A DNA stretch of 64,000 nucleotides from Gammaproteobacteria bacterium (GTDB lineage: Bacteria; Pseudomonadota; Gammaproteobacteria; Xanthomonadales; SZUA-36): the NCBI GenBank assembly GCA_030426265.1, contig JAUHYP010000001.1:1-64000 (forward strand). The letters are read 5' to 3'. The notes beneath the pieces were generated by a model. It did not search any database. It saw nothing but the letters and a program-made list of their open reading frames with translations, and was not told the origin of the DNA. The first letter of the stretch is position 1. Every line of letters begins with the position of its first letter. Positions 1-64,000 of this stretch are shown in pieces. The translations under genes and the position numbers were made by a program.

Positions 1-377
1 CCCTGACCATCGGCGCCGATGGCGCCTGCGATGTGCCGGTGGAAGCCGGGCAGGGCGATGGTGTGCTGGCCACGGTCCGGGTGGGCGCCGACGGCAGCGT
101 GCGCCTGAGTGCGGCTACCGGTTCCGGCGTGACCGTGAATGGTGAACCTGTGACCGAGCTGGACCTGGCCGGCGGCGACGAGCTGCGGGTCGGTCGCAGC
201 CGCTTCATTCTCCAGGCCCCCGGCCTGCGTCCCGAACGCGTCCTCACCGGCGAAGCCACCCGGCCGCCACGCCCGACCTGGCCCTGGTGGCTCGCCGCCG
301 CCCTGCTCGCCGGCGCCGCCGCCCTCGCCTGGACCCAGGGCTGGCTCCCCATCAATCCGGGTGGCCCAACGCCATAA
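1..377 (+). CDS. FHA-like membrane protein, C-terminal part (5' end outside the window)
   Basis: The reading frame is open from position 3 and runs to a stop at 375-377, so the start lies upstream of the window. The visible 124 residues begin with LTIGADGACDVPV and continue through an alternating beta-strand region (VTVNGEPVTELDLAGGDELRVG), the pattern of a forkhead-associated domain or FHA-like beta sandwich that binds phosphothreonine peptides in many signalling proteins. A proline-rich linker (TRPPRPTWP) and one hydrophobic helix (WWLAAALLAGAAALAW) follow, with a short tail. Membrane anchoring near the C-terminus is seen; the FHA assignment is an inference from a partial domain. The next gene is convergent. 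Confidence 0.5.
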   Translation, partial: LTIGADGACDVPVEAGQGDGVLATVRVGADGSVRLSAATGSGVTVNGEPVTELDLAGGDELRVGRSRFILQAPGLRPERVLTGEATRPPRPTWPWWLAAALLAGAAALAWTQGWLPINPGGPTP

Positions 378-413
378 GCCTTCAGGGCTGCCCCGCCCGG
401 GGCCCCCGTCCGA

Positions 414-998
414 TCAACGCATGCGCGAGAGGCGCCAGGCCGGCGCCAGCAGCGCCATCATCAGGCTGTCGCGGCGTTGGCCGGCGACGTGCCAGCGTTC
501 CCGGCAGAGGCCTTCCTGGCGGAAGCCGAACTTGCCCAGCAGCGCCAGGCTGGCCGTGTTCTCCGGGTCGATGTCCGCTTCCAGGCGGTGCAGGGCGAAG
601 CGTTCGAAGCAGAGCTTGAGCATGCCGTCGAGCACCTCGGCGCCGTAGCCCTTGCGCCAGAACTGGCGATGGATGACGTAGCCGATTTCGGCGCGGTCGT
701 TGTCGCGGTGAATGTTGAACAGCGTGAATTTTCCGATGACCCGGCCCGTCTTCGGCAGGACGATGGCCCAGAAGGCGGCCGTGCCGCCCATCTGAAGTTG
801 CAGGTCCTCGCCGACCATGCGCGCGGCCTGTTCCAGTTCACGGATGGTGTGGGTGGACCAGTATTTCATGGTCTCGGGATCGGAGTAGATGGCGTACATG
901 CCGGGCGCGTCATCGGCGCACAAAGGGCGCAGCACCAGGCGGCGGGTGCTGAATTCGCAGGGTTTAACCTCCCTGCTCAGCGGTGTCGCAGCTTCCAT
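414..998 (-). CDS. GNAT family N-acetyltransferase (RimJ/RimL-like)
   Basis: Predicted protein of 194 residues with the acetyl-CoA-dependent GNAT fold. It opens with the usual strand FSTRRLVLRPL, has the central beta4-P-loop region (AEIGYVIHRQFWRKGYGAEVLDGML, where the R/Q-x-x-G-x-G/A motif is RKGYGA), and ends with the RimJ/RimL signature LHRLEADIDPENTASLALLGKFGFRQEG. The family acetylates protein N-termini or small amines; the substrate here is unknown. I chose the ATG at 998 because the family usually begins only a few residues before the first strand and because AGGGA lies about 11 nt upstream. This start overlaps the end of the upstream HEACH-motif gene by 22 bp, so the two are likely cotranscribed. 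Confidence 0.85.
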   Translation of the reverse strand: MEAATPLSREVKPCEFSTRRLVLRPLCADDAPGMYAIYSDPETMKYWSTHTIRELEQAARMVGEDLQLQMGGTAAFWAIVLPKTGRVIGKFTLFNIHRDNDRAEIGYVIHRQFWRKGYGAEVLDGMLKLCFERFALHRLEADIDPENTASLALLGKFGFRQEGLCRERWHVAGQRRDSLMMALLAPAWRLSRMR

Positions 999-1513
999 GT
1001 CGGTCGATCGTCCCTGTCGATGATTCCATGGGTGGCGAGAAAGTCTCTCGCATCCCCGGCGTCGCGCTCGAACCAGGCCCGCGCGCTCCCCAGTCTGAAA
1101 GAATAACCCCATGCGTCCATGTCCTGCATCATTCGATGCCGTCCAAGGCCCGGCAATTCATCGGCGAGGAGAATCTGGAGGTAGCACACGCCATTCTCCT
1201 CGTCGTAGTCACCGCCGGCGTCGGTGTCCAGCCCGTTTCGCCGTTCCGGGTCCATGCAGACGTAGTGGCAGGCCTCGTGAAGCACCGAGTGCAGGGGCGT
1301 GTCGGGGCGGGCCAGCAGGCGGTCGCCCACCAGGCCCGCTTCCTCGTCGCCCCAGTAGCTGCCGGGAATCTCCGCGCCCGGCGCCACCACGGACAGCGTC
1401 ATGCCGAATTGCCCGAGCAACCGTGAGACGGCATCAGGCGGCCCATCCTCCAGGCGCAGGACGCCGGGCGTGGTGGCTGGCAGGTCGTCGATGCGGCTCG
1501 CGGATTCGGACAT
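977..1513 (-). CDS. hypothetical protein with HEACH zinc-protease-like motif
   Basis: 178-residue soluble protein without a signal peptide or membrane segment. The notable feature is HSVLHEACHYVCMDPERR in the middle, an HExxH-type motif preceded by hydrophobic residues as in zinc metallopeptidases and related metal hydrolases. An acidic stretch (DTDAGGDYDEENGVCYLQ) follows, whose Glu/Asp residues could give a third ligand. I do not recognise the family with certainty. It is followed with overlap by a GNAT acetyltransferase, so the pair may act together. It could equally be a non-catalytic metal-binding protein. Activity and substrate are not deducible from the sequence. Confidence 0.65.
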   Translation of the reverse strand: MSESASRIDDLPATTPGVLRLEDGPPDAVSRLLGQFGMTLSVVAPGAEIPGSYWGDEEAGLVGDRLLARPDTPLHSVLHEACHYVCMDPERRNGLDTDAGGDYDEENGVCYLQILLADELPGLGRHRMMQDMDAWGYSFRLGSARAWFERDAGDARDFLATHGIIDRDDRPTWKLRHR

Positions 1514-1585
1514 CGGTTCAGGGCGGCAGGGGGACCTGGGCTATTATGCGCGCTGTCCATGACGAGACAAGGAACGCCGCCCGGC

Positions 1586-2743
1586 ATGAACCTCCTCTCC
1601 AGCTACCGGCGCCCGGTGGAACTGCTGCGCATCGCGGGCATGTTCACCTGGTTCTGCGCCGGGCTGCCGCTGCTGTTGCCGAGCATCATCTCGGAGGAGG
1701 GACTGTCGCTGCCACGCTACCTGGCCTGGTGGGGCTTCCACCTGGCCTTCGGCCTGGCCTACTGGAACGTGCTGCGTTACCGACCGGCGCGCACTTCCCT
1801 GCCACGCCGCATCATCCACATGGTGTTGTTGTCGGTCTGCGCGCTGGCGATCACCTACGTGTCGACCAGCGCCATCGGTGGCGTCCTGCTCCTCCCGCTG
1901 GCCGGCCTGCTGCCCTGGATGTTCCGGACGACCCCTGCCACGGCCATCCTGTTCGGGCTGTTCCTCCTGTTCGCGCCCCTGGTGTGGCGGGTTCCGGAGG
2001 CGCCACCCGCCGACAAGGCCTTCATCATCGGTTTCTTCCTGGTGGTCGCCCTGTTCATCTTCATCGGCTCGGTGGCCGCGGTGCGCGAACAGCGCGCCCG
2101 GGACGAGCTGCGCAAGCTCAACCACGAATTGCGCGCCACCCAGGCCCTGCTCGCGCAAAACACCCGCATTGCGGAGCGCGTGCGCATCGCGCGAGAGCTG
2201 CATGACCTCGTCGGCCATCACCTCACGGCGCTGACGCTCAATCTCGAAGTGGTCACCCACCTGGTCGAGGGCCGGGCGCTGAACCACGTGCAGCAGGCCC
2301 ACTCCCTGGCCAAGCTGCTGCTCGCCGACGTGCGCGAGGTGGTGAGCGACATGCGCCAGGACGACAAGGTCGATCTCGCCGCGGCTCTGCGCACCCTGGT
2401 AGAGGGCGTGCCCGCGCCGGCCATTCACCTGGACCTGCCCTCGGAGCAGGTCATGGTCGACCCGGACCGCGCCCAGGTCCTGCTGCGTTGCGCGCAGGAA
2501 ATCGTCACCAACTGCGTGCGCCATGCCCAGGCGCGCAACCTGTGGATTCGCGTTTCCTCGGCCCAGGACGGTCTGGCCTTGTCGGCGCGGGACGACGGCC
2601 GGGGCGTGGCGCGGGTGCATGCGGGCAATGGGCTTTCCGGCATGTCCGAGCGCCTGTTGTCCCTCGGCGGTAAACTGGAGATCGAGTCGGCAAAGGGCGC
2701 CGGCTTCACCCTGCATTTGTGGATGCCCCTGGAAGGAAAATAA
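1586..2743 (+). CDS. sensor histidine kinase, NarL/DesK type
   Basis: About 385 residues. The N-terminal half holds roughly six hydrophobic segments (for example FTWFCAGLPLLLPSII and FIIGFFLVVALFIFIGSVAAV) with no large periplasmic domain, the DesK/LiaS-like layout that senses within or near the membrane. A short coiled coil leads to a HisKA_3 dimerisation domain with the phosphoacceptor motif ARELHDLVGHH (His codon at 2201-2203). The HATPase_c domain follows, with an N-box (QEIVTNCVRHAQA) and G-box (DDGRGV, GNGLSGM). An ATG at 1559 is in frame, but 1586 has AAGGAA 12 nt upstream and is preferred. The partner response regulator begins 5 bp after the stop. The stimulus is unknown; the nearby exporter operon is a possible target (inference). 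Confidence 0.9.
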   Translation: MNLLSSYRRPVELLRIAGMFTWFCAGLPLLLPSIISEEGLSLPRYLAWWGFHLAFGLAYWNVLRYRPARTSLPRRIIHMVLLSVCALAITYVSTSAIGGVLLLPLAGLLPWMFRTTPATAILFGLFLLFAPLVWRVPEAPPADKAFIIGFFLVVALFIFIGSVAAVREQRARDELRKLNHELRATQALLAQNTRIAERVRIARELHDLVGHHLTALTLNLEVVTHLVEGRALNHVQQAHSLAKLLLADVREVVSDMRQDDKVDLAAALRTLVEGVPAPAIHLDLPSEQVMVDPDRAQVLLRCAQEIVTNCVRHAQARNLWIRVSSAQDGLALSARDDGRGVARVHAGNGLSGMSERLLSLGGKLEIESAKGAGFTLHLWMPLEGK

Positions 2744-2747
2744 GACG

Positions 2748-3389
2748 ATGATCAAAGTCATGCTGGTCGACGACCAGAACCTGGTGCGCAAGGGGGTGCG
2801 CAGTCTGCTCGAGCTGTCGGAAGAGATCGAGGTAATCGCCGAGGCGCCGGACGGCGCGGAGGCGGTGCGCATGATGGCCGAGGTGAACCCGGACGTGGTC
2901 CTGCTGGACATGCGCATGCCCGGCATGAACGGCGTGGAAGTGCTGCGCCAGCTCAAGGAAGGCGGCCAGCTGCCGCCCACCATCATTCTCACCACCTTCG
3001 ATGACGACGAACTCGTCCTGGCCGGCATTCGCAACGGCGCGAAGGGCTACCTGCTCAAGGACGTCTCACTGGACGAACTGGTCGGCGCCATCAAGACCGT
3101 CGCCGATGGCGGCTCCATCGTGAAGCCCGCCGTGACCGAGCGGCTGCTCAAGGGCCTGGAGCGCATGCAAACCGATTTCACGGCGCTGGACCGGCCGGAT
3201 CCGCTGACGGAGCGCGAGACGGAGATTCTTCGCCTGATGGCGGGGGGGTACTCCAACAAGGAAATCGCCAACTCGCTGGGCGTCGCCGAGGGGACCGTCA
3301 AGAACCACGTGTCCAACATCCTCTCCAAGCTGGGCGTACGCGATCGCACTCGGGCAGTGCTCAAGGCCTTCGAACTCGGCTTCGTGTGA
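2748..3389 (+). CDS. NarL/FixJ-type response regulator
   Basis: 213 residues. The receiver domain begins MIKVMLVDDQNLVRKG, with the acidic pair DD at residues 8-9, the phosphoacceptor Asp in VVLLDMRMPG (about residue 54), a Thr in LTTFDDDE and Lys in YLLKDVS. A LuxR-type helix-turn-helix fills the C-terminus: LTERETEILRLMAGGYSNKE and EGTVKNHVSNILSKLGV. It accepts phosphate from the histidine kinase immediately upstream, in an operon with 4 nt between the genes, and should bind DNA as a dimer. AAGGAA lies just ahead of the start. No target site was identified. Confidence 0.93.
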   Translation: MIKVMLVDDQNLVRKGVRSLLELSEEIEVIAEAPDGAEAVRMMAEVNPDVVLLDMRMPGMNGVEVLRQLKEGGQLPPTIILTTFDDDELVLAGIRNGAKGYLLKDVSLDELVGAIKTVADGGSIVKPAVTERLLKGLERMQTDFTALDRPDPLTERETEILRLMAGGYSNKEIANSLGVAEGTVKNHVSNILSKLGVRDRTRAVLKAFELGFV

Positions 3390-3410
3390 AATCGCTATAG
3401 CTGGCGGAGC

Positions 3411-3512
3411 GCCGCCTTACCCCCCTCTCCAGGACACGCCGTGAATCCATCCCTGGAGGCTTGGACTCGGCATCCCTGCCTCGTACAGTCCTGGAGAGGG
3501 GGGTAAGGCGGC
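3411..3512. repeat. 102-bp palindromic repeat, copy 1
   Basis: The outer 25 bp at 3411-3435 and 3488-3512 are perfect inverted repeats of each other (GCCGCCTTACCCCCCTCTCC at the left end). They enclose a roughly 52-bp core containing GGATTCACGGCGTGT in reverse orientation and GGCTTGGACTCGGCATCCC. The core is present in inverted orientation, nearly identical, in copy 2 at 3964-4071. It lies just after the response-regulator stop. It looks like a non-coding MITE or REP-like element and could also form a transcript-ending hairpin. Confidence 0.85.
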
Positions 3513-3574
3513 ACTCCTGGTATTGAAGCTTCGTTGCGGCCGCGTAGGCCTTGAGCACTGGGCGGTTTCTGGGG

Positions 3575-3841
3575 TTACAGGCGCGGGGTGTGGCGGCCGA
3601 GGAGGCTGAGCATGTGTTCCCAGAACTCGGTCCAGAGCTGGGTGGAGCGGGCGGGGGCGCTGAAGGCGTAGATGCCGAAGGCGAGGGCGACCCACCATTG
3701 CAGGCCGAAGTCCCAGCCCAGAAACCGTGACACGAGAAACGCCACCAGTCCACCGAACAGGAACCCGCAAAAGCCGCCGATCACCCCGGCAATCACCCGG
3801 TCCCCGAGCTTCGCTGTCTCCCGATCGTCATTGATGAACAT
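3575..3841 (-). CDS. small inner-membrane protein of unknown function
   Basis: 88 residues. It begins MFINDDRETAKLGDRVIAGV and has two hydrophobic segments: VIAGVIGGFCGFLFGGLVAFLVSRFL (glycine-rich) and LQWWVALAFGIYAFSA. The C-terminus is polar. The start is well supported by AGGAGG eight nucleotides upstream of the ATG at 3841. The gene stands alone between two copies of a palindromic repeat. I recognise no family. The glycine-rich first helix resembles small phage-holin-like or DUF-type membrane proteins, but that is only a resemblance. Confidence 0.65.
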   Translation of the reverse strand: MFINDDRETAKLGDRVIAGVIGGFCGFLFGGLVAFLVSRFLGWDFGLQWWVALAFGIYAFSAPARSTQLWTEFWEHMLSLLGRHTPRL

Positions 3842-3963
3842 GGGATCGACCTCCTGATTCGCTTGCTATCCGGCAACGCTGATGAAACGCGCCTCCCAGA
3901 ACATCCAGGCCGTTCATCTGAAGAACGACAAGGAACTTCGTCCCGCGAGAACATTGCTGAAGA

Positions 3964-4071
3964 GGGCCGCTCACTCCCCTCTCCTCGAGACTGTACGAGG
4001 CAGGGATGCCGAGTCCAAGCCCCCAGGGATGGGTTCACGGCGTGTCTTGAGGAGAGGGGGGTGAGTGGCCC
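3964..4071. repeat. palindromic repeat, copy 2 (inverted relative to copy 1)
   Basis: Imperfect terminal inverted repeats at 3964-3989 and 4046-4071 surround a core that matches the reverse complement of copy 1 over about 55 bp: GAGGCAGGGATGCCGAGTCC, then AAGCCCCCAGGGATG, then GGTTCACGGCGTGTC. The match between copies includes both the arms (CCCTCTCC and GGAGAGGG) and the core. This shows a dispersed element rather than two chance hairpins. No open frame in it looks coding. Confidence 0.85.
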
Positions 4072-4256
4072 CCACCCGGAAACCACACGCGACGGCTCAG
4101 CTGAGTCCAAGCCTGCCGGGAAGTATTTACAGCGCAGGCGAGAGCGACCGCACGTTTTGCGCGTAGCGCAAAGAGTAAGGGAGCGAAGCCGTAGCGCGTG
4201 GGTCCTGGGGAGAGGGGGTTAAGCCTCCCTCCCCCCGAAACCACGCGCGACCAAAG
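4072..4256. repeat. degenerate repeat remnants and nested hairpins
   Basis: This completes the gene-free stretch 3842-4259. At about 4093-4135 lies a degenerate core copy (GAGTCCAAGCC, then a CCGGGA block, then TTTACAGCG). At 4156-4172 is a perfect hairpin, TTTGCGC-GTA-GCGCAAA. At 4194-4248 the arms GCGCGTGG and CCACGCGC enclose GGGGAGAGGG and CCCTCCC blocks like the copy 1 and 2 arms. AACCACACGCGAC (4081-4093) and AACCACGCGCGAC (4239-4251) recur after two arms, as if units were inserted end to end. I see no gene here. Confidence 0.6.
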
Positions 4257-4259
4257 GCC

Positions 4260-4490
4260 TCAGGAAGCCTTGTCCAGGTAATCGAACTCGCGGGCGAGAT
4301 TCGATTTGCGATCGGTGACGATGGCTTCCAGTGTTTCCACCCGCTTGCGCAGGTCCTGGTCCAGCTTGTCGATTTTCGCCTCGAGCTCGCCGAGCTTGTC
4401 CTCGTCGGCCTTTCCGGCATAACGTGCACGGTAGGCTTCCAGAGCGCAGCCTGCGATGACGATCAGGGCGATGGCGGTCCACATTGACAT
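4260..4490 (-). CDS. PspB-like small membrane protein with coiled coil
   Basis: 76 residues: an N-terminal membrane helix (MWTAIALIVIAGCALEAYRA), then a charged helix with heptad character (KLGELEAKIDKLDQDLRKRV, ETLEAIVTD). Length, topology and the RxxxLExI segment resemble the phage-shock protein PspB, which works with PspC at the inner membrane under envelope stress. No pspA or pspC is next to it, so the assignment is structural analogy only. Three in-frame ATGs occur (4496, 4490, 4484); 4490 has GAGGGA seven nucleotides upstream. Two perfect palindromes lie in its upstream region (4516-4533 and 4552-4565). Confidence 0.6.
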   Translation of the reverse strand: MSMWTAIALIVIAGCALEAYRARYAGKADEDKLGELEAKIDKLDQDLRKRVETLEAIVTDRKSNLAREFDYLDKAS

Positions 4491-4515
4491 GATCATTTCC
4501 CTCTTTTCCGACCCA

Positions 4516-4565
4516 TGACCTGAACATAGGTCACGGACCACGGTCTCACCAGTGACACAAGTCAC
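4516..4565 (-). promoter_or_regulatory. two palindromes upstream of the PspB-like gene (candidate operators)
   Basis: TGACCT and AGGTCA with a 6-nt spacer (4516-4533), and GTGAC and GTCAC with a 4-nt spacer (4552-4565), are both perfect inverted repeats. Their centres are about 34 bp apart, upstream of the minus-strand start at 4490. The spacing would suit a dimeric regulator covering the promoter. No regulator can be named; a classical sigma-54 GG/GC promoter, as used by pspA, was not seen. Confidence 0.35.
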
Positions 4566-4670
4566 CCCTTGAAACCCCGGAACTCCGGCCCTATGCCAAG
4601 GTCCGACCCCCGGGGCCGCTCACCGGGGTCCCGCTTCGCGTCCAGAACAGAACAATCCGGTAAGGGAGCC

Positions 4671-5648
4671 ATGATCGAAGCCATCAATCTGCACAAACGC
4701 TACGGCGGATTCACCGCCGTGGACGACCTGAGTTTCCAGGTCGAGCCGGGCCAGGTGCTCGGTTTCCTCGGTCCCAACGGGGCCGGCAAGTCCACCACCA
4801 TGAAGATGCTCACCGGCTTCCTGTCGCCCACCTCGGGCACGGCGCGGATCCTGGGGCATGACATCCTGGACGACTCCCTGGCCGCGCGCCGCTGCATGGG
4901 CTACCTGCCCGAGGGCGCGCCCAGCTACGGCGAGATGACGGTTTCCGAGTTCCTGCGCTTCGTGGCGCGGGCGCGCGGGCTGGACGCCGGCGCGGTGGAT
5001 TCCGCCGCGGGCGCCGCCATGGAACGCCTCAACCTCGGCGGGGTGGTGCACCAGCCCATCGACACGCTGTCCAAGGGCTTCAAGCGCCGCGTGGGCCTGG
5101 CCCAGGCCATCCTGCACGACCCGCAGGTGCTGATCCTCGACGAGCCCACCGACGGCCTGGACCCGAACCAGAAGCACGAAGTGCGCCGCCTGATCCAGGA
5201 TATGGCCAGCGACAAGATCATCGTCATCTCCACCCACATCCTCGAGGAAGTGGAGGCGGTGTGTAATCGCGTGATGATCATTGCCCGTGGCCGCCTGCTC
5301 GCCGACGACACCCCGGCGGCGCTGGTGGCGCGCTCGCGTTATCACAACGCCGTGACCCTGGTGGTCGACAACGCCGAATCCGCCGCCAGCACCCTCAGCG
5401 AACTGCCGCAGGTGGCCAAGGCAGAAATCCGCGACGGCGCGCTGACGGTGTTCCCCGCCGGCGCAGGTCTGTTCGAGGCCGTATCCGGCGCCGTGGCGCA
5501 GCATGGCTGGCAGGTGCGCGAGTTGCGGCTGGAGAACGGCCGCTTCGACGAGGTGTTCCGCACCATCACCCGGGATGTCGACCCGAACACTGAACAGACT
5601 CCAGACCAGGAAGCCGGACATCATGCTGTCGTGGAGGAAGCCCGATGA
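4671..5648 (+). CDS. ABC transporter ATP-binding protein (GldA-like, ABC-2 type)
   Basis: 325 residues. Walker A is FLGPNGAGKSTTMKML (about residues 35-50), the Q-loop region is MGYLPEGAPSYGEMTV, the signature is LSKGFKRRVGLAQ, Walker B is QVLILDEPTDGLDPNQ and the H-loop is ISTHILEEVE. The C-terminal 90 residues form the extra domain typical of ABC-2 exporter ATPases. The ATG at 4671 has GGGAG just upstream. It energises the permease whose start overlaps its stop (ATGA at 5645-5648). With the GldG-like and DUF4340 proteins downstream it forms the four-gene cluster known from many proteobacteria. The transported substrate is unknown. Confidence 0.92.
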   Translation: MIEAINLHKRYGGFTAVDDLSFQVEPGQVLGFLGPNGAGKSTTMKMLTGFLSPTSGTARILGHDILDDSLAARRCMGYLPEGAPSYGEMTVSEFLRFVARARGLDAGAVDSAAGAAMERLNLGGVVHQPIDTLSKGFKRRVGLAQAILHDPQVLILDEPTDGLDPNQKHEVRRLIQDMASDKIIVISTHILEEVEAVCNRVMIIARGRLLADDTPAALVARSRYHNAVTLVVDNAESAASTLSELPQVAKAEIRDGALTVFPAGAGLFEAVSGAVAQHGWQVRELRLENGRFDEVFRTITRDVDPNTEQTPDQEAGHHAVVEEAR

Positions 5649-6382
5649 ACGCCGTGCTGACCGTCGCGCGCCGCGAACTCGCCGGCTACTTCGCCACCCC
5701 CGTCGCCTGGGTCTTCATCGTGATCTTCCTGGTCATGACCGGGGTGTTCACCTTCTACCTGGGCGGGTTCTACCAGCGCGGCATCGCCGACCTGGAGCCG
5801 TTCTTCCGTTTTCACCCCTGGCTGTACCTGTTCCTGGTGCCGGCCATCGCGATGCGCCTGTGGGCCGAGGAGCGCCGCGCCGGCACCATCGAGCTGCTGC
5901 TGACCCTTCCGCTGTCCCTGCCCCAGGCGGTGCTCGGCAAGTTCCTGGCCTCCTGGGTGTTCCTGGGCGTGTGCCTGGCGCTGACCTTCCCGACCTGGCT
6001 CACCGTGAACTACCTGGGCGACCCGGACAACGGCGCCATCCTCGCCGCCTACCTGGGCAGCTGGCTGATGGCGGGCGGCATGCTGGCCATCGGCTCGTGC
6101 ATGTCCGCGCTGACGCGCAACCAGGTGGTCGCCTTCATCCTGGCCGTGGTCGCGTGTTTCGCCTTCCTGCTCAGCGGACTGCCCTTCGTGCTGGAGCTGT
6201 TCAGCGGCTGGGCGCCGCAGGTGCTGGTGGACGCCATCGCCGGACTGAGCTTCCTGTCGCACTTCGCGGACATCTCCAGGGGCGTGATCGACCTGCGTGA
6301 CCTGGTGTATTTCGCCCTGGTCATCGGCTTCTGGCTGGCCGCCAACATGATCCTGCTGGAAATGAAGAAGGGCGAATCATGA
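5645..6382 (+). CDS. ABC-2 type permease (GldF-like)
   Basis: 245 residues with about six transmembrane helices: for example FATPVAWVFIVIFLVMTGVF, LYLFLVPAIAMRLWAEERR and VVAFILAVVACFAFLLSGLP. The segment RLWAEERRAGTIELLLTLPL after the second helix is the coupling region typical of GldF/ABC-2 permeases. The start codon overlaps the stop of the ATPase gene and the stop overlaps the start of the next gene (6379), so the set is translationally coupled. It forms the membrane channel of an exporter of unknown substrate. GldF in Bacteroidota is linked to gliding, but that role should not be assumed here. Confidence 0.9.
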   Translation: MNAVLTVARRELAGYFATPVAWVFIVIFLVMTGVFTFYLGGFYQRGIADLEPFFRFHPWLYLFLVPAIAMRLWAEERRAGTIELLLTLPLSLPQAVLGKFLASWVFLGVCLALTFPTWLTVNYLGDPDNGAILAAYLGSWLMAGGMLAIGSCMSALTRNQVVAFILAVVACFAFLLSGLPFVLELFSGWAPQVLVDAIAGLSFLSHFADISRGVIDLRDLVYFALVIGFWLAANMILLEMKKGES

Positions 6383-8250
6383 ACCGCAGAAACCTCACAT
6401 CCACCGGCAGCCTGGTCCTGCTGTTCGGGCTGTTCATCGCCCTGGTCATCCTCTCCGGCCTGCTGTTCAAGGGCTGGCGCCTGGACCTGACTGAGAACCG
6501 CGAGTTCACTCTCAGCGAGGGCACCGAGTCCGTCCTGGCCAACATGGCCGAGCCGGTGACGCTGTACCGCTTCTTTTCCGAGGACGCCAGCGGCGACCTG
6601 CCGCAGGTGCGCAGCTACGCGCGCTGGGTGGACGAACTGCTGGACGACATGGCCGACCGCAGCGGCGGCAAGCTGACCGTGCGTCGCATCGACCCGACGC
6701 CCTTCTCCCCGGAGGAGGACGAGGCGGCGCAGTTCGGCCTGCAGTCGGTCCCGGTCGGCGCCCTGGGAGATTCCCTGTACTTCGGCCTGGCCGGCTCCAA
6801 CTCCCTGGACGACGTGCAGGTCATCGCCTTCCTGAACCCGGCGAAGCAGGCCTTCCTGGAATACGACGTAGCCAAGCTCATCGCCACGCTGTCGCACCCG
6901 GAACAGCAGAAGGTCGGCCTGCTGGGCAGCCTGGACATGGCGCCCGGCTTCGACATGAACACCCAGCAGCCACGTCCGGCCTGGGTGATGCACGAGCAGC
7001 TCGACCAGCTGTTCGAGGTGGTCACGGTGCCGAACGACGCCGCGGCCTTCCCCGATGACCTGGACCTGCTCATGGTGGTGCACCCTAAGGCCCTGTCGGA
7101 CGCCATGCGCTATCGCATCGACCAGTTCGTGCTGGGCGGCGGGCGCCTGGTCGGCTTTGTCGACCCCTTCGCCGAGGCCGATCTCGGGGACAACCCCAAC
7201 GACCCTATGGCGCGCCTCAACGCCGGCAGCAGCTCCAGCCTGGACGGCCTGCTGGAGGCCTGGGGCGTGGGCTACGATCCGATGCGCGTGGCCGGTGACC
7301 CGCTGTACGCCCTGCAGGTGAACTCGCAGGCCAGCGTGCGGCCGGTGCGCCACCTGGCCATCCTCTCGCTGCCGCGCGACGGCATGAACGGCGACGACAT
7401 CGTCAGCGCCGACCTGGAGGCGGTGAACGTATCCAGCGCCGGCTGGTTCGAAGCACTGGAGGGCGCGTCGACGCAGTTCACGCCGCTGCTGCACACCAGC
7501 GAGAACGCCGGCGGGATCGACGCCAGCCGCCTGCGCTTCCTGGCCAACCCGGAAGACCTGCAGGCCGGCTTCACCTCGTCCGGCGACCCCTACGCCATCG
7601 CCGCCCGGATCACGGGCCCAGCCGCCTCCGCCTTCGCGGCGCCGCCGGCCGGCCTGGAGGGCGTCGCGCACCGTGAACAGGCCATCGACGGCGGCATCAA
7701 CGTCATCCTGTTCGCCGACACCGACCTGCTCACCGACCGGATGTGGGTCAGCAAGCAGAATTTCTTCGGCCAGACCGTGGTGAATGCCTTCGCCGACAAC
7801 GGTTCGCTGGTGGTCAATGCCGTCGACAACCTGCTCGGCACCGATGACCTGATCAGCATCCGCACCCGGGCCACCTCGGCCCGGCCCTTCGACCGGGTGG
7901 AGGAACTGCGCCTGGCGGCCGAGAGCCAGTACCGCGACACCGAGGAACGGCTGAACCTGGAACTGCAGGAAACCGAGCGCACCCTGGCCGAGATGCAGGC
8001 CCAGCGGGGCGACGGTGAACTGGGTATCCTCAACGAGGACCAGGCCGACGAGATCCAGCGCTTCCTGGATCGCCGCACCGAACTGCGCCGTGAACTGCGC
8101 GCTGTGCAGCACGAGCTGGACAAGGACATCGACGCCCTCGGCACCCGCCTGACGGTGCTCAACGTGGTCATCGTTCCGCTGGCCGTGATCATCGTGGCGC
8201 TGCTGGTCGGGCAGGCGCGTCGCCGTCGCCGCGAAGCGGCCGCGGCCTGA
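6379..8250 (+). CDS. GldG-like ABC transporter auxiliary protein
   Basis: 623 residues. An N-terminal membrane helix (GSLVLLFGLFIALVILSGLL) is followed by a long soluble, probably periplasmic, ABC_transp_aux/GldG-type region (from DLTENREFTLSEGTESVLAN to about residue 480). A coiled-coil stretch rich in Glu and Arg (TEERLNLELQETERTLAEMQ) leads to a C-terminal membrane helix (LNVVIVPLAVIIVALLVGQA) with a basic tail. This two-anchor architecture matches the GldG family. It is coupled to the permease upstream (4-bp overlap), and 10 nt separate it from the DUF4340 gene. It is probably the extracytoplasmic part of the exporter. Confidence 0.87.
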   Translation: MNRRNLTSTGSLVLLFGLFIALVILSGLLFKGWRLDLTENREFTLSEGTESVLANMAEPVTLYRFFSEDASGDLPQVRSYARWVDELLDDMADRSGGKLTVRRIDPTPFSPEEDEAAQFGLQSVPVGALGDSLYFGLAGSNSLDDVQVIAFLNPAKQAFLEYDVAKLIATLSHPEQQKVGLLGSLDMAPGFDMNTQQPRPAWVMHEQLDQLFEVVTVPNDAAAFPDDLDLLMVVHPKALSDAMRYRIDQFVLGGGRLVGFVDPFAEADLGDNPNDPMARLNAGSSSSLDGLLEAWGVGYDPMRVAGDPLYALQVNSQASVRPVRHLAILSLPRDGMNGDDIVSADLEAVNVSSAGWFEALEGASTQFTPLLHTSENAGGIDASRLRFLANPEDLQAGFTSSGDPYAIAARITGPAASAFAAPPAGLEGVAHREQAIDGGINVILFADTDLLTDRMWVSKQNFFGQTVVNAFADNGSLVVNAVDNLLGTDDLISIRTRATSARPFDRVEELRLAAESQYRDTEERLNLELQETERTLAEMQAQRGDGELGILNEDQADEIQRFLDRRTELRRELRAVQHELDKDIDALGTRLTVLNVVIVPLAVIIVALLVGQARRRRREAAAA

Positions 8251-8260
8251 GGAACGAACC

Positions 8261-9427
8261 ATGAGTCGCAAGCATTTTTCCTTCCTGGCCATCGCCCTGG
8301 TCCTCGTGCTCGGCGCGATCCTTTTGCTGCTCCCCGGCCAGACCGGACAGGAGCCCGGTGCGGAGTCTGCCGGCCTGCTCGAGGGCTACGCCGCGCGCGT
8401 GAATGACATCGACCGTGTGTCCGTGGTCGGCCCGGGAGACGCCGTGCTCGCCACGCTCGTGCGCGGCGACGAGGCCTGGCGGGTCGAGGAACTCTCCGGC
8501 TACCCGGCCGACCTCGCCGTGCTCCGCGAGGTGCTCGGTGGCCTGGCCGAGGCCGAGGTGATCGAGCCCAAGACGGCCAATCCCGACTACTACGCCCGCC
8601 TGGGCGTGGAGGACGTCACCTCGGAAGGCGCCGGTGGCCTGCGCCTGGACCTGTCGGCCGGCGCCGACAGCTGGTCCGTGATCGTCGGTGACGAGGCGCC
8701 GAACCGTGGCGGCCACTACCTGCGCGAAGCCGGCGCCGCCGCGAGCGTGTTGGCCGACTTCACTGCCGATGTTCCCGCCACGGCCTCCGGATGGGCCGAC
8801 GCCACGGTCATCGACCTGATGGCGGGGGAGGTCGCGGAAGTGCAGCTGACCCGGCCGGACGGCGAGACGCTGACCGCGCACAAGGTGAGCGCGGACCAGT
8901 CCGATTTCTCCCTGCTGGAACTGCCCGAGGGGCGGGAGAAGAAGTCTGCCTGGGCGGTCAATTCCCTGGGCAGTGCCCTGTCCACCCTCGACATGGAGTC
9001 CGTGCAACCCTTGGACGCCATCGACTGGACCGGGGCGATCGCCCTGCGCGCCGTGCGTTTCGATGGGCTGGAAGTCAACGGCCAGCTTGTTCGCCTTGGC
9101 GAAGCGGGCGATTGGCTGCGCCTGGAGGCGTCGGCGCCTTTCGCCGGTGAGGCCACGGACAACGATGCCGGCAGCGAAGCGCCGGCCCAGGCCGAGTCGG
9201 TCGGGGAACCGGAGGCGGCGCCAGCTGAGGACGTCGCGGACGGACCCGAGGGTATCGAAGCCGTTCCCGACGACGCCCCGAACCCGTCGGTCGCCGCCGC
9301 CGAGGCCATCAACGCACGGGTCGGCGGCTGGGCCTATCGCATCCCGGCCTTCAAGGCCGAGGCCATGGACAAGCGCCTGGAAGACCTGCTCAAGCCGCTG
9401 GCCGATGCGAGCCCGGACGCGCCCTGA
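8261..9427 (+). CDS. DUF4340 domain protein, exporter-associated
   Basis: 388 residues with one N-terminal membrane helix (FSFLAIALVLVLGAILLLLP) and an otherwise extracytoplasmic body. The segment GDAVLATLVRGDEAWRVEEL, then YPADLAVLREVLGGLAEAEV, and DYYARLGVED in the N-terminal half, are typical of DUF4340 proteins found as the last gene of GldAFG-like clusters. The C-terminal third contains a low-complexity Ala/Glu/Pro stretch (about residues 295-345) before a conserved-looking tail (AYRIPAFKAEAMDKRLEDLL). Function is unknown; the conserved position suggests a substrate-handling or envelope role with the exporter. Confidence 0.8.
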   Translation: MSRKHFSFLAIALVLVLGAILLLLPGQTGQEPGAESAGLLEGYAARVNDIDRVSVVGPGDAVLATLVRGDEAWRVEELSGYPADLAVLREVLGGLAEAEVIEPKTANPDYYARLGVEDVTSEGAGGLRLDLSAGADSWSVIVGDEAPNRGGHYLREAGAAASVLADFTADVPATASGWADATVIDLMAGEVAEVQLTRPDGETLTAHKVSADQSDFSLLELPEGREKKSAWAVNSLGSALSTLDMESVQPLDAIDWTGAIALRAVRFDGLEVNGQLVRLGEAGDWLRLEASAPFAGEATDNDAGSEAPAQAESVGEPEAAPAEDVADGPEGIEAVPDDAPNPSVAAAEAINARVGGWAYRIPAFKAEAMDKRLEDLLKPLADASPDAP

Positions 9428-9485
9428 GATGCCTTACAGCATGAAGGAAACCCGCTGACATGCGACCCGCCGCGTTGACCCGCCC

Positions 9486-10127
9486 ATGAGCCGCCTGCGC
9501 TTCAACTGGGCCGAGGCGCGGACGCATTTGCGGGCCAGTTGCCCGCCCCTGAAACAGTTCATCGACGGCTTCGGCGCGCGCCGCTACGCGGTGCCGCGTG
9601 GCGTGGACCTGTTCCAGGCCCTGGCGCATTCCATTGCCTACCAGCAGCTGTCCGGCAAGGCCGCGGGTACCATCTACGGACGATACGAGGCGCTGTTCGA
9701 GGACGGGGTTCCGAACCCGCGTGGCACGCTCACCCTCGGCGAGGACGCCCTGCGGGCCACCGGCCTGTCACGGGCCAAGACCGCGGCCATCCTGGATCTC
9801 GCCCGGCACATCGAAGAGGGCGAGTTGCCCGGCACGCGACGCCTGGGCCGCATGCCCGACACGGAGGTGATCGATGCCCTCTGCCGCGTGCGCGGCATCG
9901 GCCCGTGGACGGCGCAGATGCACCTGATCTTTCACCTGGGCCGTCCCGACGTGATGCCGGCCACCGACCTGGGTGTGCAGAAAGGGGTGATGAACGTGTA
10001 TGGCCTGGACGCCCTGCCGGCGCCGGGTGCATTGCTGGAACGCACCGCCCACCTGGCGCCGTACCGTTCCGCGGCGGCCTGGTACTTCTGGCGGGCCTCG
10101 GAGGTCGAGCCGCCGGAAGGCGCCTGA
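9486..10127 (+). CDS. DNA-3-methyladenine glycosylase II-like (AlkA family, HhH-GPD)
   Basis: 213 residues. The protein corresponds to the catalytic HhH-GPD part of AlkA without the N-terminal Ada-like half. It carries the early motif HSIAYQQLSGKAA, the helix-hairpin-helix LCRVRGIGPWTAQMHLI and the catalytic Asp in MPATDLGVQKG. Such enzymes remove N3- and N7-alkylated purines from DNA. The length fits single-domain AlkA/Mag1-type glycosylases. It follows the exporter operon after a 58-bp gap and is probably an independent unit. Confidence 0.9.
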   Translation: MSRLRFNWAEARTHLRASCPPLKQFIDGFGARRYAVPRGVDLFQALAHSIAYQQLSGKAAGTIYGRYEALFEDGVPNPRGTLTLGEDALRATGLSRAKTAAILDLARHIEEGELPGTRRLGRMPDTEVIDALCRVRGIGPWTAQMHLIFHLGRPDVMPATDLGVQKGVMNVYGLDALPAPGALLERTAHLAPYRSAAAWYFWRASEVEPPEGA

Positions 10128-10211
10128 CCCCGTGTCCTGGGGCCCTGGTACAACCCGCCCTATGCGATCGCCCGGATGGTTGCCCGGGCCAGGTACATCA
10201 GGTCAGCGCCA

Positions 10212-11465
10212 TCAGGGCAGGAACAGGCCCTTGAAGAAGAAGAACAGGATGATCGCGAGGATGCCGCCGGCCGGCAGGGTCACGATCCAGGACAGGAAGA
10301 TGTTGCCGACCACGCGCAGGTTGATGGCTTCCATGCCGCGGGCGAAGCCCACGCCCAGCACGGCGCCCACCAGGGTGTGGGTGGTGGATATCGGAATCCC
10401 CGTGCCGGAAGCGATGACGACGGTGGTCGCCGCGGCCAGTTCCGCGGCAAAACCGCGTGATGGGGTCAGTTCCGTGATCTTCTTGCCAACCGTGCGAATG
10501 ACCTTGAAGCCATAGGTAGCCAGGCCGAGAACGATGCCCGTGGCGCCGAGCAGCAGCACCCAGTTAGGCAGCGCCGACTTGGCGGTCACCGCGCCGGTGG
10601 ACACCACGCTGACCACGGCCGCCACCGGGCCGATGGCGTTGGCCACGTCGTTGGAGCCGTGGGCGAAAGCCATGCCGCAGGCGGTGAAGATCATCAACAC
10701 GCCGAAGATGCGCTCCACGTTGCGAAAGCGAAATTCCTCGTCGTCGGACTCGGGCAGTTTCAGCCGGGAAATCAGCACGATGCCGATGGTCATCGTGGCC
10801 AGGCCGGTCAACACGGCCACGCCGTAGGACTGCAGCAGGGTGAGCTCGAGGTCCAGGTGCGTCAGGCCCTTGAAGATGGTCACCAGGGCCATCACGAAGC
10901 CCACGACAAAGATGTAGATCGGTACGTAGCGCCGTGCGCTCTGCAGGGGGTCGTCCTTGCGCAGGATCAGCTTCTGCACGGACTGGAACAGGAAGAAGGC
11001 GATGAAGCCGGACATCAGCGGCGAAACCACCCAGGAGGCCGCAATCTTGCCCACCTCGGCCCACTGTACCGAGGCCACGCCCATGCCGGCCACCGCGAAG
11101 CCGACGATGGCCCCGACGATGGAGTGGGTGGTCGATACCGGCCAGCCCTTGCGCGAGGCGATCGCCAGCCAGATGGCCGCCGCCAGCAGCGCCGATAGCA
11201 TGCCGAAAACCAGCAGCTCCGGCGCATTGATCACGTACTCCTCGCTGATGATTCCCTTGCGGATGGTCGAGGTGACCTGTCCGCCGGCGAGGTAGGCCCC
11301 GGCGAACTCGAACACGGCGGCCACCACGATGGCCTGCTTGATGGTCAGGGCCCGGGCGCCGACGGAAGTGGCCATCGCGTTGGCTACGTCGTTCGCGCCG
11401 ATGCCCCAGGCCATGAACAGGCCGAACGCCGCCGCCAGGATCAGGTACCAGGTGCCGTAGTCCAT
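10212..11465 (-). CDS. pitA: inorganic phosphate transporter, PiT family
   Basis: 417 residues, about ten transmembrane helices. Both halves carry the PiT signature: GIGANDVANAMATSVGARAL near the N-terminus and AHGSNDVANAIGPVAAVVSV in the second half. These proteins are low-affinity phosphate/cation symporters in the inner membrane. The gene follows the DUF47 gene with an 18-bp gap, the usual pairing, and points away from the pst operon. I saw no PhoB box in front of the pair, which fits expression when phosphate is plentiful. Specificity for phosphate is inferred from the family and neighbourhood. Confidence 0.92.
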   Translation of the reverse strand: MDYGTWYLILAAAFGLFMAWGIGANDVANAMATSVGARALTIKQAIVVAAVFEFAGAYLAGGQVTSTIRKGIISEEYVINAPELLVFGMLSALLAAAIWLAIASRKGWPVSTTHSIVGAIVGFAVAGMGVASVQWAEVGKIAASWVVSPLMSGFIAFFLFQSVQKLILRKDDPLQSARRYVPIYIFVVGFVMALVTIFKGLTHLDLELTLLQSYGVAVLTGLATMTIGIVLISRLKLPESDDEEFRFRNVERIFGVLMIFTACGMAFAHGSNDVANAIGPVAAVVSVVSTGAVTAKSALPNWVLLLGATGIVLGLATYGFKVIRTVGKKITELTPSRGFAAELAAATTVVIASGTGIPISTTHTLVGAVLGVGFARGMEAINLRVVGNIFLSWIVTLPAGGILAIILFFFFKGLFLP

Positions 11466-11483
11466 TGTTGTCGTTCCCCAGGA

Positions 11484-12161
11484 TTAACGAGCGAGGGTCA
11501 GTTGCAGACGGCTGCCCACGCGTTGTGCGCAATCGGCGATGTCGGCCGTGAGCTCGATGAGCTTGTACAGGAACATCGCTTTTACCGGCGGGAGGTCGTC
11601 CTCCATGCCCATCAGGATGCTGAACAGCTTCGCCGCCTGTTCGTCGGTCTGGTGTTCGAGGTCATCCAGCTCGTTCAGCATCTTCTTGATGCGTTTGCGT
11701 TCGGTCTTGTCGAAGCCGGTTTCGATGAGTTCGTCCAGCTCCCGGATGGCCTTGTGCGCGTGCTTGCAGGCCGCGATGCTGGTCGAGATCAATTCCTGGT
11801 ACCCGGGGCGCAGGGGTTCCGGAATTTCCATCCCGCGCCCGTCCACCAGGCCCGTGATGTCGCGGACCACGCCAGCCACCTTGTCCTGCATGGCCAGAAT
11901 CTCGAGAATGTCCCGCCGGTCGAAGGGCATGAACAGCGTCGTTGGCAGATGCAGGCGGATGTCCTTCTTGAGCTTGTCCGCCTTGTGCTCGAAGTCCACG
12001 ATTTCGCCGTGAAGGACGTGGCGCCGTTCGGCGTCGCCCGCCAGGACGGCATCGAAGAAGGGTTGCAGATGGGCCACGCATTCCACCACTTTCCCCATGT
12101 GTTCCTGGATGGGGCCGATGGGCGAAGAGGCGAAAATGCCTGAGAGGTATCCTCCGACCAT
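11484..12161 (-). CDS. DUF47 / PhoU-like Pit accessory protein
   Basis: 225 residues, all-helical and charged. It begins MVGGYLSGIFASSPIGPIQE and contains the DUF47 (TIGR00153-like) pattern FMPFDRRDILEILAMQDKVA and DDLEHQTDEQAAKLF. The family is a distant relative of PhoU and is nearly always encoded beside Pit-type transporters, whose activity it is thought to control. I chose the ATG at 12161 (AGGA eight nucleotides upstream) over one 36 bp further out. Only 111 bp separate it from the divergent pstC. Confidence 0.9.
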   Translation of the reverse strand: MVGGYLSGIFASSPIGPIQEHMGKVVECVAHLQPFFDAVLAGDAERRHVLHGEIVDFEHKADKLKKDIRLHLPTTLFMPFDRRDILEILAMQDKVAGVVRDITGLVDGRGMEIPEPLRPGYQELISTSIAACKHAHKAIRELDELIETGFDKTERKRIKKMLNELDDLEHQTDEQAAKLFSILMGMEDDLPPVKAMFLYKLIELTADIADCAQRVGSRLQLTLAR

Positions 12162-12221
12162 GTCGGGTTCCTGCTGGTGTGGGCTGTGGGAGGGCATACA
12201 GCCTAACAGTTTTCGCCCTGA

Positions 12222-12266
12222 CTGTTACATTGGTGTTACAAGGCTGTCACATTTCGAGCATACCCT
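12222..12266 (+). promoter_or_regulatory. PhoB-dependent promoter of the pst operon
   Basis: Three 7-mers in 11-bp register, CTGTTAC (12222), GTGTTAC (12233) and CTGTCAC (12244), match the Pho-box half-site consensus CTGTCAT/C. Ten nucleotides after the last one lies TACCCT (12261-12266), a plausible -10 for a PhoB-activated promoter. The spacing equals that of the other Pho boxes in this window. The predicted start of transcription is at or one base from the A of the pstC ATG (12273). Confidence 0.8.
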
Positions 12267-12272
12267 GTCGAC

Positions 12273-14519
12273 ATGAAGAATCACCCGCTCGCGCGCCTGC
12301 CCGCTGAGCACCGGCAAACCGAGCGGATTCAGGCGCTGCGGGGCCGGAAAGACCGTGCGGCGCGCTGGATCATCACCATCGGTGGCATCGGCGTCGTGGC
12401 GGCGATGTTGCTCATACTGGCCTACCTGGTCTGGGTCGTGCTGCCACTGTTCGGCGGCGCCGGGGCGAGCGTGGAAGTTCTCGGCCAGCGACCGGCCTGG
12501 GACGGCGGCACCCGCCACCTGGCCATCGACGAGCGGGGCGATCTCGCACTGCGCTTCGACGACCAGGGGGGTGTCGACGCATTCCGCCTGCCGGGCCTGG
12601 AATCCATCGAGCGACTGCGCCTGCCCCTGGCCGAAGGACGGCGCATCACCGCGATCGCTGCCGATCTGCATTCCCAGGGCTTCCTGGCCGCCGGCCTCGA
12701 TGACGGCCAGGTGCTGTTGCTGCGCCACGACTTCGAGCGCCTTCCGGGCCGGCCGGGCGTCGCTCGCGACGTGGTCACGGAGCTGACCTTTCCCTACGGC
12801 GAGGCGCCGCGCCACTTCGCGCGCACGGCCATCGACCATCTTGCGGTTTCCGAACGGGACGGGCGTTTGCTGGTTGCGGCTCTCGCCGGTCGGCGCCTGG
12901 GGGTGGAAGCCGGGACATCGCGGACGGATTTCCTGACGGGCGAGACGCTGCTGGACAGCCAGTTCCAGGGCGTCGACCTCGAGTTCCCCCCCGCCGGTCT
13001 CGCTGTCGATGGCAACCATCGCTGGGTCTACGTGGGCGATGATGGCGGGCGCCTGCATCGTTTCGACCTGCCGGGACTCGAGCCCTCGGGCGTGCTGGCG
13101 CTCGGCGAGGCGCCGCTGACCGCGGTGGCCGGTCTGCTCGGCGGGGTCTCGGTGGTGGCCGGTGACGCGTCCGGACGGGTATTCCAGGCCTTTCCCGTGC
13201 GCGGGGACGACGGGGCGTTCGAGCTTCGGCTGATCCGCGAATTCGAAGGCATGGGCGCGCCGGTGACCGACCTGCTGCCGGAATTGCGTCGCCGCGGCTT
13301 CGTCGCCGTGAGCGACGCGGGCCGGGTGGGGGTGTACCACAGCACCGCGGGACGCAAGGTGCTGGAACAGCCGCTGCCGGTGAGCGACGCCAAGGCCCTG
13401 GCCTTCGCGCCGCGCGCGGAACAGCTGCTGGCGGTGGGCGGAGACGGCGCCGTGGCGCGCCTGCTGATCGACAATCCGCATCCCGAGGCGACGGTCAGTA
13501 CGCTCTGGCGCAAGACCTGGTACGAAAACTACGACGAGCCGCGCCACATCTGGCAGTCCACGGCCGCGAACGTCGATTTCGAACCCAAGTTCAGCCTCGC
13601 CCCCCTGGCGCTGGGCACCCTGAAAGCCGCCCTGTTCGCGATGCTCTTCGCCGTGCCCTTGGCGCTGATGGGGGCGACCTACACGGCGGTGTTCATGGCC
13701 CCGGAACTGCGCCGCAAGGTGAAACCCGCCGTGGAGCTGATGGCGGCCCTCCCTACGGTCATCCTGGGCTTCCTGGCGGGCCTGTGGCTGGCGCCGTTCA
13801 TCGAACAGCACCTGGCCGGCCTCTTCGCCATGCTGCTGGTGCTGCCTCTGGGCCTGCTCCTGTTCGCCTTCGCCTGGACCCACACGCCGTTCCGGCGCCA
13901 TGCGCCCTGGTCCCGCGGCTGGGAGCCGGTGGTGCTGGTCCCGGTGATCGTGGCCCTGATGGCCCTGTCCCTGTGGCTGGCGGAACCGCTGGAGCTGTGG
14001 TTCTTCGGGCGTGACCTGCGCGAATGGCTTGGACAGGTGGCCGGTGTCGGATACGACCAGCGCAACGCCATCGTCGTCGGCATCGCCATGGGCATCTCGG
14101 TGGTCCCCTTGATCTTCTCCATCGCCGAGGACGCGCTGCACGCCGTGCCCACCAGCCTCAGCGACGGTTCGCTGGCCCTGGGCGCCACGCGCTGGCAGTC
14201 GCTGTTGTGGATCGTGCTGCCCACCGCCAGCCCCGGCATTTTCTCCGGCCTGATGATTGGCCTGGGCCGCGCCGTGGGCGAGACCATGATCGTGCTGATG
14301 GCCACCGGCAACACGCCGCTCATGAGCTGGAATCCCTTCGAGGGCATGCGCACCCTGTCGGCCAACATCGCCATCGAGATGCCCGAGTCCTCGGTGGCCG
14401 GAACGCATTTCCGTGTCCTGTTCCTCTCGGCGCTGGTGCTGTTCGTGTTCACCTTCATCGTCAACACCGTGGCGGAGGTGGTGCGCCAGCGCCTGCGCCG
14501 CCGCTACGCGTCGCTGTGA
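12273..14519 (+). CDS. pstC: phosphate ABC transporter permease PstC, long form
   Basis: 748 residues against roughly 320 for E. coli PstC. After a cytoplasmic N-terminus and one membrane helix (about residues 32-58) comes a periplasmic region of about 380 residues with repeated blade-like beta motifs (GDDGGRLHRFDLPGLEPSG; VSDAGRVGVYHSTAGRKV), probably a beta-propeller. The permease domain starts near residue 444; its ABC-coupling loop is [20 protein letters not shown]. Long PstC forms are known in other gammaproteobacteria. No pstS precedes it; pstS lies at 36823-37824. There is no Shine-Dalgarno sequence, and the -10 is 6 nt from the ATG, so the mRNA may be leaderless. First gene of pstC-pstA-pstB-phoU, under a Pho box. 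Confidence 0.92.
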   Translation: MKNHPLARLPAEHRQTERIQALRGRKDRAARWIITIGGIGVVAAMLLILAYLVWVVLPLFGGAGASVEVLGQRPAWDGGTRHLAIDERGDLALRFDDQGGVDAFRLPGLESIERLRLPLAEGRRITAIAADLHSQGFLAAGLDDGQVLLLRHDFERLPGRPGVARDVVTELTFPYGEAPRHFARTAIDHLAVSERDGRLLVAALAGRRLGVEAGTSRTDFLTGETLLDSQFQGVDLEFPPAGLAVDGNHRWVYVGDDGGRLHRFDLPGLEPSGVLALGEAPLTAVAGLLGGVSVVAGDASGRVFQAFPVRGDDGAFELRLIREFEGMGAPVTDLLPELRRRGFVAVSDAGRVGVYHSTAGRKVLEQPLPVSDAKALAFAPRAEQLLAVGGDGAVARLLIDNPHPEATVSTLWRKTWYENYDEPRHIWQSTAANVDFEPKFSLAPLALGTLKAALFAMLFAVPLALMGATYTAVFMAPELRRKVKPAVELMAALPTVILGFLAGLWLAPFIEQHLAGLFAMLLVLPLGLLLFAFAWTHTPFRRHAPWSRGWEPVVLVPVIVALMALSLWLAEPLELWFFGRDLREWLGQVAGVGYDQRNAIVVGIAMGISVVPLIFSIAEDALHAVPTSLSDGSLALGATRWQSLLWIVLPTASPGIFSGLMIGLGRAVGETMIVLMATGNTPLMSWNPFEGMRTLSANIAIEMPESSVAGTHFRVLFLSALVLFVFTFIVNTVAEVVRQRLRRRYASL

Positions 14520-14543
14520 GGATGATTGCGTGAGGCGTCGGAC

Positions 14544-16217
14544 ATGAAACCCCTGAAGCCATGGATCGCCAGCGGGGCGCCGTGGATCTGGCTGCAGGCG
14601 GCCGCGGTCGCCCTGTCCCTGGTCCTGGTGTTCGGCGTGATCTTCCTGCTGGCCACGCGCGGGCTGGCGCATTTCTGGCCGGCGCCCGTCGAGGAGTGGG
14701 TCGTGGCCGAAGACGGGGGCGAGCAGCGGGTCCTGGTCGGCCAGCTGCACCGCAGCGAACGGGTGGACGCCGAGCGTCTGCGCGAGGCCGGCGTCACGTT
14801 CCCCGAATCAGAACGACGCGTGCTGCGCCACCTGCTCAAGACCGGCAACCGCGACCTGACCGGGCAGGACTTCACCTGGGTGCTGGACCGGGAGATCCGC
14901 TCCCGGGCCCGTCCCGACAACCTGCTGGTGCTGGACCGCACGCGCTGGGGTGATTTCTACGGCCGCCTGGCCGGCATTCGCGAGGACGGAATCCTGCTGC
15001 CGCCAGCCGACAACCCCTGGGGAGAACTGGACCAGCGCCTGGAGCGGGTGCAGGGCCTGCGTGCGCGCATCGACGAACTCGAGCGCGGCGAGGTCGGCAG
15101 CGTGAACTACCGCCTGGAGCGCCTGCGGCTCGAGGAGCTGTCGCTGCGCCAGGGCCTGGCGCCGGGAGAGGCGGTCTCCAGGGACGCGCTGGCGAAGATC
15201 GAGGCGGAGCGCTCCGAGTTGCAGGCGGCCTTCGACGGCTTTTCCGCGGAACTCGGCACGCTCTATGCCGAAATCGGACGTGACCGCCTGCTCATGACGG
15301 CCGGTGGAACGGAGGTGGAGATTCCCCTGGGCGAGGTCGTCGACGCCTGGCGGCCCAACACCATGACCTGGCGCGAGGGCCTGGTGCACTATTTCGGCCG
15401 GATCTGGGCCTTCGTGTCCGAACCGCCGCGCGAGGCGAACACGGCGGGCGGCATCTTCCCCGCCATCTTCGGCACCGTACTGATGGTGCTGCTGATGAGC
15501 GTCTTCGTGACACCCCTGGGCGTGCTCGCGGCGGTGTACCTGCACGAGTACGCCACCCAGGGCTGGCTGACCCGCCTTGTGCGCATTTCCGTACACAACC
15601 TGGCGGGGGTGCCGTCCATCGTCTACGGCGTGTTCGGCCTGGGATTTTTCGTCTACGTCGTCGGTGGCGGCATCGATCGCCTGTTCTTCGACGAGGCGCT
15701 GCCGTCGCCGACCTTCGGTTCCGGGGGGCTGTTCTGGGCCTCGCTGACCCTGGCCTTGCTGACCATGCCGGTGGTGATCGTGTCCACGGAAGAGGGCCTG
15801 TCACGCATCCCGCGCGCGTTGCGCGAGGGCAGCCTGGCCCTGGGCGCGACGCGCTGGGAGACGCTCTGGCGCACCATCCTGCCCATGGCGAGCCCCGGTA
15901 TCCTGACGGGCGTGATTCTCGCCGTGGCCCGCGCCGCCGGCGAGGTGGCGCCGCTGATGCTGGTCGGCGTGGTCAAGATGGCGCCCGCGCTGCCCCTGGA
16001 CGGTGATTTCCCCTTCCTTCACCTGGACCGCAAGTTCATGCACCTGGGCTTTCACATTTATGATGTAGGCTTTCAAAGCCCGAACGTGGAGGCCGCCCGT
16101 CCCCTGGTATACGCGACGGCCCTGCTGCTGGTACTCATCACCCTGTTACTGAACCTGGCGGCCATCGGCATGCGCAACCGCCTGCGCGAACGCTATCGCA
16201 GCCTGGAAGCCCAATGA
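14544..16217 (+). CDS. pstA: phosphate ABC transporter permease PstA, long form
   Basis: 557 residues against about 300 for E. coli PstA. One N-terminal membrane helix ([20 protein letters not shown]) is followed by a periplasmic insertion of about 240 residues with a coiled-coil stretch ([20 protein letters not shown]). The permease proper runs from about residue 302 ([18 protein letters not shown]), with the coupling loop [20 protein letters not shown]. The insertion parallels the one in PstC and may dock with it. A TTG and leader residues 18 bp upstream are in frame, but the ATG at 14544 fits the membrane topology. Its stop overlaps the pstB start by 4 bp. Confidence 0.92.
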
Positions 16218-17062
16218 GCGAAGCCCACCTGCCAGAAGACCCCAGCGGCGACACCGAACTGCCGGAGGAAACGGCCGCGCCGTCGCCTGCGCCGGAGTCG
16301 TCCCGCAACGAGCACCTGATCCGCGTGCGGGACCTGAACCTCTGGTACGGCAACCAGCAGGCCCTGGAACACGTGGACCTGTCGATCCGGCGTCACCGGG
16401 TCACCAGCTTCATCGGCCCTTCGGGTTGTGGCAAGACCACCCTGCTGCGCTGTTTCAACCGGCTCAGCGACCTGGTGCCGGAGTGCCGCGTGGTGGGTGA
16501 CATCGAGCTGGAAGGGGAGAGCGTCTTCGCGCCCGAGGTCGACGTTTCCCAGCTGCGGCGCCAGGTGGGCATGGTGTTCCAGAAGCCCAACCCCTTCCCG
16601 AAGTCGATCTACGAGAACGTGGCGTATGGATTGCGCGTGCAGGGCATCAACAAGCGCCGCACCCTGGACGACACGGTGGAGTGGGCGCTGCGGGCGGCCG
16701 CGCTCTGGGACGAGGTCAAGGACCGCCTGGAGGATTCCGGCCTGACGCTTTCCGGCGGCCAGCAACAGCGCCTGGTCATCGCCCGGGCCATCGCGGTGCA
16801 ACCCAAGGTGATTCTTCTGGACGAGCCCTGCTCGGCCCTGGACCCCATCTCCACGCTCAAGGTGGAAGAGCTGATCCAGCAGTTGCGGGAGCAGTACACG
16901 ATCATCGTGGTCACCCACAACATGCAGCAGGCCGCGCGCGTTTCCGACTACACCGCCTTCATGTACATGGGCCGGGTGGTCGAGTACGGCGACACCGACC
17001 AGGTCTTCACCAACCCCCGCGAAAAAGCCACCGAAGACTACATCACCGGCCGTTACGGCTGA
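16214..17062 (+). CDS. pstB: phosphate ABC transporter ATP-binding protein PstB
   Basis: 282 residues. After an acidic 30-residue N-terminal extension the PstB core begins at [20 protein letters not shown]. Walker A is [19 protein letters not shown], the characteristic PstB segment is [20 protein letters not shown], the signature is [16 protein letters not shown] and Walker B is [16 protein letters not shown]. The PNPFPKSI string and the CSALDP variant are PstB hallmarks. It powers phosphate import through PstC/PstA. It overlaps pstA by 4 bp and is followed by phoU after 61 bp. Confidence 0.97.
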
Positions 17063-17065
17063 GCG

Positions 17066-17116
17066 CCCAGCATCGAAACAATTGATGCACTGGGTGTCAC
17101 GCTAATCCGATAAAAT
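17066..17116 (+). promoter_or_regulatory. pstB-phoU intergenic hairpin and possible phoU promoter
   Basis: CCCAGCATC (17066-17074) can pair with GATGCACTGGG (17084-17094) to form an imperfect stem-loop. Immediately after it a single PhoB-like 7-mer, GTGTCAC (17094-17100), is followed 10 nt later by TAAAAT (17111-17116), the same geometry as the other Pho promoters. Only one half-site is present, so a separate phoU promoter is possible but weakly supported. Confidence 0.3.
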
Positions 17117-17123
17117 GCCGGCC

Positions 17124-17846
17124 ATGGACAAGCTCAATCTCGGCCAGCACATTTCCCAGCGCTTCAACGAGGAACTCGAGGACGTGCGCAGCAAGGTGCT
17201 GCACATGGGCGGGATCGTCGAGGAGCAGTTGGCGCAGGCCATGAAGGCGTTGCTGGCCGGCGATACCGACCTGGCCAGCGAGGTCATTGCCAAGGACCAG
17301 CGCGTCAATGCCCTGGAACTGGAAATCGACGAGGAATGCACGCGCATCGTGGCGCGCCGCCAGCCGGCGGCCACCGACCTGCGCCTGGTCATGGCCGTGA
17401 TGCGGACCATCAACGATCTCGAGCGCATCGGGGACGAGGTCAAGCGCGTGGCCAAGATGGTGCGCGACAAGCTCGACGGCAGCATGGAAGAGGAAGTGCG
17501 CAACGAGCTGGAGCACATGGGTGAGCAGGTGCGCAACATGTTGCGCCAGGTGCTCGACGCTTTCGCCCGCACGGATGTCGAATCCGCCGTCGAGGTGGCC
17601 AAGGCCGACCGCAAGGTCGACACCAAGTACCAGTCCATCACCCGGCAGCTCATGACCTACATGGCGCAGGACCACAGCTCCATTCCGCGCGTGCTCAATG
17701 TCCTTTGGGCGGCCCGCGCCCTTGAGCGCATGGGTGACCGCTGCCAGAACATCGCCGAGTACGTGATCTACCTGGTGATCGGCAAGGACGTGCGCCACGC
17801 CAGCCTGGATGACGTCATGGCGGAGTTGAAGGCGCGCTCCAGGTAA
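17124..17846 (+). CDS. phoU: phosphate signalling regulator PhoU
   Basis: 240 residues, all helical, with the two PhoU repeats. The first contains VLHMGGIVEEQLAQAMKALL and the acidic metal-binding E/DxxxD region (VIAKDQRVNALELEIDEEC). The second contains IPRVLNVLWAARALERMGDR and CQNIAEYVIYLVIGKDVRH. PhoU links the Pst transporter to PhoR and represses PhoB output when phosphate is sufficient. The ATG at 17124 begins MDKLNLGQHIS; an alternative at 17115 adds three residues. It is the last gene of the pst operon; a strong terminator follows 4 bp after the stop. Confidence 0.96.
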   Translation: MDKLNLGQHISQRFNEELEDVRSKVLHMGGIVEEQLAQAMKALLAGDTDLASEVIAKDQRVNALELEIDEECTRIVARRQPAATDLRLVMAVMRTINDLERIGDEVKRVAKMVRDKLDGSMEEEVRNELEHMGEQVRNMLRQVLDAFARTDVESAVEVAKADRKVDTKYQSITRQLMTYMAQDHSSIPRVLNVLWAARALERMGDRCQNIAEYVIYLVIGKDVRHASLDDVMAELKARSR

Positions 17847-17850
17847 AGAA

Positions 17851-17875
17851 AAAGGCGCGCCGAGGCGCGCCTTTT
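17851..17875. terminator. bidirectional intrinsic terminator after phoU
   Basis: A perfect 10-bp stem, AAAGGCGCGC (17851-17860) and GCGCGCCTTT (17865-17874), with a CGAG loop is followed by Ts on the plus strand. On the minus strand it is followed by CCTTTTTCTTT. It ends both the pst-phoU transcript and that of the convergent beta-helix gene. Confidence 0.9.
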
Positions 17876-17906
17876 CCCTATCCCCCCCAGAGGGTGGGTC
17901 GGTGGC

Positions 17907-19727
17907 TTACTGCAGGTAGGTGTTCAGGTCCTGCAGGATCCAGCCCGTGGCCCAGTTCAGCTCGCCGCTGGTGGTGCCGAAGGCGCCGACATAGTCTTCG
18001 TTGGTGAAGAAGTCGTCGAAGAGCGAGAAGGGCAGGTCCGCGCCTTCCAGGTGCTCCGAGCCGTCTTCCAGGAAGACGCCGTCCAGTGTGACCGCTTCCA
18101 CCGTGTTGCCATCCTGGGCATTGAACCACTGCTCGGTGGTGTAGCTGCCCGGGTTGTCATCGGCGAACGGCGTGGTGCAGCCGCCCACGATCGAGTTGTT
18201 GATGGTCAGGTTCCCGGACAGGGCGTTCGGGGTGCCGCCGTACTCGAAGGTGGACACGTCGCGCAGGTTGAGACACTCGCCGCCACCCGTCACCAGGACG
18301 TTGCTGAGGTTCGCGCCGGAACCGCGGCGAATCACGATGCCGTCGCTGATGCCGTTGGCGATGAAGGTCGCGTTGGCGATCCAGGGCTTGGAACGCGGCT
18401 CCGCGTTGTTGTTGGAGCTCAGGCCGTCCGCCTCGATGCTGCGCGGGTCTTCACTGGCCGGGGCGCCCACGTCGGGGTTGCGAACCACCAGGGCGTTCTG
18501 AACGCGGCCCTGCCAGCCCTGAACCCAGTCCAGGCCGTCGTCGCCCATGTGGGTGGCGACCAGGTAGCGGGCGTTGTTCGTGCCGCCGAACCATTCGAAG
18601 GCGTCGTCACGGTTGTCGTGCACCTGGACGTATTCGAAGGTCGTGCCGCGGCCCACGCCGTGGAAGGCCACGCCGTTGTACTGGCGTTCCGGATCCTGGT
18701 CGATGTCGCCGCCGGCGTTCTGGACACGCAGGAAGCGCACCGAGCCGCTGCTTTCGTTCGGAGCGTCGCCGCCGTACAGGCTGGAGTCGACTTCGTTCTC
18801 GGCGCAACCCACGCCCTCACACACGTTCACCGGTGCGCGGCCGTGGATGATCAGGCCACCCCACTGCTGGCCGCCCGCGGGCGCTTCGTCCGCGTTCAGC
18901 GGTCCGGCCATTACGATCGGCGCGCTGCGCGTGCCTTCGGCCACCAGCTTGGCGCCCATCTGGACGAACAGGCCGGCGTCGGGGTTGCCGTCGTCACCCC
19001 ACACGATGCGGGTGCCCGGCTCGATGGTCAGCACGACGCCTTCGTTGTCGGTGCCGTCGGTGGTGTCCTGGTTGCCCACGTAGACGCGGCCCAGGCCGTA
19101 CCAAAGGGTGTCGTTGGTCAGCGTCGCGCTTTCGGTAAGCTCGCCCATGATGGCGCAGGCGCGATCTTCACCCGGGACCGCGGTCGCGAACGTCGGGCAG
19201 CCGGCAAACTCGGTGTTGTACACGCACTGGTTGCTTGCGAAACCGGTGATGTCGGACACGTTGTTGTAGGTCTGGTCGAAGTCCGAGTAGTCCTGGTCGG
19301 TCGCCGAGAAGGACAGGCCGATGTTGCCGCAGGTGTTGAAGGTGAAGGTGGCCGTACCGACGACGTCGCCGCCGGCGCCCGGGAAGTTGGGTCCGATGTC
19401 ACCGAACTCACCGCCGGAAACCACGGCGAAATCCATGTCGACCGAGAACTGGCCGGGAGCGACACCCGCGTTGCCGACCAGCCAGATCGGCTCGCCGGTG
19501 GTCGGGTGATAGGTGTAGTAGGCCAGGAACAGGATGCCGGTTTCCATCCCGGTGGGGATGTAGTGGACACCGAGGCCACGGCGGGTGTCCTGGTTGCCAT
19601 CGAGGTTGCTCTGCTCGACGAAGAAACCGTTCAGGTGCTCATCGAGCCAGTCCGCCTGGGCGGTAACGCCAAAGCCGGCCAGGGCAATGCCGGCGACGAC
19701 GGCGCGTAGAGTCTTGGAAGCTTTCAT
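17907..19727 (-). CDS. secreted beta-helix-like protein, PhoB-regulated
   Basis: 606 residues. A Sec signal peptide (MKASKTLRAVVAGIALAGFG, cleavage after AQA) has no lipobox. Residues about 35-125 resemble the WYxP/GEGF-type sandwich module of the hydrolase at 56472 (LAYYTYHPTTGEPIWLVGNA). From about residue 230 the chain has the rhythm of a right-handed beta helix with repeated EPGT, GAKLVAEGT, APIVMAGP, WGGLIIHG, GTTFEYVQVHDN, DDAFEWFGG and GISDGIVIRRGSGAN turns. Eight or so cysteines could form disulfides. Related beta-helix proteins occur near TonB-dependent receptors elsewhere, but I know of no assigned activity. Divergent tandem Pho boxes tie it to the TonB operon. It could be a surface binding partner, a lyase-like enzyme or an export substrate. 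AGAGGA lies 9 nt ahead of the ATG. Confidence 0.8.
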   Translation of the reverse strand: MKASKTLRAVVAGIALAGFGVTAQADWLDEHLNGFFVEQSNLDGNQDTRRGLGVHYIPTGMETGILFLAYYTYHPTTGEPIWLVGNAGVAPGQFSVDMDFAVVSGGEFGDIGPNFPGAGGDVVGTATFTFNTCGNIGLSFSATDQDYSDFDQTYNNVSDITGFASNQCVYNTEFAGCPTFATAVPGEDRACAIMGELTESATLTNDTLWYGLGRVYVGNQDTTDGTDNEGVVLTIEPGTRIVWGDDGNPDAGLFVQMGAKLVAEGTRSAPIVMAGPLNADEAPAGGQQWGGLIIHGRAPVNVCEGVGCAENEVDSSLYGGDAPNESSGSVRFLRVQNAGGDIDQDPERQYNGVAFHGVGRGTTFEYVQVHDNRDDAFEWFGGTNNARYLVATHMGDDGLDWVQGWQGRVQNALVVRNPDVGAPASEDPRSIEADGLSSNNNAEPRSKPWIANATFIANGISDGIVIRRGSGANLSNVLVTGGGECLNLRDVSTFEYGGTPNALSGNLTINNSIVGGCTTPFADDNPGSYTTEQWFNAQDGNTVEAVTLDGVFLEDGSEHLEGADLPFSLFDDFFTNEDYVGAFGTTSGELNWATGWILQDLNTYLQ

Positions 19728-19829
19728 CTATTGGGTCCTCTTGCTTCTGCGTGCAAATGGTCTGCGTACGAATCGTCCGCTTGCTTAAGTAGCCGCCTGC
19801 CACGGCGGCGCGGAAATGGGGCCTGCAGA

Positions 19830-19885
19830 ATCCTAGGGACCGCGCGTTTCAGGACGGTGACTGATTTGTGACAGCGACATGACAG
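19830..19885 (-). promoter_or_regulatory. tandem Pho boxes and promoter of the beta-helix gene
   Basis: Reading the minus strand from 19885, four 7-mers follow each other every 11 bp: CTGTCAT, CTGTCAC, CAGTCAC and CTGAAAC (the last at 19852-19846). Ten nucleotides later comes TAGGAT (19835-19830) as the -10. Two full Pho boxes in perfect phase with the -10 imply strong PhoB dependence. The leader to the ATG at 19727 is about 96 nt. Confidence 0.85.
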
Positions 19886-19897
19886 GATCACTGGTCC

Positions 19898-19931
19898 CTG
19901 TCATATCCCTGTCACAAGGGGTTTCTAGAAT
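19898..19931 (+). promoter_or_regulatory. Pho box and promoter of the TonB operon
   Basis: CTGTCAT (19898) and CTGTCAC (19909) in 11-bp register form a near-consensus Pho box. TAGAAT (19926-19931) lies exactly 10 nt after the second half. The transcript should start near 19938, giving an 88-nt leader to the DUF3450 start. It is back to back with the tandem boxes of the divergent gene, with 12 bp between the two sets. The rest of the 298-bp intergenic region 19728-20025 is untranslated leader on either side. Confidence 0.87.
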
Positions 19932-20025
19932 CCTCCCACCATCGATCGAACCCCGGCAGGGGCTGCCCCCCTGAATCCAAGAACGATTACAACGCCGATC
20001 ACAACACCGATACGGAATCAACGAG

Positions 20026-20805
20026 ATGACCCCTCTTCGACTGACCGTGGCTGTCGCCGTCCTCGGGACCGCTGGCCTTTTCAGCGCGCCCGCCGCCTTC
20101 GCACAGGCCGACGGCACGCTCGCCGAACGACTCATCACCCTGCGCGGGCAGGTGGACGAGCTGCAGAGCGAGCTGGACCTGCGCCGCGAAGAACACAAGA
20201 ACCGCATGGCCTATCTCACGGCCCAGCTCGCCGACCTCGAGGCGAACCGGGACCGGGAGCAGCTGCGCGTGAGCCAGCTCGAGACCGATCTCGAGGAGAT
20301 GCGCGTGGAAATCAGCGAGGCGGGCGTCAGCTCCGGCTCGCTCACACCGTTCCTCAAGAACCAGATCGTCGCCCTGCGCGAACAGGTGCGGACCGGTTTC
20401 CCCTTCAAGGTGCAGGAGCGCCTGTCGGTGCTGGAGGAACTGGAAACGCAGCTCGACAACGGCGTGATCTCGGCCCAGCGCGGGGTGAACCGCCTCTGGG
20501 CCTTCATCGAGGACGAATTCCGCATCTCCCGCGAGAACGCCATCTACTCGCAGTCCATCGCGCTCGACGGCGAGAACGTGCTGGTGGACGTGGCCAAGCT
20601 CGGCAACGTGATGATGTATTTCCGAACCCGCGACCTGCAGTACGGCCGCGCGGTGCAGACGCCCCAGGGCTGGCGTTTCGAGCGCCTCGACAGCGCCCAG
20701 GACCAGGAGCGGGTCGCCCGCCTGTTCGATTCCCTGCGTAAGCAGATCCGCCAGGGGTACTTCGAACTGCCGGAAGCCCTGCCGCTGAAGGGAGACGCCT
20801 CGTGA
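20026..20805 (+). CDS. DUF3450 periplasmic coiled-coil protein of the TonB2-type system
   Basis: 259 residues with a Sec signal peptide ending AFA-QADG. Residues about 30-110 are a long coiled coil (RLITLRGQVDELQSELDLRR; LETDLEEMRVEIS). The compact C-terminal part contains GFPFKVQERLSVLEELETQ, ISAQRGVNRLWAFIEDEFRI, LGNVMMYFRTRDLQYGRAVQ and WRFERL, the DUF3450 pattern. The same gene precedes ttpC-exbB-exbD-tonB in Vibrio-type TonB2 clusters. Its role there is unclear, but it is presumably a periplasmic partner of the TtpC coiled coil. It is the first gene of the PhoB-controlled operon and overlaps the next by 4 bp. Confidence 0.88.
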   Translation: MTPLRLTVAVAVLGTAGLFSAPAAFAQADGTLAERLITLRGQVDELQSELDLRREEHKNRMAYLTAQLADLEANRDREQLRVSQLETDLEEMRVEISEAGVSSGSLTPFLKNQIVALREQVRTGFPFKVQERLSVLEELETQLDNGVISAQRGVNRLWAFIEDEFRISRENAIYSQSIALDGENVLVDVAKLGNVMMYFRTRDLQYGRAVQTPQGWRFERLDSAQDQERVARLFDSLRKQIRQGYFELPEALPLKGDAS

Positions 20806-22223
20806 ACCGCCTTCACACCACCACGCGCCTGGCCCTGGCCGGGCTGCTGGCAGCCACCTTCTCCCTGGCCGCTTTCGGACAGGATGAATCAGCGCCGGCA
20901 GCGGAGCCGGCCCTGCCGCCGGTTCCACCGGTGAACGAACAGGACGCCCTGGACCAGCTCGAGGCCGCCTACCAGAAGGAATACGCCTTCCTGGAAGCGC
21001 AGCTGCGCGATCTTCAGGCCCGCGTGTCGGCCTTCGACAACCAGTCCACCACCGACGAACGCAATCGCGAAGCCCAGATCGACCGGGTCGAGGGCGAGTG
21101 GCTGAGTCTGCAGTCCCGCGCCGAGCGCACCCAGGAATTCATGACCGAGGCGACCCGCGAACTCGAGTCGGTGGACGACGCCCGGACCACGCTGGAAGCG
21201 ACCTTCCTGCAGGCCGATTCCACGCTGGAGGAATACGACGTCGCCGAGCTGAAGTCCGAGGAATACCTCTCCAGCCCGGACGGTGACCGCATCGAAACGG
21301 TGTTCGGCCACGCCATTCGCCTGCTGGGCCAGGTCAGCACGATGTACGAACGCAGCGGTCCCTTCTTCCTGCGCGACGGCACCGAAGTGCAGGGCCAGGT
21401 CATCCGGGTGGGCAACATCGCCGCCTACGGCGTGAGTCCGCAGGGCTCCGGCGCCCTGGCGCCCGCCGGCGAGGGCCGCCTCAAGGTCTGGTCCACCCCG
21501 GCCGAGGACACCGCCACCGCCCTGGGCGCCGGTAGCGCCCCCGACGTGCTGGGCATGTTCCTGTTCGAGTCCGAGGCCAAGGCCATCGAGGAGCAGGAGG
21601 GCAAGACCCTGCTCAGCGTGATCAACAGCGGTGGCACCATCGGCTGGATCATCGTGGTGCTGGGCCTGATCGGCCTGCTGCTGGCCGTGCTGCGCTTCAT
21701 GTTCCTGCGTTCCGCCAGCGCTTCCACCTCGAAGATCGTCGACGCGGTAGGCGAGGAAGTGCGTGAAGGCCGCCTCGAGGCCGCGCTGAAGGCCTGTGAC
21801 AACTTCAAGGGCTCCACGGCGCGCGTCGTGAAGGCCGCGGTGCGCAACCTCGACCGCGACCGGGCGCACCTGGAGGACATCATCTCGGAGGCCATCCTGC
21901 ACGAGTCGGCCCACCTGAACCGCTTCGGGGCCATCATCCTGGTGATCGCCGGCGTCGCGCCCCTGCTGGGCCTGCTCGGAACGGTGACGGGGATGATCAC
22001 GACCTTCGACATCATCACCGAGTTCGGTACGGGCGATCCCAAGCTGCTGTCCGGTGGCATTTCCATCGCCCTGGTGACGACGGAGCTGGGCCTGGCGGTC
22101 GCCATTCCCATGCTGCTGCTGGGCAACATCCTGTCCGGCTGGGCGGAGTCCATCAAGGACGGCATGGAGAAGGGCGCGCTGCGCGTGATCAACAACTACA
22201 AGGAACACCGGCGGACCGCCTGA
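20802..22223 (+). CDS. TtpC-type MotA/TolQ/ExbB proton-channel protein with large periplasmic domain
   Basis: 473 residues, more than twice the size of ordinary ExbB. A signal peptide (LALAGLLAATFSLAAFG) leads to a periplasmic coiled-coil region (about 45-150) and a further globular part to about residue 260. The channel domain follows: TM1 at about 275 (IGWIIVVLGLIGLLLAVL), TM2 at about 375 (AIILVIAGVAPLLGLLGTVT) and TM3 at about 420 (ISIALVTTELGLAVAIPMLL). This architecture is that of TtpC, the third channel protein of TonB2 systems. Placed between DUF3450 and a normal ExbB it supports a TonB2-type energiser rather than the classical three-gene set. Confidence 0.92.
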   Translation: MNRLHTTTRLALAGLLAATFSLAAFGQDESAPAAEPALPPVPPVNEQDALDQLEAAYQKEYAFLEAQLRDLQARVSAFDNQSTTDERNREAQIDRVEGEWLSLQSRAERTQEFMTEATRELESVDDARTTLEATFLQADSTLEEYDVAELKSEEYLSSPDGDRIETVFGHAIRLLGQVSTMYERSGPFFLRDGTEVQGQVIRVGNIAAYGVSPQGSGALAPAGEGRLKVWSTPAEDTATALGAGSAPDVLGMFLFESEAKAIEEQEGKTLLSVINSGGTIGWIIVVLGLIGLLLAVLRFMFLRSASASTSKIVDAVGEEVREGRLEAALKACDNFKGSTARVVKAAVRNLDRDRAHLEDIISEAILHESAHLNRFGAIILVIAGVAPLLGLLGTVTGMITTFDIITEFGTGDPKLLSGGISIALVTTELGLAVAIPMLLLGNILSGWAESIKDGMEKGALRVINNYKEHRRTA

Positions 22224-22226
22224 GCC

Positions 22227-22853
22227 ATGCAGCAGTCGATCCTCCAGGAGTTCCTGTCCTACATCGAGGCCGGCGGCTGGGTGATGCCCCCGCTGATCTT
22301 CCTGATGATCGTGCTCTGGTACGCCATCGGCTACCGGGCGGCGGCCTTGCGCCGCGGCACGCAGCGCGGACCACGTCGCCTGCTGGACAAGGCCGAACGC
22401 AAGCCGGAAAAAGCCGGCAAGTTGCTGGCCGGTGACGGCATCCTGGTCAGCGCCGCGCGCAAGGGCCTGGAGCTCAAGGACCGCGGCGTGATCGAGTTGC
22501 GCGGCTTTCTCGACGATGCCTTTGCCGAGGAGTACCGGGAGATCCGCAAGTTCGACGTGCTGATCCGCACCATCGTCGGTGTCGCGCCGCTGCTGGGGCT
22601 GCTGGGCACGGTGATCGGCATGATCGAAACCTTCGACTCCCTGGGCGACATGTCGCTGTACTCCCAGTCCGGCGGGATCGCCGGCGGGATTTCGCAGGCC
22701 CTGTTCACCACCCAGATGGGCCTGGCGGTTTCCATCCCCGGCCTGATCGTGAACGGGGTGCTGAACCGCAAGCAGAAGGACCTGGAGCTCGAACTGGCCC
22801 AGATGAAAGACATCCTGTGCGCCGAACAGACGGCGGAGCAGGGAGGACACTGA
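22227..22853 (+). CDS. exbB: ExbB-like biopolymer transport proton-channel subunit
   Basis: 208 residues, typical for TonB2-type ExbB. TM1 is near the N-terminus (GWVMPPLIFLMIVLWYAIGY); a cytoplasmic domain follows; TM2 is IVGVAPLLGLLGTVIGMIET and TM3 is FTTQMGLAVSIPGLIVNGVL, with the conserved small and Thr residues that line the proton path. It forms the pentameric motor with ExbD. The start is 3 bp after the TtpC-type gene stop, and a single base separates its stop from exbD. Confidence 0.93.
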   Translation: MQQSILQEFLSYIEAGGWVMPPLIFLMIVLWYAIGYRAAALRRGTQRGPRRLLDKAERKPEKAGKLLAGDGILVSAARKGLELKDRGVIELRGFLDDAFAEEYREIRKFDVLIRTIVGVAPLLGLLGTVIGMIETFDSLGDMSLYSQSGGIAGGISQALFTTQMGLAVSIPGLIVNGVLNRKQKDLELELAQMKDILCAEQTAEQGGH

Positions 22854-22854
22854 G

Positions 22855-23265
22855 ATGCGTTACCGCGAACGGAAAGAGACCACCGAAGACATCAACATCT
22901 CCCCGTTGATCGACATGGTGTTCATCCTGCTGATCTTCTTCATGGTGTCGACGACCTTCGTGAAGGACATGAAGCTGGACCTGAACCGCCCCGCGGCGGC
23001 CAGCGCCAGCGCGGCCTCCACCAAGGCGATCCGCCTCTACATCGACAATGCCGGTGACATCTACCTGGACGGCGAACCGGTGCGCATCTGGGTGATCCAG
23101 AGCCGCATCCGTGATCAGCTGGCCGGCAGCACGGGCAAGTCCGTGCTGGTGGTGACCGATGACGGCGTGCCCGCCGGCCGCCTCGTGGAAGTGGTGGACC
23201 AGGCGCGCCTGGCCGGCGCCACCGACGTGGGCGTGGCCACCGTGGAGGAAGCGGGAGCCGGCTGA
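22855..23265 (+). CDS. exbD: ExbD-like proton-channel subunit
   Basis: 136 residues. A short cytoplasmic N-terminus is followed by the single helix SPLIDMVFILLIFFMVSTTF, which carries the proton-translocating Asp (Asp20 here, the equivalent of Asp25 of E. coli ExbD). The periplasmic ExbD/TolR domain ends GATDVGVATVEEA. It couples proton flow through ExbB to TonB. The stop overlaps the tonB start by one base. Confidence 0.94.
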   Translation: MRYRERKETTEDINISPLIDMVFILLIFFMVSTTFVKDMKLDLNRPAAASASAASTKAIRLYIDNAGDIYLDGEPVRIWVIQSRIRDQLAGSTGKSVLVVTDDGVPAGRLVEVVDQARLAGATDVGVATVEEAGAG

Positions 23266-23909
23266 TGGGCAGCGCGACGATCACAAAGCGCCGACTGGCG
23301 GGCCTGGCCTCAATGGTGATCGGCTCCATCCTCGTCCTGGGGATGGTGGTGCTGATCAATCGCTTCGCCGAGGGGCTGGACCGCAACCGCGGCGACGACG
23401 GCGACCAGATCGTCTTCGAGCGCAAGCCGCCGCCGGAACAGAAAGTCGTGCAGCAGCCCAAGCCCAAACCCAAACCACGGCGCCAGCCCTCGGCCCCGCC
23501 GCCGCCCCTGGGCGGACTGGGCGCCAACCTGTCCGGGATCGACTTCGGCCTGCCGGGCTTCGACATGTCCGACCTGAACGCCCTGGACAGCGACCTGCTG
23601 GGCGGCGGCGATGGCATGGTCATGACCGACGACACCGTGGACGATCCGCCGCGGGCGACCTTCCAGGCGCCGATGCAGTTTCCGCCACGGGCCAAGGCCA
23701 AGGGCATCACGGGTTACGTGGTGCTGTCCCTGCTGATCGGCGTGACCGGCCAGATCGAGGAGATCCGCATTGTCGAATCCAGTCCGGAAGGCATCTTCGA
23801 CGACGTGGCCGTGCAGGGCGTGAGCCAATGGAAGTTCGAGCCCGCCACCTACCAGGGCAAGGCGGTGCGTTCCTGGGCCAAGCAGCGCGTGCGCTTCGAC
23901 CTGAGCTGA
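23265..23909 (+). CDS. tonB: TonB-family energy transducer
   Basis: 214 residues. One signal-anchor helix (LASMVIGSILVLGMVVLINR), a short Pro/Lys-rich spacer (PPPEQ, QPKPKPKPRRQPSAPPPPL), a Gly/Asp-rich linker, and a C-terminal TonB domain of about 80 residues (GYVVLSLLIGVTGQIEEIRI, VAVQGVSQWKFEPATYQGK). The spacer is much shorter than in E. coli TonB, as in TonB2-type proteins, so DUF3450 and the TtpC-type protein may help bridge the periplasm. It presumably serves the receptor encoded at the end of the same operon. Confidence 0.92.
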   Translation: MGSATITKRRLAGLASMVIGSILVLGMVVLINRFAEGLDRNRGDDGDQIVFERKPPPEQKVVQQPKPKPKPRRQPSAPPPPLGGLGANLSGIDFGLPGFDMSDLNALDSDLLGGGDGMVMTDDTVDDPPRATFQAPMQFPPRAKAKGITGYVVLSLLIGVTGQIEEIRIVESSPEGIFDDVAVQGVSQWKFEPATYQGKAVRSWAKQRVRFDLS

Positions 23910-23915
23910 TCCGAG

Positions 23916-25070
23916 ATGAACCGGAAAATCCCCATCCTGGCGGCCTTCGTGCTGTCCCTGGCCCTGGCGACCACGGCGCCGGCCAAGGAAACGGAGGACG
24001 AGGTGAACTTCCTCGACCTCGCCGCGCTGATGCTGCGCGACGGCAACCTCGAGCGCGCACTCGTCGCCCTGGACCAGGTCGACCTCCAGGCGGAGGAAAC
24101 CGACCTCCTGCGCTACTACACCCTGCGCGGCATGGCCCATCTGCGCCGCAGCGAATTCGAGCCCGCCGCCGACGCCCTGGAGTCGGCGACAGGGACGGGC
24201 GCGGCCGAGTCCGTTGTCTACGTCTACCTGGCCCAGGCCTACTTCAACCTGGAGCGCTACCGCGACGTGCTCTCCGCCCTGGAGCGTGCCGGTCCTGAAC
24301 TGTCACGGGTGGCGTCCATCTATCACATGCGCGCCCAGTGCCACTGGCTGCTGAAGGAGCCCGCGATGGCCCTGGCGGTCCTGGACCAGGCCAGCGAGGT
24401 GTTTCCCGAAGACCCGGGATTCCAGCGCCGCAAGGTGTTCTTTCTCATGGACCTGGGCCTGTACCAGGAGGCCGCCGAGCAGGGCGGTGACTACCTGGCC
24501 CGCAGCGAGGGCAAGCTGGAAGACTACCTCGGCCTGGGCAACGCCATGCGCGCCAGCGGCCAGCTGGACGAGGCGGCGCGACTGCTCGAATACGCCAAGC
24601 TGCGCTTTCCCGCCGACACCGGGGTGAAGAAGGTTCTGGCCAACACCTACATGGATCGCCGGCAGCTCAACGCGGCGGCGGACCTGGTGCTCGAAGCCTC
24701 CCTGTTCGAGCCGCAACTCACCTCCGAGGCGGCCGAACTGTACCGGCGCGCCGGGCGGCCGCAGCGGGCGCTGATGCTCAACGGCCAGGTGCAGGACCAG
24801 GAGGTCAAGCTCAAACAGCGCCTGGCCCTGTACATCGAGACCGGCCAGTTCGCGATGGCCGCCGGAATGGACCGTGATCTCCAGCGCCTCGGGCTGCTGA
24901 ACGACGAAGACATCCGATACGCCCTGGCCTACTCGCAGTTCAAGACCGGCGATTTCGCCGGCGCCGAGAACCACCTGCAGAAACTCACGCGCCCGGACCT
25001 GTTCCGCAAGGCCGCGGAACTGCGCAGCGCCATCCAGGACTGCGCCGAGGACACCTGGCAATGCCTGTAA
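23916..25070 (+). CDS. periplasmic TPR protein of the TonB2-type operon
   Basis: 384 residues. A signal peptide (IPILAAFVLSLALATTAPAK) is followed by successive helical repeats of about 34 residues: LMLRDGNLERALVALDQVDL, YVYLAQAYFNLERYRDVLSA, MRASGQLDEAARLLEYAKLR. A TPR gene occupies the same place after tonB in Vibrio TonB2 clusters. It is probably a soluble scaffold that interacts with the TonB complex or receptor. It begins 6 bp after tonB and overlaps the receptor start by 10 bp. The C-terminus holds two cysteines (DCAEDTWQCL), possibly a disulfide. Confidence 0.85.
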   Translation: MNRKIPILAAFVLSLALATTAPAKETEDEVNFLDLAALMLRDGNLERALVALDQVDLQAEETDLLRYYTLRGMAHLRRSEFEPAADALESATGTGAAESVVYVYLAQAYFNLERYRDVLSALERAGPELSRVASIYHMRAQCHWLLKEPAMALAVLDQASEVFPEDPGFQRRKVFFLMDLGLYQEAAEQGGDYLARSEGKLEDYLGLGNAMRASGQLDEAARLLEYAKLRFPADTGVKKVLANTYMDRRQLNAAADLVLEASLFEPQLTSEAAELYRRAGRPQRALMLNGQVQDQEVKLKQRLALYIETGQFAMAAGMDRDLQRLGLLNDEDIRYALAYSQFKTGDFAGAENHLQKLTRPDLFRKAAELRSAIQDCAEDTWQCL

Positions 25071-28000
25071 TTCCCGGAAAGCGCCTCGCACACTCGGCGG
25101 GGCGGTGGGTCCTCGCCTGCGCGTTGCTGGCGGTCGCCGCCGTGGCCTGGGCCCAGGACGCGAGCATGACGCTGTACGTGTTCAAGAAAGGCCTGCCGCA
25201 GCCGAACATCGAGGTCCTGCTCGACGACCAGCTCGCCGGTGTGACCAACGAGCAGGGCGTGCTGCGTTTCGACATCCCGCCGGGCATCCGTTTCCTGGAA
25301 ATCCGCGACCAGGACACGGTCGTGCTCAGCCAGCAGTTGCTGGTCAACCAGGATGAGATCAGCCAGTGGATCGTGAACATCACCGAGGGCCTGGGCGCCC
25401 TGGTGGACACGGAATCCTCCGCGGGGGGCGCGCCGGCCGTGGCCGCCGCAGCGGCGGCGACCCAGGCCGAAGGCGGCCCTGGAACCCTGTCCGGCGTGCT
25501 GATCAGCGTCGACGACGGGCGGCCGGTCTCCGGCGCCCGGATTTTCGTGAGCGGGCAGTCCCGTGATCTGCGAACCGGAGACGACGGGCGTTTCAGCATC
25601 GAGGTGCCGGCCGGCGAATACTCCCTGTCCGTGCTGCACGCCGCCCACAACACCCTCACCCGCGACAGCATCGCGGTGTCCGAGGGCGAGACCACCGAGC
25701 TTTCCCTGGAACTGACGCCGGCCGGGTCCGAACTGCCGGAATTCGTGGTCATCGAGCCCTACATCGAGGGCAGCCTGGCCTCGGTGCTGGAAGAGCGCCG
25801 AACCGAACTGGCGGTGACCAACATCCTCGGCGCCGAGCAGATCTCCAAGGCCGGCGACAGCGACGCCGCCGGCGCGCTGCAGCGTGTCACCGGCCTGACC
25901 CTGGTGGGCGGTCGCTTCATCTACGTGCGCGGACTGGGCGAACGCTACTCCAGCACGCTGCTCAATGGCGCCAACGTGCCCAGCCCGGACCCGTCCCGCC
26001 GCGTCGTGCCTCTGGACCTGTTCCCGACCAGCATCATCCAGTCCATCGCGGTCAAGAAGGGCTACACCGGCGAACTGCCCGGTGAGTTCGGCGGCGGCCT
26101 GGTCGAAATCCGCACCAAGTCCGTTCCCGAGACCTCGTTCCTGGAATTCGAGTTCGGCCTGGCCTATCGCGACGGCACGAGCTTCAAGGACGGCATCCGG
26201 TATGACGGGGGCGGCAGCGACTGGACCGGCCGTGACGACGGTACCCGCGACCTGCCCGACATCATGGCCGCGGCGGTGGACGGCCCGACGGAGCTGCAGC
26301 GCTTCAACCGCTTCACCGGCGAAGGCTACGAGCCGGAAGAGCTGGAGCTGATCGGCGAATCCCTGGACCCGAACTACGACGTGTACGAGGAGGAGATCGA
26401 CCCCAACCTCGACGCCAGCATCGCGGGCGGCTGGTCACACGAGTTCGATGACGGATCCCGCGTGGGCTTCCTGGCCTCGATGGAATGGAAGGACCAGTGG
26501 CTGACCACCGACCAGGTCGAGCGCGTGCTGGTGGTCGGCGCGGGCGATGAACTGCGGCCGGATGCCGAATTCAACACGCGCCAGACCATCCGCGACGTGA
26601 ATTTCAGCAGCTTCTTCACCACGGGCCTCACCTTCCGTGAGAACCACGAACTGGCCTACAACTGGATGCTGCTGCGCAGCACCTCCGACCGCGCCGCCAT
26701 CCTGCGCGGCACCGACCCGGACATCACCGGCGGCGAGCGCCTGGCGCGCACCCTGGAGTGGATCGAGCGCGAGATGAAGGCCAACCAGCTGCTGGGAAGG
26801 CACACCCTGCCGGCGATCGGCGGCCTGAAAGTGGACTGGCAGTGGACGGACGCCGAGGCGGGCTCCTGGGAGCCGGACCGGCGCGAGTACCGTTACGGAC
26901 CCAACCGTTTCACGCCGGAGGAGGACGATTTCATCTTTGCCCTGGACCGCGGCGCCATGGTGCGCTCCTGGGGCGACCTGAACGACACCTCCCAGAGCTG
27001 GAACATCGATTTCACCCTGCCGCTGGAACTGTCGGACACCATCGACCTCTCCATCAAGACCGGCCTCAACGACGTGACCAAGTCCCGCGACTCGGTGCTG
27101 CGCAAGTACTCCTTCGAGTCCCGGGGCAGCATTGCCAGCGACCGGGAGCTGCGGGAGAACCTGTCGCTGGGCGACGTGATCTTCGACGAGACCATCGCGC
27201 CCAACGGCTGGGAAATCTACGAAGCCACCGGCCGCAACGACAACTACGTGGCCGAGTCCAAGACCGATTCCTGGCACGTGGGGCTGGACCTCAACATCGG
27301 CGATTCCTGGCGTTTCGGCGGCGGCTTCCGCAACGAGAAGTTCTTCCAGCGGGTGGTCACCCTGGACATCTTCGCGACCGACCCCGTCATCGCCGAGTCC
27401 GACCTGGACCTCGACGACCAGTTTCCCTTCGCCACGGCGACCTGGATCCTGGGCGACCACCAGTTCCGCGCCGGCTGGGCCGAAACCACCAACCGCCCGG
27501 ACTTCAAGGAACTGGCGGACGTGATCTTCCGCGACCCGGTGCTGGACCGCCTGATCCGCGGCAACCCGGACCTCGATCCGGCGTTCATCACTCACTACGA
27601 CCTGCGCTGGGACTACTACTTCAATCCGGGTGAGTTCATTTCCTTCGGGGTGTTCCTGAAGGAATTCGTCGATCCCATCGAGTACGTGGCCGTGGCCTCG
27701 GCCGATGCCTCGCTGACGACCCTGGACAACGCCGAATCGGCGGAGAACTTCGGTTTCGAGTTCGAGTTCTACAAGACCCTGGATTTCCTGCACGACTGGT
27801 GGGAATGGGGCGAGTGGTGGGGTAACGTCTACCTCAACACCAACTATGCCTGGATCGAGTCCGACATCACGCTGGGTGAGCGCCAGTCGTCCGTGCAGAC
27901 CAACACCAGTCGGCCGCTGCAGGGCCAGTCGCCCTACGTGTGGAATTTCCAGGTGGGCTTCGAGGATGTCGAGCGCGATATCAATGCGGCGCTGCTGTAC

Positions 28001-28240
28001 AACGTGTTCGGTCGCAGGATCGTGGACGTGGGTGTGCAGGGCGCACCCGACATCTACGAGGAGCCGCGTCCCTCCCTGGATTTCGTCTACACCCAGGGCT
28101 TCGGCAACTGGCAGTTCCAGGGCAAGCTGAAGAACCTGCTCGATCCCGCCATCGAAATCACCCAGGGCGAGGAGATTCGCCGCCGCTACGAGCCGTTCGG
28201 CCTCGAAGCCTCCGTCTCCGTCCGTTACACCTTCCAGTAA
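25061..28240 (+). CDS. TonB-dependent outer-membrane receptor with two N-terminal sandwich domains (Oar-like)
   Basis: 1059 residues. A signal peptide ends AWA-Q (about 31). Two carboxypeptidase-regulatory-like beta sandwiches follow, at about 36-105 (GLPQPNIEVLLDDQLAGVTN) and 140-225 (VDDGRPVSGARIFVSG; GDDGRFSIEVPAGEYSLSVL). A hydrophobic TonB-box-like PEFVVIEP lies at about 226. The plug is at about 246-365 (DAAGALQRVTGLTLVGGRFI, YVRGLGERYSSTLLNGANVP), and the barrel runs to the end. The last residues are RYTFQ, so the usual terminal aromatic is one residue in. The layout is that of Oar/SusC-like receptors; in Myxococcus an Oar receptor has been linked to protein secretion, while most relatives import large ligands. 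The ligand here is unknown; PhoB control points to phosphorus. Confidence 0.92.
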   Translation: MPVIPGKRLAHSAGRWVLACALLAVAAVAWAQDASMTLYVFKKGLPQPNIEVLLDDQLAGVTNEQGVLRFDIPPGIRFLEIRDQDTVVLSQQLLVNQDEISQWIVNITEGLGALVDTESSAGGAPAVAAAAAATQAEGGPGTLSGVLISVDDGRPVSGARIFVSGQSRDLRTGDDGRFSIEVPAGEYSLSVLHAAHNTLTRDSIAVSEGETTELSLELTPAGSELPEFVVIEPYIEGSLASVLEERRTELAVTNILGAEQISKAGDSDAAGALQRVTGLTLVGGRFIYVRGLGERYSSTLLNGANVPSPDPSRRVVPLDLFPTSIIQSIAVKKGYTGELPGEFGGGLVEIRTKSVPETSFLEFEFGLAYRDGTSFKDGIRYDGGGSDWTGRDDGTRDLPDIMAAAVDGPTELQRFNRFTGEGYEPEELELIGESLDPNYDVYEEEIDPNLDASIAGGWSHEFDDGSRVGFLASMEWKDQWLTTDQVERVLVVGAGDELRPDAEFNTRQTIRDVNFSSFFTTGLTFRENHELAYNWMLLRSTSDRAAILRGTDPDITGGERLARTLEWIEREMKANQLLGRHTLPAIGGLKVDWQWTDAEAGSWEPDRREYRYGPNRFTPEEDDFIFALDRGAMVRSWGDLNDTSQSWNIDFTLPLELSDTIDLSIKTGLNDVTKSRDSVLRKYSFESRGSIASDRELRENLSLGDVIFDETIAPNGWEIYEATGRNDNYVAESKTDSWHVGLDLNIGDSWRFGGGFRNEKFFQRVVTLDIFATDPVIAESDLDLDDQFPFATATWILGDHQFRAGWAETTNRPDFKELADVIFRDPVLDRLIRGNPDLDPAFITHYDLRWDYYFNPGEFISFGVFLKEFVDPIEYVAVASADASLTTLDNAESAENFGFEFEFYKTLDFLHDWWEWGEWWGNVYLNTNYAWIESDITLGERQSSVQTNTSRPLQGQSPYVWNFQVGFEDVERDINAALLYNVFGRRIVDVGVQGAPDIYEEPRPSLDFVYTQGFGNWQFQGKLKNLLDPAIEITQGEEIRRRYEPFGLEASVSVRYTFQ

Positions 28241-28246
28241 GGCGCG

Positions 28247-28276
28247 CCTGCGGCGGATCGCCCGATCCGCCGCAGG
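28247..28276. terminator. perfect 14-bp inverted repeat between convergent genes
   Basis: CCTGCGGCGGATCG (28247-28260) and CGATCCGCCGCAGG (28263-28276) are separated by two bases. There is no clear T-run, so it may act as a bidirectional transcript end or 3' stabiliser for the receptor gene and the convergent cpxP-like gene. Confidence 0.6.
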
Positions 28277-28285
28277 CCACCGAAA

Positions 28286-28756
28286 TCACTCTCCGCGCTT
28301 GCTGAAGCGCTCCCGACGCCGGTCCTGTCGCTCGGCGCGAAGGGCCTGCAGTTCGACCTTCTGCTCGTCGGTGAGCTCGGCCATGACCTGGGCGGCCACG
28401 CTGCCGGTCAGCAGGATGCGTTCCTCGGCCAGGTCGCCTTCGCGCTCGGCGATGTCCGCCAGGGCGGCTTCGTCCAGGGAGTCGGCGTCGAGCAGGGCCT
28501 GGAGTTCCTCCCTGAGCGTCCGGCCGGCCTCGAAGTTGGCCTTCAGGTCTTCCTTGTTGGCCTCGAAGATGGCCTTGACGGCCTCCGTCTGCGCATCGCT
28601 CAGGTCCAGGCGCTGGACCGTGTGGGCCAGGTGCCGGGCGAATCCGGCTTCACCCCCGCCGCGCGGGCCGTGGCCCGGGTGCTCGGGGCCCGCCAGGACC
28701 GGTGCGGCGGCGCCCAGCAGGGCGGTGAACAGCACGGTGCGTGTGAAAGTTTTCAT
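28286..28756 (-). CDS. CpxP/Spy-like periplasmic stress protein
   Basis: 156 residues. A signal peptide ends LAGPEHPGHGPRGGG and is followed by a His/Gly-rich segment, then an all-helical Spy/CpxP-type domain with an LTxxQ-like motif (AELTDEQKVELQALR) and an Arg-rich end. CpxP binds misfolded periplasmic proteins and holds CpxA inactive. The gene is divergent from a CpxR/CpxA-type pair with a consensus CpxR site between them, the arrangement known from E. coli. The ATG at 28756 was chosen because the signal peptide begins there. A GATACT hexamer (28820-28825, minus strand) is a possible -10. Confidence 0.82.
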   Translation of the reverse strand: MKTFTRTVLFTALLGAAAPVLAGPEHPGHGPRGGGEAGFARHLAHTVQRLDLSDAQTEAVKAIFEANKEDLKANFEAGRTLREELQALLDADSLDEAALADIAEREGDLAEERILLTGSVAAQVMAELTDEQKVELQALRAERQDRRRERFSKRGE

Positions 28757-28861
28757 ATCGGTCACTCCATTCTCGGTTGGTGCGGGCGGCGCCCGCGGTC
28801 CCGTTTCGACGGGGTTCGCAGTATCTGACAACAGGTCCGTGTCGGGGATCGCAAGCGACGG

Positions 28862-28876
28862 GTAAAGAAAGGTAAA
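28862..28876. promoter_or_regulatory. CpxR-binding site (GTAAA-N5-GTAAA)
   Basis: GTAAA at 28862-28866 and GTAAA at 28872-28876 with exactly five bases between reproduce the CpxR consensus. The centre lies about 60 bp before the predicted cpxR transcription start (28929) and about 57 bp before the predicted start of the divergent cpxP-like gene, so one site could serve both. Confidence 0.82.
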
Positions 28877-28916
28877 GGCCGGGCGACAAGGTCCCGGCTT
28901 CCGCCGCCGCCTTGGT

Positions 28917-28958
28917 TAGAATCGACCCATGAAACCCGATGCCCGCAACCATGGCTGA
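28917..28958 (+). promoter_or_regulatory. cpxR promoter -10 and a nine-codon leader frame
   Basis: TAGAAT (28917-28922) is followed six bases later by an ATG at 28929 that opens a nine-codon frame (MKPDARNHG) ending at TGA 28956-28958. That stop lies inside the start of cpxR (ATG 28951) in another frame. If transcription starts at 28929 the little frame would be leaderless and could couple or tune cpxR translation. Evidence is positional only. Confidence 0.3.
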
Positions 28959-29643
28959 GCGCATACTCATCGCCGACGACGACGAGGAGCTGGGTGAACT
29001 GCTGGCCGAGTTCCTGGCCGGGGAGGGCTTCGAGGTGCGGCGCGCGCTCGACGGCGAGGAGGCCCTGGAGCGTGCCCGGGAGCCGGGACTGGACGCCGTG
29101 GTCCTGGACATCATGATGCCGCGCCTCAGCGGGACCGAAGTGCTCAAGCAACTGCGCCGCGAATCGGATCTGCCGGTGATCATGCTCACGGCGCGCGGCG
29201 ACGATCTCGACCGCATCCTCGGCCTCGAACTCGGCGCCGACGATTACCTGCCCAAGCCCTGCAACCCCCGCGAGCTGGTGGCCCGCCTGCGCGCCGTATT
29301 GCGCCGAAGCGGCGGCGCGGGGCCGGCCGGCGTGATCCGGGTCGGCGACCTGGAACTGCACGCCGGCAGCCGCCAGTTGACCCGCAACGGCGAGCCGGTG
29401 ACGCTCACCAGCACCGAGTTCAGCCTGGCCCAGCTGTTGCTGCAACGCGCCGGCACCGTGGTCGGCAAGCGTGACCTGTACGTGGCGGCGCTGGGCCGTG
29501 AACCCGTGCGCTTCGATCGCAGCGTGGACATGCACCTGAGCAACCTGCGTCGCAAGCTCGGCCCCGCGCCGGGCGGCGGGCCGCGCATCGAAACCGTGCG
29601 TGGCATCGGCTACCTGTTCGTCCTGCCGGAGGACGAGCAATGA
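28951..29643 (+). CDS. cpxR: OmpR-family response regulator, CpxR-like
   Basis: 230 residues. The receiver domain has the acidic cluster IADDDEELGELL, the phosphoacceptor Asp in AVVLDIMMPRLSG (about residue 52), T in IMLTARG and K in YLPKPCNPRELVARLRA. A winged-helix DNA-binding domain follows (LTSTEFSLAQLLLQRAGTVV; VDMHLSNLRRKLG). The LPKPCNPREL segment and the neighbours are CpxR-like. The ATG at 28951 is taken because an ATG at 28939 adds only MPAT. It overlaps the kinase gene by 4 bp. Confidence 0.88.
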   Translation: MAERILIADDDEELGELLAEFLAGEGFEVRRALDGEEALERAREPGLDAVVLDIMMPRLSGTEVLKQLRRESDLPVIMLTARGDDLDRILGLELGADDYLPKPCNPRELVARLRAVLRRSGGAGPAGVIRVGDLELHAGSRQLTRNGEPVTLTSTEFSLAQLLLQRAGTVVGKRDLYVAALGREPVRFDRSVDMHLSNLRRKLGPAPGGGPRIETVRGIGYLFVLPEDEQ

Positions 29644-30962
29644 TGCCGCGGCTGTTCTGGAAACTGTTCCTGGCCCTGTGGACCAGCATCATGGTGTTCG
29701 TGGTGGTCACCGCCTGGGTGAACGCCACCCTGTCGCGGCAGAACATTCCCGACCCCCCGGAAGTGGCCTTCGCCCGCAACATCGACAAGGCCGAAATGAT
29801 GATCGGCTCGGCGCTGCGGCGCGACGGACCCGAGGGCGCGCGCCGCATCATCCACGAACTGCCGCGGCCGGTGCGCAACCACCTCTACCTCTTCGACGAG
29901 AGCGGTCGGGAGGTCCTCGGCCGCGAACGGGTGCGGCGCCATGTCGACGGTCCCGGGGCGCACCAGGAGCGCCGGCGCCTGCGTGACCGCAGTGGCCGTG
30001 ACTGGGAACTGGTGTTGCTGCGCCGCACCCCGCCGGCGCGGTTCCTGGAGCCGGGAGACCGGGGGATCGCTCTGCGCCTGCTTCTGGCGGCCGTGTTCAG
30101 CGCCGGCATTTCCTGGGTGCTGGCCCGTTCCCTGGCCCGACCGCTCGAGAGCCTCGGCGCGGCCAGCCGGCGCCTCGCGGAGGGGGACCTCGCGGCCCGC
30201 GTGGGACCGCCGCTGGATGCCCGCAAGGACGAGTTCGGCACCCTGGCCCGCGACCTGGACGCCATGGCTGGAAGGCTGCAGGAATCGCAGCAGGCCAATC
30301 TGCGCCTGCTCAGGGACGTGAGCCACGAGCTGCGCTCACCCCTGGCGCGCCAGCGCGTGGCGCTGGAGCTGGCGCGAGGCCGGGCCGGGGAGGGCGCCAC
30401 ACGGGAGCTGGACCGGATCGAACTGGAAAGCGAGCGCCTGGAAACCCTGGTGGACCAGGTGCTGGACCTGCTGCGGGAATCCTCCGGCTCAGCCCCGTTC
30501 GAGCCCGAGAATTTCGACCTCGCCGCCCTGCTGTCGGACCTGGCCGACACGGTGTCCTGGGAGCTGCCGGAAGGCGCGCCCGGCCTGCAACTCGATCTGC
30601 CTGAATCGCTGCCTGTCAACGCCGACCGGGAACTCGTCTGGCGCGCCGTGGAAAACGTCCTGCGCAATGCCGTGCTTCACAGCGATCCGGCCGAGCCCAT
30701 CGAGCTGGCGGCCCTGGCCAGGGACGGCCTGCTGGAACTCGCGGTGCGGGACCGGGGCCCGGGCATTCCCGAGGCGCAACTGGGCCGCATCTTCGACCCC
30801 TTCACACGGGTCGAAGACGCTCGCGACCGCTCCAGCGGCGGACACGGCCTGGGCCTGGCCATCGCGGCCGCCGCCGTTCGCCGCCACCGGGGGGGCATCG
30901 AGGCCCGCAACCGGCCGGGCGGCGGGCTTGAAATCCTCATGCGCCTGCCGGTCACGGCCTGA
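29640..30962 (+). CDS. cpxA: sensor histidine kinase, CpxA-like
   Basis: 440 residues. TM1 (FLALWTSIMVFVVVTAWV), a periplasmic sensor region of about 110 residues, TM2 (LRLLLAAVFSAGISWVLA), a HAMP domain (SLARPLESLGAASRRLAEGD), and a HisKA domain with LRDVSHELRSPLARQRVALE, the CpxA-type H-box. The HATPase domain has N-box VENVLRNAVLHS and G-boxes DRGPGIPE and GHGLGLAIA. It should sense envelope protein damage through the CpxP-like protein encoded divergently. The only doubt is Cpx as against Rst-type naming; the CpxR box favours Cpx. Confidence 0.88.
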   Translation: MMPRLFWKLFLALWTSIMVFVVVTAWVNATLSRQNIPDPPEVAFARNIDKAEMMIGSALRRDGPEGARRIIHELPRPVRNHLYLFDESGREVLGRERVRRHVDGPGAHQERRRLRDRSGRDWELVLLRRTPPARFLEPGDRGIALRLLLAAVFSAGISWVLARSLARPLESLGAASRRLAEGDLAARVGPPLDARKDEFGTLARDLDAMAGRLQESQQANLRLLRDVSHELRSPLARQRVALELARGRAGEGATRELDRIELESERLETLVDQVLDLLRESSGSAPFEPENFDLAALLSDLADTVSWELPEGAPGLQLDLPESLPVNADRELVWRAVENVLRNAVLHSDPAEPIELAALARDGLLELAVRDRGPGIPEAQLGRIFDPFTRVEDARDRSSGGHGLGLAIAAAAVRRHRGGIEARNRPGGGLEILMRLPVTA

Positions 30963-31030
30963 CGCATTCCCGGCCCCGGAAGGGCCCATTGGCTAGAATC
31001 GGGGGACGCGCCACACGCCCTGGAATCGCC

Positions 31031-32062
31031 ATGTCCTTCCGATCGCCGCTCCCGAGCCTCGTCCTGCTGCTGTCGCTGCTCGCCACACCCCTGGCCCACG
31101 CCCAGAAGACCGACATCGTCATCCTGAACAACGGTGACCGGATCACGGGCGAGATCAAGAACCTCGAGGCGGGCCTGCTGGAGTATTCGACGGACACGAT
31201 GGGCACGGTCCAGATCGAATGGCGTTTCATCGAGCAGCTCATCACCGATAAGCAGCAGGTCATCGAGACGGTCGACGGAGACCGTTGGCTGGGACGCCTG
31301 CGCAAACCGGAAGACAGCGATACGGTGCAACTGGTCACCGTGCGCGGCCCGGTGGATTTCGACCCGCGCCACGTGGTGTCGGCGTGGCCGGTGCAGGCAA
31401 CCTTCTGGGACAAGGTGGACCTGGACGTGTCGGTGTCCTACGACTACGCGAAATCGACGGGCATCAGCAGTTTCAGCGCCGCGGCGGACTTCCAGTACCG
31501 GACGGAGGAGCGCAACTTCGAAAGCTCGATCCGCTCCGATGTGACGCGGCAGGAGGGGGCGGATGACCAGAACCGCCAGGAAGTCCTGTTCAGTCTCCAG
31601 CGCCTGATGGAGAACCGTCGGTATCGCAGTTTCGTGGCCGGCTATGAAGTGAACGAGGCCATTGGCCTGGACCAGCGTCTGTACGGCGGTGGCGCGTTCG
31701 GGAAGTACCTGAGAAAGGACGAGCACATCTGGTTCAACGTGGCCGGTGGGATGATCGCCGCTCGCGAAAACACCGTCGGCGGTGAACACATCAACAGCCT
31801 CGAAGGGCTGATCGGTGCGCGGTTCCGCTACTTCCGCTACGCCCGGCCGGAGCGCATCTTCGACACGCAGCTGTCGATCTTTCCCAGCCTCACCGAGAGC
31901 GGTCGCTGGCGTGGCGACCTGCGGACCACGTTCAAGCTCGAACTGTTGTCGGACCTGTTCTGGCAGATGGAGCTGTACGGCAGTTATGACAGCAAACCCG
32001 TGGACCCGGGCGCGGAAAAGAGCGACTACGGCATCACCACGGGGCTGGGCTACAGCTTCTAG
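31031..32062 (+). CDS. DUF481 (YdiY-like) outer-membrane protein
   Basis: 343 residues with a signal peptide ending AHAQKTD. Residues 25-110 form a small N-terminal domain (IVILNNGDRITGEIKNLEAG). The rest has alternating beta strands ending in an aromatic-rich terminal strand (DYGITTGLGYSF), as in DUF481 beta-barrel proteins. Function is not known; some relatives are salt- or stress-induced. A TAGAAT hexamer at 30994-30999 may be its -10. The gene is transcribed towards epmA and stands alone. A GTG/ATG further upstream was rejected because the signal peptide begins at 31031. Confidence 0.8.
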   Translation: MSFRSPLPSLVLLLSLLATPLAHAQKTDIVILNNGDRITGEIKNLEAGLLEYSTDTMGTVQIEWRFIEQLITDKQQVIETVDGDRWLGRLRKPEDSDTVQLVTVRGPVDFDPRHVVSAWPVQATFWDKVDLDVSVSYDYAKSTGISSFSAAADFQYRTEERNFESSIRSDVTRQEGADDQNRQEVLFSLQRLMENRRYRSFVAGYEVNEAIGLDQRLYGGGAFGKYLRKDEHIWFNVAGGMIAARENTVGGEHINSLEGLIGARFRYFRYARPERIFDTQLSIFPSLTESGRWRGDLRTTFKLELLSDLFWQMELYGSYDSKPVDPGAEKSDYGITTGLGYSF

Positions 32063-32066
32063 CGCC

Positions 32067-33056
32067 CTAGGCCCGGTCGGCGGGAAAGGCGATCACCTCG
32101 TCGATGCGGCGTGCACCCAGGAGGGTCATCAGCAGGCGGTCGACGCCCAGGGCGACACCGCTGCAGGCGGGCAGGCCCTGTTCCATTGCGGCGAGCAGGC
32201 GTTCGTCCAGGGGAACGGGACGGCCACCGGTGGCGCTGCGTCGGACGTTCTCGGCCTCGAAGCGGTCACGCTGCTCCGCCGGATCGGTGAGTTCACCATA
32301 ACCGTTCGCCAGTTCGGTGGGGCCGAGAAAGACCTCGAAGCGTTCCGCCACCCGCGGGTCCGGGGCATGCAGTCGGGCGAGCGCGGCCTGCGAGGCCGGA
32401 TAGAGGTGCACCAGGGTCATCGTGCCCGGATCCTGGGCCGGCTGAACCACGTGGCTGACCAGCAGGTCCAGCCAGCCATCCCGGTCCAGGCCCTCCAGTC
32501 CCCCGGTCCCGACCCCTGCCTCCTCGAGGGCGCCCCGGATGGCCGGTACCGGCGCCTCCAGGGCGTCGATTCCCGCGCTTTCGCCCAGCCAGTCACGCCA
32601 GATCACCCGGCGCACGGTCCATGATCGCCCGAAGGCCGCCCCGCAGTGCGCCACGAGTTCGGCGACCTCGTCCATCAGGGCGGTGTACTCCCAGCCGACC
32701 CGGTACCACTCCAGCAGGGTGAATTCCGGGTTGTGCCAGGCGCCGGCCTCCCCGGCCCGGAACACGCGGCCGAGTTCGTAAATGTCGCCGCTGCCGGAGG
32801 CGAGCAGGCGCTTCATGGGGTATTCGGGCGAGGTGCGCAGCCAACGCTGGTCCGTCGTGTGGAACTGTTCGATCGCGGGGTCCGAGTTGCCGGCGCCGGA
32901 CAGTACGGGGGTTTCGACCTCGAGCACTTCGCGCCCGGCGAAGAACGCGCGGATCAGCGACAGCAGCCGGCCCCGGGCCCGCAAGGCTTCACTGGCGGCT
33001 GTGGGACCTGGATCGCCGGATTCCGCCTTCACGGGGCCGGTGTCCTCAGGCGACAT
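32067..33056 (-). CDS. epmA: EF-P beta-lysine ligase EpmA (PoxA/GenX)
   Basis: 329 residues, a class II lysyl-tRNA-synthetase-like catalytic core without the anticodon-binding domain. Motif 2 region: YPMKRLLASGSGDIYELGRV, FRAGEAGAWHNPEFTLLEWY. Motif 3: CSGVALGVDRLLMTLLGARR. EpmA attaches (R)-beta-lysine to a lysine of elongation factor P, relieving polyproline stalling. Length matches the family (about 325). The start overlaps the end of ppx by 11 bp, so it is the last gene of the minus-strand phosphorus cluster. EpmB and EF-P genes are not in the window. Confidence 0.93.
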   Translation of the reverse strand: MSPEDTGPVKAESGDPGPTAASEALRARGRLLSLIRAFFAGREVLEVETPVLSGAGNSDPAIEQFHTTDQRWLRTSPEYPMKRLLASGSGDIYELGRVFRAGEAGAWHNPEFTLLEWYRVGWEYTALMDEVAELVAHCGAAFGRSWTVRRVIWRDWLGESAGIDALEAPVPAIRGALEEAGVGTGGLEGLDRDGWLDLLVSHVVQPAQDPGTMTLVHLYPASQAALARLHAPDPRVAERFEVFLGPTELANGYGELTDPAEQRDRFEAENVRRSATGGRPVPLDERLLAAMEQGLPACSGVALGVDRLLMTLLGARRIDEVIAFPADRA

Positions 33057-34587
33057 GAAGCCCCAGGCTGAGGTCGAGGTAGAGGCCCATGACGCGCAAC
33101 TGCGTTCGTTCGGCCCCCAGGTCCGCCAGGGTCAGGGGATGGGCCATCGCCCAGGGGGCGTCCACGCGCAGTTCCAGCCGGTGTCCGTCCCGCCTGAGTT
33201 GGAACTCGGGCAGCGCCGTGTCGTCCCGTGTCCGGCAGAACACGCATGCCAGGCGCAGGCAGGCGAGCAGAAGCCTCAGGGGTTCGCGCAGCCGCGGCGG
33301 CAAGGTGCCGGCGTACTTGGCAGGAATGTCGCGGCGGTGGAACAGGACCAGCGTCGCCAGGAAGGCCTGCTCCTGCTGCGTGAAGCCCGCCATGTCCGAC
33401 TCCTGGACCAGGTAGGCCGAGTGGCGCTGGTAGTGGCTGTGCGACACGCTGAGGCCCACCTCGTGCAGATCCGCGGCCCAGGTCAGCAGGTCCGCGTGCG
33501 CCGGCTGTCCCAGGTCCTCGCCGGCGATCCCTTCCAGGGCCGCCAGCGCGACGTGCTTGACGCGCCCGGCCTGTTCCTCGTTCACGCCGTAGCGGGCGCG
33601 GAACGCCTGCACCGTCTTGTCGCGGGGGTCGTGGTGCTCCAGGCGGCCCAGCAGGTCGTGCAGGGCGCCTTCGCGCAGGGCGAAGGGGGAGACCTTCATG
33701 GTGTCGATGCCCAGGACCTCGAAACAGGCCGAAAGAATCGCGACCCCGCCCACGAACACCTCGTGGCGTCGTTCCGAAAGGCCCGGCATGGCCAGTTCCG
33801 AGGTGCTCCGAAACATGAGCACCTCCTCCCGCAGGCGTTCCAGGGCCGAGGCGGTCAGGTGTTCTTCGGACCAGCCGCGCGAGGCGCAGATCGTGGCCGC
33901 GGCGCGGATGGTGCCGGAGGAGCCGATGGCGGTTTCCCAGCCGCGCCGGCGGTAGCGCACCTGCAGTTCCTGCAATTCGGCCATCACCGCCTGCCGGGCG
34001 CGTTCGAATTTGCGCGGGGTGATCTTGCCGTTGCCGAAAAACCATTGCGTTGTGGACACGCAACCGAACTGCAGGCTCTCCAGTTCCAGTGGCTGCAGGC
34101 CCTCGCCGATGACCAGTTCCGTGCTGCCGCCGCCGATGTCGATCACCAGGCGCTTCTCGTCCAGGCCGGCCACACCCTGGGTCACTCCGAGGTAGACCAG
34201 GCGCGCCTCTTCCCGGCCGCCGATGATGTCCACCGGGCAGCCCAGGGCGGTCTCGGCGATCATCAGGAAGGCATTGGCGTTGCGCATGCGCCGCAGGGAC
34301 TGCGTGCCCACGGCGCGGATGTTGGCGTTGGGGATGCCACGCAAACGCTGGCCGAAGCGGGCCAGGCATTCCAGCGCGCGTTCCTGGGTCTCGATATCGA
34401 GGTAGCCGCTGCGATCGAGCCCGCCGGCCAGGCGCACCATTTCCTTGATGCGGTCGATGAAGCGCAATTCGCCGTGTTCGCGGCGCGCGACGACCAGGTG
34501 AAAGCTGTTGCTGCCCAGATCGACGGCCGCGTAGGTCTCCGCCGTTTCGGTGGACTCGGTGTGCTCGAGGTCAGCGACGCTGGCCAT
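33046..34587 (-). CDS. ppx: exopolyphosphatase (Ppx/GppA family)
   Basis: 513 residues. The ASKHA-fold phosphate-binding motifs are AAVDLGSNSFHLVVARRE near the N-terminus and VIDIGGGSTELVIGEGL at about residue 145. The C-terminal half is an HD-like helical domain (LLTWAADLHEVGLSVSHSHY). Ppx removes terminal phosphates from polyphosphate; GppA relatives hydrolyse pppGpp, and the two cannot be separated by eye, but the place next to ppk1 favours Ppx. A gap of 24 bp separates it from ppk1. Confidence 0.93.
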   Translation of the reverse strand: MASVADLEHTESTETAETYAAVDLGSNSFHLVVARREHGELRFIDRIKEMVRLAGGLDRSGYLDIETQERALECLARFGQRLRGIPNANIRAVGTQSLRRMRNANAFLMIAETALGCPVDIIGGREEARLVYLGVTQGVAGLDEKRLVIDIGGGSTELVIGEGLQPLELESLQFGCVSTTQWFFGNGKITPRKFERARQAVMAELQELQVRYRRRGWETAIGSSGTIRAAATICASRGWSEEHLTASALERLREEVLMFRSTSELAMPGLSERRHEVFVGGVAILSACFEVLGIDTMKVSPFALREGALHDLLGRLEHHDPRDKTVQAFRARYGVNEEQAGRVKHVALAALEGIAGEDLGQPAHADLLTWAADLHEVGLSVSHSHYQRHSAYLVQESDMAGFTQQEQAFLATLVLFHRRDIPAKYAGTLPPRLREPLRLLLACLRLACVFCRTRDDTALPEFQLRRDGHRLELRVDAPWAMAHPLTLADLGAERTQLRVMGLYLDLSLGLHVA

Positions 34588-34611
34588 GGTCGGCGGTCCC
34601 CGGACCGGGCC

Positions 34612-36744
34612 CTACTTGCCCAGGCGCCGGTAGATGATGGCCTGCGGGTGTTGCGCCTTCTCCGGCGCCTCCTGCTCGGTCAGCTCGTAGCCGCCATCGG
34701 CGCGCATTTCCCAGGCTTCGGTGCGCTCTTTCCAGAAGGCTTCGATCGCCTCGAATTCGACGCGCTTGCGAACGGCCGCCTCCAGGATGGGGAAGGCGAC
34801 TTCGACGCGCTGGAACAGGTTGCGCTCCATCCAGTCGGCGCTGGAGCACCACAGCTCCGGTTCCCCGTCATTCTCGAATCGGAAGACCCGCGAATGTTCC
34901 AGGAACCGCCCGACCACCGAGCGCACGCGGATGGATTCGGAAACGCCGGGAATTCCGGGGCGCAGGCAGCACATGCCCCGCACGACCAGCCGAATCGGCA
35001 CGCCGGCGCGAGAGGCCTTGTAGAGCGCGCGAATGATCTTCGGCTCGGTGAGGCTGTTCATTTTCGCGTCGATGCCGGCCGGCTTGCCGGCCTCGGCATG
35101 GGCGGCCTCGCGTTCGATCTTCGCCAGCAACTGCTTGTGCAGCGTGAACGGCGAGTTCAGGCACTCCTTGAGCTCGATCACCTTGCCCAGCCCCGACATC
35201 TGCTGGAACAGGTTCTGCACGTCCTGGCCGATCGCGTCGTCACAGGTCAGCAGGCCGAAGTCGGTGTAGAGCTTGGCCGTGCCGGAGTGGTAGTTGCCGG
35301 TGCCCAGGTGCACGTACCGGCGGATGCGGCCCCGTTCGCGCCGGACGATCATGAGCATCTTGGCGTGCGCCTTGTGCCCCACGATGCCGTACACGACCTG
35401 CACCCCGGCCTCCTGCAGGCGCGTGGCGAGGTTGATGTTCACGTCCTCGTCGAAGCGGGCGCGCAGTTCGACCACGGCGGTGACGTCCTTGCCGGCGCGG
35501 GCCGCCTCGACCAGCAGATGCACCACCTGCGAGTCGATGCCCGTGCGGTAGAGGGTCTGCTTGATGGCCAGCACCTTGGGGTCGCGCGCGGCCTGCCGCA
35601 TCAGGTCGATGAGCGGCGAGAAGCTCTCGTAGGGGTGGTGGAGCAGGATGTCGTGCCGCCGGATCTCCCCGAACAGATGGGTCTTGCCGGCGAGCGCGCG
35701 CGGCAGGCGCTGGCGGAAGGTCGGGTAGCCCAGGTCCGGGCGGTCGATCTGGTCGATCACCTCGGTGATGCGGTAGAGATTGACCGGCCCGTCGCAGCGG
35801 TACACGTCGTCGGCGGCCAGGTCGAACCGGGCGGCAAGGTACTTCTCGACCGTCGCCGGGCAGCTCTCGCGCACTTCCAGGCGGACGCCTTCCGCGTAAC
35901 CGCGCTCCATCAGTTCGCGTTGCAGCGCCCGCGCCAGGTCCTCGATCTCCTCCTCGTCCACCAGCAGCTCGGAGTCGCGCGTGACGCGGAACTGGTGGCT
36001 GCCGACGATCTCCATGCCCGGGAACAGTTCGTCCATGAAGGCCTGCAGGACCGAGGACAGGAACACGAAATCGTAGGGTCCCTTGGTGTAGGACACCGGG
36101 ATGCGGATCAGTCTCGGCAGTGAGCGCGGGGCGCGCACCAGGGCCATGGAGCCCTCGCGCCCGAAGGCGTCGCGGCCGCGCAACTCGACCAGGAAGTTCA
36201 GGCTCTTGGTGAGAATGCGCGGGAAGGGGTGCGCCGGGTCCAGGCCCAGGGGGCTGAGGATGGGCATGAGCTCGCGGCGGAAATAGCGGTGCAGCCAGCG
36301 CCGCTGGCGCTCGGTCCAGCTCGAGCTTTCCAGGAACCGGATGCCTTCCCGGGCCAGCTGGGGCTTGAGGTCTTCCTGGTAGCAGCGGTACTGCTCCTCG
36401 GACAGCTCCAGCGAGGACTCGCGGATCAGGGCGAGCAGGTTGAGCGGCGTCAGGCCGTCGGGGCCGGGGCTGGCGGCGCCGTGCTGGATGCGCTGTTTCA
36501 GCGAGGCGACGCGCACCTCGAAAAATTCGTCCAGCAACACGCGCGAGATGCTGAGGAACCGCAGTCGTTCGAGCAGCGGAATGCGCTCGTCGCGGGTCAT
36601 GGCCAGCACGCGGCGCTGGAACTGCAGCAGGCTCAGTTCGCGGTTGACGTACAGCCGGGGGTCGCGCAGGTCCGAAGGCGGATCCTTCTCCAGCGCCGAT
36701 ACAAAGGTTTCGTCCGGCTGGATGGGGATGACGTTGGAGTCCAT
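34612..36744 (-). CDS. ppk1: polyphosphate kinase 1
   Basis: 710 residues, the family's usual length. The N domain carries YVNRELSLLQFQRRVLAMTR; the head domain PFPRILTKSLNFLVELRGRD; the catalytic C1 domain has KAHAKMLMIVRRERGRIRRY with the His that is phosphorylated, followed by VHLGTGNYHSGTAKLYTDFG; the C2 domain has RLVVRGMCCLRPGIPGVSES. It makes polyphosphate from ATP and, with Ppx, sets the polyphosphate pool. The ATG at 36744 lies six bases after TATACT and has no Shine-Dalgarno sequence, so its mRNA may be leaderless. A degenerate Pho box lies in phase upstream. Confidence 0.95.
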   Translation of the reverse strand: MDSNVIPIQPDETFVSALEKDPPSDLRDPRLYVNRELSLLQFQRRVLAMTRDERIPLLERLRFLSISRVLLDEFFEVRVASLKQRIQHGAASPGPDGLTPLNLLALIRESSLELSEEQYRCYQEDLKPQLAREGIRFLESSSWTERQRRWLHRYFRRELMPILSPLGLDPAHPFPRILTKSLNFLVELRGRDAFGREGSMALVRAPRSLPRLIRIPVSYTKGPYDFVFLSSVLQAFMDELFPGMEIVGSHQFRVTRDSELLVDEEEIEDLARALQRELMERGYAEGVRLEVRESCPATVEKYLAARFDLAADDVYRCDGPVNLYRITEVIDQIDRPDLGYPTFRQRLPRALAGKTHLFGEIRRHDILLHHPYESFSPLIDLMRQAARDPKVLAIKQTLYRTGIDSQVVHLLVEAARAGKDVTAVVELRARFDEDVNINLATRLQEAGVQVVYGIVGHKAHAKMLMIVRRERGRIRRYVHLGTGNYHSGTAKLYTDFGLLTCDDAIGQDVQNLFQQMSGLGKVIELKECLNSPFTLHKQLLAKIEREAAHAEAGKPAGIDAKMNSLTEPKIIRALYKASRAGVPIRLVVRGMCCLRPGIPGVSESIRVRSVVGRFLEHSRVFRFENDGEPELWCSSADWMERNLFQRVEVAFPILEAAVRKRVEFEAIEAFWKERTEAWEMRADGGYELTEQEAPEKAQHPQAIIYRRLGK

Positions 36745-36750
36745 GTCCAG

Positions 36751-36784
36751 AGTATAGGGGCGCGGCAAGACGGTTTCATGATGC
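36751..36784 (-). promoter_or_regulatory. ppk1 promoter with degenerate Pho box
   Basis: On the minus strand GCATCAT (36784-36778) and CCGTCTT (36773-36767) stand in 11-bp register and match CTGTCAT at 4 and 5 of 7 positions. TATACT (36756-36751) follows after exactly 10 nt. The hexamers are weak but the geometry is that of the strong Pho promoters in this window. Confidence 0.45.
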
Positions 36785-36822
36785 CGCGTCTCCACCCGGC
36801 GCCAGGGGCCGGGTGGGGCGGC

Positions 36823-37824
36823 TCATTCGGCCGGCGCGGCGGCGACGACGGGTTCGAGCTTGTCGCGCTCCCGGGCGGCGACCATGGCGGGGAAGGGCAC
36901 GTAGCCGTCGCGCAGCACCACGGCCTGTCCTTCGCGGGACAGCGTCATGCGCACGAATTCGCGCACCACCGGCGACATGGGCTGGTCCGGCGGGTCGTTC
37001 ACGTACAGGTAGAGCAGGCGCGACATGGGATAGGCGCCGGCGATGGCGTTGTCCGTGGTCGGCTCGACGAAGGGCCCGCCCGCTTCGCGCGCAATGGGCA
37101 GGGCGCGAACGGACGAGGTCGTGTAGCCCATGCCGGAGTAGCCGATGCCGTTCAGCGAGGTGGCCACGGACTGCACCACCGAGGCCGATCCGGGCTGCTC
37201 GTTCACGGAGTCACGGAAGTCTCCGCGGCACAGGGCCCGCTGCTTGAAGTGTCCGTAGGTGCCCGACACGGAGTTGCGGCCATACCGCTGGATCTCGCGG
37301 TTCTCCCAGCTGCCGCCCAGGCCGAGCTGGCCCCAGCGTTGGAGGTCAGTGGCGCCCGGACAGGCGCGCGTCGCCGAGAAGATACCGTCCAGTTGCGTCA
37401 GCGTCAGGCCCTCGATGGGGTTGTCCGCGTGGACGAAGACCGACAGGGCGTCGATGGCGACGGCGTACAGCGTGGGCTTGTAGCCATAGCGATTTTCGAA
37501 GGCCTCGATCTCCTGGTCCCGCATCAGGCGGCTCATGGGGCCGATGTTGGCCGTGCCTTCAGTCAGCGCGGTGGGCGCGGTCGACGATCCGGCCGCCTGG
37601 ATCTGCACCGTCACGCTGGGGTAATAGCGGCGGAACTCCTCCGACCACAGCGTCATGAGGTTCGCCAGGGTGTCCGAGCCGGCGCTGGACAGGGTGCCGC
37701 TCACGCCTTCCACCGGCGTGTAGGTGGGCAGCTCCTGGTCCAGGCGGTTCTGGGCCGCGCCGATCGACGGCGCGAGGGCGGCCAGGGCCGCGGCGAGGAG
37801 GATGAAGCTGCGATTCGACGTCAT
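36823..37824 (-). CDS. pstS: phosphate-binding periplasmic protein PstS
   Basis: 333 residues with a signal peptide ([19 protein letters not shown]). The PstS fold is seen in [20 protein letters not shown], the ligand-binding [39 protein letters not shown] and [20 protein letters not shown]. It captures phosphate for the PstCAB importer, which is encoded 20 kb away without its own pstS. The ATG at 37824 has AAAGGA seven to eight nt upstream. It follows phoR after 92 bp. No Pho box was seen directly in front; a TATACT at 37893-37898 could give a separate promoter, and read-through from phoB is likely. Confidence 0.93.
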
Positions 37825-37892
37825 GTGGGGTCCTTTCCCGCCCGGCACGGCCGGTCCGGCGGATTGTGTTGGGGGTAGCGGGTCGGCCCTGC

Positions 37893-37898
37893 AGTATA
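37893..37898 (-). promoter_or_regulatory. possible pstS promoter -10
   Basis: TATACT on the minus strand, 69 bp upstream of the pstS ATG, in the phoR-pstS gap. No convincing -35 or PhoB half-sites at the standard spacing are present. Confidence 0.3.
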
Positions 37899-37916
37899 AC
37901 GGAAGCGGTGGCGCGC

Positions 37917-39230
37917 TCAGCCGGCGGCCTGCACCGGAGACAGGTCCATGTTCAGCCGCCGTTCCAGTGGAAACACGCATCGGAACGCGCTGCCCTCGCC
38001 CAGTTCGCTTTCGATGTGAAGGCGGGCGCCGTGGGCATTCAGGACGTGCTTGACGATGGACAGGCCGAGACCCGTGCCGCCGGTGTGGCGGGATCGGTCC
38101 GAGCCGACACGGTAGAAGCGTTCCGTCAGCCGCGGGATATCGCGCCGGGGGATGCCAATGCCCGTGTCGGTCACTTCGAACACGAGCCCGTCGTCCTCTT
38201 CCCGCCAGGCGATCCGCACCACGCCGCCTTCGGGCGTGTAGTGGATGGCATTGTTGATCAGGTTGCGAAAGGCGCTCTCGATGTCCTTTTCGTTGCCCAT
38301 CATGCCGAGCCCTGATGCGCAGCGAACCTCGATCTCGTGGTTGCCCTGGCTGATCTCCTCGGCCTGCTCGCGGAGCTGCATCAGCATCGCGCAGATGTTG
38401 ACCTCGGTATCCGAGTCCGGACGGGACTCCGACTGCAGGCGTGACAGTTCGAGCAGGTCGTTCAACAGGGCCTGCATCTGCCAGGCCTGCTCCTGCATGC
38501 GCTGCAGCACCGGGCCGGTTTCTTCGTCCGCCTGGTCGCGCAGGGACTCGATGTATCCGAACAGCACCGTCAGCGGCGTGCGCAACTCGTGCGAGACGTT
38601 CGCCACGAAATCCCGGCGCACCTGCTCGAGGTTGTGGATGTCGGTGATGTCACGAAGGATGAGCAGGCGCTGGTCCGGGCGGTGGCTGATGGCCGTCACG
38701 CTCAGGCGCGTGTTGGAGTCCAGCGGGCTGGCCATCTCGAAGGCGCTTTCCACCTGTCCCTGGACAGGGATCCAGTCGGCGAACTCCGGGTCCCGCAGCA
38801 GGTTGGTCACCGCCTGGCCGATGTCCTCGGGACTACGCAGGCCCAGCAGGTGCCGCGCGGCGTCATTGAACCACGTGATGCAATCGTGCTCGTCGAGCAC
38901 CAGGGTCGCGTCGGGAAAGGCGTTGGTCATGCTCCGGAACTCCCGGATGATTCGCTCGTTCTGTTCCAGCTGCTCGCGGTTGCGCTTCTGCAGCCGGTGG
39001 ATGCTCTCGAAGATCTCGGACCACACCCCGTGGCTTTCGGGCGGTGCGGCGAGGTCGTTGTCCAACCAGCGGTGCAGCCGCACCACGTTGTACAGCTGCC
39101 AGGCGGCGTACGCGCCCAGGCCGACCAGCAGGGCGGTCAGCGGGTAACCGCTCGCCCAGCCCGCGACCACGACGATGGCGGCCACCGCCGCCATGCGCAG
39201 GCCGTGCCGTTTCCAGGACCTGCCGATCAT
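37917..39230 (-). CDS. phoR: phosphate regulon sensor kinase PhoR
   Basis: 437 residues. Two adjacent N-terminal hydrophobic stretches ([33 protein letters not shown]) with almost no periplasmic loop, a linker, a PAS domain ([20 protein letters not shown]), a HisKA domain with [20 protein letters not shown], and HATPase boxes [24 protein letters not shown] and [14 protein letters not shown]. Absence of a sensory periplasmic domain is the PhoR hallmark; the signal comes through PstSCAB and PhoU. phoB ends 7 bp upstream of its start. Confidence 0.95.
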
Positions 39231-39237
39231 GGTGCGA

Positions 39238-39936
39238 TCAGTCCCCGGTCAGGAAGCGGTACCCGTGTCCCCTGACCGTCTGGACGTATTCGTCGAGCGC
39301 TGCCGGCTGCAGCGCCTTGCGCAGGCGCCGGATGTGCACGTCCACCGTGCGCTCCTCGAGGTAGGCATTCGTGCCCCAGACATGGTCGAGCAGCTGCGAG
39401 CGGCTGTAGGCCCGCCCCTGGTTGCTCATGAAGAATTCGAGCAGCCGATACTCGGTCGGGCCCATGTGGAGCTCCTTGCCATCGGCGATCACGCGCCGTG
39501 ACACGGTGTCCAGGACCAGCTTGCCGGTCTTGATCCGGCCCTCGTCGTCCGCCGGGCTGGTGCGCCGCAGTACCGCGTTGATGCGCGCGATCAGCTCCCG
39601 GGGCGAAAAGGGCTTGATGATGTAATCGTCGGTGCCCGCTTCCAGCCCGGCCACCTTGTCGTCCTCGGTGACCTTGGCGGTGAGCATGATGATGGGGATG
39701 TCCGAGGTCACGGGTTCGCGGCGCAGGCGCCGCGTGAGCTCGATGCCGCTCACGCCGGGCATCATCCAGTCCATCAGGATGATGTCGGGTTTGCGGTCGC
39801 TGATGCGTGACAGCGCCTCGCGGGCATCCGCGGCGCCTTCGACATCCATGCCCGCCCGTCGAAGGGCAAACTGGATCATGTCCCGGATGGCCGATTCATC
39901 GTCAACCACCAGCACTTGTGCCTGGCTAGCGTTCAT
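39238..39936 (-). CDS. phoB: phosphate regulon response regulator PhoB
   Basis: 232 residues. Receiver: VLVVDDESAIRDMIQFALRR with the acidic pair, phosphoacceptor Asp in IILMDWMMPGVSGIELTRRL, T in IMLTAKVTEDD, K in YIIKPFSPRELIARI. The winged helix ends VDVHIRRLRKALQPAALDEY, VQTVRGHGYRF. MMPGVSG and the domain length are characteristic of PhoB. It binds direct repeats of CTGTCAT/C and recruits sigma-70 polymerase. The ATG at 39936 begins MNASQAQVLVVDDE, after a leader of about 26 nt. It is the first gene of phoB-phoR-pstS and probably of ppk1-ppx-epmA. Confidence 0.96.
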   Translation of the reverse strand: MNASQAQVLVVDDESAIRDMIQFALRRAGMDVEGAADAREALSRISDRKPDIILMDWMMPGVSGIELTRRLRREPVTSDIPIIMLTAKVTEDDKVAGLEAGTDDYIIKPFSPRELIARINAVLRRTSPADDEGRIKTGKLVLDTVSRRVIADGKELHMGPTEYRLLEFFMSNQGRAYSRSQLLDHVWGTNAYLEERTVDVHIRRLRKALQPAALDEYVQTVRGHGYRFLTGD

Positions 39937-39969
39937 GGCCTTTCCGGCAGGAGGGAATTCACTACCGCC

Positions 39970-40002
39970 ATTATAGGGCCCGTCATGACAGTTTAATGAC
40001 AA
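39970..40002 (-). promoter_or_regulatory. Pho box and promoter of phoB (autoregulation)
   Basis: On the minus strand TTGTCAT (40002-39996) and CTGTCAT (39991-39985) are in 11-bp register with TAAA between. TATAAT (39975-39970), a perfect -10, follows 9 nt later. PhoB should activate its own operon. Confidence 0.87.
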
Positions 40003-40052
40003 GCGCAGGGCGCCTGCGTGACGCATGCCGCCCGGTGCGGCAGAGCGAGGCT

Positions 40053-41555
40053 TCAGGAGGCGTTCCTGTCCCCGAAGTCGGCCATGATCACCCGCATTTC
40101 CTCGAGCCGGGCGGTCACCCGTGAGCGCTGGTAGTAGTCCAGGTCGTCCCGGTCCTGGAGCAGTTCGAGCTGTTCCATGGCCTGCTCGGGCTTGCCGGAC
40201 AGGAAATACGACTCGGCCAGGGCCTCCGCGGCGGCAATGTCGTTCCCTGCAATGGCGTTCGCGCGGGCCTGGAGTTCGTACAGCCGGGGGTTGTCGCCGC
40301 GCTTGAGCAATTGTGGACGAAGCACCTCCGTGGCCTTGCGGGCGTTTTCCGGGTCGCGTCCGCGCAACAGGCCCTCGGCGTAGAGCACGGCGATGGCGTG
40401 GTTGCCGGGGAAGCCGTGGTGGAGGTCGGCCAGTTCGGCCAGCGCGCGCGCCTCTTCGCCCGTTTCCAGGTCGAGCGAGGCCGCCTGCAGCAGGTAGGGC
40501 AGCTTGTAGGGATCCTGCGCCAGAAGGCCGTTCAACAGCTCGCGCGCCTCGTCGAATCGCCGCTGGCGCTGCAGCGCCACGGCCAGCCCGTACTGCAGGG
40601 CGCGCGAACGGGCCAGGGACTCGCCCTTCTGCAATGCATGCTCGAACCAGGCGACGGCCACTTCGGGTTTGGTTTCCAGCAGCGCCCGCAATCGCGCCTG
40701 GGCCAGGTAGAAGTCCAGGCCGTCGCCGGTTTCCGGCGTGGGCATGGAGGCCGCTCGCGCCTTGGCCTCGGCGATGCGGTTGGTCGTGACGGGGTGGGTG
40801 CGCAGGAACTCCGGCGGCGCCTCGCTGGTGGGGCGGTTGATGCGGTTGATGCGCTCGAAGAAGTCCGCCATGCCCTCCGGGTCGTAGCCCGCGCGGGACA
40901 GGGTGATGATGCCCATCCGGTCGGCCTCGGCCTCGTTGGCGCGGGTGTAGTTGATGTACATCTGCTGCTGCATGGCCGCGCCGCCCATCAGGGCCCCGGA
41001 AATGGCCTCGCCGCTGCCGCCGCCCGCCAGCACCAGGGCCAGCATGCCCAGGGCGATGGGAATGGTCATGGCCTGGGTGCTTTCCAGGCTGCGGTACAGG
41101 TGCAGCTGGGTGATGTGGGCGACCTCGTGGGCGAGCACCCCGGCCACCTCGTGCTCGTCCTCGGCGGCGAGGATCAGGCCCTTGTACAGGGCCACCACGC
41201 CACCCGGGGCGGCGAAGGCGTTGACCTGCTTTTCGTCGATCACCACGAAGTGGAAGGGCATGGTCGGCTTGTCGGAGTTGGCGACCAGCCGGAAGCCCAT
41301 GTCCGCGAAATAGTCGGCGATCAGCGGGTCCTCGACCATGACACCGAAGGCGCGCATCTGCATGAGGATGGCGCGGGCGTATTCACGCTCCTCGCCGTCG
41401 GAAAGGTAGTTGCCGGCCGAGTTGCCCAGGTCGGGCAGGGGGATGCGGGCATCCTGCTGCGCGATGGCCAGGCCGGTTCCCAGGCCCAGCAGGCCCGCCA
41501 GCAGGCCCCGCCGCAGGGTGCGGGCCATCGAATTGACGATGAAAATGCGTTCCAT
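40053..41555 (-). CDS. bepA: M48 metalloprotease with TPR repeats, BepA-like
   Basis: 500 residues. A signal peptide (MARTLRRGLLAGLLGLGTGL, ending IAQ) precedes the M48 protease domain, with the zinc motif in VLAHEVAHITQLHLYRSLES and the third ligand Glu in NEAEADRMGIITLSRAGYDP. Helical TPR repeats follow from about residue 290 (ARLRALLETKPEVAVAWFEH; YGLAVALQRQRRFDEARELL). BepA degrades or assists the assembly of stalled outer-membrane proteins such as LptD on the BAM complex. Translation may begin at 41555 or at the second in-frame ATG (41528), which gives a more usual signal peptide; neither has a strong ribosome site. Confidence 0.9.
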   Translation of the reverse strand: MERIFIVNSMARTLRRGLLAGLLGLGTGLAIAQQDARIPLPDLGNSAGNYLSDGEEREYARAILMQMRAFGVMVEDPLIADYFADMGFRLVANSDKPTMPFHFVVIDEKQVNAFAAPGGVVALYKGLILAAEDEHEVAGVLAHEVAHITQLHLYRSLESTQAMTIPIALGMLALVLAGGGSGEAISGALMGGAAMQQQMYINYTRANEAEADRMGIITLSRAGYDPEGMADFFERINRINRPTSEAPPEFLRTHPVTTNRIAEAKARAASMPTPETGDGLDFYLAQARLRALLETKPEVAVAWFEHALQKGESLARSRALQYGLAVALQRQRRFDEARELLNGLLAQDPYKLPYLLQAASLDLETGEEARALAELADLHHGFPGNHAIAVLYAEGLLRGRDPENARKATEVLRPQLLKRGDNPRLYELQARANAIAGNDIAAAEALAESYFLSGKPEQAMEQLELLQDRDDLDYYQRSRVTARLEEMRVIMADFGDRNAS

Positions 41556-41629
41556 GAGACTCGCTGGGACAACGGGGCGCGACGCCGGTTCAGCGCATCA
41601 GCGGGAATTCGGGTCGTGCTGATGGAGGC

Positions 41630-41900
41630 CAGGGCCTGTAAACACTACCCAAATGCCCGCTGCCATCGGCCATTTTTTCGGCTGGCAAGGCGGAGTGAGT
41701 GACGTGTAGCACCGCTACACGAACGAATGACAACGCCGCCAGGCGGGAAAATGGCCATGGCCCGAAGGGTTGCGACTGAAAAAGCGCCACTCCGCGTTGC
41801 TCGTCGTTCATTTGGAGTCACCAAACTTCACTCCTCGCGCCTTGATTGGCGCTTTTTCAGTCGCAACAGCAGGCGTTTGGGTAGTGTTTACAGGCCCTAG
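41630..41900. repeat. 271-bp nested inverted-repeat element
   Basis: The gene-free stretch 41556-41962 is largely this element. Outer arms of about 32 bp (41630-41662 and 41868-41900) are inverted repeats with about three mismatches, built on AGGGCCTGTAAACACTACCC. Inside, GTTGCGACTGAAAAAGCGCC (41769-41788) is perfectly inverted at 41848-41867. A third hairpin, GTGTAGC-ACC-GCTACAC, sits at 41704-41720, and GGCCATTTT/AAAATGGCC blocks pair around it. The whole can fold into a cruciform with two sub-arms. There is no convincing open frame. It looks like a MITE or a structured repeat; the function is unknown. Confidence 0.82.
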
Positions 41901-41949
41901 TCTAGCCCCTGCCCGCATCGCTGCCTACAGGCCGGGCGCCTGCCCGCGC

Positions 41950-41955
41950 TAGAAT
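41950..41955 (+). promoter_or_regulatory. -10 element of the tus operon
   Basis: TAGAAT lies 7 nt before the GTG start of tusD (41963). There is no Shine-Dalgarno sequence in between, so a leaderless or nearly leaderless transcript is suggested. Confidence 0.45.
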
Positions 41956-41962
41956 CCCCCGC

Positions 41963-42313
41963 GTGAAGATCGCACTCATGGTCACCGCGAGCCCCTGGGG
42001 CGGCAGCCTTGCCGCGACGGCGCTGCGTTTCGCCCGCGCCGCCGTGGCGGAGGGTCACGCGGTGGGCCCGGTCTACTTCCGTGGCGAGGGGGTGTACCAG
42101 GTGCTGTCCGGGCGCCAGGCCGATCCCGGGAGCGAGGACCTGTCGTCGGCCTGGCGGGCCCTCGCCGAATCGCAGGCGTTCGAATTGCTGCTGTGTTCCG
42201 CCGATGCCGCACGGCGCCTGCCGCCCGGCCCGGTCACTGCACCCTGGCGCGAAGCCGGGCTGGGGGAGTGGTTCGGATGCCTGGCGGACGCGGATCGCGT
42301 GGTGAGCTTCTGA
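41963..42313 (+). CDS. tusD: sulfurtransferase subunit TusD (DsrE-like)
   Basis: 116 residues with a GTG start; MKIALMVTASPWGG aligns with the first strand of TusD/DsrE. The nucleotide-like loop is followed by FARAAVAEGHAVGPVYFRGE, GVYQVLSG, and the active-site Cys in LLLCSADAARRLPPG. TusBCD relays persulfide sulfur from TusA to TusE for 2-thiouridine synthesis in tRNA; in sulfur oxidisers the related DsrEFH serves Dsr. Without other dsr genes here the tRNA role is more likely. It overlaps tusC by one base (TGATG). Confidence 0.88.
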   Translation: MKIALMVTASPWGGSLAATALRFARAAVAEGHAVGPVYFRGEGVYQVLSGRQADPGSEDLSSAWRALAESQAFELLLCSADAARRLPPGPVTAPWREAGLGEWFGCLADADRVVSF

Positions 42314-42675
42314 TGGCCCTCGAGCGGCTGGGGCTGGTGATTCGCAGCGCGCCCTGGGTGGGCCGAGCCGGCCGCGACGCGCTCGACCTGGCCCTGGCCG
42401 CCGCGACGCTGGACATCGCGCTCGACCTCTTTTTCATCGGCGACGGGGCGCTGCAACTGCTCGCGGACCGCGAGCCGGGTCCCGCGGGCCTGCCGCCCGG
42501 GTATCGGGCCTGGGCCAGCCTCCCGGACCTGGGCGAGGTGCGCTACCACGTGGACGCCGATCAATGGGCGGCCCTGGAATCGTCCGGCGCCCGCTGCCTG
42601 ATCGAAGCCCATCGCGTTCCGGCGGCGGACATGCCCGCCCTGCAGGCAGCCTGCGACTGCCTGCTGGTGGCCTGA
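42313..42675 (+). CDS. tusC: sulfurtransferase subunit TusC (DsrF-like)
   Basis: 120 residues. LGLVIRSAPWVGRAGRDALD, then LALAAATLDIALDLFFIGDG, is the TusC/DsrF pattern: a first strand, a helix after a small-residue turn, then a strand ending FF-x-GDG. The C-terminus contains LIEAHRVPAADMPALQAACD. It is the structural partner of TusB and TusD in the hexamer. The start codon is joined to the tusD stop. Confidence 0.87.
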   Translation: MALERLGLVIRSAPWVGRAGRDALDLALAAATLDIALDLFFIGDGALQLLADREPGPAGLPPGYRAWASLPDLGEVRYHVDADQWAALESSGARCLIEAHRVPAADMPALQAACDCLLVA

Positions 42676-42685
42676 GGCCCGTCCC

Positions 42686-42952
42686 TTGGCGTCGAGACTT
42701 CACCTTTTGATGAACCCCTCCGCGCTGGCCGACTGCCGCTCCCAGCAGGCGCCGGGCGACGTGGTGGTCCTGCTCGACCGCGGGTTGGAGTTGCTGGCGG
42801 ACGCCGCGTCGCTCGAAGGCCTGGACCCGCTCGTATCCGGGGTGGACCGACGGGCGCGGGGCCTGCCCCTGCCGTCGGGTTGCGAGGACGTGGAGGACGC
42901 CGGCGTGGTGGACCTGGTCACGCGGCATACACGGGTGCTCAGCTGGACGTGA
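42686..42952 (+). CDS. tusB: sulfurtransferase subunit TusB (DsrH-like)
   Basis: 88 residues, a usual TusB size. LHLLMNPSALADCRSQQAPG then DVVVLLDRGLELLADA is the TusB/DsrH fold start, and the end DVEDAGVVDLVTRHTRVLSW matches the family's C-terminal helix-strand. Start assigned to TTG 42686, because the first strand (RLHLL) needs it; the ATG at 42710 would cut the strand. It overlaps tusE by 4 bp (GTGA). Confidence 0.8.
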   Translation: MASRLHLLMNPSALADCRSQQAPGDVVVLLDRGLELLADAASLEGLDPLVSGVDRRARGLPLPSGCEDVEDAGVVDLVTRHTRVLSWT

Positions 42953-43290
42953 GCGATTCGCTGGCACTGCCGGACGGGCGTCGCCTGGCCCTGGACGCCG
43001 AGGGCTATCTGGCGGACTGGACGCAGTGGTCGCGAGAGGCCGCGACGGCCTTCGCGCTCGAAGACGAGGTCGAACTGGGCGCCGACCACTGGGCGGTGAT
43101 CGACCTCCTGCGCGACTACTACGCCGAGTACGAGATCGCCCCGCCCATGCGCGCCCTGCTCAAGCTCCTGCGCGCCCGCCTGGGCGACGAGGCCCTGGAC
43201 AGCCGGCGGCTCTATCGCCTGTTTCCACAAGGCCCCGCGAAGCAGGCCTGCCGCTACGCGGGCCTGCCGCGACCGGTGTCCTGTATCTGA
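42949..43290 (+). CDS. tusE: sulfurtransferase TusE (DsrC family)
   Basis: 113 residues with a GTG start. LPDGRRLALDAEGYLADWTQ, WAVIDLLRDYYAEYEIAPPM, and the C-terminal arm SRRLYRLFPQGPAKQACRYA, GLPRPVSCI follow the DsrC/TusE pattern with the penultimate catalytic Cys. The second Cys of true DsrC (ten residues before the last) is near in ACRYAGLP, so a DsrC-like arm cannot be excluded. The normal role is handing sulfur to MnmA for tRNA wobble uridine thiolation. Confidence 0.87.
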   Translation: MSDSLALPDGRRLALDAEGYLADWTQWSREAATAFALEDEVELGADHWAVIDLLRDYYAEYEIAPPMRALLKLLRARLGDEALDSRRLYRLFPQGPAKQACRYAGLPRPVSCI

Positions 43291-43308
43291 AGATGCATGG
43301 GACTCGGG

Positions 43309-43367
43309 TATAATGCCCGGCTTTTCCACCCGGCCCGAGGGCCGGTGACGCAGGAGTTCCCAGCGAC
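43309..43367 (+). promoter_or_regulatory. promoter -10 and leader hairpin of the isocitrate dehydrogenase gene
   Basis: TATAAT (43309-43314) is a perfect -10 with a poor -35. The 5' leader contains a stem of CCGGCCC and GGGCCGG (about 43331-43346), followed by AGGAG 11 nt before the ATG at 43368. The stem may simply stabilise the leader. Confidence 0.5.
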
Positions 43368-44378
43368 ATGGCGACCCCCATCACGGTCATCCCGGGCGAC
43401 GGTATCGGCCCGGAAATCATGAAGGCCACCCTCCGCGTGCTCGACGCGGTGGACGCGGGCCTCGAATACGAATACGCCGAAGCGGGCCTCGCCGCGCTCG
43501 ACAGCAGCGGCGACCTGATTCCCGACGCGACGCTGCAGTCCATCGCGCGCAACCGCGTGTGCCTGAAAGGGCCGCTGACCACGCCCGTCGGCAAGGGCTT
43601 CCGGTCCATCAACGTGACCCTGCGCAAGGAGTTCGATCTCTACGCCAACGTCCGCCCGGTCGTCACCCTGCCGGGCACCAAGTCGCACTACGAGAACATC
43701 GACATCATCACGGTGCGCGAGAACACCCAGGGCGCCTACCTGGCCGCCGACGCGCGCCTGCTGGACGACGGCCAGACCGCCGAGTCCAAGATGGTCGTGA
43801 CCCGAGCCGGATGCGAGCGCATCACTCGCTACGCCTTCGAGCTGGCGCGCCGCGAGGGCCGCCGCAAGGTGACCATCGTGCACAAGGCCAACATCCTGAA
43901 AATGGTCTCCGGCATGTTCCTGGACGTGGCCCGCGAAGTGGCCGCCGATTACCCGGACATCGACAGCGGCGAGATGATCGTGGACGCCTGCTGCATGAAG
44001 CTGGTGATGAATCCCTGGGAATTCGACGTCATCGTGACGACCAACCTGTTCGGCGACATCATTTCCGACCTCTGCGCCGGCCTCGTCGGCGGCCTGGGCC
44101 TGGCGCCCGGCGCCAACATCGGCGAGAACGCCGCCATGTTCGAGGCGGTGCACGGTTCGGCGCCGGACATCGCGGGGCAGGGCATCGCGAATCCCTGCGC
44201 GCTGATGCTGGCATCGGCCCAGATGCTGTCCCACCTGGGGATGGAGGACAAGGCGCGCGCCGTGCGCGAGGCCATCCGCGCGACCCTGGAAGCGCGGGAC
44301 CGCACCACGCCCGATGTCGGCGGCGAAGGCAACACGGCCAGCATGGCCGACGCCATCGTCGAACGCCTCACCGCCTGA
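43368..44378 (+). CDS. icd: NAD-dependent isocitrate dehydrogenase
   Basis: 336 residues. The decarboxylating dehydrogenase fold starts ITVIPGDGIGPEIMKATLRV. Substrate residues are seen in SINVTLRKEFDLYANVRPVV and ITVRENTQGAYLA; the Mg-binding Asp pair in VTTNLFGDIISDLCAGLVGG; and the nucleotide loop in FEAVHGSAPDIAGQGIANP, where Asp after APD-I rather than Lys/Tyr fits NAD. The short length (about 335) is that of the NAD-linked or homoisocitrate-type branch rather than the 415-residue NADP enzyme of E. coli. 3-Isopropylmalate dehydrogenase was considered but the N-terminal SxNVxLRK motif favours isocitrate. Confidence 0.9.
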   Translation: MATPITVIPGDGIGPEIMKATLRVLDAVDAGLEYEYAEAGLAALDSSGDLIPDATLQSIARNRVCLKGPLTTPVGKGFRSINVTLRKEFDLYANVRPVVTLPGTKSHYENIDIITVRENTQGAYLAADARLLDDGQTAESKMVVTRAGCERITRYAFELARREGRRKVTIVHKANILKMVSGMFLDVAREVAADYPDIDSGEMIVDACCMKLVMNPWEFDVIVTTNLFGDIISDLCAGLVGGLGLAPGANIGENAAMFEAVHGSAPDIAGQGIANPCALMLASAQMLSHLGMEDKARAVREAIRATLEARDRTTPDVGGEGNTASMADAIVERLTA

Positions 44379-44508
44379 GCGCCGGCCAGGTGTTGCGCGC
44401 ACGCAACAAAACCCCGGTGAATGCCCGTCATTTCATTGACTTGCTGTGGTATTCCTGCCAATATCGCGCCTGGACGGTTCCCAGGGACGAGTGAGGCGTT
44501 CCGGTCTG

Positions 44509-45702
44509 ATGAAGTTGCAAACCTTGAAAGCGGCATTGTTGGCAGCGGGCATGGCCCCGGGGCTCGCGGCTGCGCAACTTCCGGGCCTCCCCGTCACCGG
44601 CTTTGCCGCCGGCGGCACGGGTCTCACGCCCTTCTGGGTCATGGGCTTCGAGCTCGGGCCGTGGCAGGACTACCTCGCCCGCGAGCTCACGCCGGACTAC
44701 ATGGTCGACCCGGACCTTCCACCCCTGCACATTTCCTGGCTGCAACCCGAGATGGTGGCCATCCTGCCGGCCTTCGCCGATGGCCTGGTGAAGGAACCGC
44801 GCACCTGGACCCGTTTCGAGCTGGAATTCCAGTACCTCGACGCCTTCAACGCGCCGGCCGGCGAATCCAGCCTGTTCGCGCCGGGCCTGGGCTTCGAGCG
44901 TGAACTGCTGGCGCCCGGCGTGTTCCACGCGCTGGACGAGCACAACATCCTGGGCGTCGAGGCCATCCTGGCGCACCAGAGCTACGGCACCGCCAGCCTG
45001 GGCATGCACACCCTGGCCGCCGGCCCGACGATGATGTCCGCGCCCCAGGCCTACTACCACCAGCCCTACCAGGAATCCTCGTACGGCACCGGCGTGCGCC
45101 TGAACCTGTCGAGCGCCGTGGCCAATCGCGTGACCGTGGGCGCCGGCTTCCAGTCGCGCATCGACATGGAGGAGTTCGCCCACTACCGCGGTGTGTACTC
45201 CAACCCGGCGGATTTCGACATCCCGGCCCGCGCCAGCCTCGGCGTCGCCTTCCAGGCCAACGCCCAATCGAGCCTGGACCTGTCCGTCGAGCGGGTGATG
45301 TACAGCGAGGTCGCCGGCTTCCAGAGCCGCTACCTGCCGGACCGCTTCCTGTCCCTGCTGGGCGACTCCACCAGCCCGTCCTTCACCTGGGACGACCTGA
45401 CGGTCTTCAAGCTGGGCTACACCTGGGACAACGGCACCGACACCCAGTGGCGCGCCGAAGTGAGCTCCCGTTCGACGCCCGCCCCGAGCGCGGCCTCGCT
45501 GGAGCAGGCGCTGGCCGACGAGATCGCCGATCACGCCATGCTGCTGGGCTACAGCCGCCGGACCGGCGAATTCAGCCGCTTCAACCTGAACGCGGCCTAC
45601 GCGCCGGCGGACTACCTGTTCGGTGGCAACGTGCTGGGCGTGGCCAGCGAGGACCTGGGCCAGGACCTGGAACTCGAAGCCGTCTGGACCCTGGACTTCT
45701 GA
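44509..45702 (+). CDS. outer-membrane beta-barrel protein, possibly FadL/OmpP1-like
   Basis: 397 residues. Signal peptide MKLQTLKAALLAAGMAPGLA, ending AAAQ. The mature part alternates short polar and aromatic strands throughout and ends ELEAVWTLDF, a C-terminal Phe as BAM requires. YGTGVRLNLSSAVANRVTVG, then AGFQSRIDMEEFAHYRGVYS, PADFDIPARASLGVAFQANA and RWHAEVS-like strands recall OmpP1/FadL porins, but a firm family call is not possible by eye. It is monocistronic, between the dehydrogenase and a PerM-type gene. Confidence 0.7.
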   Translation: MKLQTLKAALLAAGMAPGLAAAQLPGLPVTGFAAGGTGLTPFWVMGFELGPWQDYLARELTPDYMVDPDLPPLHISWLQPEMVAILPAFADGLVKEPRTWTRFELEFQYLDAFNAPAGESSLFAPGLGFERELLAPGVFHALDEHNILGVEAILAHQSYGTASLGMHTLAAGPTMMSAPQAYYHQPYQESSYGTGVRLNLSSAVANRVTVGAGFQSRIDMEEFAHYRGVYSNPADFDIPARASLGVAFQANAQSSLDLSVERVMYSEVAGFQSRYLPDRFLSLLGDSTSPSFTWDDLTVFKLGYTWDNGTDTQWRAEVSSRSTPAPSAASLEQALADEIADHAMLLGYSRRTGEFSRFNLNAAYAPADYLFGGNVLGVASEDLGQDLELEAVWTLDF

Positions 45703-45790
45703 GCATTTCGCTCCGCCGCGGCGCCCGGCCGCCGGCGCGTGATCGCCAGCGCCTTCCCCAATCCCCCACCTCGAGCATCTGGCCGACCCC

Positions 45791-46915
45791 ATGGACGTGC
45801 TGAAAGCCTGGTTCCGCCGGACGTTTTCCGATCCCCAGGTGGTCATCCTCGGGCTGATCCTGGCCGGCATCATCCTGTTCTTCCTGGGCTTCGGCGCGAT
45901 GCTGTGGCCGGTGCTGGCGAGCATCGTGGTCGCCTACCTGCTGGAGGCGGGGGTCGCCTTGCTGGAGCGCGTCGGCCTGCCGCGGGTGCCGTCCGTGCTG
46001 GTGGTGTTCCTGCTGTTCCTCGCGAGCCTGGTGTTCCTGATCTTCGGCCTGGCGCCGATCCTCTCGCGCCAGCTCACCCAGCTGGTCACCAGCCTGCCCA
46101 CCTGGGTCGCCCAGGGCCAGGAGTTGGTGGCCGAACTGCCACGCCGCTATCCGCAGGCCTTCTCGGAGGCCCAGATCAAGGCGGTCACCGACAACATGAG
46201 TGCCGAACTGGCCACCGTCGGGCAGCAGTTGCTGGGCTGGTCCCTGGCCTCGGTGGTCAATATCGCGGCGCTGATCGTGTTGCTGGTGCTGATCCCGGTG
46301 CTGGTCTACTTCCTGCTCATGGACAAGGACAAACTCATCGCCTGGTTCACGGGCTACCTGCCCAGTAACCGCAGCCTGGTGAGCGCCATCTGGGCGGATG
46401 TGGAGCGGCAGATCGCCAACTACGTGCGCGGCAAGGTGCTGGAAATCCTGATCGTCGGCGCCGTGAGCTACGTGACCTTCATCGTGCTGGGACTGCAATA
46501 CGCGGCCCTGCTCGCCGTGGTCGTGGGCTTCTCCGTGCTGATCCCCTACGTCGGCGCCTTCTCGGCGACCGTGCCGGTCGCCCTGGTGGCCTTCTTCCAG
46601 TTCGGCTGGGGCTGGGAATTCGGCAGCGTGATCATCGCCTACACCATCATCCAGATCCTGGACGGCAACGTGCTGGTGCCGCTGATCTTCTCCGAAGCGG
46701 TGAACCTGCACCCCATCGCCATCATCGTGGCCATCCTGATCTTCGGGGGGCTGTGGGGCTTCTGGGGGGTGTTCTTCGCCATTCCGCTGGCGACGGTGGT
46801 CAATGCCGTGCTCGAGGCCTGGCCCCGGCACCACCATCCGGAGGAAGCGCCGGCCGCCGCGTCAGCGGTGGAGGCCGGCGACGGGGAAGCGCCTCAGAGC
46901 ACTTCGGACGCGTAA
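45791..46915 (+). CDS. AI-2E/PerM family membrane transporter
   Basis: 374 residues with about eight membrane helices. FLGFGAMLWPVLASIVVAYL near the N-terminus, an amphipathic cytoplasmic or periplasmic region (LSRQLTQLVTSLPTWVAQGQ), and the C-terminal block IPYVGAFSATVPVALVAFFQ, IQILDGNVLVPLIFSEAVNL, PIAIIVAILIFGGLWGFWGV are typical. Members include AI-2 exporter TqsA and Na/H antiporters; the substrate here is unknown. The 3' end overlaps the convergent phoH gene by 22 bp. Confidence 0.88.
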   Translation: MDVLKAWFRRTFSDPQVVILGLILAGIILFFLGFGAMLWPVLASIVVAYLLEAGVALLERVGLPRVPSVLVVFLLFLASLVFLIFGLAPILSRQLTQLVTSLPTWVAQGQELVAELPRRYPQAFSEAQIKAVTDNMSAELATVGQQLLGWSLASVVNIAALIVLLVLIPVLVYFLLMDKDKLIAWFTGYLPSNRSLVSAIWADVERQIANYVRGKVLEILIVGAVSYVTFIVLGLQYAALLAVVVGFSVLIPYVGAFSATVPVALVAFFQFGWGWEFGSVIIAYTIIQILDGNVLVPLIFSEAVNLHPIAIIVAILIFGGLWGFWGVFFAIPLATVVNAVLEAWPRHHHPEEAPAAASAVEAGDGEAPQSTSDA

Positions 46916-48345
46916 TCGGCCAGGCGTGAGCGTTCACCGCGCCGCAGCGTGATGTGCGCGCCGTGGCCCCAGGACTTGAACCGGTCGACCGCGAAGGTCA
47001 GCCCCGAGGTGGTTTCCGTCAGGTAGGGCGTGTCGATCTGCCCCACGTTGCCCAGGCAGATCATCTTCGTTCCCGGGCCCGCGCGCGTGAGCAGGGCCTT
47101 CATCTGCTTGGGCGTGATGTTCTGCGCCTCGTCGATGATCACGTAGCGGTTGATGAAGGTACGCCCGCGCATGAAGTTCAGGGAGCGCACCTTGACCCGG
47201 TTGGCGAGCAGGTCGTTGGTCGCCGCGCGTCCCCACTCACCGCCCTCCTGGGGCTGTGTGAGCACTTCGAGGTTGTCGGTCAGGGCGCCCATCCAGGGCG
47301 TCATCTTTTCCTCTTCCGTACCCGGCAGGAAGCCGATGTCCTCGCCGATGGACACGGTGGCGCGGGTCACGATGATCTCGGTGTAGCGCTTTTCGTCCAG
47401 CGTCTGGGCCAGGCCGGCGGCCAGGGTGAGCAGGGTCTTGCCCGTGCCGGCGGTGCCCATGAGCGTGACGAAGTCGATCTGCGGGTCCATGAGCAGGTTG
47501 AGGGCGAAATTCTGCTCCGGGTTGCGGGCCTGGATGCCCCAGACGTTGCGGTTGCCGTGCTGGTAGTCGTTGATCAGGCGCAGGACCACGCTGTCGTCGC
47601 GCACTTCCTGCACGATGCCCTCGACGCTCTCGCCCTCGCCGATCACCACGCACTGGTTGGGGAACCAGTCGTCCCCCTCCGTGCGCGCTACCCGGTAATA
47701 GGTGCTGCCGTTCTCGGTCCAGGACTCCAGGTCCGGGTGCCGCTCCCAGAAATCCTCGCCCTCCTGGCGCAGGCCCTTGTACAGCAGGCTCAGGTCGTCC
47801 AGGGCGCGGTCGTTGAAATAGTCCTCCGCCCGGGCGCCGAGGATGGCCGCCTTGATGCGCAGGTTGATGTCCTTCGACACCAGGATGACTTCGCGGTCGT
47901 CGAGTTCCTCGCGCAGCGACATCACCGTGCTGAGGATCTCGTTGTCGGCGAAGGAGCCGTCGCGCAACAGGCTGGAATGGGTCTGCGGCATGCTGGTCTG
48001 GAAGAACAGGCGCCCGTGGCCGATGGCCAGGTCCAGTCCGTCCGGGACCTTCAGTTCCAGCCCGTTCTCCAGTTCGTCGCTCTTGTGGGCCATGAGTTCG
48101 CCGATGAAGCGGCTCACCTGGCGGACGTTGCGCGAGACTTCCGACATGCCTTTTTTCGCCGCGTCGAGTTCCTCGAGGACCATCATCGGCAGAAAGACAT
48201 CGTGTTCCTCGAAGCGGAACAGGGCGGTCGGGTCGTGCATCAACACGTTGGTGTCGAGCACGTAAAGGCGTTTTTTCTTGCCCATCGTTTCCTTCGTGGG
48301 TTCCTCGACGGCCGGCGTGAGCTGCACCGGTTCAACCGAGCTCAC
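46894..48345 (-). CDS. PhoH-family PIN-ATPase (PhoH2 type)
   Basis: 483 residues. A PIN nuclease domain (YVLDTNVLMHDPTALFRFEE, with conserved Asp; VILVSKDINLRIKAAILGAR) is fused to a PhoH RecA-like ATPase: VTLMGTAGTGKTLLTLAAGL (Walker A), IVTRATVSIGEDIGFLPGTE, YVIIDEAQNITPKQMKALLT (Walker B), MICLGNVGQIDTPYLTETTS. PhoH2 proteins are ATP-dependent RNA helicase-ribonucleases. The GTG at 48345 has GGAGG seven nt upstream and is preferred over the internal ATG (48285). It overlaps bcp by 14 bp. The E. coli phoH gene belongs to the Pho regulon; I saw no Pho box here. Confidence 0.9.
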   Translation of the reverse strand: MSSVEPVQLTPAVEEPTKETMGKKKRLYVLDTNVLMHDPTALFRFEEHDVFLPMMVLEELDAAKKGMSEVSRNVRQVSRFIGELMAHKSDELENGLELKVPDGLDLAIGHGRLFFQTSMPQTHSSLLRDGSFADNEILSTVMSLREELDDREVILVSKDINLRIKAAILGARAEDYFNDRALDDLSLLYKGLRQEGEDFWERHPDLESWTENGSTYYRVARTEGDDWFPNQCVVIGEGESVEGIVQEVRDDSVVLRLINDYQHGNRNVWGIQARNPEQNFALNLLMDPQIDFVTLMGTAGTGKTLLTLAAGLAQTLDEKRYTEIIVTRATVSIGEDIGFLPGTEEEKMTPWMGALTDNLEVLTQPQEGGEWGRAATNDLLANRVKVRSLNFMRGRTFINRYVIIDEAQNITPKQMKALLTRAGPGTKMICLGNVGQIDTPYLTETTSGLTFAVDRFKSWGHGAHITLRRGERSRLADYASEVL

Positions 48346-48796
48346 GGGCGGCCTCCAGCACTTCCTCCACGTGACCGGGCACGCGCACCTTGCGCCATTC
48401 CCGGCGCAGCTTGCCCTTGGCGTCGATGAGGAAAGTGGATCGTTCGATACCCATGTATTTGCGTCCGTACATGTTCTTTTCCTTGATGACGTCGAACAGC
48501 CCGCAGAGGGTGCCGTCCGTGTCGGAGATCAGGTCGAAAGGAAAGGACTGCTTCGCGCAGAAGTTCTCGTGCACCTTCACGCTGTCTTTCGAAACACCGA
48601 CGATTTCGGTGTTCGCCCTGGCGAAGGCCTTGTGGTGGTCGCGGAAATCCTGACCCTCCCGGGTGCAGCCGGGGGTGTTGTCCTTGGGGTAGAAATAGAG
48701 CACCAGGTTCTTGCCCTTGAAGGATTTCAGAGAGAGATTCTTGTTGCCGGTGGCGGGGAGATCGAAGGAGGGTACGGGTTTGCCAACGGTGACCAT
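48332..48796 (-). CDS. bcp: thiol peroxidase Bcp (AhpC/TSA family)
   Basis: 154 residues. FDLPATGNKNLSLKSFKGKN, LVLYFYPKDNTPGCTREGQD carry the peroxidatic Cys motif. A resolving Cys is not at the usual position five residues later (CTREGQD), so it is a 1-Cys-like or distal-resolving Bcp/PrxQ; FCAKQSFPFDLISDTDGTLC holds two further Cys. It reduces peroxides using thioredoxin. It is upstream of and overlaps phoH; dapA is divergent with a 147-bp gap. Confidence 0.93.
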   Translation of the reverse strand: MVTVGKPVPSFDLPATGNKNLSLKSFKGKNLVLYFYPKDNTPGCTREGQDFRDHHKAFARANTEIVGVSKDSVKVHENFCAKQSFPFDLISDTDGTLCGLFDVIKEKNMYGRKYMGIERSTFLIDAKGKLRREWRKVRVPGHVEEVLEAARELG

Positions 48797-48943
48797 GAAG
48801 TCTCCTCTGGTAGGTCGGTTCCCGGCCCCCGGGTCCCTTCGGGGGCGGGTGCGGCGGGGCCGCCATGGTGCCTTGGAGCATACTTGTCAGGTATGGGGGG
48901 CGCAAGTACCATGGCGCCTCCCCCGTAACCCGCCCACCCGCCC

Positions 48944-49834
48944 ATGTTTCAAGGCAGTATCGTCGCCCTCATCACCCCGATGGATGCCGACGGCCGGCTC
49001 GACCTCGGGCGCCTTCCGGGACTGGTCGATCACCTGCTCGTCAACGGCAGCTCGGGCATCGTGGCCGCCGGCACCACCGGCGAGTCGGCGACGCTGGAAG
49101 GGGACGAATTCGAACAACTGCTGGAGGCCGTGATCGACGCGGTGGCGGGACGCGTGCCCGTGCTGGCGGGAACGGGTTCGGCCAGCACGGCGCGGGCGAT
49201 GGGTCTGACGCAGACCGCCGGACGCCTGGGCGCGGATGGCGCCCTGGTGGTGACGCCCTACTACAACCGCCCGACGCAGGCCGGCCTGCAGGCCCATTAC
49301 GAGGCCATCGCCGCCGCCAGCGACCTGCCCATCGTGCTCTACAACGTGCCTTCCCGGACCTCGGTGGACCTGTTGCCGGAGACGGTCGAGCGCCTGTCCG
49401 GCATCGAGACCATCGTCGCGGTCAAGGAAGCCGTGGCGGGCACGACCCGCGCGCGCGAGATTCTCGACCGTTGCGGGGACCGTATCGCGCTGCTGAGTGG
49501 CGATGACGGGACCTGCGGGGAAGTGATGCTCGAGGGCGCCGCCGGGGTCATTTCCGTCGCCGCCAACGTCGCGCCGGGGCCCATGGCGGCCCTGTGCGCC
49601 CTGGCGCGCGCCGGCGACCGCGAGGGCGCCATGGCCGCCTCGGCGGCGCTGGTGCCGCTGTTGGCGCAATTGTCCGTCGAAACCAATCCGATTCCTGTAA
49701 AATGGGCGGCTTTCGAGCAGGGCCACGTTGGCCCCGGCATCCGTTTACCGCTGTTGCCGCTGTCAGAACGACACCGGCCGGCCCTCAGGGCCTGCCTGGA
49801 AGCGCACGGGCTGATGCCCGGCACGGAACAATAA
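48944..49834 (+). CDS. dapA: 4-hydroxy-tetrahydrodipicolinate synthase DapA
   Basis: 296 residues. FQGSIVALITPMDADGRLDL, the TTGE motif in AAGTTGESATLEGDEFEQLL, the catalytic Tyr in LPIVLYNVPSRTSVDLLPET, and the Schiff-base Lys in ETIVAVKEAVAGTTRAREIL. It condenses pyruvate with aspartate semialdehyde in lysine and diaminopimelate synthesis. The length is standard. It is followed after 7 bp by bamC, the usual gammaproteobacterial order. Confidence 0.96.
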   Translation: MFQGSIVALITPMDADGRLDLGRLPGLVDHLLVNGSSGIVAAGTTGESATLEGDEFEQLLEAVIDAVAGRVPVLAGTGSASTARAMGLTQTAGRLGADGALVVTPYYNRPTQAGLQAHYEAIAAASDLPIVLYNVPSRTSVDLLPETVERLSGIETIVAVKEAVAGTTRAREILDRCGDRIALLSGDDGTCGEVMLEGAAGVISVAANVAPGPMAALCALARAGDREGAMAASAALVPLLAQLSVETNPIPVKWAAFEQGHVGPGIRLPLLPLSERHRPALRACLEAHGLMPGTEQ

Positions 49835-49841
49835 GAGTCAT

Positions 49842-50459
49842 ATGTCCAAACGATTCCTTTCCCTCTTGGGAACGGTCCTGCTGGCGACGGGCCTCGGCGC
49901 CTGCAGCTGGTTCAAGGAAAAGCCGCCCGAGTACATGGCCAGCCAGGAGGTGGAGCCGCTCAGCGTGCCCACCGACCTCGATGCCCCTGAATACGTCACG
50001 CCCCTGGTGATCACGGCGCCCCTGCTGCGCATGCCCTCCGGCGACGAGCTCAACCCCGGTCCCCCCCGCGTGGTGTCCACGCAGGGCCGCGGCGATGCCA
50101 ACGCCTACATGGCGTGGTCCGCGGAAGGCGCCTACCTGTCGGTGGCCGACACCGCGGACAGCGTGAACCGCCGTCTGGGTTTCGCCATCGGCCGCACGGG
50201 AATGCGCCCCCTGGAGCCGGCCGCCAACGGCCAGCACCGATTCGAGTACGTGCACGTCCGCTACGATGATCGCAGTTTCTGGCAGAAACTCGCCTTCTGG
50301 AACGATGGCAAGGGCGCTGATTACTCGGGCGTCTATCGCACCCGGGTCGTGCCGGACGGCGAAGAGACGCGGGTCTACCTGCAGCTGGACTCGGGAACGC
50401 CGGCGCCCGCCAATGCCGCGGAACACGTGCTGGGCATTTTCATGGAGCGCCTGGGTTGA
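49842..50459 (+). CDS. bamC: outer-membrane assembly lipoprotein BamC, short form
   Basis: 205 residues against about 344 in E. coli. A lipoprotein signal peptide with lipobox LGAC (Cys near residue 21) is followed by an unstructured Pro-rich segment ([20 protein letters not shown]) like the one through which BamC contacts BamD, then a single helix-grip-like domain ([49 protein letters not shown]). E. coli has two such domains, so one seems absent; the frame is clean and no frameshift is visible. The position after dapA supports the call. Confidence 0.82.
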
Positions 50460-50779
50460 CCTTCGTCGTCACCGAGAACTGCATCAAGTGCCGCTACACC
50501 GACTGCGTGGAGGTCTGTCCCGTGGACTGCTTCCACGTGGGCCCCAACTTCCTGGTCATCGACCCGGACGAATGCATCGACTGCACCCTGTGCGAGCCGG
50601 AATGCCCGGCCGAGGCGATCTATCCCGAGGACGACCTGCCCGCGGGGCAGGAGCATTTCCTGCAGCTCAATGCGGAACTGTCGCGCGAGTGGCCCGTGAT
50701 CACCGAAATGCAGGACCCGCTTCCGGACGCCACCGAGTGGGACGGCAAGCCCGACAAGCTGGCGCTGCTCGAGCGCTAG
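50456..50779 (+). CDS. fdxA: 7Fe ferredoxin (FdxA type)
   Basis: 107 residues. [40 protein letters not shown], then [18 protein letters not shown]: the Cys spacing is that of a [3Fe-4S]/[4Fe-4S] ferredoxin. The C-terminal tail ([17 protein letters not shown]) is the family's helical extension. The only good start is TTG 50456, whose bases overlap the bamC stop by 4 bp; translational coupling is likely. Electron partners are unknown. Confidence 0.93.
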
Positions 50780-50825
50780 GGCCTGACGACACCGAGGGCA
50801 GGGCCCGTTCCCGCCGGACACACCC

Positions 50826-52181
50826 ATGATAAGATCATTACTGACGCGGTTTTACGCCGGGTCCCGCACCCCTGAATCCGCCAGCCAGGACAGCCCCATC
50901 AGCGAGCCCACCCGATACACCAGCGCCGATCACGGCATCGACGCGAAGCATCTGTGCCCGAACGCGACCGAGGTCGTGGAACGGCTGCAGCAGGCCGGAT
51001 ACGAGGCCTACATCGTCGGCGGTGGTGTGCGCGACCTGTTGCTGGGCAAGCTCCCCAAGGATTTCGACGTGGCGACCGACGCCACGCCGGAAGAAGTGAA
51101 AGCCGTCTTCCCGCGGTGCCGCCTGATCGGCCGTCGTTTCCGCCTGGCCCATGTGCGCATGCGCGGCGACGTCATCGAGGTCGCCACGTTCCGCGGCCAG
51201 GGCCAGGTGCACCAGGACGCGGACGGGCGCATCCTTCGCGACAACGTCTGGGGCTCGGTGGAGGAAGACGCGGAACGCCGCGACTTCACCATCAACGCGA
51301 TGTTCATGGACCCGGTCAGCGGGGAGATTCGCGACTGGGTCGGCGGTTATCCCGACCTCCAGGCGCGTTGCCTTCGCCTGATCGGCGACCCGGAAACGCG
51401 CTACCGGGAAGACCCCGTGCGGCTGCTGCGCATGGCGCGCTTCGTGGCCAAGCTCGGCGTCGAACCCGACGCGGCCACGCTGGCCCCGGTGGACGCGGTG
51501 GCGCCGCAGCTGGAACAGATTCCGGCGGCGCGCCTGTTCGAGGAACTGTGCAAGCTGTTTCTCACCGGGCACGCCGAGCGCACCCTGGAAACCCTGCAGC
51601 GCTTCGCGCTGACGCGGTTCCTGTTCCCCGTGCTGGAACGTTCCGGACCGGTGGGCAAGGCGCAACTTCACCCGGTGATGATGCGCGCCATGAAAAGCAC
51701 GGACGAGCGCCTGGCGCAGGACCTCTCCGTGACCCCGGCCTTCCTGATCGCCGCCCTCCTGTGGGGGCCGGTGGAGGCGCTCGCGAAACGCTACGAGTCA
51801 GAGGGCGCCAGTCCCTTCCAGGCGATGGAGCGGGCCGGCGACGAGGTCATCGCGGAGCAGGTGCAGCGCACCGCCATCCCGCGCCGATTCAGCAGCGTCA
51901 CCCGCCAGATCTGGCTCAACCAGGTCCGGCTCACGCGCACGCGCGGCAAGCGGGCACTGTCCATCCTGCAACAGCCGCGTTTTCGCGCGTCCTACGATTT
52001 CCTGCTGCTTCGGTCGCTGGACGATCCCGAACTGGAGTCCCTGGCCGCCTTCTGGACCGAGGCCCAGGAGGGCGCTCCGGAAGCCCCTGCGCCGGCCCCC
52101 GGCAAGCGCCGCCGTCGCCGTCGGCGTGGCGGGCGCGGCAAGTCCCAGCGCGGCGCCCGACAGGCCGGCGCCGAGTCCTGA
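50826..52181 (+). CDS. pcnB: poly(A) polymerase I PcnB
   Basis: 451 residues. The nucleotidyltransferase head has AYIVGGGVRDLLLGKLPKDF and the metal-binding DFDVATDATPEEVKAVF; the RNA/ATP-binding neck has EDAERRDFTINAMFMDPVSG and DPETRYREDPVRLLRMARFV. The C-terminus is an Arg/Lys-rich RNA-binding tail (GKRRRRRRRGGRGKSQRG). The LLRMARF-x-x-K-L signature is found in PcnB rather than CCA-adding enzymes. It adds poly(A) to RNA 3' ends to speed decay. It is followed by folK after 11 bp, the usual order. Confidence 0.95.
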   Translation: MIRSLLTRFYAGSRTPESASQDSPISEPTRYTSADHGIDAKHLCPNATEVVERLQQAGYEAYIVGGGVRDLLLGKLPKDFDVATDATPEEVKAVFPRCRLIGRRFRLAHVRMRGDVIEVATFRGQGQVHQDADGRILRDNVWGSVEEDAERRDFTINAMFMDPVSGEIRDWVGGYPDLQARCLRLIGDPETRYREDPVRLLRMARFVAKLGVEPDAATLAPVDAVAPQLEQIPAARLFEELCKLFLTGHAERTLETLQRFALTRFLFPVLERSGPVGKAQLHPVMMRAMKSTDERLAQDLSVTPAFLIAALLWGPVEALAKRYESEGASPFQAMERAGDEVIAEQVQRTAIPRRFSSVTRQIWLNQVRLTRTRGKRALSILQQPRFRASYDFLLLRSLDDPELESLAAFWTEAQEGAPEAPAPAPGKRRRRRRRGGRGKSQRGARQAGAES

Positions 52182-52192
52182 GGCGCCCCGGG

Positions 52193-52705
52193 GTGGCCAC
52201 CCGGGATGCCTGGATCGCCCTGGGTGGCAACCAGGCGTCGACCCGGGCGGAATTGTCCGAGGCCATCGCCCGACTGGATGCCCATCCCGCCATTGCCGTC
52301 ACCGCGGTTTCCAGCCTGTACCGCACGCCCCCATGGGGTGACGAGGACCAGCCCGATTTTCTGAACGCGGTCGCGAAACTGGCGACCGACCTCGATCCGC
52401 CGAGCCTGCTGCGTGTGCTGCTCGCCACGGAGTCCGTCCTGGGCCGCGAACGGGCACCGGCGCGCCGCTGGGGCCCGCGCAGCATCGACCTCGACCTGCT
52501 GTGGCATGCTGACGGGAGTTGGCGGGACGACGAACTCGAACTGCCGCACCCGCGGATGCACGAGCGCGCTTTCGTGCTTGTGCCCCTGGCGGAACTGGCG
52601 CCCGAATTGGCGGTCACAGAGGTCGGTTCCGTGGCCCAGTGCCTTGCGAATCTCGACTCCGGATCCATCCATTGCGTGGCGTCGCCGGGCTGGGAAGGAA
52701 ATTGA
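52193..52705 (+). CDS. folK: 6-hydroxymethyl-7,8-dihydropterin pyrophosphokinase FolK
   Basis: 170 residues with a GTG start (VATRDAWIALGGNQAS). The signature RWGPRSIDLDLLWH carries the Mg-binding DLD motif; YRTPPWGDEDQPDFLNAVAK is the substrate loop; ELPHPRMHERAFVLVPLAEL is the conserved end. It transfers pyrophosphate from ATP to the pterin in folate synthesis. It is cotranscribed with pcnB. Confidence 0.93.
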   Translation: MATRDAWIALGGNQASTRAELSEAIARLDAHPAIAVTAVSSLYRTPPWGDEDQPDFLNAVAKLATDLDPPSLLRVLLATESVLGRERAPARRWGPRSIDLDLLWHADGSWRDDELELPHPRMHERAFVLVPLAELAPELAVTEVGSVAQCLANLDSGSIHCVASPGWEGN

Positions 52706-52749
52706 AACCCGGGAGTTGCTTTTTTGCCGCAGAGTGGTATTATTACAAC

Positions 52750-52856
52750 CATCCTTGGTAAATAAACAACGTTTACCGGGATCGCAGGGCGCGAAAGACG
52801 GATACATCACTCCAAAAGCCTGCCCCTTCCCATGATTGGGAAGGGGCATTTTTTTT
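52750..52856 (+). ncRNA. candidate small RNA or attenuated leader between folK and pgi
   Basis: This occupies most of the gene-free stretch 52706-53016. A good sigma-70 promoter, TTGCTT (52716-52721), 16-bp spacer, TATTAT (52738-52743), points to a start near 52750. A hairpin GGTAAA/TTTACC (52757-52777) comes first, then a single-stranded-looking middle, then a textbook intrinsic terminator (52821-52856). The predicted transcript is about 107 nt. There is no credible open frame within it. From 52860 to 53016 a TAAAAT near 52885-52895 could start pgi separately. I do not recognise an Rfam family by eye. Confidence 0.5.
52821..52856 (+). terminator. strong intrinsic terminator
   Basis: TGCCCCTTCCC (52821-52831) and GGGAAGGGGCA (52838-52848) form a perfect 11-bp stem with a six-base loop and are followed by eight T. 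It ends the candidate small RNA and probably pcnB-folK read-through. Confidence 0.93.
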
Positions 52857-53016
52857 GGCTGGCCCCTGCGCACCCCGCTGCTGTAAAATAAACGTAATAA
52901 CAAGCCTTTAGCCTGTCGAGAGGCGCCATTGCTCCGGATCCCCGGGCCCATTCCGGGGTGGAATCGCCTGCGCGCCGGCGCCAAACCCGGCCGCCCCGGA
53001 CCCAGGAAACCGATCC

Positions 53017-54639
53017 ATGACGTCAAAACGCCACAGCGGGGCCTTCACGGACCCGAAAACCCAGGCACTGTTGCAAAAAAGCAACACGCGACTGGCATCC
53101 CAGCCGCTCGGTGAGCTGATGGCCGAATCCGGCCGTTTCGAAGCCTGCAGTCGGCGCTTCGAAGACCTGCTGCTGGACTTCAGCCGCGTGCACCTCGACG
53201 GCGAGGCCCTGGCCCTGCTGCTCGACGCCGCCGCGGCTTCGGACGTGGCGGGCCGGCGTGACGCCCTGTTCGCCGGCGAACACGTGAACGCGACCGAGGA
53301 CCGGCCGGCGTTGCACATGGCGCTGCGTACGCCGGAAGTGCTCGAAGCCGTGGGTGGCGAAGAGGCGGGCCGGGTCCGCGAGGCCATGGCGCGCATGTTC
53401 GACTTCGCCGCGACGCTGGGCCAGGGGGAGCTGCCCGGCTCTCCCGGTGAGCCGGTGACGGATCTCGTCCACGTGGGCATCGGTGGTTCCCTGCTCGGCA
53501 CGCAGCTGGTCTGCGACGCGCTGGACGAAGGCGACTCGCGGCTCCGGGTGCATTTCCTGGGGTCGGTGGACGCCATCCGTCGTGAGCGCCTGATGGCGAA
53601 ACTGGACCCGGCCAGCACGGCCGTCGTGCTCGTGTCCAAGAGCTTTTCCACCGGTGACACCCTGCTTCATGGCCGGCGCCTGCGCGCCTGGCTGGAGGCG
53701 TCCCTCGGCGAGGAACGGGCGCATCGCCGCCTGTTCGCCGTGACCAGCCAGGTGGAGCGCGCCGGGGCGTTCGGCATCGCCCCGGAACGGCTGCTGTACT
53801 TCTCCGACTGGGTGGGCGGGCGTTATTCCCTGTGGTCACCCGTGAGCCTGACCGCGGCGGCCCTGATCGGTCCGGACCGGTTCCGCGAGCTGCTCGAGGG
53901 AGCGGCGAGCATGGACCGCCATTTCCGCGAAGCGCCGCTGGCGGACAACCTGCCGGTGCTGTCCGCCCTGGTCGGCGTGTGGCACCGCAACGTCTGTGAC
54001 TACCCGGCCTGGGGCTGCATGCCCTACGACCAGCGCCTGAAGCTGCTGCCGGCCTACCTGCAGCAGCTGATCATGGAGTCCAACGGCAAATCGGTTCGCG
54101 CCGACGGCGAACCTTCGGGACTGGCGACCGCCGCGGTGGTGTTCGGGGAAACGGGGACGGAGGCGCAGCACTCGGTGTTCCAGGCCCTGCACCAGGGCAG
54201 CGACATCGTGCCGCTGAATTTCGTGGCCGTGGCGCGGCCCGACCACGACGACCAGGAGGCCCAGGACGAACTGCTGGCCAACCTGCTGGCCCAGCTCACG
54301 GCGCTGGCCGCGGGTCGCGACGCCGAGGCCACCCGCGCGCAACTGGGGGACCTCGACGAGGCCATGGTGCGCCAGCGCAGCTTCGCCGGCGGCCGGCCCT
54401 CGGAATTGTTCCTGCTCGATGCGCTCACACCGGCCGCCCTCGGTCGGCTGCTCGCCTGCTACGAACACAAGGTGTTCGTTGAAAGCGTGCTGTGGAACAT
54501 CAACGCCTTCGACCAGTGGGGCGTCGAGCTCGGCAAGACCCTGGCGCCGGGCATCCAGTCCGCGCTCGCCGGTGGCGACGTCGAAGCGGGGCAGGGCCTG
54601 GAAGGCTTGCTGGCTGAGATCGCCCGGCTGCGGAAGTAG
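53017..54639 (+). CDS. pgi: glucose-6-phosphate isomerase
   Basis: 540 residues, the family's usual length. VHVGIGGSLLGTQLVCDALD, VLVSKSFSTGDTLLHGRRLR, DWVGGRYSLWSPVSLTAAAL (PGI signature), LIMESNGKSVRADGE, GETGTEAQHSVFQALHQGSD with the catalytic Glu/His, and the second signature YEHKVFVESVLWNINAFDQW, GVELGK. It interconverts glucose- and fructose-6-phosphate. It is transcribed alone, convergent with the HerA-like gene. Confidence 0.96.
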   Translation: MTSKRHSGAFTDPKTQALLQKSNTRLASQPLGELMAESGRFEACSRRFEDLLLDFSRVHLDGEALALLLDAAAASDVAGRRDALFAGEHVNATEDRPALHMALRTPEVLEAVGGEEAGRVREAMARMFDFAATLGQGELPGSPGEPVTDLVHVGIGGSLLGTQLVCDALDEGDSRLRVHFLGSVDAIRRERLMAKLDPASTAVVLVSKSFSTGDTLLHGRRLRAWLEASLGEERAHRRLFAVTSQVERAGAFGIAPERLLYFSDWVGGRYSLWSPVSLTAAALIGPDRFRELLEGAASMDRHFREAPLADNLPVLSALVGVWHRNVCDYPAWGCMPYDQRLKLLPAYLQQLIMESNGKSVRADGEPSGLATAAVVFGETGTEAQHSVFQALHQGSDIVPLNFVAVARPDHDDQEAQDELLANLLAQLTALAAGRDAEATRAQLGDLDEAMVRQRSFAGGRPSELFLLDALTPAALGRLLACYEHKVFVESVLWNINAFDQWGVELGKTLAPGIQSALAGGDVEAGQGLEGLLAEIARLRK

Positions 54640-54660
54640 GGGGCAGGGGCGGCAATCGGC

Positions 54661-54678
54661 GCGGAACGTCCGTTCCGC
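54661..54678. terminator. GC-rich palindrome between pgi and the HerA-like gene
   Basis: GCGGAACG and CGTTCCGC are perfect inverted repeats separated by two bases, in the 84-bp gap between convergent genes. There is no T-run. It may serve as a transcript end for either side. Confidence 0.4.
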
Positions 54679-54723
54679 AGCGCGGTTCCGCCTGGGCTCC
54701 GGAGTTTTGCCCAGCGCTCCGGT

Positions 54724-56232
54724 CTAGCGGGATTTCTTCAGGATTCCCATCATGCCGCGCATGAGTTCCTTGCCGAGCAGGGTGCCGAAACTGCGCACGA
54801 AGCTCTTGGTCATGGCCTCGCCGGCGCTGTCGCCGCGGCGGCTGCGCGAGCGCTTCTTCGACGCGGCCTTCTCCCGGGCTTTCGCCGCTTCCTCGGCTTC
54901 CTTTTCACGCGCTTCGCGTGCTTTCGCCTGCTCCGCGGCCGCCGCGGCTGCCCTGGCGCGCTCCAGCAGAATTTCCGAGGCGGACTCGCGGTCGACGGCC
55001 TCGTCGTAGCGCGCGCCCAGGCCGCTGGCGGCGAGCAGCGCCTTGCGTTCGGTGTCCACCAGCGGGCCGATGCGCGAGGTGGGCGGGCGCACCAGGCAGG
55101 CATCCACCATCGACGGCACGCCGTCCTCGTCCAGGGTCGAGACCAGCGCTTCCCCCACGCCCAGCTGGGTGATCACGGTCTCCGTATCGAGTTCCGGATT
55201 GGGCCGGAAGGTCTGGGCCGCGGCGCGCACGGCGCGCTGGTCGCGCGGGGTGTAGGCGCGCAGGGCGTGCTGTACGCGGTTGCCCAACTGACCGAGGACG
55301 TCGTCCGGAATGTCCGAGGGGCTCTGGGTAATGAAGTACACCCCTACGCCCTTGGATCGGATCAGGCGCACGATCTGTTCGACGGCCTGCAGCAGGGCGG
55401 GTGGAGCCTGGTCGAACAGCAGGTGTGCCTCGTCGAAGAAGAACACCAGTTCCGGCCGGTCCGGGTCACCGACTTCCGGCAGCTCCTCGAACAGTTCGCT
55501 GAGCAGCCACAGCAGGATGGTCGCGTAGAGCCGTGGTTTGCGGATCAGACGGTCCGCGGCCAGCACGTTGATGTGCCCCCGGCCCTGGTCGTCCCGGCGC
55601 ATCAGGTCGGCCAGTTGCAGGGCCGGCTCGCCGAAGAACAACTTCGCGCCCTGTTCCTCCAGCACCAGCAGTCGACGCTGGATGGCCGCGACCGAGGCCG
55701 GGCTGATGTTGCCGTACTGCAGGGAGAGTTCGTGGCGCTGCTCGCCGACGAAGCGAAGGATCTGCTGCAGGTCCTCGAGGTCGAGCAACAGCAGTCCCTG
55801 GTCGTCCGCGACGCGGAAGGCGATGTTCAGCACCCCTTCCTGGGTATCGTTGAGTTCCAGCAGTGAAGCCAGCAGCAGCGGTCCCATCTCGCTGACCGTG
55901 GTGCGAACCGGGTGGCCCAGGGCGCCCTCGACATCCCAGAACACCGCCGGCCATGCCGCGGGCGCGTAGTCCGGTATCCCGATGACCTCGAGGCGTTCGT
56001 CGATTTTCGGGTGCGGCGAGATGGCAGCGCCCAGCCCGGAGAGATCCCCCTTCACATCGGCCAGGAACACCGGCGTGCCGATGCGCGAAAAGCCTTCGGC
56101 CAGCACCTGCAGGGTGACGGTCTTGCCCGTGCCCGTGGCGCCGGCGATCAGGCCGTGGCGGTTGCCGAGCGCCGGCAGCAGGTAGCGTTTGTCGGCGCCC
56201 TTGCCGATGAGGATGGGTGCGATCTCGCTCAT
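54724..56232 (-). CDS. HerA-like helicase/ATPase (DUF853 family)
   Basis: 502 residues. The FtsK/HerA-type ATPase begins [20 protein letters not shown], with Walker A in [20 protein letters not shown], Walker B in [20 protein letters not shown], and [20 protein letters not shown] as sensor region. A Lys/Arg/Glu/Ala-rich coiled segment (about 430-480) ends near [11 protein letters not shown]. The family is widespread and linked to nucleic-acid translocation, but its role is not established. An upstream-extended frame was rejected: [10 protein letters not shown] at 56232 matches the usual start. Confidence 0.87.
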
Positions 56233-56471
56233 GGATGGTCGTCTCCGGAAGGCCCTGCCGGGAGCATAGGGATTCGTGCCGCGGCGCGCCACCGGCGGAC
56301 GCTCCCCGTCTGGTGACGGTGTTGCGGCAATGCTGCGGAATCGGAGCATGATTTCGTCTAGACTCGATGTTCATGGGCTCCTGTCCACGGAGTCCCGAAA
56401 TCGACCGCCACGCGCCCCGGTCCACCGGTCGCCTGGTCCGATTCCTTCAAGACCTGTCCACGGAGCCGTTC

Positions 56472-58700
56472 ATGACCCCTCTATCGCTGCGCCTGCTGTG
56501 TCTCCTGTTCCTCGCGTCACTGTCGATGCTCACGACCCCCAATGCGATGGCCCGCGCGCCGGGCGCCTCGCAGACCCAGACCGACGCGGCCATGCTGGCG
56601 CGCAGCGGTTCATGGTACGACCCGTCGCATGACGGCGAGGGTTTCATCATCCAGTTCATCGACGACGGCCAGGCGGTGGTCTACTGGTTCACCTTCGACG
56701 AGGACGGCAACCAGCGGTGGTTCCTGGGTGTCGGAACGGCGACGGGCGACGTGCTGCAACTGGATGTCCTGCAGGTGACCGAGGGGGGCGAGTTCGGCGC
56801 GGGCTTCGACCCTTCCGCCATTGGCCGCATCGATGTCGGCGAACTGACGATCACCTTCGACGACGGCGCCGGCCTGGACCGCAACGCGCTGGCCGAGTAC
56901 ACCGTCAACGGCGTGGACGGCAGCCAGTCCCTGGTGCGCCTCACGCGGCCGATCGAGGTGTCCTCGGGCGGCGCGGGCATCCCGACCCGAAGCGGCTCCT
57001 GGTACAACCCGGACCGGGACGGGGAGGGCTTCGTGGTGGAGATTCTTCCCAACGGTGTTCCGCTGGCCTACTGGTTCACCTACGACCTCGACGGCAACCA
57101 GGCCTGGATGGTCGGCATCGGTCGTGGCCCGGTCACGAGCGGCAGCGTCCAGCTGGACATGCAGAGTCCTGTCGGCGGCCGCTTCGGGCCGGATTTCGAT
57201 CCGGGCGACGTCCAGCGGCCGGTCTCGGGGGTGGTGCGCCTAGGCCTGCCCTGCAGCGGCGCCTTCTATGATTTCGAGACGGCGCTTCCCGCGACGTTCT
57301 CGGATTTCGGCTTCGACATCCGCCGCCTGGTGGGCATCGGCCCGGGCGCCTGCGTGGACCCCCTGCTCGTGGAACAGTTTCCGGTCGTGAACGGCGAAGC
57401 CGAGCTGCCGGACCATGACGCCGCCAACCAGTTCGAGTGGTTCCTGGATGTGCTGGGAAGGACGAATGCGATCAGCGACGCCGAGATCCAGCAGCACTTT
57501 TCCCCGGCCTGGCTGGGTCAGATCAATGTCCAGGAGACCCGCGACTTTCTGCTGAACACGCGCGCGGCCTATCCCGGCGCACGCTACACCGATCCCGTGG
57601 GGGTCACATCGATCCAGGTGCGGGGCGTGATCACGGGAGACAACGGGGCCGAGGCCTGGGTTTCCATGACCACCAACCTGGCCAGTGGCAGGATCGACTC
57701 ACTCGGCGTTTCAAATTTCGGCCCCAATGCGACGGTGATCTACAACTTCGACGCCAACCTGGGGCTGGAAGCCGCCGCCGACCGGTTCGCCGGCCTCTCC
57801 GAAGCCCCGGGCCTGCTCCTCGCCCGTGTCAACGCCAACAACAGCTGCCAGCCCATCGTTGCGCGCAACGCGGACACCCCGCGCGCCACGGCGTCCATCT
57901 TCAAGGTCTGGGTCCTGGCGGGCGTGGCCGACGCCATCGACAAGCAGGTGCTGTTTCACGACCAGGTCGTACCTCTGGACGGCACCAAGCAGGTCCTGGG
58001 AGGCCTGCTGGGCAACCAGGCCGCCGGCACGCCGATGACCATCGACCAACTGTCCACGCTCATGCTGGGCATCAGCGACAACACCGCGACGGACATGCTG
58101 CTGTCCCTCGCGGGGCGGTCGCGCGTGGAAGGCCTGCATGCCTCGTACGGAATCGCCAATCCCCTGCTGATGACCCCCCAGCTGGGCATCAGTGAACAGT
58201 TCCACCTGTTCTTCTCCTTTCCGCTCTCCGAGTCCCAGTCCTACGTAAACGGGACCGTCGCGTTCCGCAGGAACTTCCTGGAAACCCGGATCATCCCGCT
58301 GGGCGCCTGGGGCCAGGGCGGCGGGGGAGGCTACAACCACGAAAGCCTCTATATCGACGGATCCTGGCAGGCCAGCCCGATGGCGGTCTGCCGGGCCTTC
58401 GCGCGCCACCGTCTGCACCCGCGGGGCTCCGATGCGGCACTGCTGGTGGAGCGCGCCCTGGGGGCCGAGTCCGCCCAGCCGAACGTCCGCGAGGAATGGG
58501 ACCGTGTCTGGTACAAGGGGGGCAGCCTGACCTCGGGGGTGAACGGGGACCTGGTGCTGACCCATGCCTGGCTGCTGGAGCGCGAGGGCGAACGGCCGCT
58601 GGTGCTGGTGGGCATGTCCAACAATCAGCCCGGTGGCCTGGACCAGTTCCTCATCCAGTCGATTCTCGGGCGGCTGCTGGAGCTTGCCGCGGCGCAGTAA
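56472..58700 (+). CDS. secreted modular serine hydrolase (beta-lactamase-like) with two WY/GEGF modules
   Basis: 742 residues. A signal peptide (LRLLCLLFLASLSML) is followed by two related modules at about 40-155 (RSGSWYDPSHDGEGF; VVYWFTFDEDGNQRWFLGVG) and about 170-255 (RSGSWYNPDRDGEGF; LAYWFTYDLDGNQAWMVGIG). A SnoaL-like segment (EIQQHFSPAWLGQINVQETR) follows, as in the ORF12/LpqF group. The last about 290 residues are a class A beta-lactamase-like domain, with S-x-x-K in ATASIFKVWVLAG, an SDN-like SDNTATDMLLSL, and KGG in WYKGGSLTSGVNG. It could be a D-peptidase, esterase or beta-lactamase relative; the substrate is unknown. Divergent from the HerA-like gene. Confidence 0.82.
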   Translation: MTPLSLRLLCLLFLASLSMLTTPNAMARAPGASQTQTDAAMLARSGSWYDPSHDGEGFIIQFIDDGQAVVYWFTFDEDGNQRWFLGVGTATGDVLQLDVLQVTEGGEFGAGFDPSAIGRIDVGELTITFDDGAGLDRNALAEYTVNGVDGSQSLVRLTRPIEVSSGGAGIPTRSGSWYNPDRDGEGFVVEILPNGVPLAYWFTYDLDGNQAWMVGIGRGPVTSGSVQLDMQSPVGGRFGPDFDPGDVQRPVSGVVRLGLPCSGAFYDFETALPATFSDFGFDIRRLVGIGPGACVDPLLVEQFPVVNGEAELPDHDAANQFEWFLDVLGRTNAISDAEIQQHFSPAWLGQINVQETRDFLLNTRAAYPGARYTDPVGVTSIQVRGVITGDNGAEAWVSMTTNLASGRIDSLGVSNFGPNATVIYNFDANLGLEAAADRFAGLSEAPGLLLARVNANNSCQPIVARNADTPRATASIFKVWVLAGVADAIDKQVLFHDQVVPLDGTKQVLGGLLGNQAAGTPMTIDQLSTLMLGISDNTATDMLLSLAGRSRVEGLHASYGIANPLLMTPQLGISEQFHLFFSFPLSESQSYVNGTVAFRRNFLETRIIPLGAWGQGGGGGYNHESLYIDGSWQASPMAVCRAFARHRLHPRGSDAALLVERALGAESAQPNVREEWDRVWYKGGSLTSGVNGDLVLTHAWLLEREGERPLVLVGMSNNQPGGLDQFLIQSILGRLLELAAAQ

Positions 58701-58716
58701 GCGCCGGGCGAACGCC

Positions 58717-59808
58717 TCATTCCCCGCAGGCGGGACCGTCGCCCGAGGCGGCGATCCGCTCCTCGAGCCCCGGGTGGGTCTGCAGGATGGAGGGCAGCTC
58801 GCTGACCGGGCCCCGGGCCTGTTCCACCAGTTTCGACAGGGCCGTGGAGAGACAGGCGGCCGGGATGCCGTGTTCCTCCAACAGGCGGTGGGCGTAGGCA
58901 TCCGCCTCGCGTTCGAAGCGGCGCGTGTAGCTCAACTGTTGCAGCACTGCCGGGACGCTCACCAGCGCCAGGTCCGTGACAAAGCTCAGGTCGCCGAAGA
59001 TCCAGCCCAGCACTGCCACGGCGCCCACCGATTGCACGAGGTTGCGCAGGCTGTGCTTTTCTGCGACATGCCCGGCCTCGTGCGCCAGCACGGCGGCCAG
59101 TTCGTCATCGGTCTCGAGCAGTTCAACCAGTTCGTCGGTGAAGACCACGGTTCCGCCGGGCAGTGCCAGCGCGTTGGCGCCGATGTCGCCACCCCCGTGA
59201 AAGACGAGATCGACCCGGTCATTCAGGCCGAGGCGATCGACCTGGGCTTCGGCCTGGAGCATCTGGTCCAGGGACAGCTCGGTGGGTTCGAGCAGCTGTT
59301 CTTCCAGTAGGGTGAGCACCGCATCGTCGAGCGTGTCGACCGCGCGTTCCGGGATGGCATTGGCCAATGGATGGGCCACGATGGGCAGCCCGACCGTGAA
59401 CAGCAGCCAGAGGCAGACCGGCAGCGCCGCGACCGCGACCAGGGCCCAGGCCCAGCGCCGTTCCAGCCGGTCGACCAGCGAGGCCTCGCCGCTTTCGCCG
59501 CGACGGCCGAGCAGCTGGTCCACGGCGTCGTTGTCCAGGGTGCTGAAACAACCGCCACCGGGAAATTCGAGTCGCCTGGGAATGCTGGCCAGCCGGGACG
59601 AGACCCGGACGTCATCGGCCGCGGCCCGCGCCTCGTTGCCGGCGTCGCCGGCGCGAGCGGCCTGGCTGTGACCGGCCTCGACATCCGCCCCGTGCGGTGC
59701 GTCCTCGAGCGGGTCCGGGTCGACGCCCACGACCCATTCGCCCCCCTCGCTGCGCAACGAGGCCGGTCGGGTCAGCGAGGCGCCGGGCGCGGTCCAGTGA
59801 CCGCGCAC
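58717..59808 (-). CDS. M48 family membrane-anchored metalloprotease
   Basis: About 363 residues. An N-terminal segment ends VSSRLASIPRRLEFPGGGCF, STLDNDAVD, which is the usual small domain ahead of M48 proteases in this subfamily. One membrane helix (WALVAVAALPVCLWLLFTVG) leads to the protease domain: GTVVFTDELVELLETDDELA, VLAHEAGHVAEKHSLRNLVQ with HExxH, and the third ligand in RRFEREADAYAHRLLEEHGI. GTG at 59808 is taken (MRGHWTAPG in frame) because the GTG at 59847 lies inside the DUF898 gene. Pairing with DUF898 (YjgN) is common; the two probably form one unit. Confidence 0.85.
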   Translation of the reverse strand: MRGHWTAPGASLTRPASLRSEGGEWVVGVDPDPLEDAPHGADVEAGHSQAARAGDAGNEARAAADDVRVSSRLASIPRRLEFPGGGCFSTLDNDAVDQLLGRRGESGEASLVDRLERRWAWALVAVAALPVCLWLLFTVGLPIVAHPLANAIPERAVDTLDDAVLTLLEEQLLEPTELSLDQMLQAEAQVDRLGLNDRVDLVFHGGGDIGANALALPGGTVVFTDELVELLETDDELAAVLAHEAGHVAEKHSLRNLVQSVGAVAVLGWIFGDLSFVTDLALVSVPAVLQQLSYTRRFEREADAYAHRLLEEHGIPAACLSTALSKLVEQARGPVSELPSILQTHPGLEERIAASGDGPACGE

Positions 59809-59815
59809 GTCCGGC

Positions 59816-61072
59816 TCAGAATCCGAAGTCGAGGTCAAAGGCCTCACCCAGCTCTTCGGCCGTGGCGGTGGGATCCCGCCGGGTGCCGGCCAGGAAGACG
59901 TTCGGGTCGCCGGTGACTTCCAGGCAGGAAATGCGGTAGCGCTCCATGCGCACCTTCGCCCAGGGGATGGCCATGCCCAGGGAGATCACGGCCACCGCCG
60001 CATTGCTCACCATGATCCACCAGTACTTCATCATTCCCAGGCGCAGGCGAAAGCCGAGATTCTCCAGGCGCGTCACGCTGATCACGTGATTGGTGGTCAT
60101 GCAGTGCCAGACGGAGAAGGGCAGCAGGTAGGCGGGAATGAACAGGAGGTAGGCCAGGCCGATCGTGATCAGCAGGGTGTTCGGATTCATCGAGTCCGGG
60201 TCGCTCACGGCGCCCGTACCGAACATGACGACCGCCACGACGGCGATCATGACCAGGAAGACGACCATGGTGGCCGCCACGCCGAGCCCGAAGGCCGCGC
60301 CCAGCGCCCCCCAGAACACACCCTGGCGCAACTCGGCGGAAAACAGGTGCCGGCCATAGCTGACATGGTTCATGGTGAACGAGCGGATGCGGTACCAGAG
60401 CACCGGCATCAGCAGCACACTGACCAGGAACACCAGGGCGCTGGCGCCCAGGATCATCATGGTGTTCATCTGGACGTTCTCAGGATCCTCGACGTCCACC
60501 TGTCCCACGGTCCAGAAGTAGAAGACGAGCACCGCGACGCTCACCAGCAGCAAGGGTCCGAAGGCCCGGTAGGCCGCGGCGGCGGTCCCCTGGAAACCGA
60601 AGCGAAGTCCGCGGTGGCTGGTATTGGCCAGGCGAAAGCGCAAGGCCTGGACCAGCATCCAGGGAAAACTCGCCGAGATGACCACGACGGCCACCAGCGG
60701 GACCGCCCAGTGGAACTGTGCGCCGAAGACGTAGACCAGGAACAGCGCCGCGCCGATCAGCCGGCCCTTGAGGATGGCCACGGGCGAGCCATGGAAATCG
60801 AAGCGCTGCCCGGCCAGGTCGGTGTTGCCGTAGAAGTAGCGCCGGTTGCGCACCGTCGCCCAGGCGGAATAGATGCCCAGCGTCAGCAGGCTGAGCACGA
60901 GATTGACGATCCAGATGCGGAAGTATTCCCCGGCCCGGCCGGTGAATTCCGGTTGCAGGCGCGGGGCCTCGGAGGCGGCCTGCGGCGCCGTTTCGCCCAC
61001 GGGCGCCACCGCGCCGTCCTGCGTGGCATCGCCGGAACCCCCGGTTCCCTCCTCGAGTTCGTTCTCGTTCAT
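59816..61072 (-). CDS. DUF898 (YjgN family) inner-membrane protein
   Basis: 418 residues. An acidic, low-complexity N-terminus (about 45 residues) is followed by the DUF898 pattern: FTGRAGEYFRIWIVNLVLSL, LTLGIYSAWATVRNRRYFYG, NTDLAGQRFDFHGSPVAIL. Eight or so membrane helices come next, and the motif recurs near the end (ISLGMAIPWAKVRMERYRIS). Function is unknown. The ATG at 61072 was preferred over one 33 bp upstream. It precedes the M48 gene in the same operon. Confidence 0.88.
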   Translation of the reverse strand: MNENELEEGTGGSGDATQDGAVAPVGETAPQAASEAPRLQPEFTGRAGEYFRIWIVNLVLSLLTLGIYSAWATVRNRRYFYGNTDLAGQRFDFHGSPVAILKGRLIGAALFLVYVFGAQFHWAVPLVAVVVISASFPWMLVQALRFRLANTSHRGLRFGFQGTAAAAYRAFGPLLLVSVAVLVFYFWTVGQVDVEDPENVQMNTMMILGASALVFLVSVLLMPVLWYRIRSFTMNHVSYGRHLFSAELRQGVFWGALGAAFGLGVAATMVVFLVMIAVVAVVMFGTGAVSDPDSMNPNTLLITIGLAYLLFIPAYLLPFSVWHCMTTNHVISVTRLENLGFRLRLGMMKYWWIMVSNAAVAVISLGMAIPWAKVRMERYRISCLEVTGDPNVFLAGTRRDPTATAEELGEAFDLDFGF

Positions 61073-61225
61073 GACGGTCCCCTTGAAGCGCCGTTGGCCG
61101 GGCACATCCCGGTGCGCGGCCCTGGCCGCATTGTAACCACATCACGCGGCGCGTTAAGCTTGCGCGCTTGAAGGCGCCTTCCCGGGGGGGACCGCCGCTG
61201 ACACAACGATTTCAAGAGTTTTTCC

Positions 61226-63850
61226 ATGAGTTCCAAGCCCTACCAGCCGGCCGCGCTCGAGGCCGGAATGCAACAACGATGGCGTGACGAGCGCCGCTTC
61301 GCCGTCACCGAGGACCCCTCGCGCGAGAAGTTCTACTGCCTGTCCATGCTGCCGTACCCGTCCGGTGCGCTGCACATGGGCCACGTGCGCAACTACACCA
61401 TTGGCGACCTGGTCAGCCGCTACCAGCGCATGCGCGGCAAGAACGTGCTGCAGCCGATGGGCTGGGACGCGTTCGGCCTGCCGGCGGAAAACGCGGCCAT
61501 CAAGAACGAGACCGCCCCCGCGAAGTGGACCTACGCCAACATCGACCACATGCGCGGCCAGCTCGACCGCCTGGGCTTCGCCTACGACTGGGACCGCGAG
61601 GTCACCACCTGCCGGCCCGAGTATTACCGGTGGGAACAGCTGATGTTCACGCGCCTGATGAAGAAGGGCTTGGCCTACCGCAAGGACGCCGAGGTGAACT
61701 GGGACCCGGTGGACCAGACCGTGCTCGCCAATGAGCAGGTGGTCGACGGCCGCGGCTGGCGTTCCGGCGCGCTGGTGGAAAAGCGCACCATTCCGCAGTG
61801 GTTCCTGAAGATCACCGCCTATGCCGAGGAACTGCTGGCCGGCCTGGACACGCTCGAGGGCTGGCCGGATTCGGTCAAGACCATGCAGCGCAACTGGATC
61901 GGCCGTTCCGAGGGCGCGGAGTTCGCCCTGAACGTCTGCGACGCCGACGGCGACGCCCACCCGGAAGGCCACCTGATCGCCGTCTACACCACGCGGCCGG
62001 ACACCGCTTTCGGCATGACCTACGCCGTACTGGCGCCGGAACACCCCCTGGTGGACGCCGTGACCACGCCGGAACAGCGCGCCGAAGTCGAAGCGTTCCG
62101 GGCGCGCGTGAGGGCGGCGTCCGAAATGGACCGCCTGTCCGACGAAGGCGCCCTGGAAAAACGCGGCGTGTTCACCGGCGCCTACGTGCGCAACCCCTTC
62201 AACGGCGAGGCCGTGCCGGTGTACCTGGCCGACTACGTGCTCATGGGCTACGGCACGGGCGCCATCATGGCGGTGCCGGGCGAAGACGTCCGTGACTGGG
62301 CCTTCGCGAAGGCCTATGGCCTGCCCATCCTGCGCACCGTGCAGCCGCCGGAAGACTGGCCGGACGAGGCGTACACGGGCGACGGCATCAAGATCAACAG
62401 CCAGTGGCTGGACGGCCTGGACAAGGCCGCCGCGCTGGAGCGGGCCATGGACTGGCTGGAGCGTGAGGGCATCGGCCGGCGCACGGTCAACTATCGCCTG
62501 CGCGACTGGGGCGTGAGCCGCCAGCGCTACTGGGGCTGCCCCATCCCGGTGATCTACTGCCCGGACTGCGGCGCCGTTCCGGTGCCGGAGGATCAGCTGC
62601 CGGTCGTCCTGCCCGAGGACGTCAGCTTCATGGGCGTGCAGTCGCCCATCAAGGCCGATCCCGAGTGGCGCAAGACGAGCTGCCCGGAGTGCGGCGGCGC
62701 GGCCGAGCGCGAAACCGACACCTTCGACACCTTCATGGAGTCGAGCTGGTACTACGCGCGCTACTGCTGCCCGGACGCCGAGGCGCAACTGGACGAGCGG
62801 GCCAACTACTGGCTGCCGGTCGACCAGTACATCGGCGGCATCGAACACGCCATCCTGCACCTGATGTACTTCCGCTACTACCACAAGCTCATGCGCGACG
62901 CGGGCCTGGTGGACAGCGACGAGCCGGCCTCGCGCCTGCTCTGCCAGGGCATGGTGGTGGCCGAGACATTTCATTACGAAGGCCCGTCCGGAGAGACCGT
63001 GTGGGTCAACCCGGCCGACGTCACCGTGGAAAAGGACGGCAAGGGCAAGGTCATCGGCGCGACGCTGGCCAGCGACGGACGGACCATCGAAGTGGGCGCG
63101 GTGGAAAAGATGTCCAAGTCCAAGAACAACGGCGTGGACCCGCAGCGCCTGGTGGACGAGTACGGGGCCGACACCGTGCGCCTGTTCTCGCTGTTCGCGT
63201 CGCCGCCGGACCAGTCCCTGGAGTGGTCCGAGTCGGGCGTGGAGGGCGCCTTCCGCTTCCTGCGGCGGCTGTGGAGCCTGGTCACCGGGCACGCGGAACG
63301 CGTCCAGGCCCTGGGCGCCGCCCTGCCTGGACTGGACCCCGCGACCCTGGACGAGGCGCAGGGCGAGATCCGGCGCCTGGTGCACGACACCATCGCCAAG
63401 GTGACGGACGACGTCGACCGCCGTCTCACCTTCAACACGGCCATCGCCGCGTTGATGGAACTGACGAACCACCTGTCCCGCTTCGAGGACGAGCGTCCCG
63501 CCGGCCTGGCCGTGGCCCACGAAGGCTGGTCGGCCATCGTCCGGCTGCTGGCGCCGTTCACGCCCCACATCAGCGAAGCGTTGTGGGAGGAACTGGGGTA
63601 CGCAAGCTCGCTCGCTGAGGCCGAGTGGCCCGCGGTGGACGAGTCCGCCCGGGTGAAAACCTCGGTGGAACTGGTGGTCCAGGTCAACGGCAAGCTGCGC
63701 GCGCGGATCTCGGTGGACCCCGGTTGCGCGCAGGCGCCCGCCCTGGAGCAGGCCCTGGCCGAGGCGAACGTACAGCGATTCGTCGAGGGCAAGCAGGTCC
63801 GCAAGGTGATCCACGTCCCGGACCGCCTGCTCAACATCGTGGTGGGCTGA
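61226..63850 (+). CDS. leuS: leucyl-tRNA synthetase
   Basis: 874 residues, the bacterial length. HIGH-type motif in YPSGALHMGHVRNYTIGDL; WDAFGLPAENAAIKNETAPA; the CP1 editing domain includes TTRPDTAFGMTYAVLAPEHP and GTGAIMAVPGEDVRDWAFAK; the zinc-like insertion YWGCPIPVIYCPDCGAVPV; KMSKS in VEKMSKSKNNGVDPQRLVD; the C-terminal domain ends FVEGKQVRKVIHVPDRLLNI. It charges tRNA-Leu. AAGAG lies nine or so bases before the ATG. lptE follows after 13 bp. Confidence 0.97.
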   Translation: MSSKPYQPAALEAGMQQRWRDERRFAVTEDPSREKFYCLSMLPYPSGALHMGHVRNYTIGDLVSRYQRMRGKNVLQPMGWDAFGLPAENAAIKNETAPAKWTYANIDHMRGQLDRLGFAYDWDREVTTCRPEYYRWEQLMFTRLMKKGLAYRKDAEVNWDPVDQTVLANEQVVDGRGWRSGALVEKRTIPQWFLKITAYAEELLAGLDTLEGWPDSVKTMQRNWIGRSEGAEFALNVCDADGDAHPEGHLIAVYTTRPDTAFGMTYAVLAPEHPLVDAVTTPEQRAEVEAFRARVRAASEMDRLSDEGALEKRGVFTGAYVRNPFNGEAVPVYLADYVLMGYGTGAIMAVPGEDVRDWAFAKAYGLPILRTVQPPEDWPDEAYTGDGIKINSQWLDGLDKAAALERAMDWLEREGIGRRTVNYRLRDWGVSRQRYWGCPIPVIYCPDCGAVPVPEDQLPVVLPEDVSFMGVQSPIKADPEWRKTSCPECGGAAERETDTFDTFMESSWYYARYCCPDAEAQLDERANYWLPVDQYIGGIEHAILHLMYFRYYHKLMRDAGLVDSDEPASRLLCQGMVVAETFHYEGPSGETVWVNPADVTVEKDGKGKVIGATLASDGRTIEVGAVEKMSKSKNNGVDPQRLVDEYGADTVRLFSLFASPPDQSLEWSESGVEGAFRFLRRLWSLVTGHAERVQALGAALPGLDPATLDEAQGEIRRLVHDTIAKVTDDVDRRLTFNTAIAALMELTNHLSRFEDERPAGLAVAHEGWSAIVRLLAPFTPHISEALWEELGYASSLAEAEWPAVDESARVKTSVELVVQVNGKLRARISVDPGCAQAPALEQALAEANVQRFVEGKQVRKVIHVPDRLLNIVVG

Positions 63851-63863
63851 ACGTTTGGCCGGC

Positions 63864-64000
63864 GTGACCCGCAGATCCCTGCTGGGCCTGGCGGCGGGCC
63901 TGCCGCTGGCCGCCTGTGGATTTCGCCTGCAGGGTGCGGCCGAACTGCCGCCGGCGATGAGCGCCACGCGCATCGAGACCACCGACCCCTACAGCCATTT
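63864..64000 (+). CDS. lptE: LPS-assembly lipoprotein LptE, N-terminal part (truncated by the window)
   Basis: The visible 45 residues hold a lipoprotein signal peptide with lipobox LAAC (LLGLAAGLPLAACGFRLQGA), then AELPPAMSATRIETTDPYSH. ACGFxLRG/Q is the conserved LptE N-terminus. LptE plugs the LptD barrel for lipopolysaccharide export. Start GTG 63864 or TTG 63855, both in frame. The leuS-lptE order is conserved in gammaproteobacteria. Confidence 0.85.
   Translation, partial: MTRRSLLGLAAGLPLAACGFRLQGAAELPPAMSATRIETTDPYSH

Follow-up and report, generated by a model that had tools for sequence, protein, structure and literature searches.

We describe the gene content, Pho boxes, homologies, gene co-occurrence, and separate energizer lineage of a bacterial locus that probably imports a phosphorus source by means of a TonB system under PhoB control, with a beta-helix protein as its extracellular partner. 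The locus lies within a window of 64,000 nucleotides, which is the whole stretch of DNA analyzed, from a gammaproteobacterium of the order Xanthomonadales.

Results

Organization of the module and its surroundings

A run of seven genes on the forward strand encodes a TtpB-like DUF3450 protein (20026..20805; Pfam, 5.6e-32), a TtpC-like long ExbB of a distinct subfamily (20802..22223; Pfam MotA_ExbB and clade placement), ExbB (22227..22853; Pfam MotA_ExbB), ExbD (22855..23265; Pfam), a short TonB of 214 amino acids (23265..23909; Pfam TonB_C, 1.8e-20), a TtpD-like TPR protein (23916..25070; Pfam TPR repeats), and a TonB-dependent receptor of 1059 amino acids that is homologous to CC0171 (25061..28240; Pfam and homology). 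A divergent gene on the reverse strand (17907..19727) encodes an exoprotein of 606 amino acids, a homologue of ElpS. All eight open reading frames listed in a preliminary description of this DNA were verified at these coordinates with uninterrupted reading frames, and Pfam agrees with its gene content for the seven-gene run. Because the intergenic gaps are at most 6 bp and three small overlaps are present, we regard this run as one operon. It unites the DUF3450, TtpC, ExbB, ExbD, TonB, and TPR genes typical of a TonB2-type system, and the receptor is its final gene and shares a locus with the beta-helix gene. Since Pfam found no SusD-family domain in any of the eight proteins, a SusCD/PusCD pair was rejected.

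The same window holds pit, pst, phoU, and phoBR. On one side of the module (10212..17846) are pit and DUF47 on the reverse strand and pstC, pstA, pstB, and phoU on the forward strand; pit, DUF47, pstC, and phoU were examined with Pfam, and two further genes are those we recognize as presumably pstA and pstB. On the other side, ppx, ppk, pstS, phoR, and phoB occupy the reverse strand (33046..40026), where the PhoB (338.5 bits) and PstS family (248.3 bits) matches exceed their cut-offs and ppx and ppk are likewise taken to be such by recognition.

Two perfect Pho boxes occupy the divergent promoter

The beta-helix gene and the TonB operon are separated by a divergent promoter of 298 bp. One Pho box, CTGTCATATCCCTGTCAC (19898-19915, forward strand), points toward the TonB operon and is followed after 10 bp by TAGAAT (19926-19931). 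The other, CTGTCATGTCGCTGTCAC (19868-19885, reverse strand), points toward the beta-helix gene and overlaps a further match at 19857-19874 on the same strand, such that three repeats with a spacing of 11 bp span 19857..19885; no clear minus-10 element was found 10 bp from this box. The layout ahead of the operon resembles that at phoB, where 9 bp separate box and minus-10 element and the Pho box (39985-40002) lies ahead of the likely start. Thus, PhoB boxes are found at promoter distance from the genes of the module.

Only two perfect matches to CTGTCAYN4CTGTCAY exist in the draft genome (3.6 Mb, 97.7% complete), and both are in this promoter, which bears out the earlier claim of Pho boxes facing both ways. 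When one mismatch is allowed, eight sites are found genome-wide, of which three are in the divergent promoter and one is ahead of phoB; a reversed control pattern gave two sites. The remaining four sites fall within or at the edge of open reading frames of at least 90 amino acids whose status as genes is unproven. The best Pho score in the intergenic region is 23, compared to a maximum of 19 over 300 shuffles. The rarity of such sites and these shuffle scores rule out a chance Pho box. A looser scan of the window with up to three mismatches returned six sites against a shuffle mean of 3.1, and since 8 of 100 shuffles reach six, only the near-perfect sites are telling. The fact that the sole perfect boxes of the genome lie between these two transcription units supports a role in phosphorus supply.

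The exoprotein belongs to the ElpS/FII family

No Pfam match above cut-off and no NCBIfam match was obtained for the 606-amino-acid protein. Its predicted structure comprises a small N-terminal beta-strand domain (about 35-142) and a helix core (171-549) in which pLDDT is mostly above 90. A Foldseek search with the model gave no match at E ≤ 0.001, and a profile search of solved-structure sequences gave nothing significant (one match, E 0.57); the fold call therefore rests on a second-look structural alignment. In that alignment, the model superimposes on solved beta-helix proteins with Z up to 24, which supports its prediction as a right-handed beta-helix. Pel9A, AlgE4, GH28, and PL6 proteins share this fold (Z about 20-23) at a sequence identity of about 8-14%. 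Folds of this kind are characteristic of polysaccharide enzymes, so the ligand may be a sugar, which counts against a phosphorus function.

Residues D374, D375, E378, D396, D397, D400, E432, D434, R467, and N476, among others, are invariant in an alignment of 42 sequences. They include DDxxE and DDxxD motifs, with invariant acidic residues about one coil (22 residues) apart, and the motifs may resemble the site at which family 9 lyases bind calcium.

The protein aligns with the ElpS of a Caulobacter-like stretch, L197 (28% over 466 columns, 9e-31), and the receptor aligns with its CC0171 counterpart (30%, 4e-83). We take L197 to be the Caulobacter ElpS/CC0171 locus because it has an LAGC lipobox at 17-20 and gsp genes that follow. 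The protein also matches an exoprotein (38% over 287 columns, 1e-43) from L134, a Flavobacteriales metagenome stretch that matches both module proteins and in which phoR-phoB adjoin the receptor-exoprotein genes. By sequence, the 606-amino-acid protein is thus a member of the ElpS/FII exoprotein family. ElpS is a lipoprotein, whose release is aided by the type II system encoded next door (PMC2996285, as far as its accessible text goes), and the Flavobacterium exoproteins FI and FII are likewise described as lipoproteins in the accessible text of PMC8115612, whereas the signal region of the module protein contains no cysteine and hence no lipobox. Several aligned relatives also lack an N-terminal cysteine, and the lipobox does not define the family. 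Although exoprotein and receptor genes adjoin in Caulobacter as well, in the module the exoprotein gene is divergent and the receptor is encoded last in the TonB operon.

The energizer forms a separate lineage

The module TtpC falls in its own clade (split support 100/100), apart from the two other TonB2-type clusters of the genome (C16 and C20). Members of this energizer subfamily score at least 348 bits, compared to 121 bits for the next best match. Because the protein lies outside the clade of C16 and C20, we call the motor TonB2-like rather than TonB2.

The TonB2 operon of Vibrio vulnificus contains the same six kinds of genes, with DUF3450 (TtpB) first and TPR (TtpD) last, and the likeness to the module is one of gene kinds only. 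That system serves iron and is described as Fur-box-linked and iron-induced, and the TonB3 system of Vibrio, a possible relative of the module with a receptor gene in its operon, is not iron-regulated (PMC6957404, accessible text). The module could also be a standard TonB2 system for iron or carbohydrate that happens to adjoin the pst operon. This would accord with the Vibrio precedent and with a beta-helix fold matching carbohydrate-active proteins, but we judge it very improbable. Unlike the Vibrio operon, the module has its own receptor and Pho boxes toward both units, and no Fur-like site was found in the divergent promoter, where the best match to the consensus (9/19) is below the shuffle mean of 10.2; for this reason iron dedication was set aside as unlikely. 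Moreover, the other two clusters of the genome have no Pho boxes (best scores 15 and 17, compared to 23 here), and homologues of the module proteins are induced by low phosphate according to the accessible portions of PMC2996285 and PMC8115612.

The exoprotein and receptor genes travel together

The beta-helix gene was found in 28 of 369 genomes of the Gammaproteobacteria, and the receptor (E 1e-40) in 26, all among those 28 (hypergeometric 7e-38). The energizer subfamily is present in 13 of the 369, again all among the 28 (1e-16); both probabilities are nominal, and these searches scored few candidates per genome. Among 80 named loci, mostly from other classes and phyla, the receptor lies within 500 bp of the beta-helix gene in 68. 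In three genomes (G146, G157, and G268) the top-scoring beta-helix copy is away from the receptor and a second copy is near it. Database records place the members of this widespread but little-understood family in Proteobacteria, Acidobacteria, Bacteroidota, and other groups.

Motor genes are less faithful companions. They occur near the pair in just one of the 80 named loci (L064, a xanthomonad), were not seen near it outside the Gammaproteobacteria in the loci examined, and for 10 of the 27 other class genomes none were seen in the stretch that was fetched. These include G367, the sole same-order relative with the pair, in which TtpC also found no counterpart at E 1e-20. Neither the 20-kb stretch L197 nor L134, a contig of 10.7 kb, contains motor genes resembling those of the module. 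The outcomes that the preliminary description named as refuting mostly came out in its favor, since Pho-box-like sites recur at related proteobacterial loci and the beta-helix gene is usually accompanied by the receptor. On pBGP9, a plasmid of Alteromonas macleodii isolate BGP9, one run comprises phoB, phoR, genes for a phosphate-binding protein and an oxygenase, and then genes for the beta-helix protein, receptor, DUF3450, two MotA/TolQ/ExbB proteins, ExbD, TonB, and TPR; the TtpC encoded there, however, groups with the canonical clade and not with the module subfamily.

The preliminary description had proposed to look for conserved Pho boxes, and such sites do recur. In proteobacterial relatives, Pho-like sites (at least 19/24) lie ahead of 26 of 48 beta-helix genes and 6 of 13 DUF3450 genes, compared to 9 of 285 control open reading frames; no enrichment was seen ahead of receptor genes (3 of 45). 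With looser thresholds, phosphate-regulon homologues are present in no more than 10 of 51 related stretches from Proteobacteria, compared to 1 of 40 control stretches (40 of 43 drawn at random), and in 9 of 80 named loci. Strict thresholds gave 5 of 31, 3 of 20, and 8 of 80, compared to 1 of 40 controls. Ten of the eleven commonest neighbor clusters were scanned with Pfam and comprise a response regulator, an ABC ATPase, a PstS-like binding protein, type II secretion parts, a MoxR-type ATPase, a TPR protein, and one cluster with no match.

Ligand of the receptor

The receptor contains CarboxypepD_reg, Plug, and OMP_b-brl_3 domains, and its structure matches indicate no ligand. Arginine occupies 6 of 19 conserved columns that are specific to the subfamily, compared to 6 of 42 other conserved columns, a comparison made with eight control receptors of which two (L260 and L266) are apparently wrong-frame open reading frames that add noise. 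These arginines might be read as a sign that the receptor imports inorganic phosphate, or metal-phosphate or polyphosphate, at very low levels, with the beta-helix protein serving as a concentrating or metal-bridged cap that is no enzyme. The absence of any phosphatase, nuclease, or phytase from the ten scanned neighbor clusters is consistent with this reading, and so is the finding of just one Porin_O_P match in the genome, which covers 31 positions and barely exceeds its cut-off (21.4 versus 20.9 bits). However, it was not possible to place the arginines on a pore, and the core of the beta-helix protein is similar to polysaccharide enzymes. TonB receptors also serve mostly large or rare ligands, which counts against inorganic phosphate. 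We consider this reading rather doubtful, and slightly favor a phosphorylated oligomer or glycoconjugate over free phosphate as the substrate that the module would import. Phosphomonoesters have another route, because PhoX is encoded in the genome.

Discussion

Low-phosphate exoprotein/receptor pairs have been described before. The accessible text of PMC2996285 states that Caulobacter crescentus produces ElpS (CC0170) in phosphate starvation, and that of PMC8115612 describes PUSIII/PUSIV of Flavobacterium johnsoniae, with FI and FII, as a low-phosphate-induced receptor and exoprotein beside phoBR. Fjoh_0545 shares three Pfam domains with the module receptor, given there as Plug, CarbopepD_reg_2, and OMP_b-brl_3. 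On the statements of that source and the look-alike L134, with which the module was compared in place of the Fjoh sequences themselves, FII/Fjoh_0545 is a pair homologous to that of the module. The view that the system is not a standard described one must thus be narrowed: the pair is known, and our literature search found no report tying an ElpS/FII-type pair to its own TonB motor. Our interpretation is half new, and its new half is this coupling.

The low-phosphate homologues ElpS and FII lend support to a phosphorus function, to the extent that these sources were accessible. It is weakened by the constitutive expression reported for cc0171, unlike elpS, and by the unchanged phosphatase activity of an elpS deletion strain (both PMC2996285, accessible text), as well as by the few neighboring phosphate-regulon homologues, the lack of Pho-site enrichment at receptor genes, and the rarity of motor genes near the pair outside the Gammaproteobacteria. 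The interpretation proposed at the outset is partly supported. The evidence favors a TonB system that is linked to phosphate and equipped with a receptor and an exoprotein of its own; against it, the motor is rarely near the pair in the named loci, and none was seen in the fetched stretch of G367.

The beta-helix protein could instead act in the medium, either as a starvation exoenzyme or by activating such an enzyme, without touching a receptor that only imports a product or takes part in signaling. Over-production of ElpS raised secreted alkaline phosphatase activity, which ElpS alone did not possess (PMC2996285, accessible text); the coil-spaced invariant acidic residues and the type II secretion genes that adjoin the pair in several relatives also suit this proposal. 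We nevertheless find it unlikely, since the two genes co-occur almost without exception and lie close together in different phyla, which suggests a tighter link between exoprotein and receptor, and FI and FII are listed with a predicted outer-membrane location (PMC8115612, accessible text). For export of the beta-helix protein through the receptor, another early suggestion, we found no support.

In the import system that we favor, phosphate starvation would cause PhoR-PhoB to activate the divergent promoter in both directions. Once secreted, the beta-helix protein would cooperate with the receptor from outside the cell and would capture, and perhaps cleave, a phosphorus-bearing ligand. Import of the ligand into the periplasm would then be powered by the DUF3450/TtpC/ExbB/ExbD/TonB/TPR motor at the expense of proton-motive force, and PstS-PstCAB would take over the phosphate there.

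Phosphate is a growth-limiting nutrient in many aquatic and soil habitats, and textbooks describe its route across the outer membrane as one through passive porins. It is conceivable, though we advance it tentatively, that active import of phosphorus across the outer membrane is widespread and unrecognized, with a dedicated TonB motor lineage driving a phosphate-regulated receptor and beta-helix cap in Gammaproteobacteria, and, in Alteromonas-like bacteria, a TonB2 motor of the canonical type that Pho-like sites control and that serves the same pair. If so, the supply of phosphorus across this membrane would be pumped and not only diffusive, and some bacteria would pay proton-motive force there for phosphorus. 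This would also account for the association of the ElpS/FII family with one receptor family and would give the exoproteins a testable job. Our findings suggest that, when phosphorus compounds are scarce, certain bacteria pump them over the outer membrane rather than await their diffusion.

Phosphate genes flank a divergent TonB module

The window contains a phosphate island, and the predicted module (17907–28240) sits between two of its groups of phosphate genes. On one side are pit with a DUF47 gene (10212–12197, minus strand) and pstC, pstA, pstB and phoU (12273–17846, plus strand); on the other are ppx, ppk, pstS, phoR and phoB (33046–40026, minus strand). By recognition only, we take four of these genes to be pstA, pstB, ppx and ppk. 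The preliminary description had proposed a seven-gene operon and a divergent beta-helix-like exoprotein, and both were found here. The closely packed operon encodes, in order, DUF3450, a long TtpC-type ExbB, ExbB, ExbD, TonB (214 aa), a TPR protein and a TonB-dependent receptor (1059 aa). The beta-helix protein (606 aa), encoded on the minus strand, has no Pfam match above the family cut-off and no NCBIfam match. PstC (748 aa) and PstA (563 aa), encoded at 12273–16217, seem unusually long. Adjoining the module (28286–30962), an LTXXQ/metal-resistance-like protein gene diverges from genes for an apparent response regulator and sensor kinase.

The 298-bp divergent region carries two perfect CTGTCAYN4CTGTCAY sites, one per direction, and a third, overlapping site, which bears out the earlier claim of Pho boxes facing both transcription units. 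These two are the only perfect sites in the 3.6-Mb draft genome (97.7% complete). Eight sites have at most one mismatch, three of them in the divergent region and one before phoB, versus two for the reversed pattern used as a control. TAGAAT lies 10 bp after the operon-facing box, and TATAAT 9 bp after the phoB site; no clear −10 element lies at a comparable distance from the beta-helix-facing box. On a 24-point scale, the best score in 300 shuffles of the divergent region was 19, versus 23 for the real sequence. Elsewhere, a weaker site (19/24) precedes pstC, no site above 14 precedes pstS, and the two other TonB2-type clusters of the genome score 15 and 17. No Fur-like site stands out in the divergent region.

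The exoprotein and receptor travel together

Across 369 genomes drawn evenly from the class, for which the search scored only the few best candidates per genome, the beta-helix protein occurs in 28. The receptor (E of 1e-40 or better) occurs in 26, all within those 28 (hypergeometric P = 7e-38, nominal because the genomes are related); G202 and G240 carry the beta-helix protein with no such receptor. The stretches fetched from the 27 other class genomes place the pair within 1 kb in 19 cases. The beta-helix match of G085 and G209 sits at a contig end, about 200 bp beyond the receptor. A distance of 2.2–2.4 kb separates the pair in G146, G157 and G268, each of which has a further, better-scoring beta-helix copy elsewhere that lacks the receptor; in one genome the distance is 6.3 kb. 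Genome G323 has two copies of the module (L031 and L032), and in L031 the beta-helix gene, with one stop inside the match, and the receptor gene are separated by about 6.8 kb.

The beta-helix protein was also found in 51 of 398 genomes of a phylum sample. Among 80 named loci, the pair lies within 500 bp in 68; most of the other 12 are interrupted by contig ends, and L118, L120 and L122 have complete flanks and no receptor. Of 21 plasmid records with a beta-helix match (E of 1e-5), 19 match the receptor as well (E of 1e-30).

The exoprotein is related to ElpS and probably to FII

One relative, L197, we take to be the Caulobacter crescentus elpS locus, because its exoprotein has the lipobox LAGC at positions 17–20, matching that printed for ElpS, and because the receptor and gsp genes come after it in the published order. 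Among these gsp genes, GspD was confirmed. The beta-helix protein of the window matches the L197 exoprotein with 28% identity over 466 columns (9e-31), and the neighbouring receptors match at 30% (4e-83). The protein is carried by 47 of 119 genomes in the family to which L197 belongs. Type II secretion genes follow the pair in Indioceanicola, likewise in Caulobacter. In the Flavobacteriales locus L134, both proteins match their window counterparts, and phoR-phoB adjoin the receptor and exoprotein genes, an arrangement like that described for PUSIV of Flavobacterium johnsoniae.

ElpS is reported to be made under phosphate starvation, and the receptor gene cc0171 to be constitutive (PMC2996285). 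Over-production of ElpS, which itself showed no phosphatase activity, raised the secreted phosphatase activity, and an elpS deletion left that activity unchanged (PMC2996285). FII of F. johnsoniae and its adjoining receptor are reported as induced by low phosphate (PMC8115612), and the PhoB regulon of Caulobacter appears to take in various TonB-dependent receptors according to a 2024 study (PMC11208175).

Pho-like sites in relatives

Among proteobacterial loci, Pho-like sites of at least 19/24 precede 26 of 48 beta-helix genes (3e-18) and 6 of 13 DUF3450 genes (8e-6); before receptor genes the count is not significant (3 of 45). The control set, 285 ORFs in 40 stretches drawn at random from such genomes, gave 9, and P values are nominal, as the rows take in close relatives and one duplicated locus. 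At 21/24 or more, sites remain before 4 of 48 beta-helix, 1 of 13 DUF3450 and 0 of 45 receptor genes (control ORFs, 2 of 285); thus, the signal is made of many moderate sites. PhoBR, PstB, PstS or PhoU homologues occur in 10 of 51 proteobacterial stretches, 9 of 80 named loci and 1 of 40 controls. The clusters that recur most often among the 1116 flanking ORFs comprise response regulators (21 loci), ABC ATPases (15) and GspD-type secretins (13), then PstS-like proteins and GspE-type ATPases (10 each), wherein the regulator and ATPase clusters also hold members other than PhoB and PstB.

The motor appears to have joined the pair at least twice

At least three motor genes were present in the fetched stretches of 17 of the 27 other class genomes versus motor genes like those of the window in 1 of 80 named loci, a xanthomonad (L064). 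The motor link is therefore mainly gammaproteobacterial. L064 has Pho-like sites before DUF3450 (22/24) and between the receptor and beta-helix genes (24/24). For TtpC, matches in the same 369 genomes are sharply two-peaked, with at least 348 bits in 13 genomes and 121 bits for the next best. All 13 are among the 28 with the beta-helix protein (1e-16, nominal). The same-order relative G367 has no motor genes in its fetched stretch and no TtpC match at E of 1e-20.

A tree was built from 25 TtpC proteins, sampled from pair-bearing stretches and from the two other TonB2-type clusters of the genome. Window-type TtpC forms a single clade (11 rows, 100/100); a second clade unites those two other clusters with pair-adjoining clusters of Alteromonas- and Pseudoalteromonas-like genomes. 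Because these types fall in separate clades, the pair seems to have acquired a motor at least twice. Among named records, the arrangement is clearest in Alteromonas macleodii pBGP9, with phoB and phoR, then genes for a phosphate-binding protein, an oxygenase, the beta-helix protein and the receptor, and then the motor (DUF3450, two ExbB-type proteins, ExbD, TonB and TPR); its TtpC belongs to the canonical clade. The pBGP9 oxygenase gene (L258, 6716–7507), between the phosphate-binding protein and beta-helix genes, is of the 2OG-Fe(II) type. The Vibrio TonB3 system, a candidate relative of the module, carries a receptor gene within its operon and is described as not iron-regulated and with no known substrate (PMC6957404).

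Structure and proposed role

The receptor is modelled as a plugged barrel of the standard kind. In the model of the beta-helix protein (mean pLDDT 81), residues 171–549 make up a helix core that aligns to tailspikes, NosD, alginate epimerases, polygalacturonases and Pel9A, with Z scores as high as 24. Residues invariant over 42 sequences include D374, D375, E378, D396, D397, D400, E432, D434, R467 and N476; ElpS, outside this set, has D at E432 and N at D434. Such residues would be compatible with a metal-dependent binding or cleavage site.

Residues 35–142 of the protein (gene at 17907–19727) form an extra small N-terminal beta-strand domain, for which Foldseek showed a weak likeness to nitrophorins. 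Alignments with G367 (L003), L063 and L064 extend into it, and most other relatives align from about residue 150. Many relatives (L034–L037, L039, L040, L065, L073, L103, L124, L128 and L139) apparently have two or more beta-helix domains per protein, as judged by length (about 900–1400 aa; 2315 aa in L139) and in several by two same-frame matches. Bacteroides loci L076, L102, L109, L110 and L116 have two tandem beta-helix genes downstream of the receptor.

The literature searched, mostly open-access papers, yielded no account of a Pho-controlled motor of the TonB2 type. We favor a model wherein PhoB would drive a TonB import system, with the beta-helix protein acting as its partner outside the cell. 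A phosphorylated oligomer as the ligand is compatible with the fold, and free phosphate is compatible with the gene neighborhood.
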